Source: Nonomuraea typhae
GTDB taxonomy: Bacteria; Actinomycetota; Actinomycetes; Streptosporangiales; Streptosporangiaceae
Assembly (NCBI RefSeq): GCF_009760925.1
Contig: NZ_VRLV01000022.1
Span: 62,001 to 126,000, forward strand
DNA: 64,000 nucleotides
Reading direction: 5' to 3'
The notes below the pieces were generated by a model that searched no databases, had not been told where the DNA came from, and was given only the letters and a program-made list of their open reading frames with translations. Of the stretch, positions 1 to 64,000 are shown one piece after another (position 1 is the first letter of the stretch; the number at the start of each line of letters is the position of its first letter). The translations under genes and the position numbers were made by a program.

Positions 1-662
1 TCGGCTTCGGGGTGGCGCAGCCGTACCCGCTCGACGGCCGCCTCGCTGACGTCGCAGATCACCACCTCCGCGCCGTCCTCGCGCAGAAGGTCCACCAGGC
101 GGTGGCCGACCTTGCCGACCCCTTCCACGCCGACCCGCTTGCCGTGCAGGGACGGCGTGCCGTACACCCGCTCGGCCGAGGCGCGCATGCCCTGGAAGAC
201 GCCGAACGAGGTGAGGATGGAGGAGTCGCCGGCGCCGCCGTGCTCCACGGTGCGCCCGGTGACGAAACGGGACTCCCTGGCGACGAGGTCCATGTCGGGG
301 CTGTAGGTGCCGACGTCGCAGGCGGTGATGTAGCGTCCGCCGAGCGACTGGACGAAGCGGCCGTAGGCCCTCAGCAGGGCCTCCGTCTTCTGGGTCGCCG
401 GGTCGCCGATGATGACGGCCTTGCCGCCACCGAGGTCGAGACCGGCGAGGGCGTTCTTGTACGACATGCCCTTGGCCAGGTTGAGCACGTCGGCCAGGGC
501 GGCCTGTTCGCTCTCGTAGGGGTAGAAACGCGTGCCGCCGAGAGCGGGGCCTAGCTGGGTGTTGTGGATGGCGATGATCGCGCGGAGGCCGCTCTGCTCG
601 TCGGCGCAGAAGACGACCTGTTCGTGAACGTCCTTGTGGGACGTGCCGAAGACGTCGGTCAC
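1..662 (-). CDS. vdh: Leu/Phe/Val dehydrogenase, N-terminal 220 residues (runs off left edge)
   Basis: NAD-dependent oxidative deamination of branched-chain or aromatic amino acids (Glu/Leu/Phe/Val dehydrogenase superfamily), cytosolic. The reverse-strand translation begins [15 protein letters not shown] and contains the glycine-rich substrate segment [10 protein letters not shown], the catalytic-lysine region [14 protein letters not shown], and the Rossmann start [20 protein letters not shown] at 662 is chosen because an AGGGAG ribosome site lies about 9 nt upstream. About 220 of the usual ~350 residues are present; the C-terminal NAD domain is off the window. Proximity to bldC matches the order I recall in Streptomyces, supporting valine dehydrogenase over leucine or phenylalanine dehydrogenase. 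Confidence 0.93.
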
Positions 663-760
663 GGTAGTGACTCCCTGTCCGGTCCGCCGCACCTTCGCGG
701 CGGAGATCACCTCTCAGGGTAGTGGCAGCAACGGTGCAAGCAGGCTGTCTTCATGACACG

Positions 761-1636
761 ATGCCTTCCGTGCTGCCCTACGCCGCGTACCTCCGCGTCT
801 ATGAGCCGCTGACCGCCTTCAGCGAGTCCGAGCGGAAGGTCTGGGCCGATTACGCCGAGTCGCGCGACCGCCCGCGCCGGGCGAACGCGCTTCAGGCCGA
901 GCATGGCGAGTCCCTCCGGCGCCTCCTCGCCGTGCCGCCGCACCCCGCGCCCGCCCAGGAGAGTCCCAACGCCTATTTGCGGCGTGTGGAGGATCGTCTC
1001 TACGTCTGCCCCTGGCAGACCCGGTTGCGCTCGTGGCTGGCGTTCTCACGGCTGCGCGGAACCACTCCGGTGAAGATGATGGACCGGTTCGTCCCCAAGT
1101 CAATCGCCGAGCAGACGGCCGACGACTTCGACCGCTTCAAGCGCCAGGGCGGCGCCTCGGCGCTGCGCACGCACATCAGGACCACGGCCTGGCACGTGCC
1201 GCCCTCCTGGTTCATCCCGTTCGACGGCAACGAGCGGTGGCTCGTGCTGGGCTCGGCGCCGGCCAAGGGCCAGGACCTCACCACGGCCACGGGCCGCAAC
1301 CTCATCTACGTGACCTCCATGGCCCAGGCCAGGCGGCGCTGCGCCAAGGCGCTGCAGGTGCTGCGCAAGCATCTGGGCGACGTGGCTGCGGGGCTGGACG
1401 TGGAAGACGTGGCACGCTGGCTGGAGGACTTCCATCCGCATTCGCTGGTGGAGCTCGACTACGGCGGGCTCGTGCACGTGATGGACGACGACGCGCTTCA
1501 GGCGGACCAGTCGGTTGCGGAGCTTTCGGCAGCTTTGACCGGTTTGGAGACGGGTCAAGAAGAGCTTGCGTTCGCAATGTATCAGCGCGTGATCTTGCGC
1601 TGGAAGTCAATGCAACTTCTGGAATCTGCCAACTGA
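761..1636 (+). CDS. conserved actinobacterial protein between vdh and bldC, unknown function
   Basis: A 291-residue protein beginning MPSVLPYAAYLRVYEPL, with no membrane segment or signal peptide visible. I do not recognise a catalytic motif. It is rich in charged and aromatic residues and ends in a helical stretch. An in-frame start also exists at 722, but ATG 761 gives the more protein-like N-terminus. It is divergent from the dehydrogenase gene and upstream of bldC; a gene of this kind occupies the same place in streptomycetes as I recall, so it is probably a genuine conserved gene. Function unassigned. Confidence 0.85.
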   Translation: MPSVLPYAAYLRVYEPLTAFSESERKVWADYAESRDRPRRANALQAEHGESLRRLLAVPPHPAPAQESPNAYLRRVEDRLYVCPWQTRLRSWLAFSRLRGTTPVKMMDRFVPKSIAEQTADDFDRFKRQGGASALRTHIRTTAWHVPPSWFIPFDGNERWLVLGSAPAKGQDLTTATGRNLIYVTSMAQARRRCAKALQVLRKHLGDVAAGLDVEDVARWLEDFHPHSLVELDYGGLVHVMDDDALQADQSVAELSAALTGLETGQEELAFAMYQRVILRWKSMQLLESAN

Positions 1637-1970
1637 ACCCCATACAGGGGTCCTGACCAGCAAGAGCATGGCATGAGTAGGTCACGTGTCACGGCTACTG
1701 GCTTCTGCGAACTGAGTAGTTTGCCGTTTTCACTGCGATACCACGAAACGTGTCGCTAGAATCACCGAGCGTGACATCGCCATGTGGGCGGGCAGTTGGG
1801 TCAAAGAAGGGCTCGCCAATCGCTCTGCGTGGCGGTATGGTCACTTCGGGTGATGCCGCATATGGCTCGGAAAAGCCGCACGTTCTGGGCCATAGGGGGA
1901 CATCCGTGACACGCGCACAAGCAGTCGCAGGATCGCGAATGCCGGTCCACACGGAGGAGAGGCCGCACAA
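1637..1970. other. 334-bp non-coding leader upstream of bldC
   Basis: No convincing gene on either strand. A TAGAAT hexamer at 1757-1762 could be a -10 box but I see no good -35 at 17 bp. The length and position suggest a long regulated 5' region for bldC; this is inference. Confidence 0.4.
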
Positions 1971-2174
1971 ATGTCAGCTCGTACACCCGAGGCCGAGCCG
2001 CTGCTCACGCCCGCTGAGGTCGCGACCATGTTCAGGGTCGACCCCAAGACCGTTACCCGGTGGGCCAAGGCGGGCAAACTGACGTCGATTCGCACCCTCG
2101 GCGGTCACCGGCGATACCGGGAGACCGAGGTTCGTGCACTGCTGGCGGGGATTCCGCAGCAGCGCTCGGAGTAA
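1971..2174 (+). CDS. bldC: developmental regulator BldC (MerR-like small DNA-binding protein)
   Basis: A 67-residue protein that is essentially a single winged helix-turn-helix: LLTPAEVATMFRVDPKTV is the recognition helix-turn-helix and TLGGHRRYRETEV the wing. The length and sequence agree almost residue for residue with Streptomyces BldC as I remember it. BldC binds head-to-tail on direct repeats and holds back the onset of sporulation genes while permitting vegetative growth. ATG 1971 follows a GGAGAGG-like ribosome site. It stands alone with a long upstream region, consistent with independent control. Confidence 0.97.
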   Translation: MSARTPEAEPLLTPAEVATMFRVDPKTVTRWAKAGKLTSIRTLGGHRRYRETEVRALLAGIPQQRSE

Positions 2175-2343
2175 CACCGAGGTCGTCACGGACCTATAGG
2201 GGGGTTTCACGGTGGGCCAGGGTCATCGGCCCGGTCCACCCGCGTGACGACGTCATGTCGCCCCGCGCGTCGGGGGACGCACATGGGAGTTGGCGCCGCC
2301 CGCCCGGCGCCATCCTTCCCCTCGCCTTCCATCCCTTTCCCGC

Positions 2344-2373
2344 TAAGCCCGCGTAAGCCCGCTTTAGCCCGTT
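2344..2373. repeat. three tandem 10-bp repeats (taagcccgcg-like)
   Basis: taagcccgcg (2344), taagcccgct (2354) and ttagcccgtt (2364) follow one another exactly. They lie between bldC and the 3' end of the TetR gene. Could be a protein-binding array or chance low complexity. Confidence 0.45.
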
Positions 2374-2381
2374 TAACCGGC

Positions 2382-3053
2382 TCAGCCGGGAAACTGCTCG
2401 TGAGCCAGCCCTTCGAACAGGGCACGGACCTCGGGGTCGTAGGTCGCGGCCACACCGAGCAGCGCGATCATGTGATCCACGAGCATTTTCTCCAGCACGG
2501 GGCGCTCGATGTCCCGATGCTCCAGCCAGTCCAGTCCGGCCGTCTCCACGGAGGCGATCCACGACCTGATCGTGGTCCGCAGCACGGGAGACGGCTGCTC
2601 CACCCGCATCTGCTGCTGGATGAGCCGGAACAACCGCTGCCGGACCCCGTCGACGATCTCGCCGACCTCGCCCGCCCGGTTGGCCGGTCCCCCGCGCAGC
2701 AACGCGGCGAACCCGGCCGCGTGCTCTTCCACGAAGTCGAAATACCGCCGGAGCCCGGCGGTCAGGTTGTCGAGCGGCCTGCCGCCCTCCTGGGGGCGCA
2801 GCCGGGACTCCAACTGTTGTGCCGCGCTTTTCAGCGCCGCCACGTAGAGCTCCTGCTTGCCGCCGAAGTAGTGGTACACCAGCGCCCGCGAGGCGCCGGC
2901 CGCGCTGGCCACGTCGTCGATCGAGACGTCTTCCGCGTCACGCTTGCTGAACAGTTCCAAGGCGGCGGCCATGAGCTCTTCGCGCCGCCGGTCGACGCTC
3001 AGCCTGCGCCGTGCGGGGCGCGCCGCCTCGGCGGAGGACTTCCCGGGTGTCAC
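2382..3053 (-). CDS. TetR/AcrR-family transcriptional regulator
   Basis: A 223-residue regulator. After a basic tail (residues 1-22), the N-terminal DNA-binding domain runs RRREELMAAALELFSKR to SRALVYHYFGGKQELYVAAL (about residues 22-70), with the typical TetR recognition helix. The remainder is a helical ligand-binding domain with several Trp and aromatic residues (RSWIASVETAGLDWLEH). The GTG start is the first in frame. It is divergent from the LacI gene across about 150 bp. Ligand and targets cannot be told from sequence; the AcrR-like form suggests control of lipid or efflux genes, but this is only a guess. Confidence 0.92.
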   Translation of the reverse strand: MTPGKSSAEAARPARRRLSVDRRREELMAAALELFSKRDAEDVSIDDVASAAGASRALVYHYFGGKQELYVAALKSAAQQLESRLRPQEGGRPLDNLTAGLRRYFDFVEEHAAGFAALLRGGPANRAGEVGEIVDGVRQRLFRLIQQQMRVEQPSPVLRTTIRSWIASVETAGLDWLEHRDIERPVLEKMLVDHMIALLGVAATYDPEVRALFEGLAHEQFPG

Positions 3054-3200
3054 ATCTGCACACTATCCAACCGGGTGCCCAATAGCGGCCGACCGGGGAC
3101 GGCGTCAATATCCGCCTTTCCCATACAGTAGGCCGTACCCTGCGGCGTACTCGATCGTTTGGTGAGACAGGTGCCCGTATCCGCATCGCGGGGGAGACAC

Positions 3201-4238
3201 ATGTCAGGACCGCCCGTCAACACGACCGTCGCCGAGGTAGACACCCTGCCCCGGCCCAGGCCAACCATCCGCAACGTCGCCGAGCGAGCAGGCGTCTCGA
3301 AATCGCTCGTCTCACTCGTCCTGCGCGGCTCGCCGCACGTGAGCGAGCATCGGCGGCAAGCGGTGCTCGCGGCGGCACGCGAGCTCGGTTACCGGCCGAA
3401 CGCCGTGGCGCGCAGCCTCGTCGAAGGCCGTACTCATCTGGTCGGCGCGCTCGTCGCCGACCTGCACAACCCGTTCTACGCCGAGTTCCTGGACGGACTC
3501 CAGGAAAGCCTGCACGGCGACGGGTTGCGCATGCTGATCGGCAACAGCCAATGGGACCCCGCCTTCGAGGACGAGGCCATTGAAGCGTTCCTGGAGCTCC
3601 GGGTCGACGGCCTGGTGCTCTTAGGCATACCGCCGACCAGCGAAACCCTTGTCGAAGCGACCTCTTACACCCCCACGGTGGTGGTAGGGGAACGTGACAT
3701 CGAGCTCGACGGCGTCGACATCGTGGTCGACGACGACCAACTCGGCGCCCGGCTGGCCATCGACCACCTGGTGGAGCTGGGCCACAAGCGCATCGCCCAC
3801 ATCGAGGGCAGCCGCTCCTCGCGCTGCGAGGGGTATCTGGTGGCGATGCGACGGCACGCGCTCGCGCCGTACATCATGGTCGAGCACGCGGAGTCCTCCG
3901 AGGACAGCGGGCAGGCGGCGGCAACGGCGCTGCTCACCCGCGAACCCCGGCCCACCGCGATCTTCGCGGCCAACGACGTGGTCGCGCTGGGCGTGCTGAC
4001 GGCTGCCGCACAGCTGGGATTGCGTGTGCCCGAGGATCTGTCGGTGGTCGGCTACGACAACACGCATTTCGCGGCGTCTGGCCTCATCTCGCTCACCTCG
4101 GTCGACCAGCCCAGGCGCACGATGGGCCGCTCGGCCGCGGCCCTGCTCAGCGACCGGATCGGCGACCCCGGCAAGGCCGCCAGACTGCGCCAGGTCACCC
4201 CGGAACTGATCGTACGGCGGAGCACGGGGCCTGCCTAA
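3201..4238 (+). CDS. LacI-family transcriptional regulator
   Basis: A 345-residue LacI/GalR regulator. The headpiece PTIRNVAERAGVSKSLVSLVLRG followed by VSEHRRQAVLAAARELGYRPN is the classic helix-turn-helix plus hinge; the rest is the periplasmic-binding-protein-like sensor (LVGALVADLHNPFYAEFLDG, FAANDVVALGVLTAA, LSVVGYDNTHFAASGLISLTSVDQP). ATG 3201 is chosen over an earlier in-frame start because GGGGAGA sits just upstream. Probably senses a sugar. No sugar operon is adjacent, although the amidase/hexosaminidase pair downstream could be a target (inference). Confidence 0.93.
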   Translation: MSGPPVNTTVAEVDTLPRPRPTIRNVAERAGVSKSLVSLVLRGSPHVSEHRRQAVLAAARELGYRPNAVARSLVEGRTHLVGALVADLHNPFYAEFLDGLQESLHGDGLRMLIGNSQWDPAFEDEAIEAFLELRVDGLVLLGIPPTSETLVEATSYTPTVVVGERDIELDGVDIVVDDDQLGARLAIDHLVELGHKRIAHIEGSRSSRCEGYLVAMRRHALAPYIMVEHAESSEDSGQAAATALLTREPRPTAIFAANDVVALGVLTAAAQLGLRVPEDLSVVGYDNTHFAASGLISLTSVDQPRRTMGRSAAALLSDRIGDPGKAARLRQVTPELIVRRSTGPA

Positions 4239-4331
4239 AGGCTGTCCAAAGGCTGGACAATCCCTGAGGCGGGGACGGGTCCTCCCGGTTTACTCGTCAT
4301 CATCATGGCGTCTGATCCGGGGGGAACAGTC

Positions 4332-4580
4332 ATGCGTGATCCAGAACTGGTGTCATGTGCCCAGCGCGCGGCGGCCGAGCTAGAGCGCGCCTGGGCACAC
4401 TGGCGGGCCGGCAAGGGCAGGGGGAACGAAGTCGGCGCCGAGTCCGTGGCCAGTTACGTCGCCCATTCCCTCGACCACCCGTGGGGCCGTCCGCGGGTGG
4501 TTCTGGGGCTGGACGCGGAGGACGCGAGGGAGCTCGCGGCCCTTCTCCAGCGGCAGGAAGTGGGCGAACACGTCTGGTGA
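4332..4580 (+). CDS. small conserved hypothetical protein, 82 aa
   Basis: Begins MRDPELVSCAQRAAAELERAW; soluble, helical, acidic C-terminus. A GGGGAA ribosome site lies directly before ATG 4332. The protein carries WAHWRAGKG and SLDHPWGRPRVVLGLDAEDARELAALLQRQ. I do not recognise the family. It is 28 bp upstream of the amidase gene on the same strand and may share its transcript. Confidence 0.7.
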   Translation: MRDPELVSCAQRAAAELERAWAHWRAGKGRGNEVGAESVASYVAHSLDHPWGRPRVVLGLDAEDARELAALLQRQEVGEHVW

Positions 4581-4608
4581 TACCGGATCGTGACGTACCT
4601 TGGAGCGC

Positions 4609-5424
4609 ATGCGTGCTCTTCCTGCCACCGTTCTCGCCCTGCTCGGCCTGACCGCCACCGCCTGTGGCGGCGTCGCCAACAGTGACGCCGTGGGCGGGGG
4701 CGCTCAGGCCGGGCAGGCTCAGGCTCCGGCCCAGCAGACCACGACGCCGAAGCGGGCGGCCAAGGCGCTCCAGGGCAAGGTCATCGTCATCGACCCCGGC
4801 CACAACGGCGGCAACTTCCGCGATCCCAAGGCCGTCAACCGCAAGGTGAACGTGCTCACCAAGTGGAAGGCGTGCGACACCACCGGCACCGAGACCGCCG
4901 ACCGCTACACCGAGGCCGCCTTCACCTGGGACGTCTCCAACCGCCTGGCCAAGATCCTCAAGCAGCGCGGCGCCAGCGTGAAGCTGACCAGGGCCGACAA
5001 CACCAGCGTGGGCCCGTGCATCACCGAGCGCGCGGCGATCGGGAACCAGGCGAAGGCCGACGCGGCGTTGTCGGTGCACGCCGACGGCGCGGCTCCGGGC
5101 AACAAGGGCTTCCACGTGATCATGCCGCAGAAGATCAAGGGCCCGGTCGATCCGGTGGTGGGCGATTCCAAGGAGCTCGGGCTGGCGGTGCGCGCGGCGT
5201 TCAGGAAGGGCACCGGCCTGCCGTACTCGACCTACATCGGCAAGGACGCCCTCGACTTCCGCAGCGACCTGGGCGGGCTCAACCTCTCGACGGTGCCGAA
5301 GGTCTTCATCGAGTGCGGGAACATGAAGAACGCCGGTGAGGCGGCGAAGTTCCGCGACCCGGCCTTCCGCCAGCGCATCGCGGTGGCGCTGGCCGACGGG
5401 TTGCAGCAGTATCTCAAAGCATGA
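4609..5424 (+). CDS. N-acetylmuramoyl-L-alanine amidase (Amidase_3), exported lipoprotein-like
   Basis: Zinc hydrolase cleaving the bond between N-acetylmuramate and L-alanine of peptidoglycan. The N-terminus MRALPATVLALLGLTATAC has a signal peptide with a lipobox-like end. The catalytic domain starts near residue 58 (VIVIDPGHNGG, first zinc His), continues with a Glu in YTEAAFTWDVSNRLAKIL, the second His in ALSVHADGAA and the catalytic Glu in VFIECGNMKNAGEA. ATG 4609 is preferred; TTG 4600 is also in frame. The stop overlaps the next start by 4 bp, so it is co-translated with the GH20 hexosaminidase: a pair for cell-wall turnover. Confidence 0.94.
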   Translation: MRALPATVLALLGLTATACGGVANSDAVGGGAQAGQAQAPAQQTTTPKRAAKALQGKVIVIDPGHNGGNFRDPKAVNRKVNVLTKWKACDTTGTETADRYTEAAFTWDVSNRLAKILKQRGASVKLTRADNTSVGPCITERAAIGNQAKADAALSVHADGAAPGNKGFHVIMPQKIKGPVDPVVGDSKELGLAVRAAFRKGTGLPYSTYIGKDALDFRSDLGGLNLSTVPKVFIECGNMKNAGEAAKFRDPAFRQRIAVALADGLQQYLKA

Positions 5425-7019
5425 TTCCTCGCCCTAATCTGCTCAGCCACCTGTCCGGCTCCTACGAGCTGACCGCGGGCGCCGTGGTGTCCGGTCCCGA
5501 CGATCTCGTCGAGGCGGTACGGCTGGCGCTGCCCGTACTCGACCTGCGGCCGGGTGACTCGGGTGCGATCGAGCTCCGGCTCGACCCCGCGCTGGGGCCC
5601 GAGGCGTACAAACTGACGGTCGGCTCGCGCGGCGTGGAGATCAGGGCGGGTGACCGGGCCGGGGCGTTCTACGCCGGGCAGTCGCTGCACCAGTTGCTGC
5701 CCGACGAGTCCTACCGCTGGTCGGCGGGGGCTTCGTGGCAGGTGGCCGGGGTGCGGATCGAGGACTCGCCACGCTACGCCTGGCGTGGCCTGCACGTGGA
5801 CGTGGCGCGGCACTTCTTCCCCAAGCGGGAGCTGCTGCGCGTGGTCGATCTGATGGCCGTGCACAAGCTGAACCGCCTCCACCTGCACCTGGCCGACGAC
5901 CAGGGCTGGCGGGTGGAGAGCCGGGCGTTCCCGCGCCTGCACGAGGCGGGCTCGCACCGCCCGCGTACGGCGACGCACTTCTTCCACGAGCCGGAGACGT
6001 TCGACGACGTGCCGCACGGCGGCTACTACACGCTGGCCGATCTGGCGGAGATCGCCGCGTATGCCAGGGCGCGGGCGGTCACGGTGGTGCCGGAGATCGA
6101 CGTGCCGGGGCACGCCTCGGCGATCCTGGCCGCCTATCCGGAGTTCGGCGCGACGGGCGAGCCGGTCCAGGTGCTCGACAAGTGGGGCATCTCCCCCGCG
6201 ATCCTGTCGCCGCTGCCGGCGACGGTCGGCTTCCTGACGACCGTCTTCGACGAGCTGCTGGGCGCGCTGGGGGCCACGCCGTACTTCCATCTCGGTGGCG
6301 ACGAGGTGGTCCTGGACCAGTGGGCGGCCTCGGACGACATCAGCTCCTACGCCGACGAGCTGGGGCTGGGTTCGGTGGGCGAGCTGCACGCGTGGTTCCT
6401 GCGGCGGCTGGCCGACGTGCTGGCCGAGCGCGGCACGCGGGCGGTGGTGTGGGACGAGGCGTTCGTCGCCGGTGACCTGCGCGCGGACACGCTGGTCATG
6501 CCGTGGCGGGGCATGCCGGTCGGGCGCAGGGCCGCGGCGGCCGGGCACGACGTCGTGGCCACGCCGATCTTCCCGCTGTACTTCGACTACGCGGAGGCGG
6601 CCTCGGCCGAGGAGCCGATGGCGATCGGCGAGGCGGTCACCGTGGCCGACGTGGCGGCGTTCGACCCGGCGCCGTCCTCATGGGAACTGGCCGAGCGCAA
6701 GCACGTGCTCGGCCTGCAGGCGCAGTTGTGGAGCGAGCGCATCCCGGACGCCCGCACGCTGGACTACCGGGCCTGGCCGCGTTCGTGCGCGCTGGCCGAG
6801 ATCGGCTGGGCGGGCGCCGCGGGCCCGGACTTCACCGAACGGCTGGCCGCCCACCTGGGCCGCCTGGACGCGCTGGGGGTGGAGTACCGGCCGCTCGACG
6901 GGCCGAAGCCGTGGCAGCGCCGCCGCCCGCACCACCCGGGCGTGGTGCCGGTGGCGGAGGTCATGCGGCACGTGGAGCAGCTGACGCACGACGCCGACAG
7001 CACGCGGCCCAGCTTCTAG
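5421..7019 (+). CDS. beta-N-acetylhexosaminidase (glycoside hydrolase family 20)
   Basis: A 532-residue enzyme that removes terminal N-acetylhexosamine from chitin or muropeptide fragments. An N-terminal GH20b-like domain (1-125) precedes the TIM barrel, which starts at YAWRGLHVDVARHFF. HLADDQGWR and the catalytic pair YFHLGGDEV (Asp-Glu about residues 293-294) are present, as is the aromatic substrate pocket WSERIPDARTLDYRAWPR. No signal peptide is visible, suggesting a cytoplasmic recycling role. ATGA overlap with the amidase gene gives coupling. It ends convergently with the copper-chaperone gene, overlapping by 4 bp. Confidence 0.95.
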   Translation: MIPRPNLLSHLSGSYELTAGAVVSGPDDLVEAVRLALPVLDLRPGDSGAIELRLDPALGPEAYKLTVGSRGVEIRAGDRAGAFYAGQSLHQLLPDESYRWSAGASWQVAGVRIEDSPRYAWRGLHVDVARHFFPKRELLRVVDLMAVHKLNRLHLHLADDQGWRVESRAFPRLHEAGSHRPRTATHFFHEPETFDDVPHGGYYTLADLAEIAAYARARAVTVVPEIDVPGHASAILAAYPEFGATGEPVQVLDKWGISPAILSPLPATVGFLTTVFDELLGALGATPYFHLGGDEVVLDQWAASDDISSYADELGLGSVGELHAWFLRRLADVLAERGTRAVVWDEAFVAGDLRADTLVMPWRGMPVGRRAAAAGHDVVATPIFPLYFDYAEAASAEEPMAIGEAVTVADVAAFDPAPSSWELAERKHVLGLQAQLWSERIPDARTLDYRAWPRSCALAEIGWAGAAGPDFTERLAAHLGRLDALGVEYRPLDGPKPWQRRRPHHPGVVPVAEVMRHVEQLTHDADSTRPSF

Positions 7020-7210
7020 GCGACGTCGTAGCCGGCTTCCTTGATGGCGGCGCGGACGAGGTTGTCGTCGGCCTGCCCGGTGACCTCGACGCGCCCGGAG
7101 GCCAGGTCGACCTCGACCGCGGTGACGCCGGGGACCTCGCCGACCTCCTCTTTCACGGAGGCGACGCAGTGGCCGCAGGTCATGCCGGTGACGGTGTACG
7201 TGGTGCTCAT
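7016..7210 (-). CDS. heavy-metal-associated domain protein (CopZ-like copper chaperone)
   Basis: A 64-residue ferredoxin-fold HMA protein, MSTTYTVTGMTCGHC..., with the GMTCGHC metal-binding loop at residues 9-15. It is the full length of the CopZ/Atx1 family and binds Cu(I) for delivery to a P-type ATPase. No copA is adjacent, so the partner is elsewhere. It follows the MFS gene on the same strand with a 53-bp gap and may be read from its own promoter. Confidence 0.93.
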   Translation of the reverse strand: MSTTYTVTGMTCGHCVASVKEEVGEVPGVTAVEVDLASGRVEVTGQADDNLVRAAIKEAGYDVA

Positions 7211-7263
7211 GTGGACAAGCGTATGCCCCCGGCCGGTATGCCGGGGGCGTTTGCCGTACACCG

Positions 7264-8712
7264 TCAGTGCCCGTCGGCGCCTGGGCGGGCGAACTCGGGC
7301 AGCAGGAACGAGAGCGCGAAGGTGGCGGCCAGCAGGCCGACCTCCACGAGGATCGTGAGCTGGAGGGCGTCGGAGAAGGCCATCTGGCTCTTCAGCAGGT
7401 TGAAGAAGAGCGTTCCGAGTACGGCGGCGCCGAGTGCGCCGCCGAGCTGCTGGACGGCGGTGAGCGTGCCCGAGGCCGAGCCGGACTCGTGCGGTTCGAC
7501 GCCGGCCAGGACGATGTCGAAGAACGGCGCCATGGTCAGGCCCATGCCGATGCCGACCAGTGCGAGGCCGGGGGCGAGCTGCCAGTAGCCGATCTGCATG
7601 CCGTACAGGTGGATGAACAGGGCGAGCACGCCGGCGCCCGCGGCCATGACGACGGCGCCGATCTGGATGAGGCCGCGGCCGAGCTTGGCCTGGAGGCCGG
7701 ACATCGCGATGCCGAAGCCGATCACGCCGCCGACGGCCTGCGGAAGCCCGGCGAGCCCGGCCTGGAGCGGGTCCCAGCCGAGGCCGGCCTGGGTGAAGAG
7801 GTTGAAGACGACGCCGAAGCCGACCATGCCGGAGAAGAACGCCAGCCCGGCGATGAGGCCGGAGGTGAAGGCGCGCTTGCGGAACAGGCTGGGCGTGACC
7901 AGCGGGTCCTTGCCCTTGCGGACGCGGGCGGCCTCGTAGCGGCCGAAGACGGCGAAGAAGACGATCGAGGCGGCCATGGAGACGAAGGTCCAGGCGGGCC
8001 AGCCGAGTTCCTGGCCCTGGATGACCGGGAAGATCAGCAGGAACGCGGCCACCGAGACCAGGAGCATGCCGACCAGGTCGAGCTTGGTGGCGTTGGACAG
8101 GCGGAACTCGGGCAGGAACTTCATCCCGGCGAACGCGGCGGCCAGTCCGATGGGCAGGTTGATCAGGAAGATCATGCGCCAGCCGGTGCCGAAGAGGTCG
8201 GCGTCGATGAGCCAGCCGGCCAGCACGGGGCCGCCGACGGATGAGATGGTCATGATGGGACCGAAGGCGGCGAACGCCTTGCCGATCTCGTTCGGGGGGA
8301 ACATCTCCTTGATCAGGCCAAGTCCCTGCGGGATCATCACGGCGCCGAACAGGCCCTGAAGGACCCGGAAGACGATCAGCATCTCGGGGTTGCCGGAGAT
8401 TCCGCAGAGCAACGAGGCGGCGGTGAAGCCGAAGGCGCCGATCACGAACATGCGCTTGCGGCCGTAGAGGTCGCCGAGGCGGCCTCCGGTGATCAGGCCG
8501 ACGGCCATGGCCAGCGCGTAGCCGGCGGTCAGCCACTGGATCAGCGAGTTGTCGCCGCCCAGCTCCCGCTGGATGGTCGGGGCGGCGATCGTGGTGATCA
8601 ACGCGTCGAGCAGGTCCATCACCTCGGCGGCGAGGATGACGAAGAGGGCGACCCAGCGCCATCTGTACGGCTGGGCCTCGGGGATGGCCGCCGCGGTGGC
8701 GGAGACGGTCAT
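7264..8712 (-). CDS. MFS drug exporter, DHA2 (14-TM) family
   Basis: A 482-residue membrane protein of the EmrB/QacA type driven by proton antiport. Motif A appears as GRLGDLYGRKRMFV after the second helix; the segments MAVGLITGG, GLIKEMFPPNEIGKAFAAFG and GGPVLAGWLIDADLFGTGWRMIFLINLPIG match the family pattern. Around 14 hydrophobic stretches can be counted. The gene is divergent from a TetR regulator with palindromic operators between them, a standard arrangement for an inducible efflux pump. Substrate unknown. Confidence 0.94.
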   Translation of the reverse strand: MTVSATAAAIPEAQPYRWRWVALFVILAAEVMDLLDALITTIAAPTIQRELGGDNSLIQWLTAGYALAMAVGLITGGRLGDLYGRKRMFVIGAFGFTAASLLCGISGNPEMLIVFRVLQGLFGAVMIPQGLGLIKEMFPPNEIGKAFAAFGPIMTISSVGGPVLAGWLIDADLFGTGWRMIFLINLPIGLAAAFAGMKFLPEFRLSNATKLDLVGMLLVSVAAFLLIFPVIQGQELGWPAWTFVSMAASIVFFAVFGRYEAARVRKGKDPLVTPSLFRKRAFTSGLIAGLAFFSGMVGFGVVFNLFTQAGLGWDPLQAGLAGLPQAVGGVIGFGIAMSGLQAKLGRGLIQIGAVVMAAGAGVLALFIHLYGMQIGYWQLAPGLALVGIGMGLTMAPFFDIVLAGVEPHESGSASGTLTAVQQLGGALGAAVLGTLFFNLLKSQMAFSDALQLTILVEVGLLAATFALSFLLPEFARPGADGH

Positions 8713-8741
8713 GGGGACTCCTTAGGAACATCGTTCTATTG

Positions 8742-8791
8742 ACGAACACCGTTCGTGTACGAACACTGTTTTAATGACGAACGGCGTTCGT
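8742..8791. promoter_or_regulatory. TetR operator array between MFS and tetR
   Basis: Two copies of a 15-bp palindrome, acgaacaccgttcgt (8742-8756) and acgaacggcgttcgt (8777-8791), flank a half-like copy acgaacactgtt (8760-8771). Both perfect copies share tg before and gt after. They cover the start regions of the divergent genes, so the TetR protein probably represses both the pump and itself. Confidence 0.85.
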
Positions 8792-8824
8792 GTCAAGTAC
8801 AGTGTTCCGAGAAGGAGGCCAGAG

Positions 8825-9535
8825 ATGACGACCGTCCCCACCCCGCCCTGGCGCAAGTCGCCGCGACCGATGAAGCCCCAGCTCAGCCAGGCACTGATCG
8901 TGGAAACCGGGCTGCGCATCCTCGACGCGGAAGGGCTCGACGCGCTGAGCATGCGCAGGGTCGCCCAGGAACTGGAGACCGGTCCCGCCTCGCTCTACGC
9001 GCACGTGTCGAACAAGGAAGAGCTGCTGGACCTGATCTACGACGTGATCCTCGGCGAGATCCGGCTGCCGGAGCCGGACCCGGCCGACTGGCGGCGGCAA
9101 CTGCGCGCCTACGCGCTGGAGGCGCACCGGGTGCTGACCAAGCACAACGACATCTCCAAGACCGCCCTGGTCAGCATCCCCACCGGGCCGAACGCGCTGC
9201 GCGTGGGCGAGTACATGATGCGCCTGCTGGTCTCCGCCGGCATGTCGCCGCTGGACGCCTCCTTCGTCGTCGACCGGCTGTCGCTGTACATCGCCGGGGA
9301 CGCCTTCGAGGGCTCGCAGCACTTCGCCAGGATGCGCACCCAGGGCGTGGACGACCCGAAGACGTACATCGAGGGATTCGTCGGGCAGATCAGGGACTAC
9401 TACCAGTCGCTGCCGCCCGAGCAGTTCCCCACGCTCACCGCCTACGTCGCCGAACTGACCGACCCCGACGGGCAGGCCCGGTTCGAGTTCGGCCTGGACC
9501 TGATGCTGGAAGGCATGGCCGCCCGCATGAAGTGA
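8825..9535 (+). CDS. TetR-family repressor (TetR_C_1 type) of the divergent MFS pump
   Basis: A 236-residue regulator. After a proline-rich lead, the helix-turn-helix is LSQALIVETGLRILDAEG, LSMRRVAQELETGPASLYAHVSNKEELLDLIYD; the C-terminal half resembles the TetR class that binds tetracycline-like ligands (LRAYALEAHRVLTKHND). ATG 8825 is chosen because GAAGGAGG lies 8 nt upstream; a longer in-frame start at 8774 would run through the operator. It is divergent from the DHA2 exporter. Confidence 0.93.
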   Translation: MTTVPTPPWRKSPRPMKPQLSQALIVETGLRILDAEGLDALSMRRVAQELETGPASLYAHVSNKEELLDLIYDVILGEIRLPEPDPADWRRQLRAYALEAHRVLTKHNDISKTALVSIPTGPNALRVGEYMMRLLVSAGMSPLDASFVVDRLSLYIAGDAFEGSQHFARMRTQGVDDPKTYIEGFVGQIRDYYQSLPPEQFPTLTAYVAELTDPDGQARFEFGLDLMLEGMAARMK

Positions 9536-9605
9536 GACGGACTCTTATGGGATAGAGCGTTCAGACCATGGACCGTCTCAGCGCACGTGGGCCACGATAA
9601 GCCAC

Positions 9606-10046
9606 ATGGAACTCACCATCGCGCTCATCGCCCTCACGCTCACCGGTCTCACCGCAGGTCTGTTCTACGCCTTCTCGATGTCCGTCATGTGGGGCCTCAA
9701 CGCCATCGACCCCGCGCAGGCCGGGGCGGCCATGGTCAGCATCAACCGGAAGATCCTCAACCCGTGGCTCTTCATCACCTTCATGGGCTCACCCGTGGCC
9801 GCCCTGATCGCCGGCATCGTCGCCGGGTCACCCGCCGCCCTGTGGTTCTACCTGGCCGCGGGCGTCAACTTCGCCGGCTCGTTCCTGGTGACGGTCGCGA
9901 TCAACGTGCCCATGAACAACGCCCTCGACCAGGGGAAGATGTCGTTCGCCGAGTACTCGCCGCGCTGGACCGCCTTCAACACCCTGCGCACCATCGCGTG
10001 CGTCGCCTCCACGGTCCTGGTCGGCATCGGCATCGCCTATCTGTAG
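9606..10046 (+). CDS. DUF1772 (anthrone oxygenase-like) membrane protein
   Basis: A 146-residue protein with four predicted membrane helices: MELTIALIALTLTGLTAGLF, LFITFMGSPVAALIAGIVAG, LWFYLAAGVNFAGSFLVTV, TLRTIACVASTVLVGIGIAYL. The conserved NVPMNNAL and a tryptophan-rich segment near W119 (SPRWTAFNTLRT) match the DUF1772 family, which includes anthrone oxygenase-like and many uncharacterised members. The gene sits just outside the left boundary of the integrated element, so it was the original neighbour of lpdA. Confidence 0.9.
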   Translation: MELTIALIALTLTGLTAGLFYAFSMSVMWGLNAIDPAQAGAAMVSINRKILNPWLFITFMGSPVAALIAGIVAGSPAALWFYLAAGVNFAGSFLVTVAINVPMNNALDQGKMSFAEYSPRWTAFNTLRTIACVASTVLVGIGIAYL

Positions 10047-10072
10047 CGCCATGACCAGCCTTCTCCGGCCCT

Positions 10073-10099
10073 TAACCCCAGATCACCGATCTGGGGTTA
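10073..10099. terminator. hairpin after the DUF1772 gene
   Basis: taaccccagat (10073-10083) and atctggggtta (10089-10099) form an 11-bp perfect stem with a 5-nt loop, 26 bp after the stop codon. Little U-run follows; symmetric enough to serve the gene to the left and, before the insertion, lpdA. Confidence 0.8.
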
Positions 10100-10116
10100 T
10101 CTCTTCCGAGAAGGGG

Positions 10117-10135
10117 GCTCACATGTTGATCATGT
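10117..10135. repeat. attL of integrated element (19-bp direct repeat, left copy)
   Basis: gctcacatgttgatcatgt, identical to 15825-15843. The right copy is the intact 3' end and stop of lpdA, so this left copy is the duplicated target. Confidence 0.88.
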
Positions 10136-10184
10136 ATGGGCTCTTGGAGATAGCACAAGGGTCTGATCAGGTCAAACAATCAAG

Positions 10185-10226
10185 GAAGCCCCAGCTCACG
10201 GCTTAGATCCGTGAGTCTGGGGCTTC
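10185..10226. terminator. long hairpin inside the left end of the element
   Basis: gaagccccag (10185) with ctggggcttc (ending 10226) and an inner ctcacgg/ccgtgag pair form a 17-bp stem with one bulged base, followed by ttgttggttg. Looks like an intrinsic terminator insulating the element. Confidence 0.75.
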
Positions 10227-10264
10227 TTGTTGGTTGCCGTTGTTCACGGTCATTCGTCGGCAGT

Positions 10265-10283
10265 GTGCTGACCTTGTGCTGAC
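10265..10283. repeat. tandem gtgctgac repeat, left end of element
   Basis: gtgctgac-ctt-gtgctgac, period 11 bp; the same arrangement with gtt as spacer occurs at 15759-15777. Possible arm-type binding sites for the integrase. Confidence 0.6.
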
Positions 10284-10379
10284 CCGTGATGATGGCCGAA
10301 CCGCTAGAGGGGTTGACGAACTGCTGATCGCAGGGGACGGTCACGTGGTAGCTCGAACATCACCAGGAGGCGCAATCTC

Positions 10380-10685
10380 ATGCAATCGACTGGCGACAAC
10401 GTGATCGTTAGCTTCTACTGCAAGGACCCGCACTCGACCGGCACCGCCGACTGCCCGACGTTCTACCGCACAGACCGCGCCTCCTGGATAGTTCAGGGCG
10501 ACAGGCAGGGCAAGCACATCGAGGCGCAACTAACGGGGCTGAAGCCCACCGAGACGTTCGTGGAGATCCCCGACCGGCTGGTGGATCGGCTCGTCCTCAC
10601 GTACGTAAAGGAGCACTATGGAGTCGATCTCTCCGGAACGGCGCGGCGAACTGCTCAGCAAGTCGCGTCACTACCTCAAGCTTGA
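10380..10685 (+). CDS. hypothetical protein of the DUF6879 gene group, 101 aa
   Basis: Begins MQSTGDNVIVSFYCKDPHSTGTADCPTFY and is soluble. An AGGAGG site lies upstream of ATG 10380. The last 68 bp overlap the DUF6879 gene in another frame. Two Cys and the phrase FYCKDPHSTGTADCPTFYRTDR recur in proteins encoded beside DUF6879/XRE genes of actinomycetes as I recall. Function unknown; the context suggests the same regulatory group. Confidence 0.75.
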   Translation: MQSTGDNVIVSFYCKDPHSTGTADCPTFYRTDRASWIVQGDRQGKHIEAQLTGLKPTETFVEIPDRLVDRLVLTYVKEHYGVDLSGTARRTAQQVASLPQA

Positions 10686-11127
10686 GCTGCGCGACGACTA
10701 CCAGATAGACCACGACCTGCTGAACACATGGCGACGGGACCCCGCCGAAGTGCTGGCGGGTCCCGCGCTCGTCTGGCGGGATCAGGTAGTCCAAGACCAT
10801 GCTGCTGGGCAAAGCTGGCGGCGGCTGCGTGTGGTGTCTGAACCGCTTTCGGAGTACCACAGATTCGCCTACATCTTCGCTGGGCCGGGAGTCGCTGCGG
10901 GGGAGCAAATGCGTTACCTTCCGCGCCGACTGGTCTCGGCTGTTCCTCTGCCCGGCAACGACTGCTTCGTGCTGGACGGCCAGTTGGCCATGTTCAATGT
11001 GCTCGACGGCAACAACAACCGTGTAGATGTTCAGCTAACGGACAACCCCGACGTGGTGAAGTTCTGCCGCGACTCATTCGAGGCGGCCTGGATGATGGCG
11101 ACGCCTTACCCTCAATATCAGGTCTAG
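10618..11127 (+). CDS. DUF6879 family protein
   Basis: A 169-residue protein starting MESISPERRGELLSKSRHYLKLELRDDY, preceded by AAGGAG. WRRLRVVSEPLSEYHRFAY, GEQMRYLPR and a C-terminal SFEAAWMMATPYPQY match the DUF6879 family, which is nearly always next to an XRE/DUF5753 regulator. It is 9 bp upstream of that regulator here. The biochemical role is unknown; a toxin- or partner-like role to the XRE protein has been suggested by genomic context only. Confidence 0.87.
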   Translation: MESISPERRGELLSKSRHYLKLELRDDYQIDHDLLNTWRRDPAEVLAGPALVWRDQVVQDHAAGQSWRRLRVVSEPLSEYHRFAYIFAGPGVAAGEQMRYLPRRLVSAVPLPGNDCFVLDGQLAMFNVLDGNNNRVDVQLTDNPDVVKFCRDSFEAAWMMATPYPQYQV

Positions 11128-11136
11128 AACTGCACT

Positions 11137-11994
11137 ATGACCGAGCAAGCAGATGTCGCAAAGAAAGCGTTTGGCGCCAGACTCCGCAATATTCGTCGTG
11201 ACGCTGGAATGAACGCAAAACAGTTGGCGGAAAGACTGGGTTGCCATCCCGCGAAGATCAGCCGTATCGAGTTGGGGCAGTCCAACGCATCTGAGGACGA
11301 CATCCGGGAATGGGCCATCGCCTGCGGGGTGGCGCGACTCCTTCCCGAACTGATCGCGACTCGCCGCGAGATCGCGCTCATGTGGGAGGAGCACCGCCAG
11401 GCCATGCGGGCCGGGCAGCCATACATCCAGGCGCAGGGGACCGCCCTGTATGAGCGGACAAAACTGTTGAAGGTCTATGAATCCGGGGTTGTTCCGGGCA
11501 TCCTGCAAACGCGCGGCTACGTCTATGGCGTCATGGAAGCCAATGCGCACCTATATGGACTACCCACAGATGATCTGACAGAAGCAACAGATGCCAGACT
11601 TTCGCGCCAACATCTAGTCACTGACGGCCACAATAGGTACGCGTTTGTTCTGGAAGTCGGGGCACTCAATGCTTCCATGGGTGACACCGAGGCAATGCAC
11701 GAGCAGTTCGACTTTCTCATTCGGGTTAGTAGGCTGCCCAACGTCTCACTCGGCATCATTCCCTCGGCAAGGCGGAGGATTCTGTATCCGGGGGAATGTT
11801 TCTACATTTTCGATGATCAGCTCGTCCGTGACGATCTCTGGACGGGGCGAATCCGGACCAATAGGCCGGATGAGATCGCTGTGTATCTGAAAGCGTTCGA
11901 GATGCTCCGCTCGATGGCCGTGTACGGAGATCCAGCCCGAGCCCTGGTCGAAGAGGCTCGGAGACGCTTGCCGCAATCAGGCGCAATTTCGTAG
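11137..11994 (+). CDS. XRE-family regulator with DUF5753 (Scr1-type) domain
   Basis: A 285-residue protein. Residues 7-75 are a Cro/C1 helix-turn-helix: FGARLRNIRRDAGMNAKQLAERLG, CHPAKISRIELGQSNASEDDI. Residues ~100-280 are the DUF5753 domain (YERTKLLKVYESGVVPGILQTRGYV; LRVSRLPNVSLGIIPS is the recognisable core). These pair with DUF397 and DUF6879 proteins in actinomycete development and antibiotic control. Here all three partner types lie within 2 kb on the mobile element. ATG 11137 gives the usual N-terminus. Confidence 0.93.
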   Translation: MTEQADVAKKAFGARLRNIRRDAGMNAKQLAERLGCHPAKISRIELGQSNASEDDIREWAIACGVARLLPELIATRREIALMWEEHRQAMRAGQPYIQAQGTALYERTKLLKVYESGVVPGILQTRGYVYGVMEANAHLYGLPTDDLTEATDARLSRQHLVTDGHNRYAFVLEVGALNASMGDTEAMHEQFDFLIRVSRLPNVSLGIIPSARRRILYPGECFYIFDDQLVRDDLWTGRIRTNRPDEIAVYLKAFEMLRSMAVYGDPARALVEEARRRLPQSGAIS

Positions 11995-12027
11995 ACCCGA
12001 GAGGGCGTCACCCTTCAGAGTCGATGC

Positions 12028-12285
12028 ATGGCCCTCGCACACACAGCACACCGCCGGTACGCGAAGCCCCTTGCCTGCTATGACGGGCCTCCCGCGCAGC
12101 GCCAGATCGAGACCGTCATCGACGGCTTCACGGTGAAGCGGGAGGAGTCGGGGTTGCGGGCGGTTCATGACCGCAGCGGCTACGACGTGTTCGTGCCGGC
12201 CGAGGACCTGCCAGAGCTGAAACGGCGTGCCACCGAGCTGGGGGGCGCTCATGGAGCGGATCTACGCGCGGCGGGTGCACTTTAG
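12028..12285 (+). CDS. small hypothetical protein, 85 aa
   Basis: Soluble; contains ETVIDGFTVKREESGLRAVHDRSGYDVFVPAEDLPELKRRA with alternating strands and helices. No close family recognised. No strong ribosome site before ATG 12028, so the true start could lie further in. It overlaps the next short ORF, which suggests a small coupled group on the element. Confidence 0.55.
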   Translation: MALAHTAHRRYAKPLACYDGPPAQRQIETVIDGFTVKREESGLRAVHDRSGYDVFVPAEDLPELKRRATELGGAHGADLRAAGAL

Positions 12286-12328
12286 CGGCCTGTGCTGGTT
12301 GTGCAGGGGCGGGGCGGCGGCCTCATGA
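12251..12328 (+). CDS. possible 25-aa peptide with CWLC motif
   Basis: MERIYARRVHFSGLCWLC... starts inside the previous gene after a GGGGG stretch and stops at TGA 12326-12328, overlapping ATG 12325 of the next ORF in ATGA form. Its coupling on both sides is the only support; it may be chance. Confidence 0.35.
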   Translation: MERIYARRVHFSGLCWLCRGGAAAS

Positions 12329-12582
12329 GGCTGGAGATCTGCTGGAAGCGGCACTTCCAGGACACCGAATACGGGATGGTCGGGGAGATCAAGGCGTTCT
12401 CCGTCGTTGAGCACTAGCGCGAGTTCAGCCTTTATCCCCGCCTGCCGGATCATCAGGGTGTTCCCCTGCTGTCGGAGAGCTTCGACTCCATTGAGGAGGC
12501 GAAGGCCCGCGCCGAGGTGCTGCTGGGAGAGTTCCTGGCAGCGTTCCTGGCCGGGGCGACGGCCCGGCGCAAGGCGTCCTAA
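12325..12582 (+). pseudogene. 85-codon ORF interrupted by one in-frame amber codon
   Basis: MRLEICWKRHFQDTEYGM... reads for 30 codons to TAG at 12415-12417, then continues in the same frame (REFSLYPRLPDHQGV...LLGEFLAAFLAGATARRKAS) to TAA at 12580-12582. The two halves look like one small protein of a family that begins with similar residues. Either a nonsense mutation in a decaying cargo gene or a real short product of 30 residues. No function recognised. Confidence 0.55.
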
Positions 12583-12786
12583 AAGTTCACGGCTGGCGGG
12601 ACGTCCCCCATTGCGTTCAGCCGTGGGCATGGCCTGGCCCGTTCCGGGTTGTTGGGGAGCCCGGAGACACGGTCCCGCGAAGGAACACACCCGTGTCAGG
12701 GCTGGCCGTGCGGTGGTCCCGCTGGTGCCGCAACGGCGGGGCCGCCACGAACCCCATCCACCACACCGCTAGGAGGTCTGTTCAGC

Positions 12787-13008
12787 ATGTCTGTGGACTT
12801 GTACGCCAGAGAGCTGGGTCCGTTGGCTTTCCGCCGCCTGTGCGGCGGCAGCAACAACGAGGACGGAGAAGGCGAGTCGTGCGTCATGATCGCCCCGCTT
12901 GCGGGCGTGGCTGATGCGTTCGCCCTGCGTGACTCCAAGAACCCGGATGCCGGGACGCTCCGCTTCACCGGTGCCGAGCTTCGCGCGGCCGGACTGAAGA
13001 CCATCTAG
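12787..13008 (+). CDS. DUF397 domain protein
   Basis: A 73-residue protein with AGGAGG 10 nt upstream of ATG 12787. The segment GESCVMIAPL...ADAFALRDSKNPDAGTLRFTGAE is the DUF397 signature (here with a Ser-Cys-Val core and RDSK-P). DUF397 proteins are the small partners of XRE/DUF5753 regulators, such as the one 800 bp upstream. It completes the regulatory set on the element. Confidence 0.85.
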   Translation: MSVDLYARELGPLAFRRLCGGSNNEDGEGESCVMIAPLAGVADAFALRDSKNPDAGTLRFTGAELRAAGLKTI

Positions 13009-13084
13009 AACGCCGTCCGGGGCGGTCCCCGCCCGCCTGAATCAGGCAGGGGCCGTCCCGTCCTTCGACTGTACGGGGGAATCG

Positions 13085-13489
13085 TTGGAACTGCTGCTGC
13101 ACTGGCACGCCTACACCTGGAACGGCAATGGTGCGGATCTGGCCCGTGAAGACGAACGCCGCCCGACTTCGCCGGACTTCTTTAGTTCGTTGTTGCCGCC
13201 CATGCGGACTGGGGAGTGGCTGGCCAAACCCGCATCGCGGATCGCCGAGACGTTCGAGGACGTGGACAAGGCCATTGAGTGGATGCGAACCCAGTACGCG
13301 CCCGCATCAGCCCACGACCCGATCTCCATGTCTCACCACCAGCGCGAGGCATACGGCCTGTTGCCGGGCGGGGTGGATGTGCAGTGGGGCTGCTGGCTGC
13401 CCGGAGGGCGCTTCCTCACGGTCGGGATGATCTGTTGCCCGAACCGGCACGTGAACCATCCGTGCCCCAAGCGCGGTGACGGCCGGTAG
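13085..13489 (+). CDS. hypothetical cargo protein, 134 aa
   Basis: Starts at TTG 13085 behind GGGGGAA; reads MELLLHWHAYTWNGNGADLARED. Contains a WMRTQYAPASAHDP stretch and a C-terminal cluster CWLPGGRFLTVGMICCPNRH-CP with several Cys and His, possibly metal-binding. Family unknown. Lies between DUF397 and the transposon remnant in the element. Confidence 0.65.
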   Translation: MELLLHWHAYTWNGNGADLAREDERRPTSPDFFSSLLPPMRTGEWLAKPASRIAETFEDVDKAIEWMRTQYAPASAHDPISMSHHQREAYGLLPGGVDVQWGCWLPGGRFLTVGMICCPNRHVNHPCPKRGDGR

Positions 13490-13549
13490 CGGCCGGCAAA
13501 CCGCCCGCTGATCATCAGCCCTGGTCACAGGTCTCGAAGGAGTCGCCCG

Positions 13550-13636
13550 ATGCCGCGTAGACACCTGTACTTCCTGGCCCCGTTCCTGTTGCTGGCGCTG
13601 GCCGGTGGCTGGGCTCTGGCCCTACTGGACTTCTGA
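13550..13636 (+). CDS. 28-aa single-span membrane peptide
   Basis: MPRRHLYFLAPFLLLALAGG... with a basic N-terminus and one hydrophobic segment, ending LDF. A GAAGGAG site is 8 nt upstream of ATG 13550. Function unknown. It ends 15 bp before the IS remnant. Confidence 0.5.
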   Translation: MPRRHLYFLAPFLLLALAGGWALALLDF

Positions 13637-13651
13637 GAGACCAGCCCGGCC

Positions 13652-14577
13652 TAGGAGCTGTTTCTTGGTTCTTGTGACAATTCGTGATGGTCTTGCCCCG
13701 CTGAATCTATGGGGCGTGGAGATCTGACGAATGCCGAGTGGGAGCGGCTGGTAGCGCTGCTGCCTGAAGGTGGCAGGCGTGGTGGCCGGTGGAACGATCA
13801 CCGGATGGTGATCAATGGTGTGCTTTACCGGGCGCGGACGGGATTGCCGTGGCGGGACCTGCCCGAGCGGTTCGGTTCGTGGATCACCATCTACAAGCGG
13901 CATCGCCGCTGATCCGCCGACGGCACCTGGCAGCGGCTGCTCACCGCGGTGCAAGCCGCCCAGGACGCCGAGGGGCGCCTGGACTGGAACATCGCAGTGG
14001 ACTCCACCACGGTCCGCGCTCACCAGCACGCCGCCGGAGCGCCTCACACCGCGCCGGCGCCCGTGCGGCAAAAGGGGGACGCGCCGGGGACAAAGCAGGG
14101 CGATCCGGTACTGGCCGCGCTGGCCGCCCAACTGGAGGCGGTGGTCAAGCTGGCGAATGCCCAGGCCGCTCCCGCGGCGGCTTCACCACCAAGATTCACC
14201 TGGCCGCCGACGGACGCTGCCGCGTGCTGGGTCTGCTGATCACCGCGGGGCAGCGCGGTGACAGCCCGCAACTGCCAGCCGTGCTGGCCCGCATCCGCGT
14301 TCCCCGGCGCGGACCGGGACGCCCCCGCACCCGGCCCGAACACCTGAGCGCCGACAAGGCCTACAGCTCCCGCGCCAACCGCCGGCTGCTACGCCGCCGC
14401 AAGATCCGGCACACCATCCCCGAACCCCGCGACCAGCGCGCCAACCGCCGCAACCGCGGCTCCGCCGGAGGCCGGCCCACCAGCTTCGACACCGAGCGCT
14501 ACAAACAGCGCAATGTCGTCGAACGCGCGATCAACCGGCTGAAGAACTTCCGCGCCGCGGCCACTCGATACGACAAG
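13652..14577 (+). mobile_element. truncated IS5-family insertion sequence
   Basis: The left end gagctgtttcttgg fits the common actinomycete IS5-type terminus; the right end is missing, the sequence breaking off after the codon for Lys in RYDK. The last ~20 residues and terminal repeat expected of such elements are absent and replaced by integrase coding sequence. Confidence 0.75.
13709..14577 (+). pseudogene. IS5-family transposase, broken by nonsense, frameshift and 3' truncation
   Basis: MGRGDLTNAEWERLVALLPE...YKRHRR stops at TGA 13910-13912, where the family has Trp; the same frame continues SADGTWQRLLTAVQAAQDAEGRLDW, NIAVDSTTVRAHQHAAGA (first Asp of the DDE triad). A one-base loss near 14160 moves the rest (RSRGGFTTKIHLAADGR, LSADKAYSSRANRRLLRRR, ERYKQRNVVERAINRLKN with the final Glu) into another frame. 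The end is cut at RYDK. Inactive. Confidence 0.88.
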
Positions 14578-15765
14578 AAATGCGAGTGCGCCGAGACCAA
14601 GACCGGGCGCAGACTCAACCTCCGCAAGTCCGACGACCGTAAGGCCGCTGAAAGGGTATGGGCCAAGTGCGCCCACTCCTGGACGGTCCGCTACCGGCTC
14701 GGCGGGCGCACCTCCAAGCAGCAAGAGCAGTCCTACCCACACGAGATGAAGCGCGACGCCGAAGCGTTCATCCTGGAGATCAAGTCCGACAAGGTGTCCG
14801 GCCTGCGCCGCACCATCGACCCCAAGGCCGGTGCGATCACGTTCGAGTCCTTCGCGGAGAAGTGGCTCGCTGGGCGGGTCAGCCTCGCCCCCAAGAGCAT
14901 CGAGGTATACCGCTCGTGCCTCAAGAACCTGATCAACCCAACCATCGGACATATGCGGCTCAACGCCGTCACCCGCCAGACCATCAAGAACCTGATCTCG
15001 GCCCTGAGCAAGGGGGGCTACGCGCCGAACTCCGTGAATGGCGCGTACCGCGTGATCGCGGAAATCCTCAGCGAGGCGGCGAAAGACAAGCTCATTCCCG
15101 AATCGCCTTGCGTGGACATTGAGCTACCCAACCCCGCACAGCACCAGGACTTCTACGTCCCGTCATGGGGACAGATCAAGTCACTCGCCGACTCGATGCC
15201 CGCCCAATGGCGGGCAACGGTGTGGCTCATGGCTGGATGCGGTCTGCGCGTCTCCGAAGCGTTCGCCGTGGGGACCGGATGCGAGATGTTCGGTGGTAAG
15301 CGTCTGCGCATCCACGAGCAGATCACCCGTAAGCGCGTACCCGGCCCTCTCAAGCATCGGGAGGAGGGCGACTACCGCGACATGCCGTTGCCGCCCTTCG
15401 TGGCCGAAGCAATCGCCACGCACATCGACGACCATGGGACGACTGACGGGTACCTCTTCACGGGGCGCGTGGAAGGCTTCGTGAAGTACGAGTCCTACCG
15501 CACGGCCTTCGTGGCCGCCGTCAAGAAGGCGGGTCTCCCCGAAGACTTCACGCCTCACGGGCTCCGCCACGCCTACGCCTCGATGCAACTCGCTCAGGGC
15601 ATCCCCATCACGGACGTGTCCCGATGGCTGGGACACCAGGACATGGGGATCACCTTCCGCACGTACGGCCACCTCGTGGACGAGGCATGGGATACGGCGG
15701 TCAGCCTCATGCAGACCGCCTACCAGACAGGCATCTCCACCAACGTGGCCGCCGCAGCGTGCTGA
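14578..15765 (+). CDS. tyrosine recombinase (integrase) of the lpdA element, 5' end fused to IS remnant
   Basis: Integrase of the phage/pSAM2 type. An N-terminal zinc-like lead (KCECAETKTGRR, WAKCAHSWTVRY) is followed by a SAM-like core-binding domain (TFESFAEKWLAGRVSLAPKSI) and the catalytic domain with Arg in AGCGLRVSEAF, HGLRHAYAS, WLGHQDMGIT and the nucleophile Tyr in TFRTYGHL. No start codon exists at the true N-terminus; the frame is open back to 13789 through the transposon remnant. ATG 14746 would give a shortened form. Stop at 15763-15765 lies in the right-hand tandem repeat, 60 bp from attR. Confidence 0.82.
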   Translation, partial: KCECAETKTGRRLNLRKSDDRKAAERVWAKCAHSWTVRYRLGGRTSKQQEQSYPHEMKRDAEAFILEIKSDKVSGLRRTIDPKAGAITFESFAEKWLAGRVSLAPKSIEVYRSCLKNLINPTIGHMRLNAVTRQTIKNLISALSKGGYAPNSVNGAYRVIAEILSEAAKDKLIPESPCVDIELPNPAQHQDFYVPSWGQIKSLADSMPAQWRATVWLMAGCGLRVSEAFAVGTGCEMFGGKRLRIHEQITRKRVPGPLKHREEGDYRDMPLPPFVAEAIATHIDDHGTTDGYLFTGRVEGFVKYESYRTAFVAAVKKAGLPEDFTPHGLRHAYASMQLAQGIPITDVSRWLGHQDMGITFRTYGHLVDEAWDTAVSLMQTAYQTGISTNVAAAAC

Positions 15766-15777
15766 CGTTGTGCTGAC
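15759..15777. repeat. tandem gtgctgac repeat, right end of element
   Basis: gtgctgac-gtt-gtgctgac, matching 10265-10283 in 18 of 19 positions and in the same orientation; overlaps the integrase stop codon. Candidate integrase arm site. Confidence 0.6.
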
Positions 15778-15824
15778 ATTTACAGACCGGAAATGCCTGT
15801 CTAGCAGGCACTTTTGCCCACCAA

Positions 15825-15843
15825 GCTCACATGTTGATCATGT
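15825..15843. repeat. attR of integrated element (right copy, 3' end of lpdA)
   Basis: gctcacatgttgatcatgt; spans the lpdA stop codon (15827-15829) and its last four codons. Identical to 10117-10135. The element therefore uses a protein gene's end, not a tRNA, as attB. Confidence 0.88.
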
Positions 15844-17206
15844 GGCCGGCCAGGCCGTGGATGGCCTCCTTGACCGCCTCGCCGAGCGTGGGGTGGGCGT
15901 GGATGTTGCGGCCCACCTCGTGGACGGTGAGATCCCACTGCTGGGCCAGCGTCAGCTCGGGCAGCAGCTCGGTCACCTCGGGCCCGATCAGGTGGGCGCC
16001 GATGATCTCGCCGTACGTGTCGTCCGCGATGATCTTGACGAAGCCGTTGGCGTCGCCCAGGCCGTGGGCCTTGCCGTTCGCGGTGAACGGGAACTTCTGC
16101 ACCTTGACGTCGTACCCCAGGTCGCGGGCCTGCGTCTCGGTGTAGCCGAAGCTGGCCACCTGCGGCTGGCAGTACGTCGCCCGCGGCACCATCGCGAAGT
16201 CGATCTCCATCGTCTCGACGCCGGCGATCGTCTCGGCCGCGACGACGGCCATGGCCTCCGCGGCGTGGGCCAGCATGAGCTTGGCCGTCACGTCGCCGAT
16301 CGCGAAGATGTGCGGGACGCTGGTACGGCCGCGCCCGTCCACCTCGATGGCGCCGCGGTCGTTGAGCGCGACCCCGGTCTTCTCCAGCCCGTAGCCCTCG
16401 ACCCTCGGCTTGAAGCCGATCGCCTGAAGGACCTTGTCGGCCTCCAGCACCTGCGTCTGCTGGTCGCGGGTAACCGTGACCTTGACCGAGGCGCCGGTGT
16501 CCTCGATGTTCTCCACGCGGGTCGAGGTGAGCACCTCGATGCCGAGCCGCTTGTAGCGCTTGGCCAGCTCCGCCGAGACCTCTTCGTCCTCCGTCGGCAC
16601 GACCCGGTCGAGGAACTCCACGATCGTCACCTTGACGCCGTAGTTGTGCAGCACGTAGGCGAACTCGACGCCGATGGCGCCCGCGCCGGCGATGATGATG
16701 CTGCCCGGCAGGTCCTCGCTGAGGATCTGCTCCTCGTAGGTCACGACCCGCTCCGACAACGAGGTGCCGGGGATCAGCCGCGTCGTGGCGCCGGCCGCGA
16801 TGATGCAGGTGGCGAACGTGATCGTCTCGCCGTTCACCTGGATGCTGTTGGCGTCCAGGAACTGGCCCCGGCCGTTGTACTCCGTGATGCCGTTCTTCTT
16901 CATCAGGAAGTGCACGCCCTTGACCCGGCCGTCGGCGACCTTCCGGCTGCGCTGGAAGGCGGCGCCGTAGTCGAAGGAGACCTCGCCGCTGATGCCGAAG
17001 GTCTTGGCCTCCTTCGTGAAGATGTGGGCCAGCTCCGCGTTGCGCAGCAGCGCCTTGGACGGGATACAGCCCACGTTCAGGCAGACGCCACCCCAGTACT
17101 TCTCCTCGATGACCGCAGCCTTGAGGCCAAGCTGGGCGGCGCGGACCGCAGCCGTGTATCCCCCGGGACCCGCGCCGAGAACGACGACGTCATAGTGAGT
17201 GCTCAT
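15827..17206 (-). CDS. lpdA: dihydrolipoyl dehydrogenase (E3)
   Basis: A 459-residue flavoprotein that reoxidises dihydrolipoamide in pyruvate and 2-oxoglutarate dehydrogenase complexes. FAD site [21 protein letters not shown]; redox-active disulfide [19 protein letters not shown] site [18 protein letters not shown]; second FAD contact [20 protein letters not shown]; active-site His-Glu [24 protein letters not shown] 17206 is the standard start, 8 codons inside a longer frame. The 3' end hosts the att site of the integrated element and remains intact. Confidence 0.97.
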
Positions 17207-17275
17207 GAGTCGGACGATACCGTTCGCCACGGTCCGCCTTTACGGCAGTGCGGACACCTCCGCCAAGATAGAAGC

Positions 17276-17926
17276 GTGATTCGCATCCTCCTCGCCGACG
17301 ACGAGGCCATGATCAGGGCCGGCGTGCGCGCCATCCTCGGCGCCGACCCGGAGCTCGAGGTGATCGCCGAGGCCGGTGACGGCAGGGAGGCCGTCGATCT
17401 GGCCATCAGCCACCACCCCGACGTGGTCCTGCTCGACATCCGCATGCCCAAGCTGGACGGCCTGGCCGCGGCGGCCGAGATCCGCAAGGCCGCGCCCGGC
17501 AGCGCCGTGGTCATGCTCACGACGTTCGGCGAGGACGACTACATCGCCAAGGCGCTGGACGTAGGGGCCAGCGGCTTCCTGCTGAAGTCCGGCGACCCCC
17601 GCGAGCTGCTGGCCGGCATCCACGCCGTCGCCGGCGGCGCCGCCTACCTGTCGCCCAAGGTCGCCCAGCGCGTCATCACCCAGCTCGCCGGCGGCCAGAT
17701 GTCGCGCGCCGCCGCCGCCCGCGACCGCGTCGGGGCCCTGACCGAGCGCGAGCGGGAAGTCCTCGCCCTGGTCGGCGCCGGGCTGTCCAACGCCGAGATC
17801 GCCGGCAGGCTCTACATCGTCGAGGGCACGGTGAAGGCGTATGTGAGCACCATCCTGACTCGCCTCGGGGTACGCAACCGGGTGCAGGCCGCGATCATCG
17901 CCTACGAAGCCGGGTTGGTAGCCTGA
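17276..17926 (+). CDS. NarL/FixJ-family response regulator
   Basis: A 216-residue two-domain regulator. Receiver: ILLADDEAMIRAGVRAIL, phosphoacceptor Asp in VVLLDIRMPKLDG (about residue 54), switch Thr in VVMLTTFGEDDY, Lys in GFLLKSG. LuxR output domain: LTEREREVLALVGAGLSNAEIAGRL, VEGTVKAYVSTILTRLGVRNR. GTG 17276 is the only sensible start. No histidine kinase lies beside it; pyrD follows after 6 bp, so it is an orphan in this window and may share a transcript with pyrD. Confidence 0.94.
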   Translation: MIRILLADDEAMIRAGVRAILGADPELEVIAEAGDGREAVDLAISHHPDVVLLDIRMPKLDGLAAAAEIRKAAPGSAVVMLTTFGEDDYIAKALDVGASGFLLKSGDPRELLAGIHAVAGGAAYLSPKVAQRVITQLAGGQMSRAAAARDRVGALTEREREVLALVGAGLSNAEIAGRLYIVEGTVKAYVSTILTRLGVRNRVQAAIIAYEAGLVA

Positions 17927-17932
17927 CCTGTG

Positions 17933-18991
<1,059 letters not shown>

Positions 18992-19109
18992 ATGAAGAAC
19001 AGTTGTTCGCAGCAAATCGGACAAATAGGCGGCGTATTTAAAACGAAAGCAAGATCCTGCATTATGGGGGTCCTGACCCGTTGGCACTACTTGCCAAGGA
19101 GGACGCCCC

Positions 19110-21212
19110 ATGCCCGACCTCATCCCCAATGTCGGATCAGGGACCCTTCTCGAAAGGGTCCTTCTTGCCGATGACCGGGCGATCAGGGTCGGGGCCGTCC
19201 ATCGGCTGGACTACGACCGTGCCGTCGTCATCACCCACGATCGATGGAAAGCCGAGGTCGGCGGCATTCCGCAATACGCGTTCCTCCTCGCGACCGCGCG
19301 TGAGGTGGGCAACGGCGGCGGGGACGACGACGAGGTCCTGCTGTTGCGCGTCGAGGGCACCGCGCCGCTCTCGCTCGAACGCGACCAGCTCGCCGTAAGA
19401 GAGGAAGCCCTCCGGGACGCCCTCTCGAAGAAGAACGACCCGTCACCGTCCATCGTTCTGGATATGGACCTGGACCCCTTCACCAAGAACAGAATGTCCT
19501 TTACCGGGCTGGACTGCCGGATCATTGGCACTTTCTATGAAGACATCCGGGACGGGCACCAGGTGCTTGATTTCGGACATGACGTGGATAACTTCTATGC
19601 GACCGCAACCTATCGCGTCTTCAAGCCGATCGGGGACGGACTCAGCGCCCTCACCTCGTTCATCAAGCCCACCGACGACTTCGTCCAGATGGTGCGTATA
19701 GGCACGGTGCGCTATTCGTCCACCCGGCGGCGGGCGATCCTCGCCAAGCAGTCGTCTGTGCCGGTGAAGGTGAACATCCAGGACTTCATCGGCACCAAGA
19801 CCGGTATGTTCGGGATGACCCGCATGGGCAAGTCCAACACGATGAAGACGATCGCGGCCCGGGTCTTCGCCGTCTCGGAACAGCGTCGGCTCGGCGGCGA
19901 GCCGCCCATCGGGCAGCTGATCTTCGACCCGCAGGGCGAATACGCCAACCCGAACACCCAGGACGGCACCCACCTGGCCGCGATCGGCGTCGAACACGTC
20001 GTCATCTACAAGTTCGGCGCCGACGGCAGCAGGCGCAACGTCCGCCCGCTGGGCTTCAACTTCTTCGACCCCGAGCAGATCCAGCCGGTGAAGGACATCA
20101 TCTCCGCCGAACTGGCCGACGCCTCCGCCGACTACGTGAAGGGCTTCGTCCTGGCGGACTTCGGCGGCGCCCCGGTCGTCGGTGAGACACCGGAGGACGC
20201 GGCGAGGCGGCAGGCCAGGGCGGAGCGCGGACGCCTGCTGCTCTACGGCGCTCTGGCCAAGGCTGATTTCTCCGTCCCCACGCACATCCCCGAGGAGAGC
20301 GGGCGCCTGCGCGAATGGCGGGCGATGGTGACCATGAGGGCGGCCCTGGCCGACGAGCTGGAACGCGCCCTGGGAGAGGGGCACATCCGGCGCTACCCCG
20401 GCAACCGCGTCATCGGCGTCGAGAGAAACTCGCTCATCAGGGTCATCGACTGGATCATCGAGCGCGACGAGGCCGGCGACCTCACCGGGGAGGCGCTGCG
20501 GGGCCTGCAGTCGTTCGTCTCCGGCGACCCGTGGCGCTCGGCCCTCCCGATCTACACGCAGCTCTCCCAGAACCGCAGGGTGTCGGGCTTCGCCAAGCTC
20601 AAGCCGGCCAGGACCTACCACTCGCCGGCGGCCCGCGTCGACTACCGCAACGAGATCTACGGGGAGCTCCTGCGCGGGCGCATCGTGATCGTCGATCTCC
20701 ACCTCGGCTCGGAAGGCGCCACCAGACGGCTTTCGGAACGGCTGGCCGAATACCTGATGTACCGGCAGACCGCCGTCTTCACCTCGGGCTCCGAGCCGCC
20801 CGACATCCAGATCGCGATCGAGGAGGCGCACAACCTCTTCTCCACCGAGAAGTACCGCGACGAGCTCGATGTGTGGGTCCGGATGGCCAAGCAGGCCAGC
20901 AAGCTCAACATCGGCATGCTCTACGCCACCCAGGAGGTCACCGGCGTCGACCACCAGGTGCTGGCGAACACCAAGAACTGGGTCGTCGCCCACCTGAACA
21001 ACGCGAAGGAGGTCACCGAACTCGGCCGCTACTACGACTTCAAGGCGTTCAACGACGCGATCATCAGCCACGAGGACAGGGGTTACGTGCGGCTTAAGAC
21101 CATGTCCTCGCCGTTCATCGTGCCCGTCCAGATCGACCGGTACGGCAGGGCCCTGGTCGACGAGGCCCGGCAGGCGGCCGGTCTGCTGGCGCTCGACCTG
21201 GTCCAGGAGTGA
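19110..21212 (+). CDS. herA: HerA-family hexameric DNA-pumping ATPase (DUF87)
   Basis: A 700-residue ATPase, longer than the usual 500-600. An N-terminal beta-rich HAS-barrel-like part (1-110) precedes Walker A GMTRMGKSNTMKT (about residues 232-244); GQLIFDPQGEY follows. A roughly 300-residue insert leads to GRIVIVDLHLGSEGATRRLS and the Walker B IQIAIEEAHNLF (about 568). The C-terminal sensor LANTKNWVVAHLNNAKEV and an LPSPF-like end (MSSPFIVPVQI) are typical of HerA/FtsK-type translocases. HerA works with NurA to process DNA ends; nurA is the next gene, overlapping by 4 bp. AAGGAGG precedes ATG 19110. First gene of a four-gene operon. Confidence 0.92.
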   Translation: MPDLIPNVGSGTLLERVLLADDRAIRVGAVHRLDYDRAVVITHDRWKAEVGGIPQYAFLLATAREVGNGGGDDDEVLLLRVEGTAPLSLERDQLAVREEALRDALSKKNDPSPSIVLDMDLDPFTKNRMSFTGLDCRIIGTFYEDIRDGHQVLDFGHDVDNFYATATYRVFKPIGDGLSALTSFIKPTDDFVQMVRIGTVRYSSTRRRAILAKQSSVPVKVNIQDFIGTKTGMFGMTRMGKSNTMKTIAARVFAVSEQRRLGGEPPIGQLIFDPQGEYANPNTQDGTHLAAIGVEHVVIYKFGADGSRRNVRPLGFNFFDPEQIQPVKDIISAELADASADYVKGFVLADFGGAPVVGETPEDAARRQARAERGRLLLYGALAKADFSVPTHIPEESGRLREWRAMVTMRAALADELERALGEGHIRRYPGNRVIGVERNSLIRVIDWIIERDEAGDLTGEALRGLQSFVSGDPWRSALPIYTQLSQNRRVSGFAKLKPARTYHSPAARVDYRNEIYGELLRGRIVIVDLHLGSEGATRRLSERLAEYLMYRQTAVFTSGSEPPDIQIAIEEAHNLFSTEKYRDELDVWVRMAKQASKLNIGMLYATQEVTGVDHQVLANTKNWVVAHLNNAKEVTELGRYYDFKAFNDAIISHEDRGYVRLKTMSSPFIVPVQIDRYGRALVDEARQAAGLLALDLVQE

Positions 21213-22600
21213 GGGACGCCATGCCGTACGAGACCTCTGGAGGCGACCAGCACGAGCTCGCCTCACGGCTCGGTCACACCCACGCGATCGTCCGCGCGCT
21301 GGCCGAGGAGGCGCACTTCTACGTCCCCGCGGAGCACGTCCGCGACATCGCCTGGCTCCAGCCCAAGATCCGCCACAGATCCGAGCTCGCGCGGGCCGAC
21401 GAGCATCGGCTGACCGGGGTGATCGGCGTCGACGGCTCGCTCATGGTCGTCCCCGTGCGCGACGGCCTGCCTTCCGTGCGGTACGGCTACGCGCAGGCGG
21501 CGGCCATCTGGCTGGACCTGGAGCTGATGCAGGCCCAGCGCAAGGAACGCTTCGTCGATCCGGTCGCGCTGCACGAGGCGGTGAAATCCAACCTGATCTC
21601 GATGGACATGCCGGTCGCCGGCGCCTACCTGCGTGAAGGGATGTCCATCGAGGACTCCTGGCGCGAGTCGGTCGACCGGCTCTTCCGCGAGAAGAAGATC
21701 GAGGTGAACCGGCTCGACCAGAGCCTGCTGGAGCTGCTCATGCTGCTGCACGGCCGGCCCGGGGCGCCGGCCCACACCGTCCCCGTGGACTGCCCGCGGC
21801 AGTCGTGCCGGTGGAAGGACGTCGCGGTGCCCGAGGCGGGCCGGCCCTGCCCGAGGTGCGGGAGCGCCCTCTACCCCACCGACACCCTGCGGATCTACGA
21901 GGAGGTGGTGGAGGACGGCGAGAACAGCACCGCGCTCGGCCGGCTCATGCAGGTCGTGGAGCTCCTGGTGCTGGTGGGCCTGTCCACCCTGCTGTGGCGG
22001 CTGTCGCGGACGGAGTTGTTCACCTCGACGCTGTTCGTCATCGACGGGCCGATGGCGGTCTACGGGCCGCCCGCCAAGCTCAGAGGGCGAGCCCTCGGCT
22101 ACTTCCAGAGCATGGAGCCCGGCCCCTTCGTCTGCGGCGTGGAGAAGACCGGCACGGCGGTCGACTACGCCCGCTCGCTGGTCCGCCACGAGGTGCTCAA
22201 ACCCGGCGATCTCCTCCTGGTCGATGACGAGGTCATCGCCAAGATGACCAATGCCGGCAATCCCCTCGCCTACGGTTCAGAGACCTACTGGGGCCGCAAG
22301 TTCTTCTACCGCTCACTCGACGGGCGCGTTGTGGTGATCACCGTGCTGCCCGGCTCGGGCGCCCCCTACGATGACCACGGCGGGCAGGCGGATCCGGCCG
22401 CCTATCCCTCGCTGCCGGCCATTCTCGACGTCGTCGACAGAACGGGGTCGTCCATGTACCGGGACGGGCTCATCCCCGTCGCCCTCGCCCACTCGAAGGC
22501 CGCCTACCCGATCGGCGTGGGCACCGACGTCCTCCGGCTCGTCGCCAAGCAGAAGCTCGGCCTGCGCGACGCTCCCGACGACGGGCCCGCCGGCCGATGA
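21209..22600 (+). CDS. nurA: NurA-domain nuclease
   Basis: A 463-residue NurA-type nuclease, the usual partner of HerA. Metal-binding Asp of motif I lies in TGVIGVDGSLMVV (about residue 74); LFVIDGPMAVYG (about 279) supplies a second conserved Asp and LLLVDDEVIAKM a third acidic patch. A C4 zinc ribbon (CPRQSC...CPRCG, residues ~197-228) is inserted between them, which I do not associate with archaeal NurA. GTG 21209 overlaps the herA stop (GTGA); ATG 21221 is an alternative. The stop overlaps the methylase start. Expected to degrade or resect DNA fed by HerA. Confidence 0.88.
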   Translation: MRDAMPYETSGGDQHELASRLGHTHAIVRALAEEAHFYVPAEHVRDIAWLQPKIRHRSELARADEHRLTGVIGVDGSLMVVPVRDGLPSVRYGYAQAAAIWLDLELMQAQRKERFVDPVALHEAVKSNLISMDMPVAGAYLREGMSIEDSWRESVDRLFREKKIEVNRLDQSLLELLMLLHGRPGAPAHTVPVDCPRQSCRWKDVAVPEAGRPCPRCGSALYPTDTLRIYEEVVEDGENSTALGRLMQVVELLVLVGLSTLLWRLSRTELFTSTLFVIDGPMAVYGPPAKLRGRALGYFQSMEPGPFVCGVEKTGTAVDYARSLVRHEVLKPGDLLLVDDEVIAKMTNAGNPLAYGSETYWGRKFFYRSLDGRVVVITVLPGSGAPYDDHGGQADPAAYPSLPAILDVVDRTGSSMYRDGLIPVALAHSKAAYPIGVGTDVLRLVAKQKLGLRDAPDDGPAGR

Positions 22601-23724
22601 GCACGCCGACCCCCGCCCTGGCCTACCGCCGCATCACGCCGGGCGCCGCGCCCCGCCACATCGGCGCGACGCCACGGGCCGTCCGCGAGATCGGGAAACT
22701 CGACGGCGCGGACCCCGCCGGCATCCGCTACCTCTCGCCCCTGCGCTATCCGGGGGCGAAGTCCGGGCTGGCCGCGGCCATCGGTGAGCTCGTCGCGTCG
22801 GCGTCGCGCTCCCTGGGCAGGCCGAGCCTCTTCGTCGAGCCCTTCGCCGGAGGCGCCTCCACCTCGCTCAGGCTGGTCAGCTCGGGGCTCGTGGACCGCG
22901 TGCTGCTGGCCGACGCCGACCCGCTGGTCGCCAGGTTCTGGCAGATCGCCGCCGCCGAGACCGACTGGCTCATCGACCGCATGCTCGACGAGCCGATCAC
23001 CCTCCAGCGGTGGGACTACTGGCGGTCCTGGCAGCCGCGATCCCGCGACGACCGCGAGGTGGCGGTCAAGTGCCTGTTCCTGAACCGGACGACGTTCTCC
23101 GGGATCCTGCACGGGCGCGCCGGACCCATCGGCGGGCGGAAGCAGGAGAGCCCGTACAAGATCGACTGCCGGTTCAACAAGGAGAACCTGGCCGAGCGCC
23201 TGCGCGTCGTCGGCAGGTTGTACGCCGGCAACCGCATCGTCGACGTCTGGTGCAAGGACTGGCGGGAAACCCTGGACGACGTCACCGAGTGGTACCCCCA
23301 CCTGCTGCCGGACAAGGTGATCTCCTACCTGGACCCGCCGTACATCGACAAGTCGGAGCGGCTGTACGGCCGGTCCTTCGACCCCGGCGGCGGGTACGCC
23401 ATGCAGGAGGCCGCCTGGACCGACGGGCTCGCCCACCACCGCCTCGCGGAATACCTCCGGCGGGAGGCGCAGCACCGGTGGATCCTCTCCTACGACAACC
23501 ATCCGGACCTGACGGCCGATCCCGGGCTCTATGCCGCGCGCCGGATGACGCCAAGGGACGACCTCCTGAGGGTCAGGGCCTGGCGCATCTCCCGTCGCCT
23601 GGTCGACCTCCACTACACCGTGTCGAGCAACATGCGGAACCGGCGCCGTGAGCTGCTGCTGACCACGTTGCCGCCGGCCCGCGTGCCCGCCAACGAGCGG
23701 TTCATCTCCCCAGAGGATCCATGA
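22597..23724 (+). CDS. Dam-type DNA N6-adenine methyltransferase (MethyltransfD12)
   Basis: A 375-residue methylase. The D12 opening SPLRYPGAKSGLAAAIGELV binds AdoMet; FVEPFAGGASTSLRL is motif I; VISYLDPPYIDKSE carries the catalytic DPPY (motif IV) for amino methylation; RWILSYDNHPDL fits the following Y-N/D motif. A long N-terminal lead (1-45) precedes the fold. ATGA overlap with nurA and with the HEPN gene. In this operon it probably marks self DNA or modifies the target site recognised by the others (inference). No separate restriction endonuclease is present. Confidence 0.92.
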   Translation: MSTPTPALAYRRITPGAAPRHIGATPRAVREIGKLDGADPAGIRYLSPLRYPGAKSGLAAAIGELVASASRSLGRPSLFVEPFAGGASTSLRLVSSGLVDRVLLADADPLVARFWQIAAAETDWLIDRMLDEPITLQRWDYWRSWQPRSRDDREVAVKCLFLNRTTFSGILHGRAGPIGGRKQESPYKIDCRFNKENLAERLRVVGRLYAGNRIVDVWCKDWRETLDDVTEWYPHLLPDKVISYLDPPYIDKSERLYGRSFDPGGGYAMQEAAWTDGLAHHRLAEYLRREAQHRWILSYDNHPDLTADPGLYAARRMTPRDDLLRVRAWRISRRLVDLHYTVSSNMRNRRRELLLTTLPPARVPANERFISPEDP

Positions 23725-24839
23725 CCTCCCCCTTCGACGTGTTCACGCAGAACCTGGACTACGCCCGCCAGATCGTGAAGGGCGCCCGCCTGCTGGCGGG
23801 CCTCGGGGTGAGCTCCTTCGACGTGGACGACCTGTACCGGGCCGCCTGGGTCCAGGCGGTGGCGGCGCTCGACCACTGGGCGCACGAGGAGATCTACCAT
23901 CGGGCGGCCGCCATCGCCCTGCGGCCGGACGATCCCGGCAAGCCCAGGAAGTTCCTGGCCTTCGAGATCCCCATGCGGCTCGTCGAGGAGGTGAGCGCGG
24001 GACTCGTCTCCTTGGAGGCCGGATTCCGCGACCATCTGAAGAAGTCGCTGAGCCACCGGTCCTACCAGAACCCGGTCAAGATCAAGGAGGGGTTCGCGCT
24101 GGTCAGCGACCTGCCGCTGTGGGAGGAGGTGGCCAAGGCGCTCAGCGCGCAGCGCTCCGGCGGGACCCGGGTCGCGCCGAAGGACGTGACCGACCGGCTC
24201 ACGGCCGTGGCCAACCGCCGTAACAAGATCTCCCACGAGGCCGACCGCGACCCCGATCTCCCGGGCGCCAAGCTGGCCATCGACGCCGACGAGGTCCAGG
24301 CGGTCATCGACTTCCTGGAGACCGTCGCCGCCGCCATCGTCGAGGTTCTGGACCGTGAGCGGCGGCCCGCGGAGACGGCCGCGCCCGCGCTGCCGATGCC
24401 CCGTGCGCCGGCCGTCGAACTGTCCCAGCGTTTCGACGCCCTGCTCGGCCGCTACCCGGAGGAGGCTCCGGCCGTCACCGGCATCCTCCAGCGGTGGGTC
24501 AAGCTGGGCGGTTCGATCACCTACAGCGGAACCGAGACGTCCTGCCTGCTCGTCCTCGACGGCGAGGACTTCGACTACTGGGCCGTCTCGATCAGCCCGC
24601 CCATCCGCAAGATCCACATCACGTTCGACCATCTGAGCCGCCGCCCGCCGTTCGACGACATCGGGCTCCGCCGCGAGCTTCTGCTCAGGGTCAACGAGAT
24701 CCCCGGGGTGTCCCTGCCGGAGGACAACGAGAGCCTGGCCGGCCGGCCCGCCTTCCCCCTCGCCGCCCTGCGCGGCCCGGGAGCCGACCGCCTCTGGGCC
24801 GCGCTCGAGTGGTTCGCCTCCCAGGTGCCTCGAGAGTGA
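23721..24839 (+). CDS. HEPN-domain protein, RiboL-PSP/MAE_28990-like
   Basis: A 372-residue protein. Residues 1-215 are all-helical with an early DVDDLYRAAWVQAVAALDHW and the HEPN catalytic motif R-N-K-I-S-H in VANRRNKISHEAD (about residues 162-172), the R-x4-6-H signature of HEPN ribonucleases. Residues ~230-372 form a second alpha/beta domain (LSQRFDALLGRYPE, RWVKLGGSITYSGTETSCLLV) of unknown type, ending near the stop. Last gene of the herA-nurA-methylase operon; overlaps by ATGA. A toxin/effector RNase gated by the DNA-acting partners is my inference. Confidence 0.85.
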   Translation: MTSPFDVFTQNLDYARQIVKGARLLAGLGVSSFDVDDLYRAAWVQAVAALDHWAHEEIYHRAAAIALRPDDPGKPRKFLAFEIPMRLVEEVSAGLVSLEAGFRDHLKKSLSHRSYQNPVKIKEGFALVSDLPLWEEVAKALSAQRSGGTRVAPKDVTDRLTAVANRRNKISHEADRDPDLPGAKLAIDADEVQAVIDFLETVAAAIVEVLDRERRPAETAAPALPMPRAPAVELSQRFDALLGRYPEEAPAVTGILQRWVKLGGSITYSGTETSCLLVLDGEDFDYWAVSISPPIRKIHITFDHLSRRPPFDDIGLRRELLLRVNEIPGVSLPEDNESLAGRPAFPLAALRGPGADRLWAALEWFASQVPRE

Positions 24840-24840
24840 C

Positions 24841-26019
24841 TCAAACGGTCAGGGCCACCGTCGGGGACAGGCGGGCGGCGCGCATGGCCGGGTAGATGCC
24901 GGCGACCGTGCCGATGAGCAGGGTGGCCAGGACGGCGCCGCCGATGGCCCAGGGCGGGACCACCGGTGGCCAGTCGCGGGAGACCGCGTAGGCGACCGTG
25001 GCGACGGTACCCAGGAAGGCCCCCGCCACCCCGCCCAGCGCCGACAGCAGCAGCGACTCGGCCAGGAACTGCACCCTGACCTGGCCGCGGGTCGCGCCCA
25101 GGGAGCGGCGCAGGCCGATCTCCTTGCGTCGTTCCAGGACCGAGATGACCATGGTGTTGGCCACGCCCACCCCTCCCACGAGCAGGGCCACGGCGCCCAG
25201 GCCCAGCAGGAGGCTGGTGAAGGCGCCCGCGGCGGCGGCCTTGGCGGCCAGGGCGTCGGACGGCCTGCTGACCTCCACCTCGTTGGGGTTCTCCGGGTTC
25301 ACCGTCCTCGGCAGGGCCTCGCGGACCGCGGGCACCGCGGCGTCGCTCGAGCGTTCGTAGATCGTGGTGGGGTGCCCGTCGAAGGACAGGTACGTCTCCG
25401 CGGCGGCGAACCCGACCAGGACCGAACGCTCGACCTCCGGAGCCAGCGGCATCGGATTCAGGATCCCGATCACGCTGAACCAGCGGTTGCCGATCCACAC
25501 CCGCACGCCGGTCCTGGTGATCCCCAGGCGCTCCGCCGCCTTCGCGCCCAGCACGACGGCGGGCTGCCGGGCCGTGGCGGCATTCAGCCAGGCGCCCTGC
25601 GCCACGCTTCCCTCCAGGGTCTTCAGCAGCGGGATCGTGGCAGCCTGTACGGCGAGGCCGCCGGTCACCGCCTCCGGGATGTGGGCGGTCCTGCGCACGG
25701 TCGCCTCGACGGTGCCGGTGGCTCCGGCCGTCTGCACGTGTTCCATGCGCCCGACCATCCCGGCGGCGTTCTCCGGCAGCTTGGCCTGCTGGCCGAAGAG
25801 GGTCTGCCCGGCGGAGACGGTCAGCATGTTGGTGCCGAGCTGGTCGAGCTGGCGCAGCAGCTGTTCCCTGGACGACGACGAGATCCCGATCACCGCGATC
25901 ATCGTGGCGATGCCGATCGCGATGCCGAGCGCGGACAGGACCACCCGGGTGGGGCGGCTGCGCAGACCGGCGGCGCCGACGCGCATGACGTCCGACGGGC
26001 TGAGCCGGGCGGGCTTCAT
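24841..26019 (-). CDS. MacB/FtsX-type ABC transporter permease
   Basis: A 392-residue permease. An N-terminal helix TRVVLSALGIAIGIATMIAVIGIS, a large extracytoplasmic MacB-type domain (SSSREQLLRQLDQLGTNML to about residue 260), then three helices: FTSLLLGLGAVALLVGGVGVANTM, AESLLLSALGGVAGAFLG, AIGGAVLATLLIGTVAGIYPAMRAARLSP. ERRKEIGLRRSLGATRGQVRVQFL is the FtsX/MacB coupling loop. It begins with a 4-bp overlap on the ATPase gene and is the last gene of the operon. Exports a macrolide, peptide or lipid; substrate unknown. Confidence 0.94.
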   Translation of the reverse strand: MKPARLSPSDVMRVGAAGLRSRPTRVVLSALGIAIGIATMIAVIGISSSSREQLLRQLDQLGTNMLTVSAGQTLFGQQAKLPENAAGMVGRMEHVQTAGATGTVEATVRRTAHIPEAVTGGLAVQAATIPLLKTLEGSVAQGAWLNAATARQPAVVLGAKAAERLGITRTGVRVWIGNRWFSVIGILNPMPLAPEVERSVLVGFAAAETYLSFDGHPTTIYERSSDAAVPAVREALPRTVNPENPNEVEVSRPSDALAAKAAAAGAFTSLLLGLGAVALLVGGVGVANTMVISVLERRKEIGLRRSLGATRGQVRVQFLAESLLLSALGGVAGAFLGTVATVAYAVSRDWPPVVPPWAIGGAVLATLLIGTVAGIYPAMRAARLSPTVALTV

Positions 26020-26672
26020 GAGACGGCTCCGTCCCGTACCTTGACCTGGCGCGGGCACCAGGCGGCCACGTCCATGTCGTGGGTGATGACGGCGATGGTG
26101 GTGCCGGAGGCGTGCAGGTCGCCCAGGATGCGCAGCACCTCGGCCCCGGAGGCGCTGTCGAGGTTGCCGGTCGGCTCGTCGGCCAGCAGCAGCGGCGGAT
26201 CCCCGGCAACCGCTCTGGCGACGGCGACCCGCTGCTGTTCGCCGCCGGACAGCTGGTTGGGCTTGTGGCCGAGGCGGTGGCCGAGTCCGACGCGTTCGAG
26301 CGCGGCGGCGGCCTTCTCCCGGCGCACCCGGCGGGGCGTGCCGGTGTAGAGGAGGCCGTCGGCCACGTTGTCCAGCGCGCTGACGCCGGGCGAGAGGTGG
26401 AACTGCTGGAAGACGAAGCCCAGGTGCTTGGCCCGCAGCGCCGACAGCTGCCGGTCGCTGAGCGTGGCGATGTCGTGCCCGGCGATGCGGACGATGCCGG
26501 TGGTGGGCCGGTCCAGGGTGCCGATCAGGTTGAGCATCGTGGACTTGCCCGAGCCGGACGGGCCGACGATCGCGACCAGCTCGCCGTACTCGACGGTGAG
26601 GTCCACGCCGCGCAGCGCCTGCACGTCGCCGTGGTAGGTCTTGGTCACCTGGCGCAGCTCGATGACGCTCAT
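26016..26672 (-). CDS. ABC transporter ATP-binding protein (MacB/LolD type)
   Basis: A 218-residue nucleotide-binding protein. Walker A GPSGSGKSTMLNLIG, Q-loop FVFQQFHL, signature LSGGEQQRVAVARAVAGDP, Walker B LLLADEPTGNLDSASG and switch His in AVITHDMD are all present. ATG 26672 starts inside the adaptor gene end. It energises the permease encoded immediately downstream (ATGA overlap). Confidence 0.96.
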   Translation of the reverse strand: MSVIELRQVTKTYHGDVQALRGVDLTVEYGELVAIVGPSGSGKSTMLNLIGTLDRPTTGIVRIAGHDIATLSDRQLSALRAKHLGFVFQQFHLSPGVSALDNVADGLLYTGTPRRVRREKAAAALERVGLGHRLGHKPNQLSGGEQQRVAVARAVAGDPPLLLADEPTGNLDSASGAEVLRILGDLHASGTTIAVITHDMDVAAWCPRQVKVRDGAVS

Positions 26673-27724
26673 GTGGCCGGCACCCCGACCTTCATGCCCT
26701 CCGCGAGCCCGGAGCCCTTGACCTCGACCCGGCCGCTGCCGAACGCGCCGAGCTCCACGGGGACGATCTTGTTGCCGCCGCCCTCGATGACCTCGACGCC
26801 GAAGCCGCCGGTGCTGGTGGCCAGCAGCGCCTCGACCGGGACGGTGAGCACGCCCTTGACCCGCTCGCTCTCCAGCTCCACGTCCACGGGCGCCTGGTCG
26901 AGCCGGGTCTTGGGCTTCTTGTTGAGCGTGATGTCCACGTCCACGGTGGTGGTCTGGTTCTCCTGCGAGCCGCTGGTCTCGGCGACGGTGCCGACCGCGG
27001 TGATCTTTCCCTTGGCGCGTTCGCCGCCGGGCAGCTCGACCGTGACCTTGGCGCCCTTCCTGGCCAGCTCCTGATCGTCGGTGTCGAGGTCCACGTGCAC
27101 CAGCCGCTTGGTGCCGGTGACCTTGAACACCTCCTGGCCGGGCATCGTCTTGCGGCCGACCGCGGTCTTCACCTCGCCGATCCGGACCGCGCCCTTCTGG
27201 AAGACCACCTGGGCGGCGTCCACCCGGCCGGTCTCCGGCAGGCCGCGATCCTCCTGCCACTCCAGGACGGCCAGGTAGGTGGCGTAGGTGAACTCGTCGT
27301 CCACGGTCAGGTCGTCGCCGTAGCCGAGGGCCTTGAGGTTGCGTTCGAGCTGGGTGACGTCCGGGCCTTCGACGCCCCGCTCCAGGGTGCGGTACAGGGG
27401 GAGCTTGCCGTACATGAGCGTGACGGGTTCGCGGTCCACCCGCATCAGCGAGCGGCCCCGCTTGACCAGCGCGCCCTCCTCCGGGACCCAGGTGACGGTG
27501 CCGCGCGCCTCGGTGGTGACCGTGCGCTCGTCGGCGTAGGTCAGCGTGCCGTCCACGGTCTCGGTGTCGACGAGGTCCTGCCGGGTGATGTCCGCGGTGG
27601 CCGGCGCGGGCGCCCTGGTCGGCGCCGCCGTACCCGTGCCGCTGTCGCTGAGTACGGCTGTCGCCGTCCAGGCGGCGGCCGCGCCCACGAGCGCGACCGC
27701 GGCGGCTGCCAGGAGCTTCCTCAC
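26669..27724 (-). CDS. membrane-fusion/adaptor protein with peptidoglycan-binding domain
   Basis: A 351-residue extracytoplasmic protein. GTG 27724 gives a clean signal-anchor VRKLLAAAAVALVGAAAAWT. A biotinyl-lipoyl-like hairpin surrounds TVTWVPEEGALVKRGRSLMRVD; a PG_binding_1 domain follows (GPDVTQLERNLKALGYGDD, TYLAVLEWQEDRGLPETGRV); then HlyD/MacA beta-barrel parts (VHVDLDTDDQELARKGAKV, GVLTVPVEALLATSTGG). It links the ABC exporter to the wall. GTGA overlap with the upstream lipoprotein gene. Confidence 0.92.
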   Translation of the reverse strand: MRKLLAAAAVALVGAAAAWTATAVLSDSGTGTAAPTRAPAPATADITRQDLVDTETVDGTLTYADERTVTTEARGTVTWVPEEGALVKRGRSLMRVDREPVTLMYGKLPLYRTLERGVEGPDVTQLERNLKALGYGDDLTVDDEFTYATYLAVLEWQEDRGLPETGRVDAAQVVFQKGAVRIGEVKTAVGRKTMPGQEVFKVTGTKRLVHVDLDTDDQELARKGAKVTVELPGGERAKGKITAVGTVAETSGSQENQTTTVDVDITLNKKPKTRLDQAPVDVELESERVKGVLTVPVEALLATSTGGFGVEVIEGGGNKIVPVELGAFGSGRVEVKGSGLAEGMKVGVPAT

Positions 27725-28221
27725 GGCTTCTTCACCGCGCCGGGCGCGAACTGCTTGCACGCCTCCTGGGCCTTCTGCATCTTGTCGCCGTCACCGGGGC
27801 CCCCGGTCATCATGATGCCGCCGTTGGCCGTCGGGTCGGGCACGTCGACGCCGTTCTCACGCATGCACTGGGCGAACTTGACCATCTTGTCGCGCGCCTC
27901 CGGGTCCGCGTTGGCGCCCCTGTCGCCCATGACGCCCTTGAGGTGTTCCTGGCACTTTTGCTGGGCCTTGTCGACCGTGCTCTTGTCGACGCCTTCGGGG
28001 AGCCTGATCTGGATGCGGCCGTCGTCGCCCGGGTCATCCATCTTGACGCCGTTCTCGCGCATGCACTGGGCGTATTTGAGCTGGGCGTCACGGGCGTTGC
28101 CCGACGGGCTGGCCGAGGCCGCGCCGGAGGCGCCGGCGGTCGTCGCTCCGGTGGAGGTGGTGCCGCAGGCGACGAGGGTCAGAAGGATGGCCGCGACGGC
28201 CGGGACGATGCGTAGGTTCAT
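27721..28221 (-). CDS. lipoprotein with two QCMRENG repeats, first gene of ABC operon
   Basis: A 166-residue lipoprotein: MNLRIVPAVAAILLTLVAC has a LVAC lipobox. After a Ser/Ala-rich linker come two copies of a short unit: LKYAQCMRENGVKMDDP (about residue 50) and VKFAQCMRENGVDVPDP (about 115). Each unit also contains a downstream Cys (KCQEH, ACKQF), so disulfides within each unit are likely. This family accompanies MacB-like exporters in actinomycetes as I recall. It is divergent from the response-regulator gene across 89 bp. Possible substrate-capture or sensor role. Confidence 0.85.
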   Translation of the reverse strand: MNLRIVPAVAAILLTLVACGTTSTGATTAGASGAASASPSGNARDAQLKYAQCMRENGVKMDDPGDDGRIQIRLPEGVDKSTVDKAQQKCQEHLKGVMGDRGANADPEARDKMVKFAQCMRENGVDVPDPTANGGIMMTGGPGDGDKMQKAQEACKQFAPGAVKKP

Positions 28222-28310
28222 GGCACCGCACTTCACCGAAGCCGGTGCTAAACGCGGATAAGCCGCCGTATTTACCTGGCGCTAACACCTCATCAGCGAC
28301 CCTGACCTGC

Positions 28311-28955
28311 ATGCGGGTGCTAGTCGTCGAGGACGAGGAACAGATGGCCGACGCCATCGCGCGCGGGCTCCGGCTCAACGCCATGGCCGTCGACGTGGCC
28401 TACGACGGGCAGGAGGCGCTGGACCTGGCCTCCTACATCGACTACTCGGTCATCGTGCTCGACCGGGACCTGCCCGCGGTGCACGGGGACGACGTGTGCC
28501 GCGAGCTGATGTCCCGCAGCCGGATCATCATGCTGACCGCCGCCGGGCAGTTGCACGACCGGGTGGACGGGCTGACGCTCGGCGCCGACGACTACCTGGT
28601 CAAGCCGTTCGCCTTCGCCGAGCTGGTGGCCAGGGTGCGGACGCTGGCCCGCCGTACCGACCGGGGCGAGGCGCCGGTCCTCGAACGCGCGGGCATCCGG
28701 CTCGACCCCGCCCGCCGTACGGTCACCCGCGACGGCGCCGACGTCGGCCTGAACCGCAAGGAGTTCGACGTCCTGCACGAGCTGCTGCGCGCCGGCGGAA
28801 AGCTGCTCACCTCGATCGAGCTGCGCAGGAAGGTGTGGGACGAGTACGCGGACGGCGGCACCGGCGTGCTGCGGGTCACGCTGACCTCGCTGCGCAGGAA
28901 GCTCGGCACCCCCGCGGTGATCGAGAACGTCCCCGGCCGCGGGTACCGCCTGTGA
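28311..28955 (+). CDS. OmpR-family response regulator
   Basis: A 214-residue regulator. Receiver with LVVEDEEQMADAIARGLR, phosphoacceptor Asp in VIVLDRDLPAVHG (about residue 51), Thr in IIMLTAAG and Lys in LVKPFAFAEL; DNA-binding winged helix includes LNRKEFDVLHELLRAGGKLLTSIELRRKVWDEY and VTLTSLRRKLGTPAVIENVPGRGYRL. ATG 28311 is 22 codons inside the longest frame. Divergent from the lipoprotein/ABC operon, which it probably activates. The stop overlaps the kinase start (GTGA). Confidence 0.96.
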   Translation: MRVLVVEDEEQMADAIARGLRLNAMAVDVAYDGQEALDLASYIDYSVIVLDRDLPAVHGDDVCRELMSRSRIIMLTAAGQLHDRVDGLTLGADDYLVKPFAFAELVARVRTLARRTDRGEAPVLERAGIRLDPARRTVTRDGADVGLNRKEFDVLHELLRAGGKLLTSIELRRKVWDEYADGGTGVLRVTLTSLRRKLGTPAVIENVPGRGYRL

Positions 28956-30073
28956 AGCGGCTCGGCCTGCGGATGCGGCTCACCCTGCTGTACGGCGGGC
29001 TGTTCTTCCTGGCGGGCAGCGCGTTGTTGTGGATCACCTATCTGATGACCGCGCGGTCCGTGAGCCAGAAGTTCGTCAAGGTCATCGGCGGCGGCCCCCA
29101 GGGCGGCGAGCCGCCGTCCGGCGACGTGGTCTTCAAGGCCGCCCAGGCCGAGATGGAACAACGCGCCGGCGCCGTGCTCGACGAGACCCTGCGCTGGTCG
29201 GTCAGCGCGATGGTGCTGATCGGGATCGCGGCCGTGGTCATCGGCTACCTGGTCGCCGACCGGGCGCTGCGACCGCTGAACAAGGTGACCGAGACCGCCC
29301 AGCGCCTGTCCGAGAGCACGTTGCACGAGCGCATCGCGCTGGAAGGGCCGCAGGACGAGGTCAAGCGGCTGGCCGACACCTTCGACGCGATGCTCGGCAG
29401 GCTGCACCGGGTCTTCGACGCGCAACGCCGCTTCATCGCCAACGCCTCGCACGAGCTGCGCACCCCGCTGGCCATCAACCGGACCGTCCTGGAGGTGTCC
29501 CTGGAGGAACCCGAAGCCTCGCCCGACCTCAAGGCGCTGGCCAGGGCGCTGCTGGGGACCAACGCCCGCTACGAGCGGCTGATCGAGGGGCTCCTGCTGC
29601 TCGCGCAGTCGGAGCAGGAGCTGGGCACCCGCAAGCCGGTCCAGGTGGAGCATGTCGTGCGGACCGCGCTGGAGCTCACCGCAGTCAAGCGCGACATCAC
29701 CGTTCACCAGGATCTGCGGCCGGTCGTCGTCGAGGGCGATCCGCTGTTTCTCGAGCGTTGCGTGTTCAACCTGCTGGAGAACGCGCTCAAGTACAACGTG
29801 CGGGGCGGGCGGGTGTGGGTTTCGCTGCGGGAGGAGTACGGCGGGGCCGCCTTCACCGTCGAGAACACCGGGCCGGTGATCTCGCCCTTCGAAGTGGATG
29901 ACCTGTTCGAGCCGTTCCGGCGTCATGGGGATCGGGTGCAGTCCGGCCGGGGGGCCGGGCTCGGGCTGTCGATCGTCCGGGCCATCGCGGAGGCGCACGG
30001 GGGCACCGTCAGCGCGCAGCCTCGCCACGAAGGCGGGCTGTCGGTGACCGTGCGCCTCCCGCTCACTCCTTGA
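28952..30073 (+). CDS. sensor histidine kinase partner of the OmpR regulator
   Basis: A 373-residue kinase. Two membrane helices (LTLLYGGLFFLAGSALLWI and SAMVLIGIAAVVIGYLVA) bracket a short outer loop of about 55 residues; a HAMP domain follows (ADRALRPLNKVTETAQRLSES). Phosphoacceptor His in FIANASHELRTPLAINR (about residue 169); N box LLENALKYN; G box GRGAGLGLSIVRAIAEAHGG. The GTG start overlaps the regulator stop. The short sensor loop suggests it senses within or near the membrane, as in exporter-linked systems for cell-envelope drugs. Confidence 0.95.
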   Translation: MKRLGLRMRLTLLYGGLFFLAGSALLWITYLMTARSVSQKFVKVIGGGPQGGEPPSGDVVFKAAQAEMEQRAGAVLDETLRWSVSAMVLIGIAAVVIGYLVADRALRPLNKVTETAQRLSESTLHERIALEGPQDEVKRLADTFDAMLGRLHRVFDAQRRFIANASHELRTPLAINRTVLEVSLEEPEASPDLKALARALLGTNARYERLIEGLLLLAQSEQELGTRKPVQVEHVVRTALELTAVKRDITVHQDLRPVVVEGDPLFLERCVFNLLENALKYNVRGGRVWVSLREEYGGAAFTVENTGPVISPFEVDDLFEPFRRHGDRVQSGRGAGLGLSIVRAIAEAHGGTVSAQPRHEGGLSVTVRLPLTP

Positions 30074-30818
30074 CGCCTACGATGACCGTCGCGTGGAATT
30101 CGGCCGAGCGCAGCACCTGCCCGCGCAGCCCGGCCGCCTCCACCACCGCTCGGGCCGCCTCAGCCTGACGTTCGCCGGTCTCGAACAGCAGATGGCCGCC
30201 CGGAGCCAGCCACCGCGGCGCCTCGGCCGTCACCCTGCGCAGGACGTCCAGGCCGTCCGGGCCGCCGTCCAGCGTCACCAGCGGCTCGTGCTCCCTGGCC
30301 TCCTGCGGCAGGAATCCGATGTCGGCTGTCGGCACATAGGGGACGTTGGCCAGGAGCACGTCCACCCGGGTGCGCAGGTGCTCCGGCAGAGGGTCGAACA
30401 GGTCGCCCTCGTACACGTTCCCCGCCAGGTTCTCGCGCGCGCACGCCACGGCGGCCGGTTCCACGTCGGCAGCGTGCAACTCGCCGCCGGTCAGCGACAC
30501 CAGCGCCTTGCCCAGGGCTCCGGAACCACAGCACAGGTCGAGGATCACGCCCGGGCTCGGGACCAGCTTCGCGGCCTGCCGTACCAGGAACTCGGTACGG
30601 CGGCGCGGCACGAACACCCCGGGGCCGATGCGCACGCGCAGGCCGCAGAACTCCGCCCAGCCCACGACCTGCTCCAGCGGGTATCCCTCCGCTCTTCTGC
30701 CCACCATGGCGGCCACCTCCCCCGGGGTGGCGGCGGTGGAGAGGATCAGCTCCGCCTCGTCCTCGGCGAAGACACAGCCGGCGGCACGGAGTCTGGTGAC
30801 GACTTCTTCGGGTGACAC
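30063..30818 (-). CDS. PrmC/HemK-related methyltransferase, putative protein N5-glutamine methylase
   Basis: A 251-residue class I methyltransferase. An N-terminal helical part (1-70) ends in the PrmC-like PLEQVVGWAEFCGLRVRIGPGVFVPRRRTEFLV; AdoMet motif VILDLCCGSGALGKAL; the catalytic NPPY is NVPY here (LLANVPYVPTADI), as in the PrmC-related subgroup that is distinct from true PrmC. GTG 30818 is used. It ends convergently with the kinase gene, overlapping by 11 bp. Confidence 0.9.
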   Translation of the reverse strand: MSPEEVVTRLRAAGCVFAEDEAELILSTAATPGEVAAMVGRRAEGYPLEQVVGWAEFCGLRVRIGPGVFVPRRRTEFLVRQAAKLVPSPGVILDLCCGSGALGKALVSLTGGELHAADVEPAAVACARENLAGNVYEGDLFDPLPEHLRTRVDVLLANVPYVPTADIGFLPQEAREHEPLVTLDGGPDGLDVLRRVTAEAPRWLAPGGHLLFETGERQAEAARAVVEAAGLRGQVLRSAEFHATVIVGVKE

Positions 30819-31197
30819 ACGAACGCCTTTCGGTGCTGCGGGCGTCCCCCTGCGGTTGGCGAGATCGCCCGCGTCTCTGTAGCGGAAATCGGTCTCACCT
30901 CCTCAAGTCGGGTGCCAGGATACTGGGCCGTCTTCTGGGGACGGCAGGCGGGTGGCTTTTATCCCCATTTATTGCGATATGTCGTATTTCAGGTCACGAC
31001 ACCACCGGCCGCTCCACGCAGTCTCTTCCCGGCCACCCCCGCGGGACTTACGCGTCAAGCATGGTGAAACAGTCGGCCAGGGCCGGGTCTAGATCGACGT
31101 CTCGGGAAACCTTCGCGCTCCCATCGCCCGTCAAGCACATAGGTGATCGTTTGCCCAGTGCCCACAACCGAGCGAGGAAAGTGGTGATGGGGAGATC
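30819..31197. other. 379-bp region without a convincing gene
   Basis: Open frames occur on both strands but lack ribosome sites and family resemblance. A reverse-strand stretch (31048-31200) reads LPITTFLARLWALGKRS and ends DPALADCFTMLDA, faintly protein-like, possibly a gene scrap. I see no RNA gene. Confidence 0.4.
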
Positions 31198-31569
31198 GTG
31201 ACCGGCCTCTATGACCCCCCGCCGTCCGCCAAGATTCGATCGTTGCCGAAGAAGCCGTACCGTCTGATCGTGCCGCAGGCCGCGGGCAGCATCGCGCTGG
31301 TATGCGTGATCACCGTGGCGGTGTTCACGGCAAGCAGCAGCACGTCCGAGCACCCGAAACCGCCGGCCGCGGCAGGGCGCATGACGCCACGTCCAACCGT
31401 CACGGTCACCCGTACGGTGTCCACCCGGACCCCGGCGCACAGCGAGCGGAAGCCGTACCACATGCAGGTGAAGGTCACGTACTACCGCCCGGGGAAGCCG
31501 CGGCCGTTCTGCCGCCGGTATCTCGACCTCGATCGCAGATTCTGCCGGGCACTGCTCCACGGCCGCTGA
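31198..31569 (+). CDS. hypothetical single-span membrane protein, 123 aa
   Basis: A cytoplasmic N-terminus with proline/lysine residues, one membrane helix (AAGSIALVCVITVAVFTA, about residues 28-46), then a Thr/Pro-rich stretch and a basic C-terminus with two Cys (RPFCRRYLDLDRRFCRALL). GTG 31198 follows GGGGA. Family not recognised. Convergent with the HxlR gene. Confidence 0.6.
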   Translation: MTGLYDPPPSAKIRSLPKKPYRLIVPQAAGSIALVCVITVAVFTASSSTSEHPKPPAAAGRMTPRPTVTVTRTVSTRTPAHSERKPYHMQVKVTYYRPGKPRPFCRRYLDLDRRFCRALLHGR

Positions 31570-31613
31570 CCTCCTGGCGAGCTTCCCCGGTGTTTCACAC
31601 ACCGGGGACTCGG

Positions 31614-32258
31614 TCACGCGCCAGGGGCGGGGAAGACTCTGCGGAGAACCTCGGCGTCGCCCTGGAGGCGTCCTGCGGAGACCGCCTGCTCGACCGTGCA
31701 CGTGCCGGCCGCAAGCCCGATGACGATCTCTGGTACGGCCGTGAGAATCGTGCCCGGCCGAGCGTCGGGCCCGGCGACCGCGCGCGGGCCGTTCTCGTCG
31801 ATGTGCAGGACCATGAGGAAGCCTTCGACCTCGAGGCCGAGTTCGAGCGCGGGAGCCGCGGTCACGCCGCGTAGCATCGCCGGCAGCGCGAGCGCCAGCC
31901 AGCGCGGCTGGAACGCGTCGTCGCCACGTCCTGTCGCCAACAGCGGCGCACCCCACCTGCCAAGCGCCTCCATCGGCTCGCGGAGCCCCGCGCCCCACGG
32001 CGTCAGGGCGTAGAGGACGCCCGCATCTCCAAGCCGCCGCTCGACGATTCCATTTCCCTCCAGGCTCCGCAGGCGCTCCGCCAAGAGGTTGGTCGCGATC
32101 CCGGCGAGGGAGGTCTTCAGTTCGTTGTAGCGCAGCGGACCGGGCAGCAGTTCGCGCACGATCAGGAGGTTCCAGCGGTCGCCCACCACGTCCAAGGCGC
32201 GGGCAAGTCCGCAGAACTGCCCATAGGAGCGACCCGAAGAGTGCTTGATATTTTCCAT
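31614..32258 (-). CDS. HxlR-family winged-helix regulator with SCP2-like C-terminus
   Basis: A 214-residue regulator. HxlR core: GQFCGLARALDVVGDRWNLLIVRELLPGPLRYNEL and IATNLLAERLRSLEGNGIVERR (about residues 13-85). The C-terminal ~100 residues (LALALPAMLRGVT, LEVEGFLMVLHIDENG, GTILTAVPEIVIGLAAGT) look like a sterol-carrier-type domain common in actinomycete HxlR proteins. Divergent from the DUF1761 gene with a palindrome between them. Confidence 0.92.
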   Translation of the reverse strand: MENIKHSSGRSYGQFCGLARALDVVGDRWNLLIVRELLPGPLRYNELKTSLAGIATNLLAERLRSLEGNGIVERRLGDAGVLYALTPWGAGLREPMEALGRWGAPLLATGRGDDAFQPRWLALALPAMLRGVTAAPALELGLEVEGFLMVLHIDENGPRAVAGPDARPGTILTAVPEIVIGLAAGTCTVEQAVSAGRLQGDAEVLRRVFPAPGA

Positions 32259-32263
32259 CGTGG

Positions 32264-32276
32264 TTGATTATATCAA
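32264..32276. promoter_or_regulatory. HxlR operator-like palindrome
   Basis: ttgat-tat-atcaa, a perfect 13-bp inverted repeat 5 bp upstream of the HxlR start codon and 68 bp from the divergent DUF1761 gene. A likely autoregulatory site. Confidence 0.6.
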
Positions 32277-32344
32277 GCTCCTCGATGCGGTCGCCGGGCA
32301 CGGCTCGGACCGCCCCGATGCTCGGACAACCAAGGAGTGACGCC

Positions 32345-32752
32345 ATGGAGATCAACTGGCTTGCCACCGTGCTCGCCATCGTCGTCGGCATGGCCGTGGC
32401 GTTCGTGTGGTACAGCAAGAAGGGCTTCGGGATCGTTTGGTGGAGGTTGACCGGCATAGCTCCCGAAGACTCCAAGACGGCCAGCAGAAGGAACATGGTC
32501 CAGCTCCTCATCGCGAACAGCGTGACGGCGCTCGGACTGGCGGCCGGCATCGGGATCGCGTCGGCGGCCACAGGTAACGATTCCGTGTGGCCGGCGCTGC
32601 TGGTCGGCCTCGTGGCGTGGTTGACGTTCTCGGCGACCACGCTCCTCCAGCACAACGCCTTCGAGCTGAAGCCTCCGAAGCTGACCCTCGTCAACAGCGG
32701 CTATCAGCTGGTGCTGTTTCTCGCCATGGCGCTGGTGATCGGGCTGCTGTAG
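32345..32752 (+). CDS. DUF1761 membrane protein
   Basis: A 135-residue protein with four membrane helices (LATVLAIVVGMAVAFVWYS, LLIANSVTALGLAAGIGIA, VWPALLVGLVAWLTFSATT, LVLFLAMALVIGLL). Family-typical VWYSKKGFGIVWWRLTG and a NSGYQ end. AAGGAG lies 8 nt before ATG 32345. Function of the family is unknown; control by the divergent HxlR protein is likely. Confidence 0.88.
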   Translation: MEINWLATVLAIVVGMAVAFVWYSKKGFGIVWWRLTGIAPEDSKTASRRNMVQLLIANSVTALGLAAGIGIASAATGNDSVWPALLVGLVAWLTFSATTLLQHNAFELKPPKLTLVNSGYQLVLFLAMALVIGLL

Positions 32753-32873
32753 CGCCCACGGCGGATCCGGCAGCGAGACCCGCGCGGAACCGGAATTCCA
32801 TCCTGACGGGCGATACCGGGTTCACCCCGTCGGGTGAGGCCGGACCGGTTCCGCCCGGCCTAGCTTCGAGACT

Positions 32874-33101
32874 GTGCGTTTCCTACGTCTCATCCTTCTC
32901 AGCGTCGTCATGCTCGTCGGCTGGACAGCCCGTGGCCAAGAGCCGATCGACGACTACCGCTTGAGCAAGTCGATGACGGCGACGGCGATCATGCCGCTGA
33001 CGAACCGATTCTCCGTGGACGACGCGGTCGTCACGGTTCTCCCCGAGTTCAAGATGGCCGATCCGCGCTACACCAAGATCACCGCACGCTCGTCGAGCTA
33101 G
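32874..33101 (+). CDS. possible small exported protein, 75 aa
   Basis: A signal-like N-terminus MRFLRLILLSVVMLVGWTA followed by 50 polar residues; GTG start without a clear ribosome site. It precedes the CPBP gene by 31 bp. No family recognised; may not be real. Confidence 0.35.
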   Translation: MRFLRLILLSVVMLVGWTARGQEPIDDYRLSKSMTATAIMPLTNRFSVDDAVVTVLPEFKMADPRYTKITARSSS

Positions 33102-33131
33102 ATCCTCGCGCCCGCACGAAACGAGGTCATC

Positions 33132-33950
33132 ATGACTGCGTCCCCCACGCGCTCCAGTTCCGCCAGATCAACCACTTCCGATGTCACCTGGTTCTTCGCG
33201 ATCGCCGTCCTGCTGTGTTTCGCGTTGTCCGTCCCTATGGTCTTCCGGCTCGTCCCGACGGACTTCAACAACCTGATCACTCCGATCATGCAACAGACTC
33301 CGCTGCTCGCAGCGATCATCATGTGGCTTGCCCGGCGGCCCGGAACGTTCCGAGCGACGTTCGCCACCAGGTGGCGCGGCACACTCAAGTGGACCGGCAT
33401 CGGCATCGGCCTCATCGCCGCGATCGCCGCGATCCAAACCGCCATCGCACTGGCATTGGGGATCTGGCAGCTCAACCCGCTTGACCAGATCTTCACGGCG
33501 ACCATGTGGGTCGCTCCGGTCTTCCTCATGCAGTCGGTCTTCGCCATCGGCGAAGAGTTCGGCTGGCGCGGCTGGCTGGCGACGCGCGCCGCGTCATGGG
33601 GATTCTGGCCACTGGCCCTCGTCAGCGGCCTGGTCTGGATCGTCTGGCATCTGCCGGTCCTCGCCGTCATCGGTGATCGACCCGTCTGGGACATCGTCAT
33701 CTACTACGCGGGCATGCTGCCCTGGGCGCCTCTGTTGCTCGCACTTCGCTGGCACTCGGCGAGTGTCTGGCCCGCGGTTCTGACGCACGGAGCGATCAAC
33801 AGCGTCCGGGTGTACCTGCTGCAATCCGTCCCCAACGCAACGGATCACCTGCTCATCGAAGTGATCGGCTGGGTGCTCACGCTCGCCGCCGCCGTGTGGC
33901 TGATGCGCCCGAGCCGGGCGCGGCTCGTCCGCGGGCCCATCGACGGTTAG
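33132..33950 (+). CDS. CPBP-family intramembrane metalloprotease (Abi-like)
   Basis: A 272-residue protein with about seven to eight helices. Conserved motifs: GEEFGWRGWLA (EExxxR), LVWIVWHLPV (His) and WPAVLTHGAINS (HxxxN). These form the zinc-dependent glutamic-type active site of CaaX-prenyl protease/bacteriocin-processing family members. Actinomycete versions are of unknown substrate. Confidence 0.93.
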   Translation: MTASPTRSSSARSTTSDVTWFFAIAVLLCFALSVPMVFRLVPTDFNNLITPIMQQTPLLAAIIMWLARRPGTFRATFATRWRGTLKWTGIGIGLIAAIAAIQTAIALALGIWQLNPLDQIFTATMWVAPVFLMQSVFAIGEEFGWRGWLATRAASWGFWPLALVSGLVWIVWHLPVLAVIGDRPVWDIVIYYAGMLPWAPLLLALRWHSASVWPAVLTHGAINSVRVYLLQSVPNATDHLLIEVIGWVLTLAAAVWLMRPSRARLVRGPIDG

Positions 33951-34031
33951 GTTGATTCCCTGCTCACGCCTGCCCTCTCGCTCAGCCGACCGTCTTCCCG
34001 CCGCGACCGATTCCGCCTTCAAGATCACGGA

Positions 34032-34118
34032 GATGGCCCGGTCGGCCACACCGACACGGTCGTGGCGGAGACGGTCTACCGCAAGCGGATCAGACCCGTC
34101 ATGCAGGAGGGAGCCATC
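34032..34118 (+). pseudogene. C-terminal scrap of a tyrosine integrase
   Basis: The frame reads VGHTDTVVAETVYRKRIRP then VMQEGA, matching the final motif (GH...T...VYRHxxRP) of serotype-type actinomycete integrases that contain the catalytic Tyr in VYR. No upstream part of an integrase is present. It lies just beyond the 3' end of tRNA-Phe, where an excised or deleted element's int gene would have been. Confidence 0.65.
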
Positions 34119-34150
34119 TTTCCACTTACCCCGGCGTCCTGGTCACGCAT

Positions 34151-34191
34151 AAACGAAAACGCCCTGGTCAGTAACTCATGACCGGGGCGTT
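34151..34191 (-). terminator. terminator of the tRNA-Glu/Asp/Phe cluster
   Basis: Stem formed by aacgccctggtca (34158) and the matching tgaccggggcgtt (ending 34191); on the reverse strand it is followed by ttttcgttt. Located after tRNA-Phe. Confidence 0.8.
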
Positions 34192-34206
34192 CTGGCTGTT
34201 CAAAGC

Positions 34207-34283
34207 TGGTGGTCAGGGGCAGGGTCGAACTGCCGACCTTCCGCTTTTCAGGCGGACGCTCGTACCAACTGAGCTACCTGACC
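34207..34283 (-). tRNA. tRNA-Phe (GAA)
   Basis: Acceptor ggtcagg/cctgacc, anticodon loop ctGAAaa within tccgc/gcgga, T-arm ggcagttcgaccctgcc-like, encoded CCA. First-to-last order on the reverse strand is Glu, Asp, Phe. Confidence 0.95.
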
Positions 34284-34288
34284 CAGAG

Positions 34289-34363
34289 CGGTCCTGACGG
34301 GACTTGAACCCGCGACCTCCACCTTGACAGGGTGGCGAGCACTCCAAACTGCTCTACAGGACC
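34289..34363 (-). tRNA. tRNA-Asp (GTC)
   Basis: Acceptor ggtcctg/caggacc, anticodon loop ctGTCaa within ccacc/ggtgg, T-loop ggttcaagtcc. No encoded CCA. Confidence 0.95.
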
Positions 34364-34442
34364 TTGTTTGCTTGGCCTTTCGGCCTCGCCTAGCTTACCA
34401 GTCTTTCGGAGGTCTTCGACCAGCCGTTTTCCTGTTAAGCCG

Positions 34443-34515
34443 TGCCCCCAACGGGATTCGAACCCGTGCCGCCGCCTTGAAAGGGCGGTGTCCTAGGCCG
34501 CTAGACGATGGGGGC
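34443..34515 (-). tRNA. tRNA-Glu (TTC)
   Basis: Acceptor gccccca/tgggggc, anticodon loop ctTTCaa within ccgcc/ggcgg, T-arm cgggttcgaatcccg. Leads the Glu-Asp-Phe cluster. Confidence 0.95.
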
Positions 34516-34522
34516 TCAGGAT

Positions 34523-36067
34523 TCACATCCTGTTCCTGACGTCTTCCGTCGGAGACCTCTGAAGCATAGGGGACGATTGCCCTTCATGCCAAAGCGGTGG
34601 ACCGGCGGCCGGCGTCACTGTGCCTGTGACCGGTCCCGCTGGCGACGGGGCGTTCGTTGGCTCTGGAGAAATCATACGTCCAGGGTTCTCCTCCACGTGA
34701 CGCTGGATGTACACAGACTGCTCACCGAGGCCCCCCAGAGTCACATCGTCCCAGGCCTGAAGGCGTTTGCTGGTCTTGTCGAAATACAGAACCGATGCCT
34801 GGACCGGGGTCGGCTCGGGGTGTTCCAGAGCCCTCAGGCCGGCTCCCCCGGTCGAGCCCTGGACGAGGATCCGGCTGCCGGTGGGCAGGACGCTGGTCGA
34901 GCGCTCGTGGGAGTGGCCGGCCAGGATCATGGGCGTGGCCCCGGAGAAGCCGCGGGCGATGGTCGGGTCGTGGACGGCGACGAGGTCGGGCGGGGCGGCC
35001 TGCCGTACCGCGTGAGAGCGGCCGAACTCGTGCAGGCGGGCGGGGTCGGAGTCGGCGGGGACGGACTTGTCCGGGGTGAAGCGGGGGTCGCCGAGGCCGT
35101 AGATGCGCAGGCCGTTCACCTCGGCGCCGGCGTCGTCCAGGACTATGGCGTTCTTGTTGCGGGCGACGGCTTTCTCCGTGATGTCCGAGTCGTGGTTGCC
35201 GCGCACGAAGACGTACGGCACGCCGAGCTTGCCGATCTCCTCCACGAACTTGTTCTCGGGTTTGCTCCCATGGTCGGAGATGTCACCGGTGTCCACGATG
35301 AAGTCGACCTTGAACTGGTCGGTCATGGAGCGGATGACGTTCCAGGCGATGGGGTTGAGGTGGATGTCGGAGACGTGCAGGACGCGGATCGAGCCCGGAT
35401 CGGCGTCGTAAACGGGCAGGTCGCGCACGGTGTCGTAGAGCTTGGAGACGTTCGTGACGAGTTTGGTGAGCTGGGCCCGGTACGACTCGAACTTGGTCAC
35501 GATCTCCCCCGCGCTGCCCACCAGGGACGGCGCGGCCGCGACGAGGCCGGAGTAGCGCGGCTCCAGGACCGAGTCGGGCTTGAACGTGGCGGCGGCCAGT
35601 ATCCCGGTGCCCGCCAGCGCCACAGAGGCGGCCAGAAGGCCCATCAGGCCCACTTTGGGGCGTTTGAAGACCAGCATGGTGACCACGAGCGCCCCGGCGC
35701 CCGCGCTCAGCAAGGAGCGGACGAGCAGCATGGCGAGGCCGTCGCGCAGGTCGCGCTCGAGGATGGCGGGCAGCCGGTCGGCCAGCCGCGGGTCCTCGAT
35801 GAGCGCTTTGGCCTGTTCCTGGTCGATGTTCTCGAGCGAGATGCGCAGGCGCAGCGGGGCGTCGTGCGTGCGGAAGGTGAGCGTGCCCAGCGGACTGGCG
35901 TCGACGATCGTCTCGCCCTTCCAGGCGGGCCTCAGGGACATCCCCGTCTCGACCGGGCCGATCTTCGCGGCCACCGTACCGCTCAGGAAAATACCCAGCC
36001 ACGCCCCTACCGCCGCGACGAACACGACCGCGGCGGACACTACCCATCTGGACTTCAGGTACTTCAT
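34523..36067 (-). CDS. membrane-anchored metallophosphoesterase (calcineurin-like)
   Basis: A 514-residue protein with an N-terminal helix (VVSAAVVFVAAVGAWLGIFL), a ~90-residue outer domain, two further helices (SLLSAGAGALVVTMLVF and LMGLLAASVALAGTGILAAA) and a catalytic phosphoesterase domain. Metal ligands: RVLHVSDIHLNP, DFIVDTGDISDHG, FVRGNHDSD, LAGHSHERST. A proline-rich tail ends the protein. It is encoded after the tRNA-Glu region on the same strand. Substrate unknown. Confidence 0.93.
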   Translation of the reverse strand: MKYLKSRWVVSAAVVFVAAVGAWLGIFLSGTVAAKIGPVETGMSLRPAWKGETIVDASPLGTLTFRTHDAPLRLRISLENIDQEQAKALIEDPRLADRLPAILERDLRDGLAMLLVRSLLSAGAGALVVTMLVFKRPKVGLMGLLAASVALAGTGILAAATFKPDSVLEPRYSGLVAAAPSLVGSAGEIVTKFESYRAQLTKLVTNVSKLYDTVRDLPVYDADPGSIRVLHVSDIHLNPIAWNVIRSMTDQFKVDFIVDTGDISDHGSKPENKFVEEIGKLGVPYVFVRGNHDSDITEKAVARNKNAIVLDDAGAEVNGLRIYGLGDPRFTPDKSVPADSDPARLHEFGRSHAVRQAAPPDLVAVHDPTIARGFSGATPMILAGHSHERSTSVLPTGSRILVQGSTGGAGLRALEHPEPTPVQASVLYFDKTSKRLQAWDDVTLGGLGEQSVYIQRHVEENPGRMISPEPTNAPSPAGPVTGTVTPAAGPPLWHEGQSSPMLQRSPTEDVRNRM

Positions 36068-36100
36068 ACGCTTTCTTGCTTACCCGACGAGCAGGGCAGA

Positions 36101-36451
36101 ATGGCAACTGTGATCGAGGTTCCCCGGGAGAAGTTCGAGGAACTCGTGTCCGAGGCTTTGGACATGATTCCGCCAGATCTGACCCGGCTCATGGACAACG
36201 TTGTCGTCGTGGTCGTCGACGACCCGCCAGAGCCGAACCTTCTCGGCCTGTACACCGGCGTCCCCCTCACCGAGCGCGGCGGCTGGTACTCAGCTGTCTT
36301 GCCCGATCGGATCGAGATCTACCGCAATCCGATCTGTCAGATCTGTGAGACCGAGGATGACGTGGTGGAAGAAGTCCAGATCACGGTCGTGCACGAGATC
36401 GCCCATCATTTCGGCATTGATGACGCCAGACTCCACGAGCTTGGCTGGTAA
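36101..36451 (+). CDS. small zincin-type metallopeptidase family protein
   Basis: A 116-residue protein with the zinc motif VVHEIAHHFGID (HExxH, then His/Asp at a short distance) near the C-terminus. The family (DUF1025-like, minimal zincins) is typical of actinomycetes: LLGLYTGVPLTERGG and IEIYRNPICQICETED are its signatures. ATG 36101 gives the standard length. Divergent from the phosphoesterase gene by 33 bp. Confidence 0.93.
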   Translation: MATVIEVPREKFEELVSEALDMIPPDLTRLMDNVVVVVVDDPPEPNLLGLYTGVPLTERGGWYSAVLPDRIEIYRNPICQICETEDDVVEEVQITVVHEIAHHFGIDDARLHELGW

Positions 36452-36576
36452 GCCGACATATCAGTGCACGCGATTACAGTTTGCAAGCGCTTGGAAGCTT
36501 TCGGTTGCGGCGTGCCAGGTGATCGGGCACCTTAGGTGACATACCGAACACACTGAGTCAGGCACAGCGGAGTCCG

Positions 36577-37854
36577 ATGGGGGCAAGGCTTCCGGGGCGG
36601 CATCGGCGTGCCGCAGAGCGACAGGCCACGTACGGCGAGGTCATCGCCATACGCGAGTTCCGCGCGCTCTGGTACGCCCAGGGCCTGTCCCTGCTCGGCG
36701 ACCAGCTGGCCCAGGTGGCGCTGGCCGTACTCGTGTACGACCGGACGAAGTCCGCGCTGGCCACCGCCGCCGTCTACGCGCTCACGTACCTTCCCTCGAT
36801 CCTCGGCGGCCCCCTCCTCGCCGGCCTGGCCGACCGTTTCGCCCGCCGCGGCGTCATGATGACCTGCGACATCTTGCGCGCGATGCTGGTCGCCGGAATG
36901 GCCGTGCCCGGCATGCCGTTCCCGGTGCTCTGTGTCCTGGTCTTCTTCGTGGTCCTGCTCAGCGCCCCGTTCTCCGCCGCCCGCGCCGCCCTGCTCCCCG
37001 AGATCCTGGTCGGCGACCGCTACGTAGCCGGCTCCGCGCTCCAGAACATGACCAACCAGGCCGTCCAAATGCTCGGCTTCGCCGCGGGTGGCGCGCTGAT
37101 CGCGACGCTCGGGCCGTACCGCGCCCTCGCCCTCGACGCCGCCACCTTCCTGGCCTCCGCGCTGATCCTCGTCTCAGGGGTACGGCGCCGCCCGTCCGCC
37201 ACCCGCGAGGGGGCGAAACCCTCCATGTGGACCATGACACGTGCCGGAGCCGCCCTGGTCTTCGGTGACCGAAAGCTCCGGACGCTGGTGTTGTTCGCCT
37301 GGCTCTGTGGCTTTTACGTGCTTCCTGAGGGCATCGCCGTACCTTATGCGGCCACTCTGCACTCCGACCTCCCCGTGGCGGTCGTCACCGGCCTGCTGAT
37401 GGCGGCCATGCCGACGGGCACCGTGGTGGGGGCGTTCTTCTTCAGCAGGTTCATCACCCCGACCGGCCGTCTGCGCGTGATGGGGTGGATGGCCATGTTG
37501 AGCTGCGCTCCGCTTATTCTGTCGGCCATGCGGCCGCCGCTGGCCATCGTCCTGGGATTGTGGATTCTGTCGGGAATCGGCGGTGCCTACCAGCTCGCGG
37601 CCAACGCCGCTTTCGTCCAGTGTGTCCCCGCGGAACGCCGGGGCCAGGCTTTCGGCCTGGTGCAGTCGGGCCTGATGGCCGTACAGGGCATCGGCATCCT
37701 GATCGGCGGATTCGCCGCGGAAAGACTCGGCCCGGAGCCGGTCGTCGCGCTGTCCGGCGTCATGGGAGTGACCACTGCGGCCGTGCTCGCCATGCTGTGG
37801 ACCGAGTCCCGCGGTGACATCGCCGCCCGGGTCCGCGCCCAGGCCACCGCCTGA
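36577..37854 (+). CDS. MFS transporter (12-TM, drug/multicopper type)
   Basis: A 425-residue MFS carrier. REFRALWYAQGLSLLGDQLAQVALAVLVYDRT is the family's first helix region; LLAGLADRFARRGVMM is motif A. Around 12 helices follow. AFVQCVPAERRGQAFGLVQSGLMAVQGIG is the usual later motif. No regulator is adjacent; substrate unknown. Confidence 0.92.
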   Translation: MGARLPGRHRRAAERQATYGEVIAIREFRALWYAQGLSLLGDQLAQVALAVLVYDRTKSALATAAVYALTYLPSILGGPLLAGLADRFARRGVMMTCDILRAMLVAGMAVPGMPFPVLCVLVFFVVLLSAPFSAARAALLPEILVGDRYVAGSALQNMTNQAVQMLGFAAGGALIATLGPYRALALDAATFLASALILVSGVRRRPSATREGAKPSMWTMTRAGAALVFGDRKLRTLVLFAWLCGFYVLPEGIAVPYAATLHSDLPVAVVTGLLMAAMPTGTVVGAFFFSRFITPTGRLRVMGWMAMLSCAPLILSAMRPPLAIVLGLWILSGIGGAYQLAANAAFVQCVPAERRGQAFGLVQSGLMAVQGIGILIGGFAAERLGPEPVVALSGVMGVTTAAVLAMLWTESRGDIAARVRAQATA

Positions 37855-38124
37855 TCACTGCTGCCAGACGTCGTCGTTCTTCTTCGCCTGCTGCTTGCCG
37901 ATCAGGTCCTGGACGATCGACTCGTTGCGCCCGTCCTCCGGAATGAGCAGCCAGCCGATCGCGTACAGGCCCACGCCCATACCCCCGAACAGGGTCGCGA
38001 TCGCGAGGCCGATCCTGATGATGTTCGCGTCGATCCCGACGTACTCCCCGATACCGGAGCACACGCCTCCGACGATCCTGCCCTTGCGGGTCCGGCGCAG
38101 CTGCTTGACATTCGATTCGCTCAT
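37855..38124 (-). CDS. PspC-domain membrane protein
   Basis: An 89-residue protein: KGRIVGGVCSGIGEYVGIDANIIRIGLAIATLFGGMGVGLYAIGWLLIPED-type PspC domain (residues ~12-62) with one or two helices, then a soluble tail. PspC proteins sense or respond to envelope stress. Convergent with the MFS gene, with abutting stops. Confidence 0.93.
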   Translation of the reverse strand: MSESNVKQLRRTRKGRIVGGVCSGIGEYVGIDANIIRIGLAIATLFGGMGVGLYAIGWLLIPEDGRNESIVQDLIGKQQAKKNDDVWQQ

Positions 38125-38213
38125 GCCTCAAGACTGCCCCCCGACCCCGCGTTCGCACATCGGGATTCGCCCTGGTACAACCCTGGTAGCCCCCTAAGGA
38201 GGAGTGGACCGTC

Positions 38214-39368
38214 ATGGAAGACCTGCTGCGCATAGACGACCGGCTCAACCCTGACCAGCGCCTGATCCGCGACACCGTGAAAAGTTTCGTGGCCGACCGC
38301 ATCCTCCCCAACGTGGGCGACTGGTTCGAGCAGGGCACATTCCCCTCCCGCGAACTGGCCCCGGTCCTGGGCGAACTGGGCCTCCTCGGCATGCACCTGG
38401 AGGGCTACGGCTGCGCCGGCACCGACGCGACCTCGTACGGCGTGGCCTGCCGTGAGCTGGAGGCCGGCGATTCCGGTCTGCGATCCTTCGTCTCCGTCCA
38501 GGGCTCGCTGGCGATGTTCCCCATCTGGAAGTACGGCTCGGCCGAGCAGAAGGAGGAGTGGCTCCCCCGCATGGCCGCCGGCCAGGCGATCGGCTGCTTC
38601 GGCCTCACCGAGCCCGACCACGGCTCCGACCCGTCCGGCATGCGCACGTACGCCAAGCGGGACGGCTCCGACTGGATCCTCAACGGCTCCAAGATGTGGA
38701 TCACCAACGGCTCCGTGGCGGACGTGGCCGTTGTCTGGGCCCAGACCGACGAAGGCATCCGAGGCTTCGTGGTCCCGACCGACACCCCCGGCTTCTCCGC
38801 CCCCGAGATCCACAAGAAGCTCTCCCTGAGGGCATCGATCACCTCATCCCTGTACTTCGACGACGTCCGCCTCCCCGCCTCCGCCGTCCTCCCCGAAGTG
38901 TCGGGCTTGAAGGGCCCCCTGTCCTGCCTGTCGGAGGCCCGTTTCGGCATCCTGTGGGGGGTCGTGGGCGCCGCCCGCGCCTGCCTGGAGTCGGCCGTGG
39001 AGTACTCCAAGACCCGCGTGCAGTTCGACAAGCCGATCGGGGCGTTCCAGCTGACGCAGGAGAAGCTGGCATGGATGTACGTCGGCGTGGGCCAGGCATC
39101 CCTGACCGCCTTCCACCTGGGCGCCCTGAAGGACGCCGGCCAACTGCAGCCCCGGCAGGTCAGCTTCGGCAAACTGGCCAACGTCCGCGCCGCCCTGGAC
39201 ATCGCCCGCCAGGCCCGCTCCATCCTCGGCGGGAATGGGATCACCCTGGAGTACCCGGTCATCCGCCACATGAACAACCTGGAGAGCGTCCTCACCTACG
39301 AAGGCACCCAGGAAATCCACACGCTGGTCCTCGGCGAAGCCCTGACCGGCCTGGCCGCCTACCGCTGA
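38214..39368 (+). CDS. acyl-CoA dehydrogenase, glutaryl-CoA dehydrogenase-like
   Basis: A 384-residue FAD enzyme oxidising an acyl-CoA at the alpha-beta position. Flavin contacts CFGLTEPDHGSDPSGM and WILNGSKMWITNGSVAD; catalytic Glu in SVLTYEGTQEIHTLVLG; RVQFDKPIGAFQLTQEKLA is the substrate/dimer region. FGILWGVVGAARACLE and GNGITLEYPVIRHMNNLE resemble glutaryl-CoA dehydrogenase more than medium-chain forms, so decarboxylating activity on glutaryl-CoA is plausible. AGGAGG precedes ATG 38214. Confidence 0.93.
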   Translation: MEDLLRIDDRLNPDQRLIRDTVKSFVADRILPNVGDWFEQGTFPSRELAPVLGELGLLGMHLEGYGCAGTDATSYGVACRELEAGDSGLRSFVSVQGSLAMFPIWKYGSAEQKEEWLPRMAAGQAIGCFGLTEPDHGSDPSGMRTYAKRDGSDWILNGSKMWITNGSVADVAVVWAQTDEGIRGFVVPTDTPGFSAPEIHKKLSLRASITSSLYFDDVRLPASAVLPEVSGLKGPLSCLSEARFGILWGVVGAARACLESAVEYSKTRVQFDKPIGAFQLTQEKLAWMYVGVGQASLTAFHLGALKDAGQLQPRQVSFGKLANVRAALDIARQARSILGGNGITLEYPVIRHMNNLESVLTYEGTQEIHTLVLGEALTGLAAYR

Positions 39369-39487
39369 CCCCTTTTGACGCCGCCGGGGCACTTGTTGCC
39401 CCGGAGGGGCTTGGGGGTGCGTTATCGTGGCCTGCGGTAAGCCCGTCGCGTACCGACGGGTAACCTCTGTACCCTGCATGTTGCGAG

Positions 39488-39560
39488 GGGCGTTAGCTCA
39501 ATTGGCAGAGCTGCGGACTTTTAATCCGTAGGTTCCGGGTTCGAGCCCCGGGCGCCCTAC
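39488..39560 (+). tRNA. tRNA-Lys (TTT)
   Basis: Acceptor gggcgtt/ggcgccc with two G-T pairs, D-arm gctcaattggcagagc, anticodon loop ctTTTaa within gcgga/tccgt, T-arm ccgggttcgagccccgg. It lies 110 bp from an integrase gene whose 3' end faces it, so its 3' half is the likely attB. Confidence 0.92.
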
Positions 39561-39583
39561 CACTCTGACCTGCGGATTTGCTG

Positions 39584-39609
39584 ACCTCTTGATCAAAGAA
39601 TCAAGAGGT
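39584..39609. terminator. hairpin after tRNA-Lys
   Basis: acctcttgat (39584-39593) and atcaagaggt (39600-39609), 10-bp stem, 6-nt loop. Serves tRNA-Lys or the convergent integrase gene. Confidence 0.7.
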
Positions 39610-39641
39610 GGGTCATACCTGGGTCACGCCTGGGACAAACC
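39609..39641. repeat. three tandem 11-bp repeats beside the integrase gene
   Basis: tgggtcatacc, tgggtcacgcc and tgggacaaacc run back to back. The 11-bp period equals that of the gtgctgac repeats in the lpdA element. Candidate arm-type integrase sites. Confidence 0.6.
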
Positions 39642-39669
39642 GACACCACGGACCATTTCGGCAAAGCGC

Positions 39670-40962
39670 CTATCGGGGCGGTCGGGTTGTTCGGCGACGT
39701 CGGAGTCGAATCGTCCGCTTCCGTAGTCTGTGACCTGCCCTTCGCGCTGTGCTCATCACCAGGCGTGCCGTCGCCTCGGCCGCCTCGTGATGAAGTTCGG
39801 GCAGCACCGAGGTGTAGGTGTCGGAGGTCAGCACGATGCTGGCGTGCCCGAGCTGACCCTGGACCGTACACGGGTCAACATGCGCCGCCAACGCGGTGGA
39901 GGCGGCGCCGTGCCGCAGGTCATGCAGCCGTACCGGAGGCAGCCCACTGGCCGCCACCAGATAGCGGAACCGATATGTCAGGTAGTCCGGTCGTATCGGC
40001 TGACCGTCCTCACGGGTGAACACCCAGCCAGCGACATCCAGCCCCTTCTGGTGCTGGCGTTGCTGATGGCGACGTAGAAGGCGGGTCGTCTCGGTGTCCA
40101 AGGCGATTGTGCGCTGACTCGCCTCGCTCTTGGGCGGGACGACTTGCAGCCGGCCATTGACGTGGATGAGCTGCTGGACGACCGTAAGTTCGCGGGTCTC
40201 CAGGCCGATGTCCACCCACCGCAGGCCGACGAGCTCGCCGCGACGCAAGCCGCGCAACGCGGCCAGCCACCACAGCGTATGCAACGCGTCCTCGCGGACG
40301 TAGTCCAAGAACGCCGTCAGGTGCTCCGTCGTCCACACCGCCACCGCCGGACGCTGTCCCGTGGCCTGCCACACCGCTACGCGACTTCGAGTCCAAACCT
40401 GGGCGTGAGGCCGCCGGGTACGCGGCAGCCCCAACCGGCGTGCCGGGTTCGTGTCAATGAGACCTTCGCGGATCGCCTCGTTGAGTGCCACCCGCAAGGT
40501 GGCGTGGACCCTCTGCACAGTGGACGGCGACAGCGCCTTGCCGTACCGATTTCGCCGCTGAGTTAGGCCGGCGAAGAAGCGGCGGAGATCGACTGGCCCG
40601 AGTTCCGCAATCGGGATCCGGCCCAAGCCAGGGACCAGGTGGATTCGCACATGATCGGCATAGCCTTGCCTAGTACGCTCGCGGACGAACTGGAGGGTAG
40701 CCAGCCAGTGGCGCAACCACTGCGCCACGGTGCACGCTGCGCTCACCCCACCTGGGTCATCAGCGGCGGCGAGTTCGCGGGCAGCGCGCATGGCGTGCTC
40801 TGCAGTACGAAAGCCGCCCCGCCGCACCCGCTCCCTACGTCCGCTCGGGCCCAGCACCTGGATCGCGAAGTACCACGAACCGTGACCTTCGTCAGCCAGA
40901 TCCGGGCAGGCCCTGTCATGATCTGAGCACCCGCACCGCTTGTACACCACCGGCTCGCCCAT
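39670..40962 (-). CDS. tyrosine recombinase (integrase) of the tRNA-Lys element
   Basis: A 430-residue phage-type integrase. N-terminal KRCGCSDHDRACPDL zinc-like lead and a core-binding domain (TVAQWLRHWLATLQFVRERTRQGY). Catalytic residues: Arg in ALRGLRRGELVGLRW, HDLRHGAAS, QLGHASIVLTSDTY with the nucleophile Tyr in SDTYTSV. The C-terminus is a highly basic tail (RLRKRTIRLRRRR). ATG 40962 with GGAGAGGGG upstream. The 3' end points at tRNA-Lys, the usual geometry for tRNA-targeting elements. Confidence 0.94.
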   Translation of the reverse strand: MGEPVVYKRCGCSDHDRACPDLADEGHGSWYFAIQVLGPSGRRERVRRGGFRTAEHAMRAARELAAADDPGGVSAACTVAQWLRHWLATLQFVRERTRQGYADHVRIHLVPGLGRIPIAELGPVDLRRFFAGLTQRRNRYGKALSPSTVQRVHATLRVALNEAIREGLIDTNPARRLGLPRTRRPHAQVWTRSRVAVWQATGQRPAVAVWTTEHLTAFLDYVREDALHTLWWLAALRGLRRGELVGLRWVDIGLETRELTVVQQLIHVNGRLQVVPPKSEASQRTIALDTETTRLLRRHQQRQHQKGLDVAGWVFTREDGQPIRPDYLTYRFRYLVAASGLPPVRLHDLRHGAASTALAAHVDPCTVQGQLGHASIVLTSDTYTSVLPELHHEAAEATARLVMSTARRAGHRLRKRTIRLRRRRTTRPPR

Positions 40963-41164
40963 CTTGCTCCCCTCTCCTCCACTAGCAAGACGGGCAAATC
41001 AGGAAGACGTGACGTCGTTCGAGCGATGTTCGTACAACGCCGGGCTCGTCCCGCAGCATCACCGTCCGTATCACCCGCCCCAGCGGGCCTCGTCTCTGTG
41101 GGATCGAGACTGAACAGGTCTGGTACGCAGACAGAGACTCATATCTCGGACCCGCTGATTAAGG

Positions 41165-44100
41165 TCAGCTGTCAGGAAGAGGCTCGGCACTCGTCTGCGT
41201 TGACTTCGGCGGCCTCGTCGCTGATTCTGGAACCGGGAGCACGCCAGTTGCGGCGAGGTCAGCCTGGCCTACCAGCGGCCCCGAGCACACGTCGGCCAGC
41301 ACCTGGTCCTGCTCGGGGTGCATCAGGACACATCCGGTCAAGACGGAAAGCAGTGCCAGGAATTCGAGTGTCAACTCACGGTTCCACGAGTCCTGCGTGA
41401 CGTCGTCGAGGCTGGATGTCCGGCGCTTGTTTCGAGGCTGGAGGGTCCGGTCGTTCAACCACCGCCACACGATGCGCCGACCAGAAACCGTGTAGTCGAT
41501 GACCTCCTGACGTACGGGGGCGAATGTTCCGCTGCCCACTGTGAGTGTCTGCGTTCTGGGGTCGTAGTCGAGGTGCTCGTCGAGCCGCTCAGGGAGTGCC
41601 CGAACGGCGGTGAGGCACTTGACGCCGAACCGTTCGACAAGGGCACGTTCTGAGCGTCCCCGCCCTGCGGCGGGATCAACGCAGCGGCTGCCGTAGGTGT
41701 GGAGCCAGAGAATCTCGCGTCCGATCGCCACTGCCCGATCCCACAGCTTCGGATCCGCCGTGAGCGGGACGCGGACGCCCGGTTGCCGAAGATACTCCCG
41801 GAATCGGCTGGTGTATCCGGGATGCGCGGTGATCGCCGCGATATACGCCAGCACGTCGTCTGCACAGATGGGAGTGCCCAACCGGATGCGGAGGTGTTCG
41901 AGCAGGTGCCGGGTCATATTGGGGACGCTGCCCAGGCAATCGCGCCAGAGCGGACGCACACCGCCGCCGCCCCAGCCCTTGAAGTTATCCAGGTCGGGGA
42001 TGAGCCCGGAGAAAACCAAAGCCGGGCCATCAGTAATCTCGTGGGAGTCCTGCTCGGAAACGTAGATCTGGTGCTCGGATCGGACTTGCCAGAGTGGCGG
42101 ACGGGCCATGACGAGAAGCCGGTTGTCGGGGATGAGCCACTGCCGATCGAACGAGCGGTAGGCCACCTGGATCGGCTCGGGACACGGCCCTGACTCCTCT
42201 ACCAGCGAGCGTTGGACTGGTGGGAACCCAGGCAGCGGGCCGACTCGGCTGTGCAGAGTGCGATCCCGCCCCTCTCTGAAAAGTTTCCGCTGGTCCTCGG
42301 TCGAGGCAGCAAGGAGGGTCTGCCACCGGGTGCGCAGGACCTCGACGGTGGGCGCGTACACCCACGCTCGTCCTGCCGTGACGCCCCTCGACCGCCACGG
42401 CATCAGGTCACCGAGCGAGGGGAACGCCGCCCATTGCGCGTCGGGGGCCGGGAGGAAGGAGTCCTGCCACCCGCTACCGCAGGAATGCCAGCACGGTCCT
42501 GTCGTCGTCAACTGCGCCAGCGCGGCTGTCTTCTCCTCACGCGTTCCGTGTAACTCCAGATGGCGGACCACCGCAGGCTTCTCCGCGTCGGAGTCAGCCG
42601 TCCTGGCGAAGACCAGGATGCTGAGCTGGCGCCCAACATCCTGTCCGAGGACTCGGGTCGCGATCGGCGGGCGGTTCCCTTCCGGTGTGAGCTCGATGAC
42701 CCAGCCCAGGTCACACGTGCGTCGCAAATACTGGCGCAGGCCCCGGAAAGCAGCACCTCTGACCACGCTCGACGGGACGATAAACGCCACTACGCCTTCC
42801 GGCATACGATGTTCGGCCTCGAACACTTTCCAGGCCGCCCACCGCAGGAAGTACCACGGCATTCCATGCAGGTCCGATTCGTAGCGGCCGAGGCCGTCGG
42901 CTCGGAACTCGTCAAGCGAGGGGCGATCAACCCTGGCTCCGAGCCGGGGCATCCCTTTGCGAGGCCGTTCGATCCATTCGGCTCGGCCCTTGGCGTTCTC
43001 CACATGCGGCGGGTTCCCGATTACCACCATCACCGGGACTCTGCGCTTGATGTCGTTCGCCTTGTCCCGTGCCTCCTCCATCACTCGGTACGGCGCGCCC
43101 AGCGTTGGCTGCACATGGTGTGGGTCGGCTAATGCGTCGGTGAGAAATCGCAGGGCCTCAGGTGGGGTCTCCACCGCGAACCGGCTCTGGAACGATCCAT
43201 GGATCCGTAGCTCAGCCACAGCGTACGGGGCTACCTGGATCTCGAACCCGATCAGCCGGTCGGTGACCAGGTCGTTGACGTAGTCATCCCGCGACCCGTA
43301 CCCGAGCTTGTCTGCAACCCGGTCCGCGACACAGCCGATGACCTCGACCAGAAAGGTGCCGGTTCCCATCGCCGGGTCGACAACCACCACGTTGTCGTCG
43401 GCGAACCCCCACTCCTTATCAAGGTGCTCACGAAGCACCGCGTCCACGAACCGAACAAGATGGCGGGCGACGCTGACCGGGGTGTAGTAAGAGCCGGTCT
43501 CCTTGCGGAGAGTGGGGTCGTAGCTCGCGAGGAAGTGTTCGTAGAGATAGGCGTAGGCATCTGCCGGGCTGACGTCGAGCGTCTGCAGATCGGCGACGCT
43601 GACCACGCGGCGAAGGGTCTCGATGGTGTTGAGCTCATCGTCGGCCCCGCTGGTGAGCACCGCGAACGCCTGCCCCATCAGCAGGTGTCGTTTGCCCAGC
43701 TTCCGAGCGATCTCCTGATAGGACTCGCCAACCAGGTTGATACCATCCGAGCGGGCCAGCAGCAGCGCGAACGTGACGGTCTGGGCAAAGGCGTCGGCGA
43801 AGCGCTCATGGTTGAGCCCCGGGAATAGCAGTTTCCGCCAGTCGTCGGCCAGCAGCGCCAGCCTCATCTGGGAGCGCTTCTTCAACGGGTCGGTGATTGC
43901 GGCGTACACTTCGTCCTTCAACAGGCCACACAGCCCACCCAGGATCTTTACGAGAGAGCCCAGCGTCCGAGGAGACTCTGGCTCCCAGAGCATGAACCGC
44001 CGGACGATACCCATCAGGTCGACGACGGCCGACGCCGCCGGACGCCGCAACTCCGCGACGGTATTCGCCAGCCTGACAATCGGCGAGATCCGTTCGCCGA

Positions 44101-44503
44101 ACGAGTACTGCGCCCAGGTGACCCCGTCCGAGTAGACCACATTGGGAAGGGCGGAGAGCTTGCCCCACTGCTCCAAATCCCGCTTGTCGGGGCGCCACTC
44201 GGGCGCTCCTGGCACTCCCTTGCCCGGTCTCTTCAACTCGACGTAGCCGACGCGGACCTGTCCAATGTTCACCGCATAGTCCGGCCGCGCCCGCAGATGC
44301 TTCAACCGCACCTCGCCGTAGGGGATCGCCTCGACACCGATCAACGCGCCGAGGTCGCGCAGCAGGGACTCCAACGGGCCACGGAACTGGTCCTCTTCCG
44401 CTCCACCCAGCCCTCGCTTCTCCACCACCGTGCGGCCGAACCTGGCCACGATCGCGTCCGCGGTGGTTCCGGTGTCGAGCTTGGGAACTCGGGCCACACA
44501 CAC
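41165..44503 (-). CDS. fused restriction-modification enzyme (type ISP/IIG-like)
   Basis: A 1112-residue single-polypeptide enzyme. N-terminal nuclease: RARPDYAVNIGQVRVGYVELKRPGKG fits a D...ExK site (Asp and Glu-x-Lys, residues ~74-92). A helical part leads to the gamma-class methylase: ETGSYYTPVSVARHLVRFVD, AdoMet motif VVVDPAMGTGTFLVEV (about 375), catalytic VMVVIGNPPHVENAKG (NPPH). The last ~450 residues match the type ISP C-terminal specificity region (WLIPDNRLLVMARPPLW, ALVFSGLIPD). No helicase is present, unlike LlaGI, so it may cut without translocation. It starts at GTG 44503 or the next GTG (after GGAGG). Likely cargo of the tRNA-Lys element. Confidence 0.88.
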   Translation of the reverse strand: MCVARVPKLDTGTTADAIVARFGRTVVEKRGLGGAEEDQFRGPLESLLRDLGALIGVEAIPYGEVRLKHLRARPDYAVNIGQVRVGYVELKRPGKGVPGAPEWRPDKRDLEQWGKLSALPNVVYSDGVTWAQYSFGERISPIVRLANTVAELRRPAASAVVDLMGIVRRFMLWEPESPRTLGSLVKILGGLCGLLKDEVYAAITDPLKKRSQMRLALLADDWRKLLFPGLNHERFADAFAQTVTFALLLARSDGINLVGESYQEIARKLGKRHLLMGQAFAVLTSGADDELNTIETLRRVVSVADLQTLDVSPADAYAYLYEHFLASYDPTLRKETGSYYTPVSVARHLVRFVDAVLREHLDKEWGFADDNVVVVDPAMGTGTFLVEVIGCVADRVADKLGYGSRDDYVNDLVTDRLIGFEIQVAPYAVAELRIHGSFQSRFAVETPPEALRFLTDALADPHHVQPTLGAPYRVMEEARDKANDIKRRVPVMVVIGNPPHVENAKGRAEWIERPRKGMPRLGARVDRPSLDEFRADGLGRYESDLHGMPWYFLRWAAWKVFEAEHRMPEGVVAFIVPSSVVRGAAFRGLRQYLRRTCDLGWVIELTPEGNRPPIATRVLGQDVGRQLSILVFARTADSDAEKPAVVRHLELHGTREEKTAALAQLTTTGPCWHSCGSGWQDSFLPAPDAQWAAFPSLGDLMPWRSRGVTAGRAWVYAPTVEVLRTRWQTLLAASTEDQRKLFREGRDRTLHSRVGPLPGFPPVQRSLVEESGPCPEPIQVAYRSFDRQWLIPDNRLLVMARPPLWQVRSEHQIYVSEQDSHEITDGPALVFSGLIPDLDNFKGWGGGGVRPLWRDCLGSVPNMTRHLLEHLRIRLGTPICADDVLAYIAAITAHPGYTSRFREYLRQPGVRVPLTADPKLWDRAVAIGREILWLHTYGSRCVDPAAGRGRSERALVERFGVKCLTAVRALPERLDEHLDYDPRTQTLTVGSGTFAPVRQEVIDYTVSGRRIVWRWLNDRTLQPRNKRRTSSLDDVTQDSWNRELTLEFLALLSVLTGCVLMHPEQDQVLADVCSGPLVGQADLAATGVLPVPESATRPPKSTQTSAEPLPDS

Positions 44504-44832
44504 CTCCGGTCGACGACCAGCACCCCACTCACTGTGACCGCCGCATCAAAATCCATCAAGATACGAAACGGAAACCATGCCACTGAGCGCGAGCTCCCAC
44601 CGGCCCGGCCCGCTGCGCTGGACCTATCACGGACCGTGACTTGCTCAGCCTCACGCCATCGCTCATGCAGACGGGCAGACGAAGTCCCGCTACACCATCG
44701 AGGGTCGTCCTCTCGGTCTACTTGAGCCTGAGAGGGCGTTGCGCGAGTAGATGTCTTTGATGTCGCAGTGTGATCGGGTGGTTTTATAGCGTTACCGCCT
44801 GTCGGCCGGTGCGCGTGTGCTGAGATGGCTGG

Positions 44833-45666
44833 GTGAGCGAGCGCAAGCCGTACCCGAGTGACTTATCCGACGAGCAGTGGGCGTTGATCGAACCGGTGAT
44901 CACGGCGTGGAAGGCCGCGCACCGCTCCGTCAGCGGCCACCAGGGCAACTACGCGATGCGCGAGATCGTCAACGCGATCCTCTACCAGGGCCGGACCGGC
45001 TGCCAATGGCAGTACCTGCCGCACGACCTGCCGCCGGGTAGCGCGACCTACTACTACTTCGCCAAATGGCGCGACGACGGAACCGCCCAGAAGATCTGCG
45101 ACCTGCTGCGCTGGCACGTGCGGGAGAACAAGGGCCGATTAGCCGATCCGAGCCTGGTCGTGCTGGACACCCAGAGCGTGCACGCCTCAGCCGGGGTCCC
45201 CCCCACCACGACCGGAAAGGATGCGGCCAAGAAGGTGCCGGGCCGCAAACGTGGCCTGGCCGTGGACGTGCTCGGCCTGGTCATCGCCGTGGTCGTGCTG
45301 GCCGCCTCAGCCCACGACAACACCGCCGGGATCGCTCTGCTGGACCGCATCGCCGCCCACACCGGCGCCACTGTGACCAAAGCACTGGCCGACCAGGGGT
45401 TCAAGAACTCGGTCGTCGACCATGGCGTCACCCTCGGGATCGACGTGGAGATCGTCGAACGCAATCCCGCCAACCGTGCCTTCGTCCCCCAGCCGAAACG
45501 ATGGATCGCCGAGCAGACCTACGGCACCTTGATGCTGCACCGGCGCCTGGTACGCGACTACGAGCACCTGCCGGCCAGCTCCGAATCACGGGTGTATTGG
45601 GCGATGACAGCCGTGATGTCCCGCCGCCTGGCCCACGGCCCCGCTCCGTCGTGGCGCTCGTCGTGA
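44833..45666 (+). CDS. IS5-family transposase
   Basis: A 277-residue transposase. DUF4096-type N-terminus YPSDLSDEQWALIEPVI, AILYQGRTGCQWQYLPHDLPP. DDE residues: Asp in LVVLDTQSVHAS, Asp in KALADQGFKNSV, Glu in KRWIAEQTYGTLMLHRRLVRDYEHL. No stop or frameshift; probably active. GTG start 44833. The stop overlaps the accessory ORF start in GTGA form. Confidence 0.93.
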   Translation: MSERKPYPSDLSDEQWALIEPVITAWKAAHRSVSGHQGNYAMREIVNAILYQGRTGCQWQYLPHDLPPGSATYYYFAKWRDDGTAQKICDLLRWHVRENKGRLADPSLVVLDTQSVHASAGVPPTTTGKDAAKKVPGRKRGLAVDVLGLVIAVVVLAASAHDNTAGIALLDRIAAHTGATVTKALADQGFKNSVVDHGVTLGIDVEIVERNPANRAFVPQPKRWIAEQTYGTLMLHRRLVRDYEHLPASSESRVYWAMTAVMSRRLAHGPAPSWRSS

Positions 45667-46103
45667 CCAGAGCCGGCGGGCAGGAGCCAGATCCCGGCAC
45701 GTGGCTGCTGGACAAGATCGATGCCCGTGAACAGGCCGTGACCTGCCAGATCGAGCAGACCCGCGCCGAGATCGACACCCTGACCACACGACTGCGCGAC
45801 CTCGAACAAGCGGCCGAGCACCTGCGGATCACCCGCAAGACGCTGCTCAGTCTCGCCGACCAGCCTGGGGCCGGGAATGTCCCGCCGGCTCCCGTCCTCC
45901 CCAGCCACCCCGCCTACCGGCAGATCCTGGACCTGTTCGCCGACTACGGCCGGCCTCTACGAGCACGCGATCTGTGCGAGGCCATGGACCTACCCATCGT
46001 CGCGAAGAACACCGAGAAGATCCGCGCCAAGCTCAAACGCCTGGTCAGCCAGGGCATCCTCGCCGAGACCGAACCCGGCTTGTTCACTCAGCCGCGTCCG
46101 TAG
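45663..46103 (+). CDS. IS accessory protein: coiled coil plus winged helix
   Basis: A 146-residue protein inside the IS. Residues ~15-60 are a heptad-rich coiled coil (TCQIEQTRAEIDTLTTRLRD, LEQAAEHLRITRKTLLSLA); residues ~75-146 look like a winged helix (YRQILDLFADYGRPLRARDL, KIRAKLKRLVSQGILAETEP). It is coupled to the transposase by GTGA overlap. The role is unknown; DNA-binding helper or regulator of transposition is plausible. Confidence 0.8.
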   Translation: MTRAGGQEPDPGTWLLDKIDAREQAVTCQIEQTRAEIDTLTTRLRDLEQAAEHLRITRKTLLSLADQPGAGNVPPAPVLPSHPAYRQILDLFADYGRPLRARDLCEAMDLPIVAKNTEKIRAKLKRLVSQGILAETEPGLFTQPRP

Positions 46104-46406
46104 CTTCACCGCAACGCTCCTCACCAGCCTGCCCTGCTCAAATCCAAGCGACCAAAGGGGCACCAACTCACGCAACGCCCTCTGAGATGCGAAAACGCAG
46201 ACCCGTCCAACCACAGGCCAAGCCGACTGAAACCAACCCTGGCGGCACGGCCCGGAACGGCCTTCGTGAAGCAGTCAGGTGTGTAGTCCCGGAATCCGGG
46301 CTGCCTCGATGGGCCTGGAAGAACCCGCTATCGACCAGCCAGCGGTGCGAACCGTGCCGGAAGCGGAAGCTGATTTCCAGGTCGGGCCGCCACTGGGTGC
46401 CCTGAG

Positions 46407-46922
46407 TCAGCCCGCCGGACGCTCCACGACGCCGATCACGCTGGACACAGCGATGGTTCCGCCGCCAGGGCGGTCCTGACGGGTGCGGGAGTCGGCGGCG
46501 GCGGCACGGTTGTCTCCCAGCACCCAGAGCCGATCAGGCGGAACCGTGACGGAGAACATGCTGGTGGACGACGGGCTCATGCCCTGGAGATAGGGCTCGT
46601 CCAGCGGCTTGCCGTCGACTACCACGCGTCCTTGCCCGTCACAGCAGTCGACCCGATTGCCGGGCACCCCGATCACGCGGTAGACGAAGACGCCGTCCGC
46701 CCACTCGGGGGCCTTGAACGCGACGATGTCACCCGGCTTCGGCGGCCTGCCGTCCTTGAGCGGCTGAGCGGTGACCGTGGTTCCCCGTTCGATCGTGGGT
46801 TCCATGGCATCGCTGTTGACCTGGATCTTGGCGCCGCCCGTGATCTGCGACACCATGCCGCACCCCGTCAGCAGCGTCATGCTCAGCAGAGCCGCGGCAA
46901 CCCTCATCATCACCCATCCCAT
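46407..46922 (-). CDS. S26 signal-peptidase-like lipoprotein, catalytic dyad absent
   Basis: A 171-residue protein with a lipoprotein signal (LLSMTLLTGCGM). The S26 fold is clear: VNSDAMEPTIERG, PGDIVAFKAPE, YRVIGVPGNRVDCCDGQGRV, PPDRLWVLGDNRAAAADSR. Yet the catalytic Ser, expected just before Met in the SM-x-PT motif, is Ala, and the catalytic Lys before RVIG is Tyr. It is therefore probably not a protease. ATG 46922; inner Met codons at 46910 and 46907 are alternatives. Stands alone between the mobile region and the transposase remnant. Confidence 0.87.
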   Translation of the reverse strand: MGWVMMRVAAALLSMTLLTGCGMVSQITGGAKIQVNSDAMEPTIERGTTVTAQPLKDGRPPKPGDIVAFKAPEWADGVFVYRVIGVPGNRVDCCDGQGRVVVDGKPLDEPYLQGMSPSSTSMFSVTVPPDRLWVLGDNRAAAADSRTRQDRPGGGTIAVSSVIGVVERPAG

Positions 46923-47009
46923 AGGGGAAACAAGGCCAGTAAATCTAGCCGACCAGTCCTCCCGACGCTCCCGGACTCCCAGTCCGAGCGCAGGATGCCG
47001 TACGCGATC

Positions 47010-47290
47010 GAGTCATACGTCTTGCCGCCTGCCCGAGCGTCCGATGTGGTCGATGCTCGTTGTAAAACGTCTCGAACTCTCGCAGCGCGTGGAGTAAATG
47101 AGGTTGGTTCCAGATCAGGGTGCGGTCCAGCGGTTCGCGACGGCAGGTCTGTATCCAGCGCTCCATGGTGGAGTTCATGCGCGGGATGCGGATGCCTGTG
47201 GTGACGACCGACCGGTGTGGGAGCGATGCCGTGCTCTTTCGAGATCCCCCACACGGTGGAGGCGGTGATCTTGATGCCGAGTGCGGTCTC
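47010..47290 (-). pseudogene. integrase-core transposase remnant (rve type), internal deletion
   Basis: Reverse-strand pieces: LGIKITASTVWGISKEHGIAP in one frame, then NSTMERWIQTCRREPLDRTL and HALREFETFYNEHRPHRTLG in another. These are the region before and the C-terminal part of an IS481/IS3-like rve transposase; the segment with the first catalytic Asp residues is deleted. Lies directly after the ECF41 gene end. Confidence 0.85.
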
Positions 47291-47297
47291 ACCGGGC

Positions 47298-48236
47298 TCA
47301 GCGGGTCACGGTGGTCTCCCGCTCGACGTGCGACAGCTTCTCGGGATTGCGCACGTGGTAGGCGCCGGTGACGTAGCCGTTCTCCACGCGCACCGCCACC
47401 ACTCCGTCGATCTTTCCGTCGACCCGTACGAGCAGTCCGGGGCCGCCATTGATCTGAACCAGCTCGACCGACCGTTCCGCGTCGCGTTTCCACCAGCCGA
47501 CGGCCAGGAGGCGAGCCACGTTGTCGATCCCCACGACGGGCCGCAGCAGGGCGTGCCTGACTCCGCCGCCGTCGCTCAAGGCGACGACATCGGGCGCGAG
47601 GACGTCCAGCAGGCTCTGCAACTCCCCGGTTTCGACAGCCCGCTGGAATGCCTGGAGCGCGGCCCGGGTCTCGGCCGGGGAGGTGAGGCCGCGGGGTCGG
47701 CGGGCGGCGACATGGGCGCGCGCCCGGTAGGCGATCTGGCGGACCGCGTTCGGGCTCTTGCCGACGGCTTCGGCGATCTCGTCGTAGTCCAGATCGAACA
47801 CCTCGCGCAGCACGAAGACCGCCCGCTCGGTCGGCTGCAACGTCTCCAGCACCAGCAGCATCGCCATCGAGACGCTCTCGGCGAGTTCGACGTCCTCGGC
47901 CACGTCGGGCGCGGTCAGCAACGGCTCGGGCAGCCACGGCCCGACGTAGGACTCTTTGCGCCGGCCGAGCGCGCGTAGCCGGTCCAGCGCCTGCCGGGTG
48001 ACGATCCGCACCAGGTAGGCGCGCTCCTCCCGCACGGTGCCGAGATCGACGTCCACCCAGCGCAGCCAGGTCTCCTGCAGGACGTCTTCGGCGTCGGCGG
48101 CCGAGCCGAGCATCTCGTAGGCGACGGTGAACAGCAGGTTGCGGTGGGCGACGAACGCCTGGGTGGCGGAGTCGACGTGGTCGGCACGATCGAGCGGCTC
48201 GGCTGGGTCTGGACTCGGTTCCCTCCGCTCGGTCAT
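47298..48236 (-). CDS. ECF41-type RNA polymerase sigma factor (SigJ-like)
   Basis: A 312-residue sigma factor. Region 2 (FVAHRNLLFTVAYEMLGSAADAEDVLQETWLRW), region 4 (LQPTERAVFVLREVFDLDYDEIAEAVGKSPNAVRQIAYRARAHV) and a C-terminal SnoaL-like extension of ~120 residues with VQINGGPGLLVRVDGKIDGVV. SWLPEP-like GPWLPEPLL sits in the linker. ECF41 factors lack a separate anti-sigma; the extension controls activity. ATG 48236 is chosen from the family N-terminus. Divergent from its usual targets (CMD-like and epimerase-like genes). Confidence 0.93.
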   Translation of the reverse strand: MTERREPSPDPAEPLDRADHVDSATQAFVAHRNLLFTVAYEMLGSAADAEDVLQETWLRWVDVDLGTVREERAYLVRIVTRQALDRLRALGRRKESYVGPWLPEPLLTAPDVAEDVELAESVSMAMLLVLETLQPTERAVFVLREVFDLDYDEIAEAVGKSPNAVRQIAYRARAHVAARRPRGLTSPAETRAALQAFQRAVETGELQSLLDVLAPDVVALSDGGGVRHALLRPVVGIDNVARLLAVGWWKRDAERSVELVQINGGPGLLVRVDGKIDGVVAVRVENGYVTGAYHVRNPEKLSHVERETTVTR

Positions 48237-48280
48237 GCCCCGCTCCTGCCTGTTCGTTCTCAGCACTGCCACACGCATAA

Positions 48281-48307
48281 GACGTGGGTCTCCATCGCTT
48301 TGTAACA
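48281..48307 (-). promoter_or_regulatory. putative ECF41 promoter of the sigma gene
   Basis: On the reverse strand: TGTTACA, 16-nt spacer, CGTC. Close to the ECF41 consensus TGTCACA/CGTC as I recall. Implies autoregulation. Confidence 0.65.
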
Positions 48308-48340
48308 CCCACGTAGGTGGCCTATGTCACATGGCCGCGC

Positions 48341-48367
48341 TGTTACAGGGATCGGGGCGCCGGCGTC
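48341..48367 (+). promoter_or_regulatory. putative ECF41 promoter of the divergent operon
   Basis: TGTTACA (48341-48347), 16-nt spacer, CGTC (48364-48367): same elements and spacing as on the other strand. A TGTCACA at 48325-48331 is also present but badly spaced. Confidence 0.65.
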
Positions 48368-48444
48368 TCGTGGTCGTCAGCACGCCGCGCGAGCGATCCG
48401 TACGGCACCACGACGAGTTGAGAATGAGAAGGGAAGTCTTCCCC

Positions 48445-48942
48445 ATGTCCTCGCCCACGACGACCGACCAGCGGTCGCGCATGCCCAATCCCCTCCCCTT
48501 CCTCCCCGAGATGGCGGAAGTCAGCCAAGGTCTACACAAAGCCCTCCAGAACGGCGCGATTCCGCAGACCACCATCCACCTGCTGCAGTTGCGCGCCGGG
48601 CAAATCCTCGGCAGCACGTACTTCGCCATCCGGGAGACCGGCAACCTCCGCCGGTTGGGGGAATCGGAGGAGCGCATCACCGCCGTGGCCACCTGGCGGG
48701 ACGCCACCTACTTCACCGACGCCGAACGAGTCGCGCTGGAGCTGGTGGAGGCGGTCCTCACCCCGAACCCGTCCGGGGAGCGCGTCCCCGACGAGCTGTA
48801 CGGCAGGGCGTCGGCGCACTACGACGACCAGGCGATGTGGTCGCTCATCATGGTCATCGCCCACATCGGCTTCTTCACCCCCGCCGCTCTCATCGCCAAG
48901 CCGATCCCCGGCATGCCACCCGGCCGGAACTACAGCGAGTAA
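48445..48942 (+). CDS. carboxymuconolactone decarboxylase/AhpD-like protein, redox motif lost
   Basis: A 165-residue protein of the CMD/AhpD fold: LPEMAEVSQGLHKALQNG, IPQTTIHLLQLRAGQILGSTY, ESEERITAVATWRDATYFTDAERVALELVEAVL. The usual CxxCxxxH redox motif after LRAGQ is replaced by STYFAIRET, so peroxidase activity by that mechanism is unlikely. ATG 48445 is preferred. First gene of the ECF41-controlled operon; 15 bp before the NmrA-like gene. Confidence 0.9.
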   Translation: MSSPTTTDQRSRMPNPLPFLPEMAEVSQGLHKALQNGAIPQTTIHLLQLRAGQILGSTYFAIRETGNLRRLGESEERITAVATWRDATYFTDAERVALELVEAVLTPNPSGERVPDELYGRASAHYDDQAMWSLIMVIAHIGFFTPAALIAKPIPGMPPGRNYSE

Positions 48943-48957
48943 GGAAGGAGCACCAGC

Positions 48958-49710
48958 ATGAGCAGCACCACGTTCGCGGTGGCGGGAGCGACCGGGCGGC
49001 TGGGCCGCCACGTCGTCGACGTCCTGACCGAGCGGGGACACCGGGTCGTGCCGATGTCCCGCGCCACCGGGGTGGACATCATCACCGGTGAGCGCCTTGC
49101 CGAAGCCCTCACCGGGGTCGAGGTCATCATCGACGTCGCATCCTGGCACTCCTCCGACCAGGACGCCGCGACGGAGTTCTTCCGTACGTCGGCCCGCAAT
49201 CTGCACGAGGCCGGCCGCAAGGCCGGGGTCGCCCAGATCGCCATGGCCTCCATCATCGGTGCGGACAAGGCCACCGCCGGCTTCCTCGCCGCCAAGAAGG
49301 TGCACGAGGAACTCCTGCTGTCCGGCCCGATCCCCGTCCGCATCCTGCGGGCCGCGCAGTTCCACGAGTTCGTCGGCCAGCTCCTGGACTGGCAGCAGGG
49401 CGACGTCGCCTACCTCCCGGCCCTGCCCGCCCAGCTCGTGGCCTGCCGTACCGTGGCCGAGGAACTGGTGGACCTGGCCTCCGCCCCCTCGGCCCCCGCA
49501 CCACCGATCCCCGAGATCGCCGGCCCTCGCAGGGAGATCCTGGCCGAGGCGGCCCAGCTCCTCGGCGCCCGCCGAGGCATCAAGGTCGTCGGCGTCGACG
49601 GGTCCGGCATGCCCGACGCCGAGATCGCCGCCAACGGCGCCTTCCTGCCCGGCCCGCACGCCAAGCTCGCCGGCCCCACCTTCCAGGAGTGGCTCGGCAC
49701 CCAGCCCTGA
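48958..49710 (+). CDS. NAD(P)-binding NmrA/SDR-type protein (epimerase-like)
   Basis: A 250-residue atypical SDR: Rossmann motif FAVAGATGRLGRHVVDVL, TGVEVIIDVASWH, then a catalytic region without the classical YxxxK (AKKVHEELLLSGPIPVRILRAAQFHEF). This group binds NAD(P)H and acts as a quinone reductase or redox sensor. AAGGAGG precedes ATG 48958. Its place after a CMD-like gene and divergent from an ECF41 factor is the classic ECF41 neighbourhood. Confidence 0.92.
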   Translation: MSSTTFAVAGATGRLGRHVVDVLTERGHRVVPMSRATGVDIITGERLAEALTGVEVIIDVASWHSSDQDAATEFFRTSARNLHEAGRKAGVAQIAMASIIGADKATAGFLAAKKVHEELLLSGPIPVRILRAAQFHEFVGQLLDWQQGDVAYLPALPAQLVACRTVAEELVDLASAPSAPAPPIPEIAGPRREILAEAAQLLGARRGIKVVGVDGSGMPDAEIAANGAFLPGPHAKLAGPTFQEWLGTQP

Positions 49711-49836
49711 GCCGACCTTGCCCTTGTCCTCGGAACTCCCCCTCCCGGGGCCGAGAACAAGGGCTCCCCCGAGCCGCACCCCCCGGCGACTCAGCGGCTG
49801 CCTCTTCGAACGACATCCTCAGAAAGGGGCTCACTC

Positions 49837-49908
49837 AAGCCCGTCACCACGACCGCACTCGTCCTCATCGACCTGCAGAACCTCGTCGTCGGCCTCCCCA
49901 CCAAGTAA
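49837..49908 (+). pseudogene. N-terminal scrap of an isochorismatase-family hydrolase
   Basis: The frame reads VTTTALVLIDLQNLVVGLPT then stops. LVLIDLQN.VVGLPT is the first motif (catalytic Asp) of isochorismatase-like hydrolases. No start codon and no further part of the gene; abuts the hydrolase fragment on the other strand. Confidence 0.7.
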
Positions 49909-50051
49909 TCGGAGAAACCGTGCAGATACAGCACGGCCCGGTTCTGCGGGCGCGAGGCCCTGCGGGTGATGAGCGTGGCGAGGAGTTCGCCCTCCTCATC
50001 CGCGCCCAGCGGTAGGTCGGCCGCGTCGTAGCCAGGCCCGAGCACGTCCAT
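49906..50051 (-). pseudogene. N-terminal scrap of an alpha/beta hydrolase
   Basis: MDVLGPGYDAADLPLGADEEGELLATLI...NRAVLYLHGFSDYL: start of a serine-hydrolase-like protein (oxyanion region LHGF), cut at residue ~49. Beyond it the frame enters the isochorismatase scrap. A deletion junction is at about 49905. Surrounding 49711-50214 holds no other gene. Confidence 0.7.
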
Positions 50052-50214
50052 CCTCGCCCCTCTCGCCGGTTGCGGGCGGGGGGCGCCCTTGGTGTTCCTT
50101 CACCCCGGTTATCGCCCTCGACGGCCAGACAGCTGTACGGTCACCCGCCCAGCTCCGAGGTGAATGTCGAGGCAGGGTCGGCATGTACGGCATCGGCCGG
50201 GGTGGGTTGCAGGG

Positions 50215-51060
50215 TCAGGCCACGCTGTGCTCACCTTGAGCCCGGGCCGACAGGTCCTGCCAGTCGGCCCAGGTCTGCAGCCGGTCGGCGTATGCCTGCT
50301 GGAGCATCGGGTAGAAGCCCAGGCCGAACAGCACCCTCAGCGGCGGGTTGGCGGAGTCGACGAGCGTGAGGAGCGCCTGGGCCGCGGCGGCCGGGTCGCC
50401 GGCGGGCTGCTTGCCCGCGAACCCGGCCAGGCGCTGCCGCAGCCCGTCGTAGATCGGGTCGGGCTGGGCCACGTGGCCGTTGGCCAGCGGGTCCGGGTTC
50501 TTGCCCGAGCGGGTGGCGAAGCCGCCGGGCTCGATCACGGTCACCTTGACGCCGAAGTCGGCGACCTCGCCGGCCAGGGCTTCGTTCAGCCCTTCCAGCG
50601 CCCATTTGGAGGCGTGGTAGGCGCCGCCGAGCGGTACCGCGATCAGGCCGGCCGCCGAGGACAGCTGGATGATGTGCCCGGCGCCCTGTTCGCGCAGGTG
50701 AGGCAGGACTGCCTGGATCACCCACACCGCGCCGAACAGGTTGGTCTCCAGCTGGTCGCGCAGCTGCTGTTCGGTCAGCTCCTCGATCGCGCCGACCTGG
50801 GCGTAGCCGGCGTTGTTCACGATGACGTCCAGGCGGCCGAAGTGCTGCTTGGCCCGCTCGACACTCTCGAAGACGGCGGCCCTGTCGGTCACGTCCATCG
50901 CCAGTGGGAGCACCGCGTCGCCGTAGGCGGTGACCAAATCGTCCAGGCTTTCGGTGGTGCGGGCGGTCGCGGCCACCTGGTCGCCGCGCGACAGGGCCGC
51001 CTCGACGAAGTGGCGGCCCAGGCCGCGGGAGGAACCGGTGACGAACCAGACCTTGCTCAT
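50215..51060 (-). CDS. short-chain dehydrogenase/reductase
   Basis: A 281-residue classical SDR: cofactor motif VTGSSRGLGRHFVEAAL (TGxxxGxG), NNAGYAQVG, catalytic Ser in IIQLSSAAGLI and Tyr-Lys in YHASKWALEGL. Substrate unknown. It lies on the same strand 20 bp after the next SDR gene (51081-51836), likely one operon under the divergent TetR. Confidence 0.94.
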   Translation of the reverse strand: MSKVWFVTGSSRGLGRHFVEAALSRGDQVAATARTTESLDDLVTAYGDAVLPLAMDVTDRAAVFESVERAKQHFGRLDVIVNNAGYAQVGAIEELTEQQLRDQLETNLFGAVWVIQAVLPHLREQGAGHIIQLSSAAGLIAVPLGGAYHASKWALEGLNEALAGEVADFGVKVTVIEPGGFATRSGKNPDPLANGHVAQPDPIYDGLRQRLAGFAGKQPAGDPAAAAQALLTLVDSANPPLRVLFGLGFYPMLQQAYADRLQTWADWQDLSARAQGEHSVA

Positions 51061-51080
51061 GATGGGTTTCCGTTCTTCGT

Positions 51081-51836
51081 TTACCAGGAGATGGGGCCGA
51101 GGCGGTCGATGAAGGTCCCGGTCGGGCCATCGGCGTCGATCGTCGCGAGCTTGATGATCGAGTCGGTGCCCTCGGTGACCGTCAGCTGACCGGTGTGACG
51201 GTTCATGTCGGTGGCGGCGAACTTGCGGTTGGCGACCTCTCCGGGGGTGGCGAGGTTGAACTTGATCTCCGGCAGCGCCTGGGCGTACCGGACGGTGATC
51301 ATGTTCAGCGCCGCCTTGGAGGAGCTGTAGGCGAGCTCGTGCATCTGGGAGGAGGGCTGGCCGGGATCGGTCACGACCGCGAAGGAGCCGACGCCGCTGG
51401 AGACCATCACCACCCGCGGGTTGTCCGCCGCGCGCAGCAGCGGCAGGAAGGCGTGGGTGACCCTGATCGGCCCGTACACGTTGGTGTCGTAGACCGAATG
51501 GACCTCCTCGGCCGTCGCGTCCGCCGGTGCGACGGCGTTGCCCGGCGCGCCGGCGTTGTTGATCAACACATCCAGCCGGTCGGTGTGCTCCCGGACCAGC
51601 CGGACGGCCTCGGTCACCGACTTCTGCGAGGTCACGTCCAGCGGGACCAGGACCACATCGGCGCCGCCCGCGGTCAGCTCGGCGGCGGCCGCCCGGCCCC
51701 GATCCTCATCCCGCGAGCCGAGGAAGACCGTCCAGCCCTGCGCCCCGAGCCGGCGGGCCGCCTCGAAGCCGAGCCCCTTGTTGCCACCGGTGATCAACAC
51801 CGAGGTCTGCCCGGCGCTCGTCACGTTCACCGCCAT
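51081..51836 (-). CDS. short-chain dehydrogenase/reductase
   Basis: A 251-residue SDR: TGGNKGLGFEAARRLGAQG, NNAGAPGNAV, VVMVSSGVG, YSSSKAALNMITVRYAQAL (Tyr-x3-Lys as YSSSK), and a PG-like LATPGEVANRKF. Divergent from the TetR gene, whose 16-bp palindrome lies 24 bp before this start. Probably an NADPH-dependent carbonyl reductase of a xenobiotic or quorum-related compound (guess). Confidence 0.94.
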   Translation of the reverse strand: MAVNVTSAGQTSVLITGGNKGLGFEAARRLGAQGWTVFLGSRDEDRGRAAAAELTAGGADVVLVPLDVTSQKSVTEAVRLVREHTDRLDVLINNAGAPGNAVAPADATAEEVHSVYDTNVYGPIRVTHAFLPLLRAADNPRVVMVSSGVGSFAVVTDPGQPSSQMHELAYSSSKAALNMITVRYAQALPEIKFNLATPGEVANRKFAATDMNRHTGQLTVTEGTDSIIKLATIDADGPTGTFIDRLGPISW

Positions 51837-51859
51837 CGCACATCCCTTCGAGCCAACAA

Positions 51860-51875
51860 AACGTTACGTAACGTT
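51860..51875. promoter_or_regulatory. TetR operator palindrome
   Basis: aacgttacgtaacgtt, perfect 16-bp palindrome upstream of the SDR gene. A related aaacgttacggttt (51917-51930) lies before the tetR start. Together they suggest one repressor acting on both promoters. Confidence 0.8.
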
Positions 51876-51947
51876 CGCAGAGTCTAGGGTAGGGCGTCCC
51901 GGAAGCGTCAAGAACGAAACGTTACGGTTTGGAGGTAGGGTGATCGC

Positions 51948-52523
51948 GTGAGTGATACGGGCGGCCGTACCGCGCGGTCGCGGGCGGCCATACTCCAGAC
52001 GGCGCTCGACATGTGCACCGAGCAGTCCTACGCGGCGGTGACCATGGAGGCCATCGCCACCCGCGCACGGGTCGGCAAGCCGACGCTGTATCGCTGGTGG
52101 CCCTCCAAAGGGGCGCTGATGCTGGACGCGTTGCGCGAATGCCTCGAGCGACGCTACGGCCAGCCGTACTTCCTCATCCCCGACACCGGCGACCTCGCCG
52201 CAGACCTGCGCGCCTGGCTGCACACCATGGTCGAGGTGTTCACCGACCAGCAGGTGCGGGGGCTGCTCGCGGGGGTCGCGGGCACGGCCCAGCATGACCC
52301 CCAGCTCGCCGCCATCCTCAAACAGGAGGTCTACGGCCCTCTGTCGGGGCACAACCGCGAACGAATCCGGCGGGGACAGGAGCGAGGGCAAGGGGCGGGG
52401 CTCGATCCGCACCTGCTGGAGGACCTCCTCATCGCGCCCCTGTGGTACCGGCTGCTGGTGATCGACCAGCCCCTCGGCCCGGACTACGCCGACCGGGTGA
52501 TCGACGCCGTCCTGAGACCCTGA
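51948..52523 (+). CDS. TetR-family regulator (TetR_C_11-like)
   Basis: A 191-residue regulator. DNA-binding part: RSRAAILQTALDMCTEQSYAAVTMEAIATRARVGKPTLYRWW (residues 10-55). The ligand domain has TDQQVRGLLAGVAGTAQHDP and PLWYRLLV typical of the TetR_C_33/C_11 group. GTG 51948. Divergent from two SDR genes. Confidence 0.94.
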   Translation: MSDTGGRTARSRAAILQTALDMCTEQSYAAVTMEAIATRARVGKPTLYRWWPSKGALMLDALRECLERRYGQPYFLIPDTGDLAADLRAWLHTMVEVFTDQQVRGLLAGVAGTAQHDPQLAAILKQEVYGPLSGHNRERIRRGQERGQGAGLDPHLLEDLLIAPLWYRLLVIDQPLGPDYADRVIDAVLRP

Positions 52524-52866
52524 CCACATCCTCCCACCTCGCAGGAGCCGGGCTTCGGAGCACAGCAGACCGACACCGGGCCATGGGCGAAGGATCCGCC
52601 CCGTGGCCTTGCGGCAGGTCGGGCTGGGCGGGATGGGGAAGAGCGAGCTCACGCGATCCCGCAGGTCAATGCAGGCTCGCCACCCCTCTTCCAAGATTAA
52701 TACTGAAAAGCCTTTCAGGTAAGACCGTTCAGGGGTTACCGTGAGGGGAGGACAGGGATGATTCATCCCGGCGGCAGAGAGGGGCGCCCCGGCCAGGGCA
52801 CGCCCGAGGCCCTGTCTCCCGACATGTCCGGCAGGCTCAGCTTCCCGGACAGGGACGAGGCTCATC
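52524..52866. other. 343-bp intergenic region before the STAS gene
   Basis: No gene recognised. Holds a small hairpin ctgaaa-agcc-tttcag (52703-52718) in a locally AT-rich patch that could mark the promoter of the STAS gene. Confidence 0.4.
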
Positions 52867-53235
52867 GTGACGCCGCTCCATCTGACTCGCCGCGCGCTGC
52901 CCGGCGGCACCCTGATCGGGGTGGCCGGCGAGCTCGACATCACCAACGCCACCGCACTGTGCACCTACATCGCGCAGGCGCACCCGGACGCCGCCCGCCC
53001 GCTGGTGCTGGACCTGGCCGCGGTCACCTTCATGGACTCAACCGGCCTGCACCTGCTCATCGATCTCCATCATCATGAGGACCAGCGCGGCGGCAGCCTG
53101 CACCTGGCCGCGCCGCACCAGCGGGTGATGCGGGTGCTGCAGATCACCGGCACCGACCAGCTCCTGCACACCTACCGCAGCCTCGAGGACGCGCTGGCCG
53201 CCGCCCACCTGATAGCGCTGCATCCCGCCGGCTGA
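52867..53235 (+). CDS. STAS-domain anti-sigma factor antagonist
   Basis: A 122-residue single-domain STAS protein: GGTLIGVAGELDITNATAL, LVLDLAAVTFMDSTGLHLLIDLHHH (phosphorylatable Ser in MDSTG), LHLAAPHQRVMRVLQITG. Counters an anti-sigma kinase in partner-switching control of SigB/F-type sigma factors. GTG 52867. No kinase or sigma gene is adjacent. Confidence 0.93.
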   Translation: MTPLHLTRRALPGGTLIGVAGELDITNATALCTYIAQAHPDAARPLVLDLAAVTFMDSTGLHLLIDLHHHEDQRGGSLHLAAPHQRVMRVLQITGTDQLLHTYRSLEDALAAAHLIALHPAG

Positions 53236-53247
53236 CCCCAGAGCGGG

Positions 53248-53664
53248 CTACCGGGCTCGGCGGCCCGGTGGCGGGCCGGGCGGGTCACGCTCGGCGAACA
53301 TGTCGATCAGGCACCGCACCGGCAGGTCGGCCTCGGTCGGGTAGCGCAGGCGCAGCTCGGTGTTGAGGGTGTAGTGGTTGTGGCGGCCGACGCGCCGGCG
53401 GGTCAGGTAGCCGGCCTCGTGCAGGTCGTTGACGACGTTCTGCACCGTGCGCTCGGTGATCCCGATCCATGCGGCGATCGCGCGCAGCCGTACGTCGGGG
53501 TCGTGGGCGATCTCCAGCAGCACCCGGGCATGGTGGGTCAGGAAGGTCCAGGGCGGGGTCTCGGGCCGGCCGGACGGGTCAGGCGGGGCAGGGCTCACGA
53601 TGCTCACACTTTCGGCCCGCCGGGTGACAGCCGTTGCGGACGGTGTCGTCTTGGTGACGCTCAC
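53248..53664 (-). CDS. winged-helix transcriptional regulator (MarR/ArsR-like)
   Basis: A 138-residue protein with a disordered N-terminus and a winged helix: FLTHHARVLLEIAHDPDVRLRAIAAWIGITERTVQNVVNDLHEAGYLTRRRVGRHNHYTLN. This type accompanies STAS and stress genes in streptomycetes as I recall. GTG 53664; a later start is possible. Convergent with the STAS gene. Confidence 0.85.
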   Translation of the reverse strand: MSVTKTTPSATAVTRRAESVSIVSPAPPDPSGRPETPPWTFLTHHARVLLEIAHDPDVRLRAIAAWIGITERTVQNVVNDLHEAGYLTRRRVGRHNHYTLNTELRLRYPTEADLPVRCLIDMFAERDPPGPPPGRRAR

Positions 53665-53918
53665 CGGTGTTCAGGGTGAACGACCTTCCAGGTCACGCCC
53701 CTTCCAGGTGGAGATGGCCCGCTCCCGCCCGAACGTCGACTCGGACGGCACAGCGATACGTTTCACCCCTGCCCGAAAGCCCACCGCCCACTCCGCCCCG
53801 GCCATGACGACCGCGCGTGCTCCCTCGGAGGGCCCGGCACCGCGCATTTCATCGGCAGCGTCGAATCCGTCCCTCGCCCGTTCGTCTTCAGGATGTGAAC
53901 CGTCATGAAGGAGTAGCC

Positions 53919-54392
53919 ATGTCCTCAGCGACCCTGCCGCCGGCACGTGACCTCTCACGGCGACGAGCCGACACCCTTGACCGTCTGAGCGGCGGATTCC
54001 ACATGTGGCTGGCCACCGGCAGCGACGGCCACGGGGCACACCTGATCCCCGTCGCCTACGTCTGGAACGGCTCGGCCTTGACCACCGCGACCTTCCGCCG
54101 CAGCCGCACGGTCTCGAACCTGCGGGCCAGGCCAGCGGCGCGGTTGGCGATCGGGGACACCGCGGACGTCGTCCTGATCGACGCCTACCCGGTTCTGCTC
54201 GACGTGCCCACCATCGACGTCGCCTCAGCCGAGGCGTTCGCGAAGGTATCGACAGATCCACGCAACGCCCCAGACACGTTCGTGTACATCCGCCTCGTCC
54301 CCAAGCGGATCCTCGCATGGAACTCTCTGGCAGAGTTCAGCGGCCGTACCCTCATGCTCGACGGCTCCTGGCTTGATACCCCCGTTGACTGA
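53919..54392 (+). CDS. pyridoxamine 5'-phosphate oxidase-like flavin protein
   Basis: A 157-residue split-barrel protein: WLATGSDGHGAHLIPVAYVWNGSALTTATFRRSRTVSNLRARPAARLAIGDT matches PNPOx/F420-binding-type proteins. GAAGGAG precedes ATG 53919. Flavin or F420 cofactor; substrate unknown. Confidence 0.9.
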   Translation: MSSATLPPARDLSRRRADTLDRLSGGFHMWLATGSDGHGAHLIPVAYVWNGSALTTATFRRSRTVSNLRARPAARLAIGDTADVVLIDAYPVLLDVPTIDVASAEAFAKVSTDPRNAPDTFVYIRLVPKRILAWNSLAEFSGRTLMLDGSWLDTPVD

Positions 54393-54431
54393 GCAGCCTC
54401 GTGGCGAACGGGTCGGCTCGTCGTGCGGGGT

Positions 54432-54665
54432 TCAGTCCTCCCCCGCCGCGGCGCGCTCGATGGCCGCCTTCACCACTCCGAAGATCGCTCCCTGCAGCGC
54501 CGCGGCCACCAGCACCTCGCCCCAGCCGTATCGGGTCGAGTCCGCCTCAGGTGGTTCGTCCTTGCCGGAGGCGAGCTTCCACACGTGTTTGAACACCGTG
54601 CCGGCGATCAGACCGCCGAGCACGCCACCGGCCATACGTGCCGGCTTCGCGATGACCTGTTTCAT
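54432..54665 (-). CDS. DUF4235 membrane protein
   Basis: A 77-residue protein: MKQVIAKPARMAGGVLGGLIAGTVFKHVWKLASGKDEPP and a C-terminal helix WGEVLVAAALQGAIFGVVKAAI. Two helices. The family is common in actinomycetes, function unknown. A GTG three codons earlier is an alternative start. Confidence 0.9.
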   Translation of the reverse strand: MKQVIAKPARMAGGVLGGLIAGTVFKHVWKLASGKDEPPEADSTRYGWGEVLVAAALQGAIFGVVKAAIERAAAGED

Positions 54666-54791
54666 GGGGGTCACGCTTACCCAGCCAGATCCTGCCTAGT
54701 CCGCCCTGCCGTACCGGAATTCCCGCGCGAGGCAGGCGCGTATGTCGCGCTCCGCCGGGTAGCAGGACGCACGTCACGATCAGGAGGAATG

Positions 54792-55346
54792 ATGTCACAG
54801 ACTGTTATCGATCTCATCGAGGCGGACCACCGCGACGTTGAGATGATCTTCGAGAAGCTCAAGCGCCAGCCGGAGAACCGGCCCGCGCTGGTGGCCGAGC
54901 TGGCCGCCAAGTTCGTCGCGCACGCGCGCGCGGAGGAAACGAAGGTCTACCCCGAGCTGGCCAAGGCCAAGCCGTCGGAGCGCGGCGAGGTCCACCACGG
55001 CGTCGAGGAGCACCACGAGGCCGAGGAGCTACTGGCCAAGCTGATGGATGCCGACCCCGACAAGCCCGAGTTCATGCGGACCCTGGAGCAGCTGATCAAG
55101 GCGGTCGGCCACCACGTCGAGGAGGAGGAGACCGAGATCCTCCCGGCCATGGCCAAGGCCATCCCCGCCGACAAGCTCGTCAAGCTGGGCCGTGTCTTCA
55201 GCCAGGCCAAGGCCGACGAGCTGGCCACCCCGCCCAAGCCCGTCGGGCGGACCAAGCAGGAACTCGTGGACCAGGCGAAGGAGAAGGGCATCACTGGCTT
55301 CAGCTCGATGACCAAGGACGAATTGATCGACGCGCTCAGCGACTAG
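54792..55346 (+). CDS. hemerythrin (HHE) domain protein with Rho_N/SAP-like tail
   Basis: A 184-residue protein. The four-helix bundle has the diiron ligands in DLIEADHRDVEMIF, AHARAEETKVYPEL, VEEHHEAEELL and VGHHVEEEETEILPAM. The C-terminal 35 residues (TKQELVDQAKEKGITGFSSM, TKDELIDAL) form a Rho_N/HeH-type nucleic-acid-binding unit, an unusual pairing. AGGAGGA precedes two tandem ATG codons (54789, 54792). Senses O2, NO or ROS. Confidence 0.92.
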   Translation: MSQTVIDLIEADHRDVEMIFEKLKRQPENRPALVAELAAKFVAHARAEETKVYPELAKAKPSERGEVHHGVEEHHEAEELLAKLMDADPDKPEFMRTLEQLIKAVGHHVEEEETEILPAMAKAIPADKLVKLGRVFSQAKADELATPPKPVGRTKQELVDQAKEKGITGFSSMTKDELIDALSD

Positions 55347-55848
55347 CGGCACCCTGGCCCTTTGGCCCACCGCTCCGAAGATCAGCCCGCTCTGCGCGGA
55401 GGCGCACGTCGGAGATGATGAAGCCGCTGCGGGGCCGGGTCGGCACCCTGCGCAGGGAGATGGTCAGGTCTTGGCGCGGCACCGTGTAGTCGAGCTGCGC
55501 CAGTTGTACGGCCAGCGTACGAAGTATCGCCATAGTCACCGCTTCGCCGGCACAACGGTGACCGGTGTGCGGATCGCCACCCCCCTGAGGCACGAGATCG
55601 TCGCGTCCGACGGAGACGCCGACGAACCTGCCGGGATCGAAGACGTAGGGACGCTCCCACAGTTCCCCGTCATGGTTTTGGCCGTAGAGGTCGAGCAGCA
55701 CCAGGGCGCCTTCGGACATCTGCTCACCCTGCCAGGTCAGATCCTTGACGGCGAAGGCGCCCACGAAGGGGGCGCCGCGAAGGCGACGTACCAGGCGACC
55801 GCGACCGTGGTCCTGATGATGTTGAGCAGCTCGGTCGCGGCGGACCAC
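55336..55848 (-). pseudogene. CYP152-like cytochrome P450 fragment
   Basis: The C-terminal part is clear: FVGAFAVKDLTWQG, VLLDLYGQNHDGELWERP, FDPGRFV, and the heme loop PQGGGDPHTGHRCAGEAVTM with the Cys ligand, to SGFIISDV. GGGD-x3-GHRCAGE marks the H2O2-using CYP152 group. Upstream, ELLNIIRTTVAVAWYVAFAA of the I-helix is in another frame and the stretch between, plus the whole N-terminal half, is missing. Non-functional. Confidence 0.85.
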
Positions 55849-55942
55849 CCGGCCGCCGCTGCGGCGCCACAGTCATCTATGCCGCTTGCCCCTGAGGCCG
55901 CCGACGAAACAGCCGGTCAAGCGCGCCCTCCAGCGGTCGCCG

Positions 55943-56368
55943 TCAGCAGGCGCGGTAGGCGCGGACGAACGACTCGTACAGGGGACGGGGCAGGACCGGG
56001 CGGCCGGTGGGGTTGATGTTGCGCAGAAAGGCGACGATCTGCGCACGAGGGAAGTCCAGGCCGCGAAAGGCCAGCCACTGGCGCAACGACCGAGCGTCGA
56101 TGCGGGCGGCGAAGCGGGTGTGCAGGAGTTCGCCGTAGAAGGGGGCCGGAGCGCGCTCGCGGAGCCGGTCGAACCCCTTGCGGCTGACCAGCCCGTCGTC
56201 GTCGCTACCGGCAAGAGTGATCAGGAAGTCGACGTCCTCGCCGCTGACCGGGTGCATCAGAGCCAGTCCCAGAAGGATCTCCTCGGCCGAGAGCCGGCCG
56301 TCGCCGTTGCTGTCGAACAACTCGAAGGCGTCTCGTTCGAGGGGTTCGCGGACTCCGGGCGGTGCCAT
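55943..56368 (-). CDS. EF-hand calcium-binding protein
   Basis: A 141-residue protein. First EF-hand loop DSNGDGRLSAEE (in FELFDSNGDGRLSAEEI, residues ~17-33) is canonical; a second, degenerate loop is GSDDDGLVSRKGF. The C-terminal half (LRQWLAFRGLDFPRAQIVAFLRNIN) is helical. GGAG lies before ATG 56368. Calcium-dependent signalling role is unknown. Confidence 0.85.
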   Translation of the reverse strand: MAPPGVREPLERDAFELFDSNGDGRLSAEEILLGLALMHPVSGEDVDFLITLAGSDDDGLVSRKGFDRLRERAPAPFYGELLHTRFAARIDARSLRQWLAFRGLDFPRAQIVAFLRNINPTGRPVLPRPLYESFVRAYRAC

Positions 56369-56481
56369 GGGAAGGACTCCTTTCGCTCAGCCGGCGAGCT
56401 GAGCCGACCTCTCAGCTACCCCGGCAAGCCGTCTTCAGGCATGTTCGGTTGAGGTGGATCGGCGCGGGTAGCGGGCCGGTC

Positions 56482-57579
56482 ATGACAGCCGATCTCAGCC
56501 CGTGCACCGTCGGCGTGGAGGAGGAGTTCCTGCTCGTCGACGCCGCGGGCAGGCCACGCTCCCGTGCGGACGACGTCCTGCTGCGGGTCGGAGAGCACCC
56601 CTTCGGCGGCTCCTACCAGCAGGAGCTCTTCCAGACGCAGATCGAGGCCGCCACCGGGGTGTGCGACACCTTGGAGGACGTGCGCGAGCAGGTGGACCGG
56701 GCCCGCGCGACGCTGTCCGGGCACGCGGAGGCCGAGGGGGTACGCCTGCTGGCCTCGGGTACGCCGCCGATGCCCGGACCGGCGCCCCGTCTGACCTCCG
56801 GCGAGCGGTTCAGGCTGATCACCCGGATCCACGGCCAGGTGGTCGCCGGCTATCAGGCGTGCGGGCTGCACGTGCACGTGGGGGTGGCCGACCCCGATCT
56901 GGCCGTGGGCGTGCTCAACCACCTGCGCCCCTGGCTGGCGACGCTGCTGGCATTGTCGGCCAACTCCCCCATCCACCACGGCCGCGACACCGGGTTCGCG
57001 AGCTGGCGCATGCTGGAGCAGGCCCGTTTCCCCGGCTCGGGAGTACAACCGTGGTTCCGCTCCGCGGCCGACTACAACCAACGCCTCACCCAGCTGCTGG
57101 AGCAGGGGCTGGTGGCCGACCTGGCGATGTCGTTCTGGCTCGCCCGCCGCTCGCCGCGCTGGCCGACCGTCGAGATCCGCGTCGCGGACACCGCCATGAC
57201 GGTGGACGACGCGGTCCTGCAGGCCGCGCTCACCCGTGCGCTGGTCGCCACCGCCTTGTCGGAGCTGGACCACGGCAGGGAGGCGGTGCGGGCGGACAGC
57301 TGCGTGGCCGCCGTGTGGAACGCCGCCCGGCACGGCCTGGACGGCCCATTGGTGGACCCGGTCACCGGAGACCGGGAAGCCGCCGCCGACCAGCTCGCCC
57401 GCCTGATCGCCTTCGTCGCCCCCGCGCTGGAGGAGCTGGGCGACCTGCCGGCGGTCCGCGCCTTGCTGCGGGCCGTGGATCGGCACGGCACGGGTGCGGT
57501 ACGGCAACGCCGCGCCGTACGACATGGACCCAGGGCGCTGCTGGAGGCGCTCACCCACGGGGAACGGACACCGTCGTGA
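56482..57579 (+). CDS. carboxylate-amine ligase, glutamate-cysteine ligase 2 family (YbdK/EgtA-like)
   Basis: A 365-residue GCS2-type ligase: CTVGVEEEFLLVDAAG (Glu for Mg/ATP), GSYQQELFQTQIEAATGVC, ACGLHVHVGVADPDLAVGVLN, NSPIHHGRDTGFASWRM, TVEIRVADTAMTVDDAV. These form the Glu/Mg-ATP site. YbdK-type proteins have weak gamma-glutamylcysteine activity; whether it acts in glutathione-, mycothiol- or ergothioneine-like synthesis is not decided. ATG 56482. Confidence 0.93.
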   Translation: MTADLSPCTVGVEEEFLLVDAAGRPRSRADDVLLRVGEHPFGGSYQQELFQTQIEAATGVCDTLEDVREQVDRARATLSGHAEAEGVRLLASGTPPMPGPAPRLTSGERFRLITRIHGQVVAGYQACGLHVHVGVADPDLAVGVLNHLRPWLATLLALSANSPIHHGRDTGFASWRMLEQARFPGSGVQPWFRSAADYNQRLTQLLEQGLVADLAMSFWLARRSPRWPTVEIRVADTAMTVDDAVLQAALTRALVATALSELDHGREAVRADSCVAAVWNAARHGLDGPLVDPVTGDREAAADQLARLIAFVAPALEELGDLPAVRALLRAVDRHGTGAVRQRRAVRHGPRALLEALTHGERTPS

Positions 57580-57636
57580 ACCAGACGCGGTAGGGCTGAG
57601 GGTGCGTGAGCATCGTCGAATCCCGCCGGGACCTGG

Positions 57637-58494
57637 TCAACCGGGCAGGGTCTCGCCGCCGATCGGGGCCAGGATTTCGCCGCTGTAGTAGGACGACAGG
57701 CGGTTGGCGGCGAAGAACACGTACGAGGGCGCGATCTCGTCGGGATGCGCCGGTCGGCCCATGGGCGTCTGTTCGCCGAAGTCCTCGACCCGCTCCTTGG
57801 GGAAGGTGGCCGGGATGAGCGGCGTCCAGACCGGACCGGGCGCGACCGCGTTGACGCGGATGCCGCGTTCCAGGAGGTTCTGCGCCATCGCCTGGGTGAA
57901 GGCGTTGACCGCGCCCTTGGTGGCCGAGTAGTCCAGGAGCGTCTTGTTGCCGCGCAGCCCGTTGACCGAGGAGGTGTTGACGATCGCCGCCCCTTCTCCC
58001 AGGTACGGCAGCGCCGCCTTGGTCACCCGGTAGTAGCTGTGGATGTTGACCGCGAAGGTGCGCAGCCACTGCTCGTCGGTCAGTTCGTCCAGGGCGTCGA
58101 CCGGCTTTTGATAGGCGATGTTGTTGACCAGGATGTCCAGGCCGCCGAGCTCGGCGACGCTCTGTTCGACGACGTGCCGGCAGTGGGTGGCCTCGGCCAG
58201 GTCTCCGGCCATGAGCACGCACTTTCGCCCGGCCTTCTCGACCAGGGCCCGGGTGTGGGCGGCGTCCTGGTGCTCCGACAGGTAGGCGATGGCGAGGTCG
58301 GCGCCCTCCTTGGCGAAGGCGATGGCGACCGCGCGGCCGATGCCGGAGTCGCCGCCGGTGATCAGGGCCCGTTTGCCCGCCAGCAGGTCGCGCCCGAGGT
58401 AGTCGCGCATTTCGTCGTGCGGGTCCGGAACCATCTGGTCGCTGTCGCCTGGATAGCTCTGTTGCTGGGGTGGCGGGGTGTCGTTACCTGGCAT
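57637..58494 (-). CDS. SDR oxidoreductase of the YhdG/glucose-dehydrogenase-like group
   Basis: A 285-residue SDR with the long N-terminal lead typical of the stress-linked (YhxC/YdaD) group: PGDSDQMVPDPHDEMRDYLG, GKRALITGGDSGIGRAVAIAF, LVNNIAYQKP, IVNTSSVNGLRG, YSATKGAVNAF (Tyr-x3-Lys), VAPGPVWTPLIP. Often in the general stress regulon. GGAGGA before ATG 58494. Confidence 0.94.
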   Translation of the reverse strand: MPGNDTPPPQQQSYPGDSDQMVPDPHDEMRDYLGRDLLAGKRALITGGDSGIGRAVAIAFAKEGADLAIAYLSEHQDAAHTRALVEKAGRKCVLMAGDLAEATHCRHVVEQSVAELGGLDILVNNIAYQKPVDALDELTDEQWLRTFAVNIHSYYRVTKAALPYLGEGAAIVNTSSVNGLRGNKTLLDYSATKGAVNAFTQAMAQNLLERGIRVNAVAPGPVWTPLIPATFPKERVEDFGEQTPMGRPAHPDEIAPSYVFFAANRLSSYYSGEILAPIGGETLPG

Positions 58495-58568
58495 TCCTCC
58501 CGGCTTTCCACACAACGCGAAGTCAAACGTCAGGTGACCCGGCGCGCGGCGGGGGCAGGTGAGCAGGT

Positions 58569-60113
58569 ATGACATCGATTCCCGCAGTCGCCGAGTCGTA
58601 TTGGATGCAGACGACGCCCGCCACGTCGTATCCGCCGCTGGAACAGGACGTCGTCGCCGACGTCGCGGTGGTCGGGGCCGGGATCGCCGGCCTGAGCACC
58701 GCCTGGGAACTGGCGCGCGCGGGCATGTCGGTGGTGGTCGTGGAGGCCGACCGGATCGCCGCCGGAGTGAGCGGCTACACCACGGCCAAGCTGTCCGCCC
58801 AGCACGGCCTGATCTATCAGCGGCTGGCCGAAGCCTACGGCGCGGAAGCGGCCCGTTTGTACGCCTCATCCCAGCAGGACGCCGTGGACCATGTCTGGGA
58901 CGTGGCCGCGGAGCTGGGGGTCGACTGTGAACTGGAACGCCTGCCCGCCTACATCTACGCCGAGTCGCCGGACGAGGCCGGCCACGTGCGCGCCGAGGCC
59001 GAGGCCGCCGGACGTGCGGGCCTTGCCGCCTGTCTCGCCGACGTGACCGGGCTGCCGTTCGAGGTCGCGGCCGCCCTGAAGGTGGACGGCCAGGCCCAGT
59101 TCCATCCGCGCAAATACCTGCTCGCGCTGGCCGATGACCTGACGCGCCGCAAGGCCGCGATCTACGAACGCAGCCGCATCACCGGCCTGAAAGAGGGCAA
59201 GCCATGCCAGATCACCTGCGAGAACGGGCACACGGTCACCGCCGCCGACGTCGTGATCGCCACGCACTATCCGGTCTTCGACCGGGCGCTGCTGTTCTCC
59301 CGCCTCCTGCCACGCCGTGAACTGGTCGTGGCCGCCCCCATCCCCGCCTCCCAGGACCCGGCCGGCATGTACCTCACCCGGGAACACCGCATCCGCTCGA
59401 TCCGCACGGCCCCCTACGGCGACGACCGGCGGCTGCTCATCGTCACCGGCGAGTCGGCCAAACTCGGCGCGGACGACACCGCCGAACGCTTCGAACGCCT
59501 CGCCGGCTGGACACGGACCCACTTTCCCGGCGCCGAGATCGCCTGCCACTGGGCGGCACAGGACAACGACACCACCGACCACCTCCCGCACGTCGGCCTC
59601 TTCCACCCCGGCGCCCGGCACGTCTACGTGGCCACCGGGTTCGCCGGATGGGGCATGAGCAACGGGGTGATGGCCGGCAGCCTGCTCGCGGCCTCGCTGA
59701 CCGGCCGGGAAGAGCCATGGGCCAAGCTGTACGACCCACGGCGCCTCCACCCGATGCGCGAAGCCCTCTCCGTGGCCAGGCAGCAGGCCGAGGTCGCCCG
59801 CCACTTCATCGGCGACCGGCTACGCCGCCCGCACCTCGACCGGGTCGAGGACATCGCGCCCGGCTGCGCGGCGGTGGTCCGGCTGGAGGGCGAGCACCGC
59901 GCGATCTACCGCCAGAAGGACGGCACCGTGCACAACGTGTCGGCCACCTGCACCCACCTGGGCTGCCTGGTGGCCTTCAACGAGGCCGAGACCACCTGGG
60001 AATGCCCCTGCCACGGCTCCCGCTTCGATATCGACGGCAACGTCCTCAACGGCCCCGCCACCAAGCCCCTGACCGGCGTGCGACCCGAGCCGCCGGACAT
60101 GTCCCCGGCCTGA
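58569..60113 (+). CDS. FAD-dependent oxidoreductase with C-terminal Rieske domain
   Basis: A 514-residue two-domain enzyme. DAO-type FAD domain: VAVVGAGIAGLSTAWELARAG, AGVSGYTTAKLSAQHG, YVATGFAGWGMSNGVMAGSL. The C-terminal ~95 residues are a Rieske [2Fe-2S] domain with CTHLGC and CPCHGS. The fold matches YhfW-like proteins. Possibly an amine or thiol oxidase with electron transfer to an outside acceptor. Divergent from the SDR gene, next to catalase. Confidence 0.94.
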   Translation: MTSIPAVAESYWMQTTPATSYPPLEQDVVADVAVVGAGIAGLSTAWELARAGMSVVVVEADRIAAGVSGYTTAKLSAQHGLIYQRLAEAYGAEAARLYASSQQDAVDHVWDVAAELGVDCELERLPAYIYAESPDEAGHVRAEAEAAGRAGLAACLADVTGLPFEVAAALKVDGQAQFHPRKYLLALADDLTRRKAAIYERSRITGLKEGKPCQITCENGHTVTAADVVIATHYPVFDRALLFSRLLPRRELVVAAPIPASQDPAGMYLTREHRIRSIRTAPYGDDRRLLIVTGESAKLGADDTAERFERLAGWTRTHFPGAEIACHWAAQDNDTTDHLPHVGLFHPGARHVYVATGFAGWGMSNGVMAGSLLAASLTGREEPWAKLYDPRRLHPMREALSVARQQAEVARHFIGDRLRRPHLDRVEDIAPGCAAVVRLEGEHRAIYRQKDGTVHNVSATCTHLGCLVAFNEAETTWECPCHGSRFDIDGNVLNGPATKPLTGVRPEPPDMSPA

Positions 60114-60142
60114 CGTGCCGGCCCAGCTCCTGACCACACCGC

Positions 60143-62140
60143 TCAGGCGGCCAGGGTGGAGATGTCGCGGTCGTAGAAGCGGTGCGCGCCGATCGCCTCG
60201 GCGAACGCGTCGGCGACCGGGTCGCCGGTGATGACACCGCGGTCGCCGGGCAGCGCGGCGGCGTGCAGCAGTTCGAGGCCGGTGCCGACTGCCGCGATGG
60301 GCTTGCCGTGCTTGTACGCCTCCCGGATGAAGTGCACCGCCTGCCCGAGCTGGGCGAGCTGCTTGCCGTCGGCGAGCAGCACGGCGTCGTACAGGACCGA
60401 GGCGGCGGTGCCGAGCCGCTTGTCCACCGCCACCTCGCCCGCCATCCCCTCGCGCGGCGCCAGGACCTCGCAGACGGCTCCGAGCTCTTCCAGCCGCCGG
60501 CGTACGGCCAGCACCGCGTCGGCGTCGGCGCCGTCGGCCATCAGCACCGCGACCTTCCTGGTGGCCGGCGTGCCCGGCCGGCCGGCCAGGCTGAGCGCGG
60601 GCGAGGTGCGGTCATGCACCTCGGTTCGCTCCGGTACGGCCAGCCCCAGGCCCGCGGCCACCAAGGCCGCCAGGTCCGGGTGAATCGCGCCCAGGTGAGC
60701 GAGCACGCCTTGCTTGATCGGCCCTTGCGTCACATGCCCGAGCTCGAACAGGAACGCCTCGGCGATGTGCTGCTTCTCCCAGTCGCTCATGCTGTTCCAG
60801 AACAAGGTCGCCTGGCTGTAGTGGTCGGCGAAGCTCGGGCTGCGCTCGCGGACCTTGCGGCCATCCACCCTCTCCTGGAAGTGCCGGTAGCCGTCGCCCG
60901 CCGCAGGGCAGCCGCCGGACAGTGAGTTCGGCGCGTAGCTGGTCCGCGAGGTGTGCACGAGGTGCTGGCCGTACCCATCGCGCTGGTCGTTGTGCACGCC
61001 GGTGAGAGGCCGGTTGACCGGAAGCTGCGCGAAGTTGGGCCCGCCCAGCCGGATCAGCTGAGTGTCGAGGTAGGAGAAGAGCCTGGCCTGCAGCAACGGG
61101 TCGTTGCTGAAGTCGATGCCGGGCACGACGTTGGCCACGTGGAAGGCCACCTGCTCGGTCTCGGCGAAGAAGTTGTCCGGATTCCGGTCCAGAACCAGGC
61201 GGCCGACCGGGCGCACCGGAACCACTTCCTCAGGGATGATCTTGGTCGGGTCGAGCAGGTCGACGCCGAACTCGTGCTCCCGCTCCTCCGGCACGAGCTG
61301 GACCCCCAGCTCCCACTCCGGGAAGGCGCCCTGTTCGATCGCCTCCCACAGGTCGCGGCGGTTGAAGTCGGGATCGTTGCCCTGGATGCGCAGCACCTCG
61401 TCCCACACCAGCGAGTGGGAGCCGAGCAGCGGCTTCCAGTGGAACTTCACGAACGTCCCCTGCCCGGCGGCGTTGACGAAGCGGAAGGTGTGCACGCCGA
61501 AGCCCTGCATCATGCGGTAGCTGCGCGGGATCGCCCGGTCCGACATCAGCCACATGACCATGTGCAGCGTCTCCGGCTGCAGCTGGACGAAGTCCCAGAA
61601 GGTGTCGTGGGCCGACTGGGCCTGCGGGATCTCGTTGTGCGGCTCCGGCTTGACGGCGTGCACGAAGTCGGGGAACTTGGCGCCGTCCTGGATGAAGAAG
61701 ACCGGCATGTTGTTGCCGACCAGGTCGAAGTTGCCCTGCGGGGTGAAGAACTTGGTGGCGAAGCCGCGCACGTCCCGCACCGTGTCGGCCGAGCCGCGTG
61801 AACCCGCCACGGTCGAGAACCGCACGAACACCGGCGTCCGCGCCGACGGATCGTTCAGGAACTGCGCCGCCGTCCACTCGGCCAGCGGCTCATAGACCTG
61901 GAAGTGGCCGTAAGCTCCCGCGCCCCGCGCATGCACGACCCGCTCCGGGATGCGCTCATGGTCGAAACGGGTGAGCTTCTCGCGGACGTGGAAATCCTCC
62001 ATCAAGGTGGGGCCACGCGTGCCCGCGCGCAGCGAGTTGTCGGTGTCGTCGACCCGGATGCCCTGATCGGTGGTCATCGCGGCGTCCGCGGAACGGACGC
62101 GATGCTGGTCGAGCTGGCGGTTCTTGGCGTCTTTGGTCAT
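60143..62140 (-). CDS. katE: large-subunit catalase (HPII type)
   Basis: A 665-residue clade II catalase that disproportionates H2O2. Catalytic His in ERVVHARGAGAYG, Asn in DLVGNNMPVFFIQD, heme-ligand Tyr in ARLFSYLDTQLIRLGG. The C-terminal DJ-1/PfpI-like flavodoxin domain (VAVLMADGADADAVLAVRR, GTGLELLHAAAL) is complete. ATG 62140 is chosen; ATG 62152 is also in frame. Central to the oxidative-stress block. Confidence 0.96.
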   Translation of the reverse strand: MTKDAKNRQLDQHRVRSADAAMTTDQGIRVDDTDNSLRAGTRGPTLMEDFHVREKLTRFDHERIPERVVHARGAGAYGHFQVYEPLAEWTAAQFLNDPSARTPVFVRFSTVAGSRGSADTVRDVRGFATKFFTPQGNFDLVGNNMPVFFIQDGAKFPDFVHAVKPEPHNEIPQAQSAHDTFWDFVQLQPETLHMVMWLMSDRAIPRSYRMMQGFGVHTFRFVNAAGQGTFVKFHWKPLLGSHSLVWDEVLRIQGNDPDFNRRDLWEAIEQGAFPEWELGVQLVPEEREHEFGVDLLDPTKIIPEEVVPVRPVGRLVLDRNPDNFFAETEQVAFHVANVVPGIDFSNDPLLQARLFSYLDTQLIRLGGPNFAQLPVNRPLTGVHNDQRDGYGQHLVHTSRTSYAPNSLSGGCPAAGDGYRHFQERVDGRKVRERSPSFADHYSQATLFWNSMSDWEKQHIAEAFLFELGHVTQGPIKQGVLAHLGAIHPDLAALVAAGLGLAVPERTEVHDRTSPALSLAGRPGTPATRKVAVLMADGADADAVLAVRRRLEELGAVCEVLAPREGMAGEVAVDKRLGTAASVLYDAVLLADGKQLAQLGQAVHFIREAYKHGKPIAAVGTGLELLHAAALPGDRGVITGDPVADAFAEAIGAHRFYDRDISTLAA

Positions 62141-62189
62141 GCGCCGCCGCATACCCACACCCGGGGCGTCAAACAGCCGCCCGCCGCCG

Positions 62190-63065
62190 TCAGTCCAAGA
62201 GGCACTGAGCCGCCGCCAGAACCTCCGACTTCTTGATCGCGAGAACCCCCTCGCCGCCCGGGTCGCGCGAGAGTCCCCTGCACAACACGATGTGCCGCCC
62301 ACGCGGTGACGAATCCGGCTGCACGGGCGAGCCATGACCGGACAGAACGACCGCCGGGGTGGCGAACGCGCCGGCCAGGCGGGCGATGCCGGTCTCGCCC
62401 GTGATGACGAGCCTGGCCGTGCGCACCAGTTCCGCGAGTTCCGCCACCTCGGTACGGCCGGCCGCCACCTGGTCAGGCGGCAACGCCGCCGCGGCGGCGA
62501 CCCGGGCGGCCAGCGAACGGTCTGCGGACGAGCCGGTCACCACCACGCGCAACCCTTGGCGGCCGAGCTTCCTGGCGATGTGGGCGAAACGTTTGGGCCG
62601 CCACCGGTGGGCCCGAGAGGATGCTCCCGGATGCACGATGACATGCGCTTTCGGCTGATGCGTGCCCAGGAGCAGATCGCCCGGGTCGGTGGCCATGCCG
62701 TACCAGTTGAGCAGATCGCACCAGCGCTGCACCTCGGGCACGTCCAGCAGCCAGCACGGACCGTCGGGACCATAAGACAGGAGATCGCCCGGCTGCGTGT
62801 CACGCAGCGCCCGGACGCTGTTCGGCCCCTTGCCGTGGAAGTTCACCCCGATGTCCGGCTGCTCGTAGGGGATGGGGCCGGGGCCCGACACGTCCAGCAG
62901 GTCGGTGCCGGCGTCGATCCGCGGCAGGAGCCCGGCCAGCCGGGCGGGGGCGGCGAGGACTATGCGCCGCAGCGGATGCGCCCGGCGCAGCGCCCTCAGG
63001 GCGGGAACGATCGTGAGGAGACCTTCCAGACCGCGGCCCCGCAGGACCAGCACGTCGAGAGCCAT
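62190..63065 (-). CDS. glycosyltransferase family 9 protein
   Basis: A 291-residue protein beginning MALDVLVLRGRGLEGLLTIVPALRALRRAHPLRRIVLAA, as in ADP-heptose:heptosyltransferases. VIVHPGASSRAHRWRPKRFAHIARKLG and VITGETGIARLAGAFATPAVVLSGHGSP carry the sugar-nucleotide site. Gram-positive members are of unknown acceptor; no LPS is expected. ATG 63065. Confidence 0.92.
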   Translation of the reverse strand: MALDVLVLRGRGLEGLLTIVPALRALRRAHPLRRIVLAAPARLAGLLPRIDAGTDLLDVSGPGPIPYEQPDIGVNFHGKGPNSVRALRDTQPGDLLSYGPDGPCWLLDVPEVQRWCDLLNWYGMATDPGDLLLGTHQPKAHVIVHPGASSRAHRWRPKRFAHIARKLGRQGLRVVVTGSSADRSLAARVAAAAALPPDQVAAGRTEVAELAELVRTARLVITGETGIARLAGAFATPAVVLSGHGSPVQPDSSPRGRHIVLCRGLSRDPGGEGVLAIKKSEVLAAAQCLLD

Positions 63066-63162
63066 GGCAGTGGGACTACCCCGACGGACCCCGCTCAGGC
63101 GTCGGACGGGCACGGTGATCCAAACGGTTACCTCCGCGACCTGACGGGCAGAGGAGATGGCC

Positions 63163-63720
63163 ATGAGCACCATCGAGTATTCCGCGGACGTCCGTGTCCC
63201 CGTGAGCGTCGCCTATAACCAGTGGACGCAGTTCGAGAGCTTCCCCGAGTTCATGCAGGGGGTGGAGTCGGTCAGGCAGCTCACCGACACGCGCGCCGCC
63301 TGGCTGGCCGAGATCGCCGGGGTCAAGCGGGAGTTCGAGAGCGAGATCACCGAGCAGCATCCCGACGAGCGCGTGGCCTGGCGCAGCCACGGCCCGCCCA
63401 GACACGCAGGCGTTGTCACGTTCCATCGGCTCGACGACACCACCACCCGCGTCATGCTCCAGATGGAATACGACCCCGAGGGGTTCGTCGAGACCGCCGG
63501 CGACTGGCTTCAAGTCGTCAGGATGCGCGTGCAGGGCGATCTGCGCCGTTTCAAGGACTTCATCGAATCCCGCGACCGGGAGACCGGCGCCTGGCGCGGG
63601 GACGTGCCGCGCCCGAACGCTCCCGGTGCCGATACCTCACCGCACACCCGGTCCGCACAAAGCCACGAGGCGCCGCTGCCGGGCACCGGCTACCCGGCGC
63701 CTCCGGCATCGGGCGGCTGA
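63163..63720 (+). CDS. SRPBCC (polyketide cyclase/dehydrase-like) protein
   Basis: A 185-residue START-like protein: IEYSADVRVPVSVAYNQWTQFESFPEFMQGVESVRQL, VTFHRLDDTTTRVMLQMEYDPEG, LRRFKDFIE. A Pro/Ser-rich tail of ~40 residues is probably disordered. GAGGAG precedes ATG 63163. Often found with PRC-barrel and stress genes, as here. Confidence 0.93.
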   Translation: MSTIEYSADVRVPVSVAYNQWTQFESFPEFMQGVESVRQLTDTRAAWLAEIAGVKREFESEITEQHPDERVAWRSHGPPRHAGVVTFHRLDDTTTRVMLQMEYDPEGFVETAGDWLQVVRMRVQGDLRRFKDFIESRDRETGAWRGDVPRPNAPGADTSPHTRSAQSHEAPLPGTGYPAPPASGG

Positions 63721-63774
63721 CCCGCGCGCTCGCGGCCGGGCCGCCCATCTCCAAATCCACAACAGGAGGTTTTC

Positions 63775-64000
63775 ATGTACGACATGTGGAGCTATCGACC
63801 TGGCGTCCACGACGACGACACTCTCGACATCGTCGGCTTCGACGTCGAGGCCACCGACGGGTCGATCGGGTCAGTGGACGAAGCCCAGCACGAGACCGGC
63901 TCACGCTGCATCGTGGTCGACACCGGCCCGTGGATCTTCGGTTCCAAGCACGTGCTACCGGCCGGCACCGTCATCCGGATCGACCCGCAGGAACGCAAGG
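63775..64000 (+). CDS. PRC-barrel domain protein, N-terminal part (runs off right edge)
   Basis: The first 75 residues: MYDMWSYRPGVHDDDTL, LDIVGFDVEATDGSIGSVDE, GSRCIVVDTGPWIFGSKHVLPAGTV: PRC-barrel pattern with the usual VDTGPWIFGKKV-like core. AACAGGAGG lies 8 nt before ATG 63775. Family members are common in actinomycete stress loci. Confidence 0.9.
   Translation, partial: MYDMWSYRPGVHDDDTLDIVGFDVEATDGSIGSVDEAQHETGSRCIVVDTGPWIFGSKHVLPAGTVIRIDPQERK

What the first reader, a model, noticed from the sequence alone, without database searches (positions are those of the whole stretch)
39488..46186. tRNA-Lys-linked mobile region carrying a single-chain restriction-modification enzyme
Integrase facing tRNA-Lys, then a 1112-aa nuclease-methylase-specificity fusion and an intact IS. 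The enzyme has ExK nuclease and NPPH methylase motifs but no helicase, differing from LlaGI-like type ISP enzymes. The distal att was not found by eye.
Basis: partly seen in the sequence, partly recalled or inferred. Interest (0 to 1): 0.62.

Follow-up and report, generated by a model that had tools for sequence, protein, structure and literature searches.

The report
Ordinary restriction enzyme on tRNA-Lys element
A soil actinomycete carries, in what looks like a broken-up mobile element lodged in one of its lysine tRNA genes, an intact one-protein DNA-cutting and DNA-marking defence enzyme of an already known family (the TaqII type), so the find is real but ordinary, with a few useful details about how such enzymes travel and may change their target.

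Summary
A tRNA-Lys(TTT) gene is followed by a convergent tyrosine integrase, an intact 1112-aa nuclease–methylase–specificity protein and a complete IS5-family element. The enzyme is not a new type. It is a full-length, helicase-less member of the TspGWI/TaqII subfamily of Type IIC/IIG enzymes: 35% identical to the characterised TaqII and TaqIII, with the same PD-X13-E-X-K and DPAMGTG motifs, and NPPH where they have NPPY. RefSeq calls such proteins "type ISP". Structurally it matches DrdV along the whole chain and LlaBIII/LlaGI in the methylase–specificity part only. The integrase is tRNA-Lys specific: 11 of 11 relatives of 62% or more have a tRNA-Lys 3' half beyond their 3' end. The missing distal att exists as an exact 48-bp copy, followed by an integrase-free flank also seen behind intact tRNA-Lys genes, but on another contig beside a tRNA-Met integrase; the element seems to have been split. 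Near relatives of the enzyme often sit at tRNA-Lys att relics (8 of 10 loci, against 3 of 30 distant ones; strong matches only, 5 against 1). A sister species has the same integrase with the enzyme gene truncated. Best reading: a standard mobile defence cargo, still under purifying selection.

The parts
39487..39562 (+). tRNA-Lys (anticodon TTT), integration target
   Evidence: ARAGORN and Rfam
39518..39565 (+). attL core: anticodon loop to just past the tRNA 3' end (48 bp)
   Evidence: exact second copy at G000:C1:4390-4437 (-); att copies in related loci share identity from exactly this point
39670..40962 (-). tyrosine integrase, 430 aa, tRNA-Lys specific
   Evidence: PF00589; motifs LRGLRRGE, HDLRHG and LGHASIVLTSDTYTS present (their reading as the R-HxxR-H-Y set is recalled); 11 of 11 relatives of 62% or more have a tRNA-Lys 3' half past the int 3' end, antisense
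41099..44589 (-). RM module: stretch shared as DNA with near relatives in other contexts
   Evidence: blastn limits to L132 (41099-44589) and L133 (41123-44587)
41165..44503 (-). Type IIC/IIG restriction-modification enzyme, 1112 aa, intact, TspGWI/TaqII subfamily
   Evidence: PADLOC PDLC03631 E 8e-262, residues 20-1100; TaqII/TaqIII 35% identity; AlphaFold pLDDT 86.6; dN/dS 0.12-0.16 in five pairs of near relatives
44102..44392 (-). PD-(D/E)XK nuclease domain (residues 38-134; D75, E89, K91)
   Evidence: D75, E89, K91 invariant in 35 homologues; domain model pLDDT 89.4, Foldseek DrdV E 6e-7
42554..43567 (-). gamma-class N6-adenine methyltransferase domain (residues 313-650)
   Evidence: PF02384; DPAMGTG and NPPH; LlaBIII/LlaGI fold match
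41366..42409 (-). Type_ISP_C specificity (TRD) domain (residues 699-1046)
   Evidence: PF18135 E 2.5e-69
41987..41989 (-). codon of Asp839, aligned with TaqII H817 / LlaGI H1368 (predicted base-3 determinant)
   Evidence: alignment; assignment from PMC5587805 passages
44733..46181 (+). complete IS5-family element, 1449 bp, transposase 44833-45666, 5-bp target duplication CTGAG
   Evidence: only match in the genome at E<=1e-50
45642..46103 (+). second reading frame inside the IS; start codon not determined
   Evidence: translation; only a sub-threshold HTH_IclR match, E 0.0086
46945..47400 (-). fragment of an rve_3 transposase at the junction with the sigJ block
   Evidence: PF13683; the same kind of IS truncates the enzyme gene in G211

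Best explanation
This is the tRNA-Lys-proximal (attL) half of an integrative element whose tyrosine integrase recombines in or next to the anticodon loop of tRNA-Lys(TTT) and rebuilds the tRNA 3' half. Its cargo is an intact single-chain Type IIC/IIG restriction-modification enzyme of the TspGWI/TaqII subfamily. The inferred mechanism: the C-terminal TRD and the methylase bind a short asymmetric site and methylate one adenine (N6) on host DNA. On unmethylated DNA the N-terminal PD-(D/E)XK nuclease cuts a fixed distance downstream (11/9 nt in TaqII) with no ATP motor, so it defends host and element against foreign DNA. An IS5-family element inserted beside it. Rearrangement then parted attL (contig C15) from attR (contig C1), so the element is probably no longer excisable. 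Shown: architecture, motifs, predicted fold, integrase target, the two att copies, purifying selection, spread. Inferred: enzymatic activity, site, defence role, that the C1 copy is the partner of this attL, and the route of the rearrangement.
For: Enzyme: PDLC03631 full length. TaqII and TaqIII plasmid genes match at 36% by tblastn over 94% of the query, 367/1049 and 369/1050 identical columns. Motifs are as in the published TspGWI subfamily table (PMC3384240 passages) except NPPH. D75, E89, K91, D376, P377, A378, G380 and N497-P499 are invariant in 35 homologues. Fold: Foldseek DrdV E 3.8e-39, LlaBIII 5.5e-31; VIA Z 34.9 for LlaBIII over residues 179-1078 and Z 33.7 for DrdV over 15-1073, the latter with rmsd 18.6. 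Nuclease alone: DrdV E 6e-7. dN/dS 0.12-0.16 in 5 pairs. Element: exact 48-bp att copy followed by a flank type that also follows an intact tRNA-Lys in 7 of the 28 other genus loci held with their tRNA; none of the 12 rows of that flank type had an integrase in the first 3 kb downstream (or as much as was held), whereas 22 of the other 32 rows did. Integrase target: 11 of 11 relatives of 62% or more. G211 has the same integrase, same tRNA and a truncated enzyme gene. tRNA-Lys 3' halves lie near the enzyme in 8 of 10 near loci against 3 of 30 distant ones, Fisher p 8e-5.
Against: No enzymatic data. NPPH replaces the Tyr that stacks on the flipped adenine in LlaGI (PMC4872093 passages). The two att copies are on different contigs of a draft with listed contamination 7.09, so the split could in part be an assembly error, and the C1 copy could belong to another element of the same hotspot. 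Only 7 of 39 relatives' loci (one place counted twice) show a tyrosine integrase in the fetched flanks, so the enzyme is not bound to this integrase. The 8-of-10 count is not phylogenetically independent; it includes three weaker matches (33-44 bp, 80-91%: L133, L064, L135), the window itself, and G211, which was fetched because of its tRNA. Strong matches only: 5 of 10 against 1 of 30 (p 0.002); strong and without window and G211: 3 of 8 against 1 of 30 (p 0.024). Below 62% identity the integrase link weakens: 1 of 4 at 55-57% and 7 of 14 at 44-51%.
Confidence: 0.85

Rival explanations
1. The enzyme is a Type ISP (LlaGI-like) ATP-dependent enzyme that works with a separate helicase subunit in trans, or a degenerate one that only methylates.
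For: RefSeq names homologues 'type ISP restriction/modification enzyme' (19 of the 20 plasmid records listed) and the TRD is Type_ISP_C.
Against: No helicase family in the protein and none among the int, transposase, S26 and rve_3 reading frames around it. LlaBIII/LlaGI align only from about residue 171-179 on, while DrdV aligns from residue 15. TaqII/TaqIII of the same architecture are described as Type IIC enzymes (PMC5587805 passages). Nuclease residues are invariant.
Confidence: 0.06
2. The enzyme gene is a long-standing chromosomal gene that the integrase merely landed next to.
For: In most relatives no tyrosine integrase lies in the fetched flanks (32 of 39 loci).
Against: Only 8 of 54 genus genomes have a homologue at E<=1e-100, the window's included. 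Around the 90-91% identical L132/L133 none of the other 32 predicted window genes searched matched. The DNA homology ends 66 and 86 bp outside the gene in L132 and 42 and 84 bp outside it in L133. Third-position GC is 0.79 against 0.93 and 0.88 in two neighbouring chromosomal genes.
Confidence: 0.05
3. The split of attL and attR is an assembly artefact, or the C1 att copy belongs to another element, and the element is intact in the real chromosome.
For: Draft of 54 contigs with listed contamination 7.09; the C1 copy lies only 4.4 kb from a contig end; tRNA-Lys is a hotspot with several element types.
Against: Contig C15 is 185 kb long and runs on well past the element; the sigJ block right of it (47296-49903) matches one stretch of G211:C31 at 92% and lies 0.3-7 Mb from tRNA-Lys in the five relatives where both are on one contig. 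The C1 junction attR-Lys / int / tRNA-Met is what an inversion between two oppositely oriented tRNA elements predicts.
Confidence: 0.2

Closest known systems
TaqII and TaqIII (Thermus aquaticus YT-1, plasmids NZ_CP020572 and NZ_CP020571), TspGWI subfamily, Type IIC/IIG
   Same: Full-length homology (35% of aligned columns), same order nuclease - helical - MTase - TRD, PD-X13-E-X-K, DPAMGTG, about 1100 aa, carried on mobile DNA
   Different: NPPH instead of NPPY; other residues at predicted base-contact positions (M799, D839, K842, G845), so a different predicted target; actinobacterial and chromosomally integrated rather than plasmid-borne
PADLOC model PDLC03631 (REase_MTase_IIG) / RefSeq 'type ISP restriction/modification enzyme'
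   Same: Covers residues 20-1100, E 8e-262; 19 of 20 listed plasmid records bear that RefSeq name under the match
   Different: Nothing of note; the RefSeq name suggests a helicase that this protein lacks
DrdV (PDB 7lo5, 7lvv)
   Same: Best whole-chain fold match, nuclease included
   Different: About 18-20% identity; different domain placement (rmsd 18.6 over 905 residues)
LlaGI / LlaBIII, Type ISP (PDB 5ffj, 4xqk)
   Same: MTase-TRD unit, Z 33.9-34.9 over 760-792 residues
   Different: They have a helicase-like ATPase and coupler; this one has none

Membership tests
TspGWI/TaqII subfamily, Type IIC/IIG RM enzymes | single chain of about 1100 aa with order R - helical - MTase - S | tested here: met
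   Pfam, AlphaFold model and fold matches; published order in PMC3384240 passages
TspGWI/TaqII subfamily, Type IIC/IIG RM enzymes | nuclease motif PD-X13-E-X-K | tested here: met
   P74 D75, E89, K91, exact spacing 13; 27 of 36 homologues have the same spacing
TspGWI/TaqII subfamily, Type IIC/IIG RM enzymes | SAM motif DPA(V/M)GTG | tested here: met
   DPAMGTG 376-382
TspGWI/TaqII subfamily, Type IIC/IIG RM enzymes | catalytic motif NPPY (as listed for TspGWI and TaqII) | tested here: inconclusive
   NPPH here; among 36 homologues Y 25, H 9, W 2, so a variant of the motif, not its loss
TspGWI/TaqII subfamily, Type IIC/IIG RM enzymes | cuts about 11/9 nt from a 5-6 bp asymmetric site, SAM-affected, ATP-independent | not testable with these tools
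   needs purified protein
Type ISP (LlaGI family) | superfamily 2 helicase-like ATPase between nuclease and MTase | tested here: not met
   no helicase family in Pfam or NCBIfam at E<=0.01; about 180 aa between the nuclease and MTase folds
Type ISP (LlaGI family) | Type ISP C-terminal TRD | tested here: met
   PF18135 E 2.5e-69; similarity of the TaqII/TaqIII TRDs to Type ISP TRDs is reported in PMC5587805 (passages)
Integrative element at tRNA-Lys | integrase next to the tRNA 3' end, with the tRNA 3' half repeated at the far end | tested here: inconclusive
   first half met: attL 39518-39565 and integrase specificity; an exact second copy with an integrase-free flank exists at C1:4390-4437, but it is not collinear, so its pairing with this attL is inferred
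Actinomycete integrative and conjugative element (AICE) | replication initiator and FtsK/TraB-type translocase genes (recalled definition) | tested here: inconclusive
   none among the genes between 39518 and 47400 that were scanned, but the right half of the element is not located
IS5 family | DDE transposase, terminal inverted repeats, short target duplication | tested here: met
   NF033580 160 bits against cut-off 110; repeats and 5-bp CTGAG duplication

The most novel reading that the evidence does not exclude
A clade of NPPH-type Type IIC enzymes has become a standing cargo of tRNA-Lys elements across several actinobacterial genera. It changes its DNA target by repeatedly toggling a few base-reading residues while the rest of the enzyme stays under purifying selection: D/H at 839 changed 3 times, and the triplet VMA/ARG at 798-800 twice, among 8 close relatives. 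Swapping alleles in this way would let each arriving element bring a restriction barrier against its own near relatives. NPPH would be a lineage-specific working variant of the adenine-methylase catalytic motif.
Probability: 0.3. Interest if true: 0.45.

Novelty: new member of a known kind. Interest (0 to 1): 0.27.

Why it matters
It gives an actinobacterial, element-borne member of a characterised enzyme family, corrects the expectation set by the 'type ISP' label (this protein has no ATP motor), fixes the integration core (from the anticodon loop on) of a widespread tRNA-Lys integrase, and supplies a small natural series of 74-94% identical enzymes that differ at predicted base-reading residues. 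That series could be used to test how single-chain RM enzymes change their target. It would also matter practically for transforming strains of this genus.

Tried and rejected
Distal att inside the window: no repeat of 12 bp or more of the tRNA region (39487-39600) on either strand; it was found by searching the whole genome. The window's right side as ancestral flank of tRNA-Lys: rejected, because the sigJ block maps to other contigs or, in the five relatives where it shares a contig with tRNA-Lys (G201, G217, G214, G226, G200), 0.3 to 7 Mb away. A reciprocal attR of tRNA-Met on C15: not found, only matches of 19-22 bp, so the inversion model lacks its second junction. The flank behind the C1 att copy as an arm of another element: tested and not supported, as none of the 12 rows of that flank type has an integrase in the stretch scanned (3 kb at most, about 1.4 kb for most rows); its homology beyond the core is short (about 100-119 bp at 74-82%, 200-258 bp at 69-71% in two). 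Enrichment of total changes at the 7 predicted base-contact residues: not significant (9 against 6.4 expected, p 0.25); only the narrower count of two-state recurrent columns stands out (3 of 7 against 12 of 241, p 0.003), and that measure was chosen after the first failed, so it is a lead. A full recognition-site prediction was dropped: only position 3 (D839, G expected) can be read from the published code, while M799, F760, G711, K842 and G845 have no assigned base. A profile of the nuclease part against PDB sequences gave designed helical proteins and other matches that look like chance. Phage records: 2 weak partial matches of 50,697 records, so phage carriage is not supported. Literature for the whole words NPPH and methyltransferase: 0 papers in the held library. 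For RM methylomes of this genus one search listed 2 papers, judged from title and abstract to be about Streptomyces coelicolor. A Fisher test run with preliminary counts (7/10 against 1/30, p 5e-5) was replaced by the final counts; two other groupings were tries and are not used.
Full report
WHAT IS THERE. The window is contig C15:62001-126000 of an 11.4-Mb actinomycete draft. Two same-genus genomes (G240, G212) have contigs of the same length as Nonomuraea turkmeniaca NZ_VCKY01000328 and N. harbinensis NZ_JAHKRN010000012, so the genus is probably Nonomuraea (inference). From left to right lie tRNA-Lys(TTT) 39487-39562, a convergent tyrosine integrase 39670-40962, the enzyme gene 41165-44503, and a complete IS5-family element 44733-46181 with a 5-bp target duplication. 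Then follow a signal-peptidase-like gene, a transposase fragment (46945-47400) and, from about 47296, a sigJ gene block.

THE ENZYME. All 1112 residues are intact. PADLOC PDLC03631 (Type IIG) matches residues 20-1100 at E 8e-262. Pfam sees N6_Mtase and the Type_ISP_C specificity domain. No helicase family matches in Pfam or NCBIfam at E<=0.01. Of 249 plasmid records with a match, the 20 best are listed and 19 of these bear the name 'type ISP restriction/modification enzyme' under the match, among them the two Thermus aquaticus YT-1 plasmid genes. By accession, PMC5587805 (passages) identifies those plasmids as the carriers of taqIIRM and taqIIIRM, two single-chain Type IIC enzymes with known sites. 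The window protein shares 367 of 1049 aligned columns with TaqII. The published subfamily table (PMC3384240, passages) lists PD-X13-E-X-K, DPA(V/M)GTG and NPPY for TspGWI/TaqII; here the first two are exact and the third is NPPH. NPPH occurs in 9 of 36 homologues, exactly the nearest ones (51% identity or more); NPPY occurs in 25 and NPPW in 2. In LlaGI the Tyr Y1021, by its place that of this motif (my reading), stacks on the flipped adenine (PMC4872093, passages), so His there is a modest oddity.

FOLD. An AlphaFold model from 35 homologues has mean pLDDT 86.6. Foldseek's best matches are DrdV (E 3.8e-39), then LlaBIII and LlaGI. On VIA-align the LlaBIII match covers residues 179-1078 (Z 34.9, rmsd 4.9, 792 aligned), and DrdV covers 15-1073 (Z 33.7, rmsd 18.6, which points to different domain placement). 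The nuclease part alone (pLDDT 89.4) matches only DrdV well (E 6e-7 to 1e-4 in 8 chains). A sequence profile of that part found no convincing solved relative. So it should work like TaqII/DrdV: no motor, one chain, cut at a distance. That last step is inference from family.

IS IT FUNCTIONAL? The frame is open, and the catalytic residues are invariant among 35 homologues. dN/dS is 0.12-0.16 in the five pairs tested, as expected of a protein under selection. Activity itself is not shown.

IS IT CARGO? The family is patchy: 27 of 200 sampled genomes of the taxonomic family and 8 of 54 of the genus, the window's own included in both. G211, whose tRNA-Lys region is the nearest (86% DNA identity over the 701-bp query), has the integrase at 91% and, next to it, only the last part of the enzyme gene (window 41100-42192, 86% DNA) cut off at an rve_3 insertion sequence. 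That is gain followed by loss at one site. Of ten near loci (72% identity or more, the window and G211 included) eight have a tRNA-Lys 3' half in the stretch held; of thirty distant loci three do, one of them a cross-match to a tRNA-Met gene (Fisher p 8e-5). Five of the eight are 45-bp matches of 97.8% or more; three are weaker. With strong matches only it is 5 of 10 against 1 of 30 (p 0.002); leaving out also the window and G211, 3 of 8 against 1 of 30 (p 0.024). In two Actinomadura species the att relic lies 195 bp past the enzyme's end. In a third, two tRNA-Lys(CTT)-like 3' halves (80-82% matches) flank a 9.5-kb segment holding a homologue whose frame is split in two. Against this: only 7 of 39 loci, one place counted twice, show a tyrosine integrase, and the loci differ in length (3 to 20 kb).

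THE INTEGRASE AND ITS SITE. Of 29 relatives found by integrase sequence alone, 19 have a tRNA-Lys 3' half beyond their 3' end, always antisense: 11 of 11 at 62% identity or more (nine of them at 85-127 bp; two are partial matches of 35 and 21 bp), 1 of 4 at 55-57%, and 7 of 14 at 44-51%. Four further rows (the window, and three loci fetched because of att or tRNA matches) agree. The att copies agree from exactly CTTTTAATCC, the anticodon loop, onward, so strand exchange most likely lies in or next to the loop.

THE DISTAL ATT. An exact 48-bp copy of 39518-39565 is at C1:4390-4437. I grouped what follows the tRNA-Lys 3' half in 44 rows of loci held. The C1 flank belongs to the largest group: 7 of the 28 other genus loci whose held stretch includes the tRNA have it behind an intact tRNA-Lys, and it also follows half-sites in G240 and G200. 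None of the 12 rows of this group (10 distinct places) has an integrase in the part scanned, while 22 of the other 32 rows do; so this flank looks like the chromosome, the others like element arms. The similarity is short: about 100-119 bp beyond the core at 74-82%, and 200-258 bp at 69-71% in two. On the other side of the C1 copy lie a different tyrosine integrase (35% identical) and then tRNA-Met. In seven relatives with both on one contig (four of them single-contig genomes) tRNA-Lys and tRNA-Met are on opposite strands, 1.8 to 8 Mb apart. An inversion between an element at each would give exactly this junction. The reciprocal junction was not found, and draft assembly error is not excluded. 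The window's right side (sigJ block) is found elsewhere in relatives, so probably more than one rearrangement occurred. The copy cannot be proved to be the partner of this very attL rather than of another element in the same hotspot: G200 has five further full or partial tRNA-Lys 3' halves within about 33 kb behind its tRNA-Lys.

SPECIFICITY. PMC5587805 (passages) ties residues of TaqII to bases. By alignment, the window has D839 at TaqII H817, where H goes with C and D/E with G. Among eight near homologues this residue changes D/H three times by parsimony, and VMA/ARG at 798-800 (TaqII 777) twice, with three codons changed together. The set of seven predicted contact residues does not change more than the rest of the TRD (p 0.25). 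The narrower count of two-state recurrent columns is in excess (p 0.003) but was picked afterwards. A lead, not a result.

NOVELTY. Type IIC systems are reported to be over-represented in mobile elements, and their compact build is suggested to let them change specificity faster (PMC4176335, passages). This is a new member of a known kind. The link of the near clade with tRNA-Lys elements, the NPPH variant and the toggling residues are the parts worth a specialist's note. I saw no paper on them in the searches made (listings only except the four papers of which I read passages).

Noticed in passing
locus L140 (own genome, C1:4390-7291): Fusion of the right end of a tRNA-Lys element with the left end (integrase) of a tRNA-Met element; fits a large inversion between elements in two oppositely oriented tRNA genes.
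   Followed up: partly
loci L138 and L139 (G200:C1:7004000-7043000): Five further tRNA-Lys 3'-half copies, two of them partial, within about 33 kb behind one tRNA-Lys: a tandem array of elements.
   Followed up: no
genus tRNA-Lys loci L068-L097 and others: At least eight different sequence types follow tRNA-Lys within one genus, most of the non-singleton ones with an integrase close by: several element families compete for this site.
   Followed up: partly
locus L064 positions 2184-11779: Two tRNA-Lys(CTT)-like 3' halves flank a 9.5-kb segment with a homologue of the enzyme whose reading frame is split in two.
   Followed up: partly
window 45642-46103: The IS carries a second open frame after the transposase, with no Pfam family above its cut-off (HTH_IclR below it).
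   Followed up: partly
window 46407-46922: Short signal peptidase I-like protein (171 aa) between the IS and the rearrangement junction; no match to its DNA was among those listed for 18 genus genomes (the list was cut).
   Followed up: partly
own genome C20:35412-35521 and 52072-52120; C16:21455-21510 and 38361-38403: Further tRNA-Met 3'-half copies, so tRNA-Met looks like a second integration hotspot in this genome.
   Followed up: no
locus L132 positions 5060-8032: Between the enzyme and the tRNA-Lys att copy lies a reading frame of 990 aa with right-handed beta-helix repeats and AAA+ modules, possibly another element gene.
   Followed up: no
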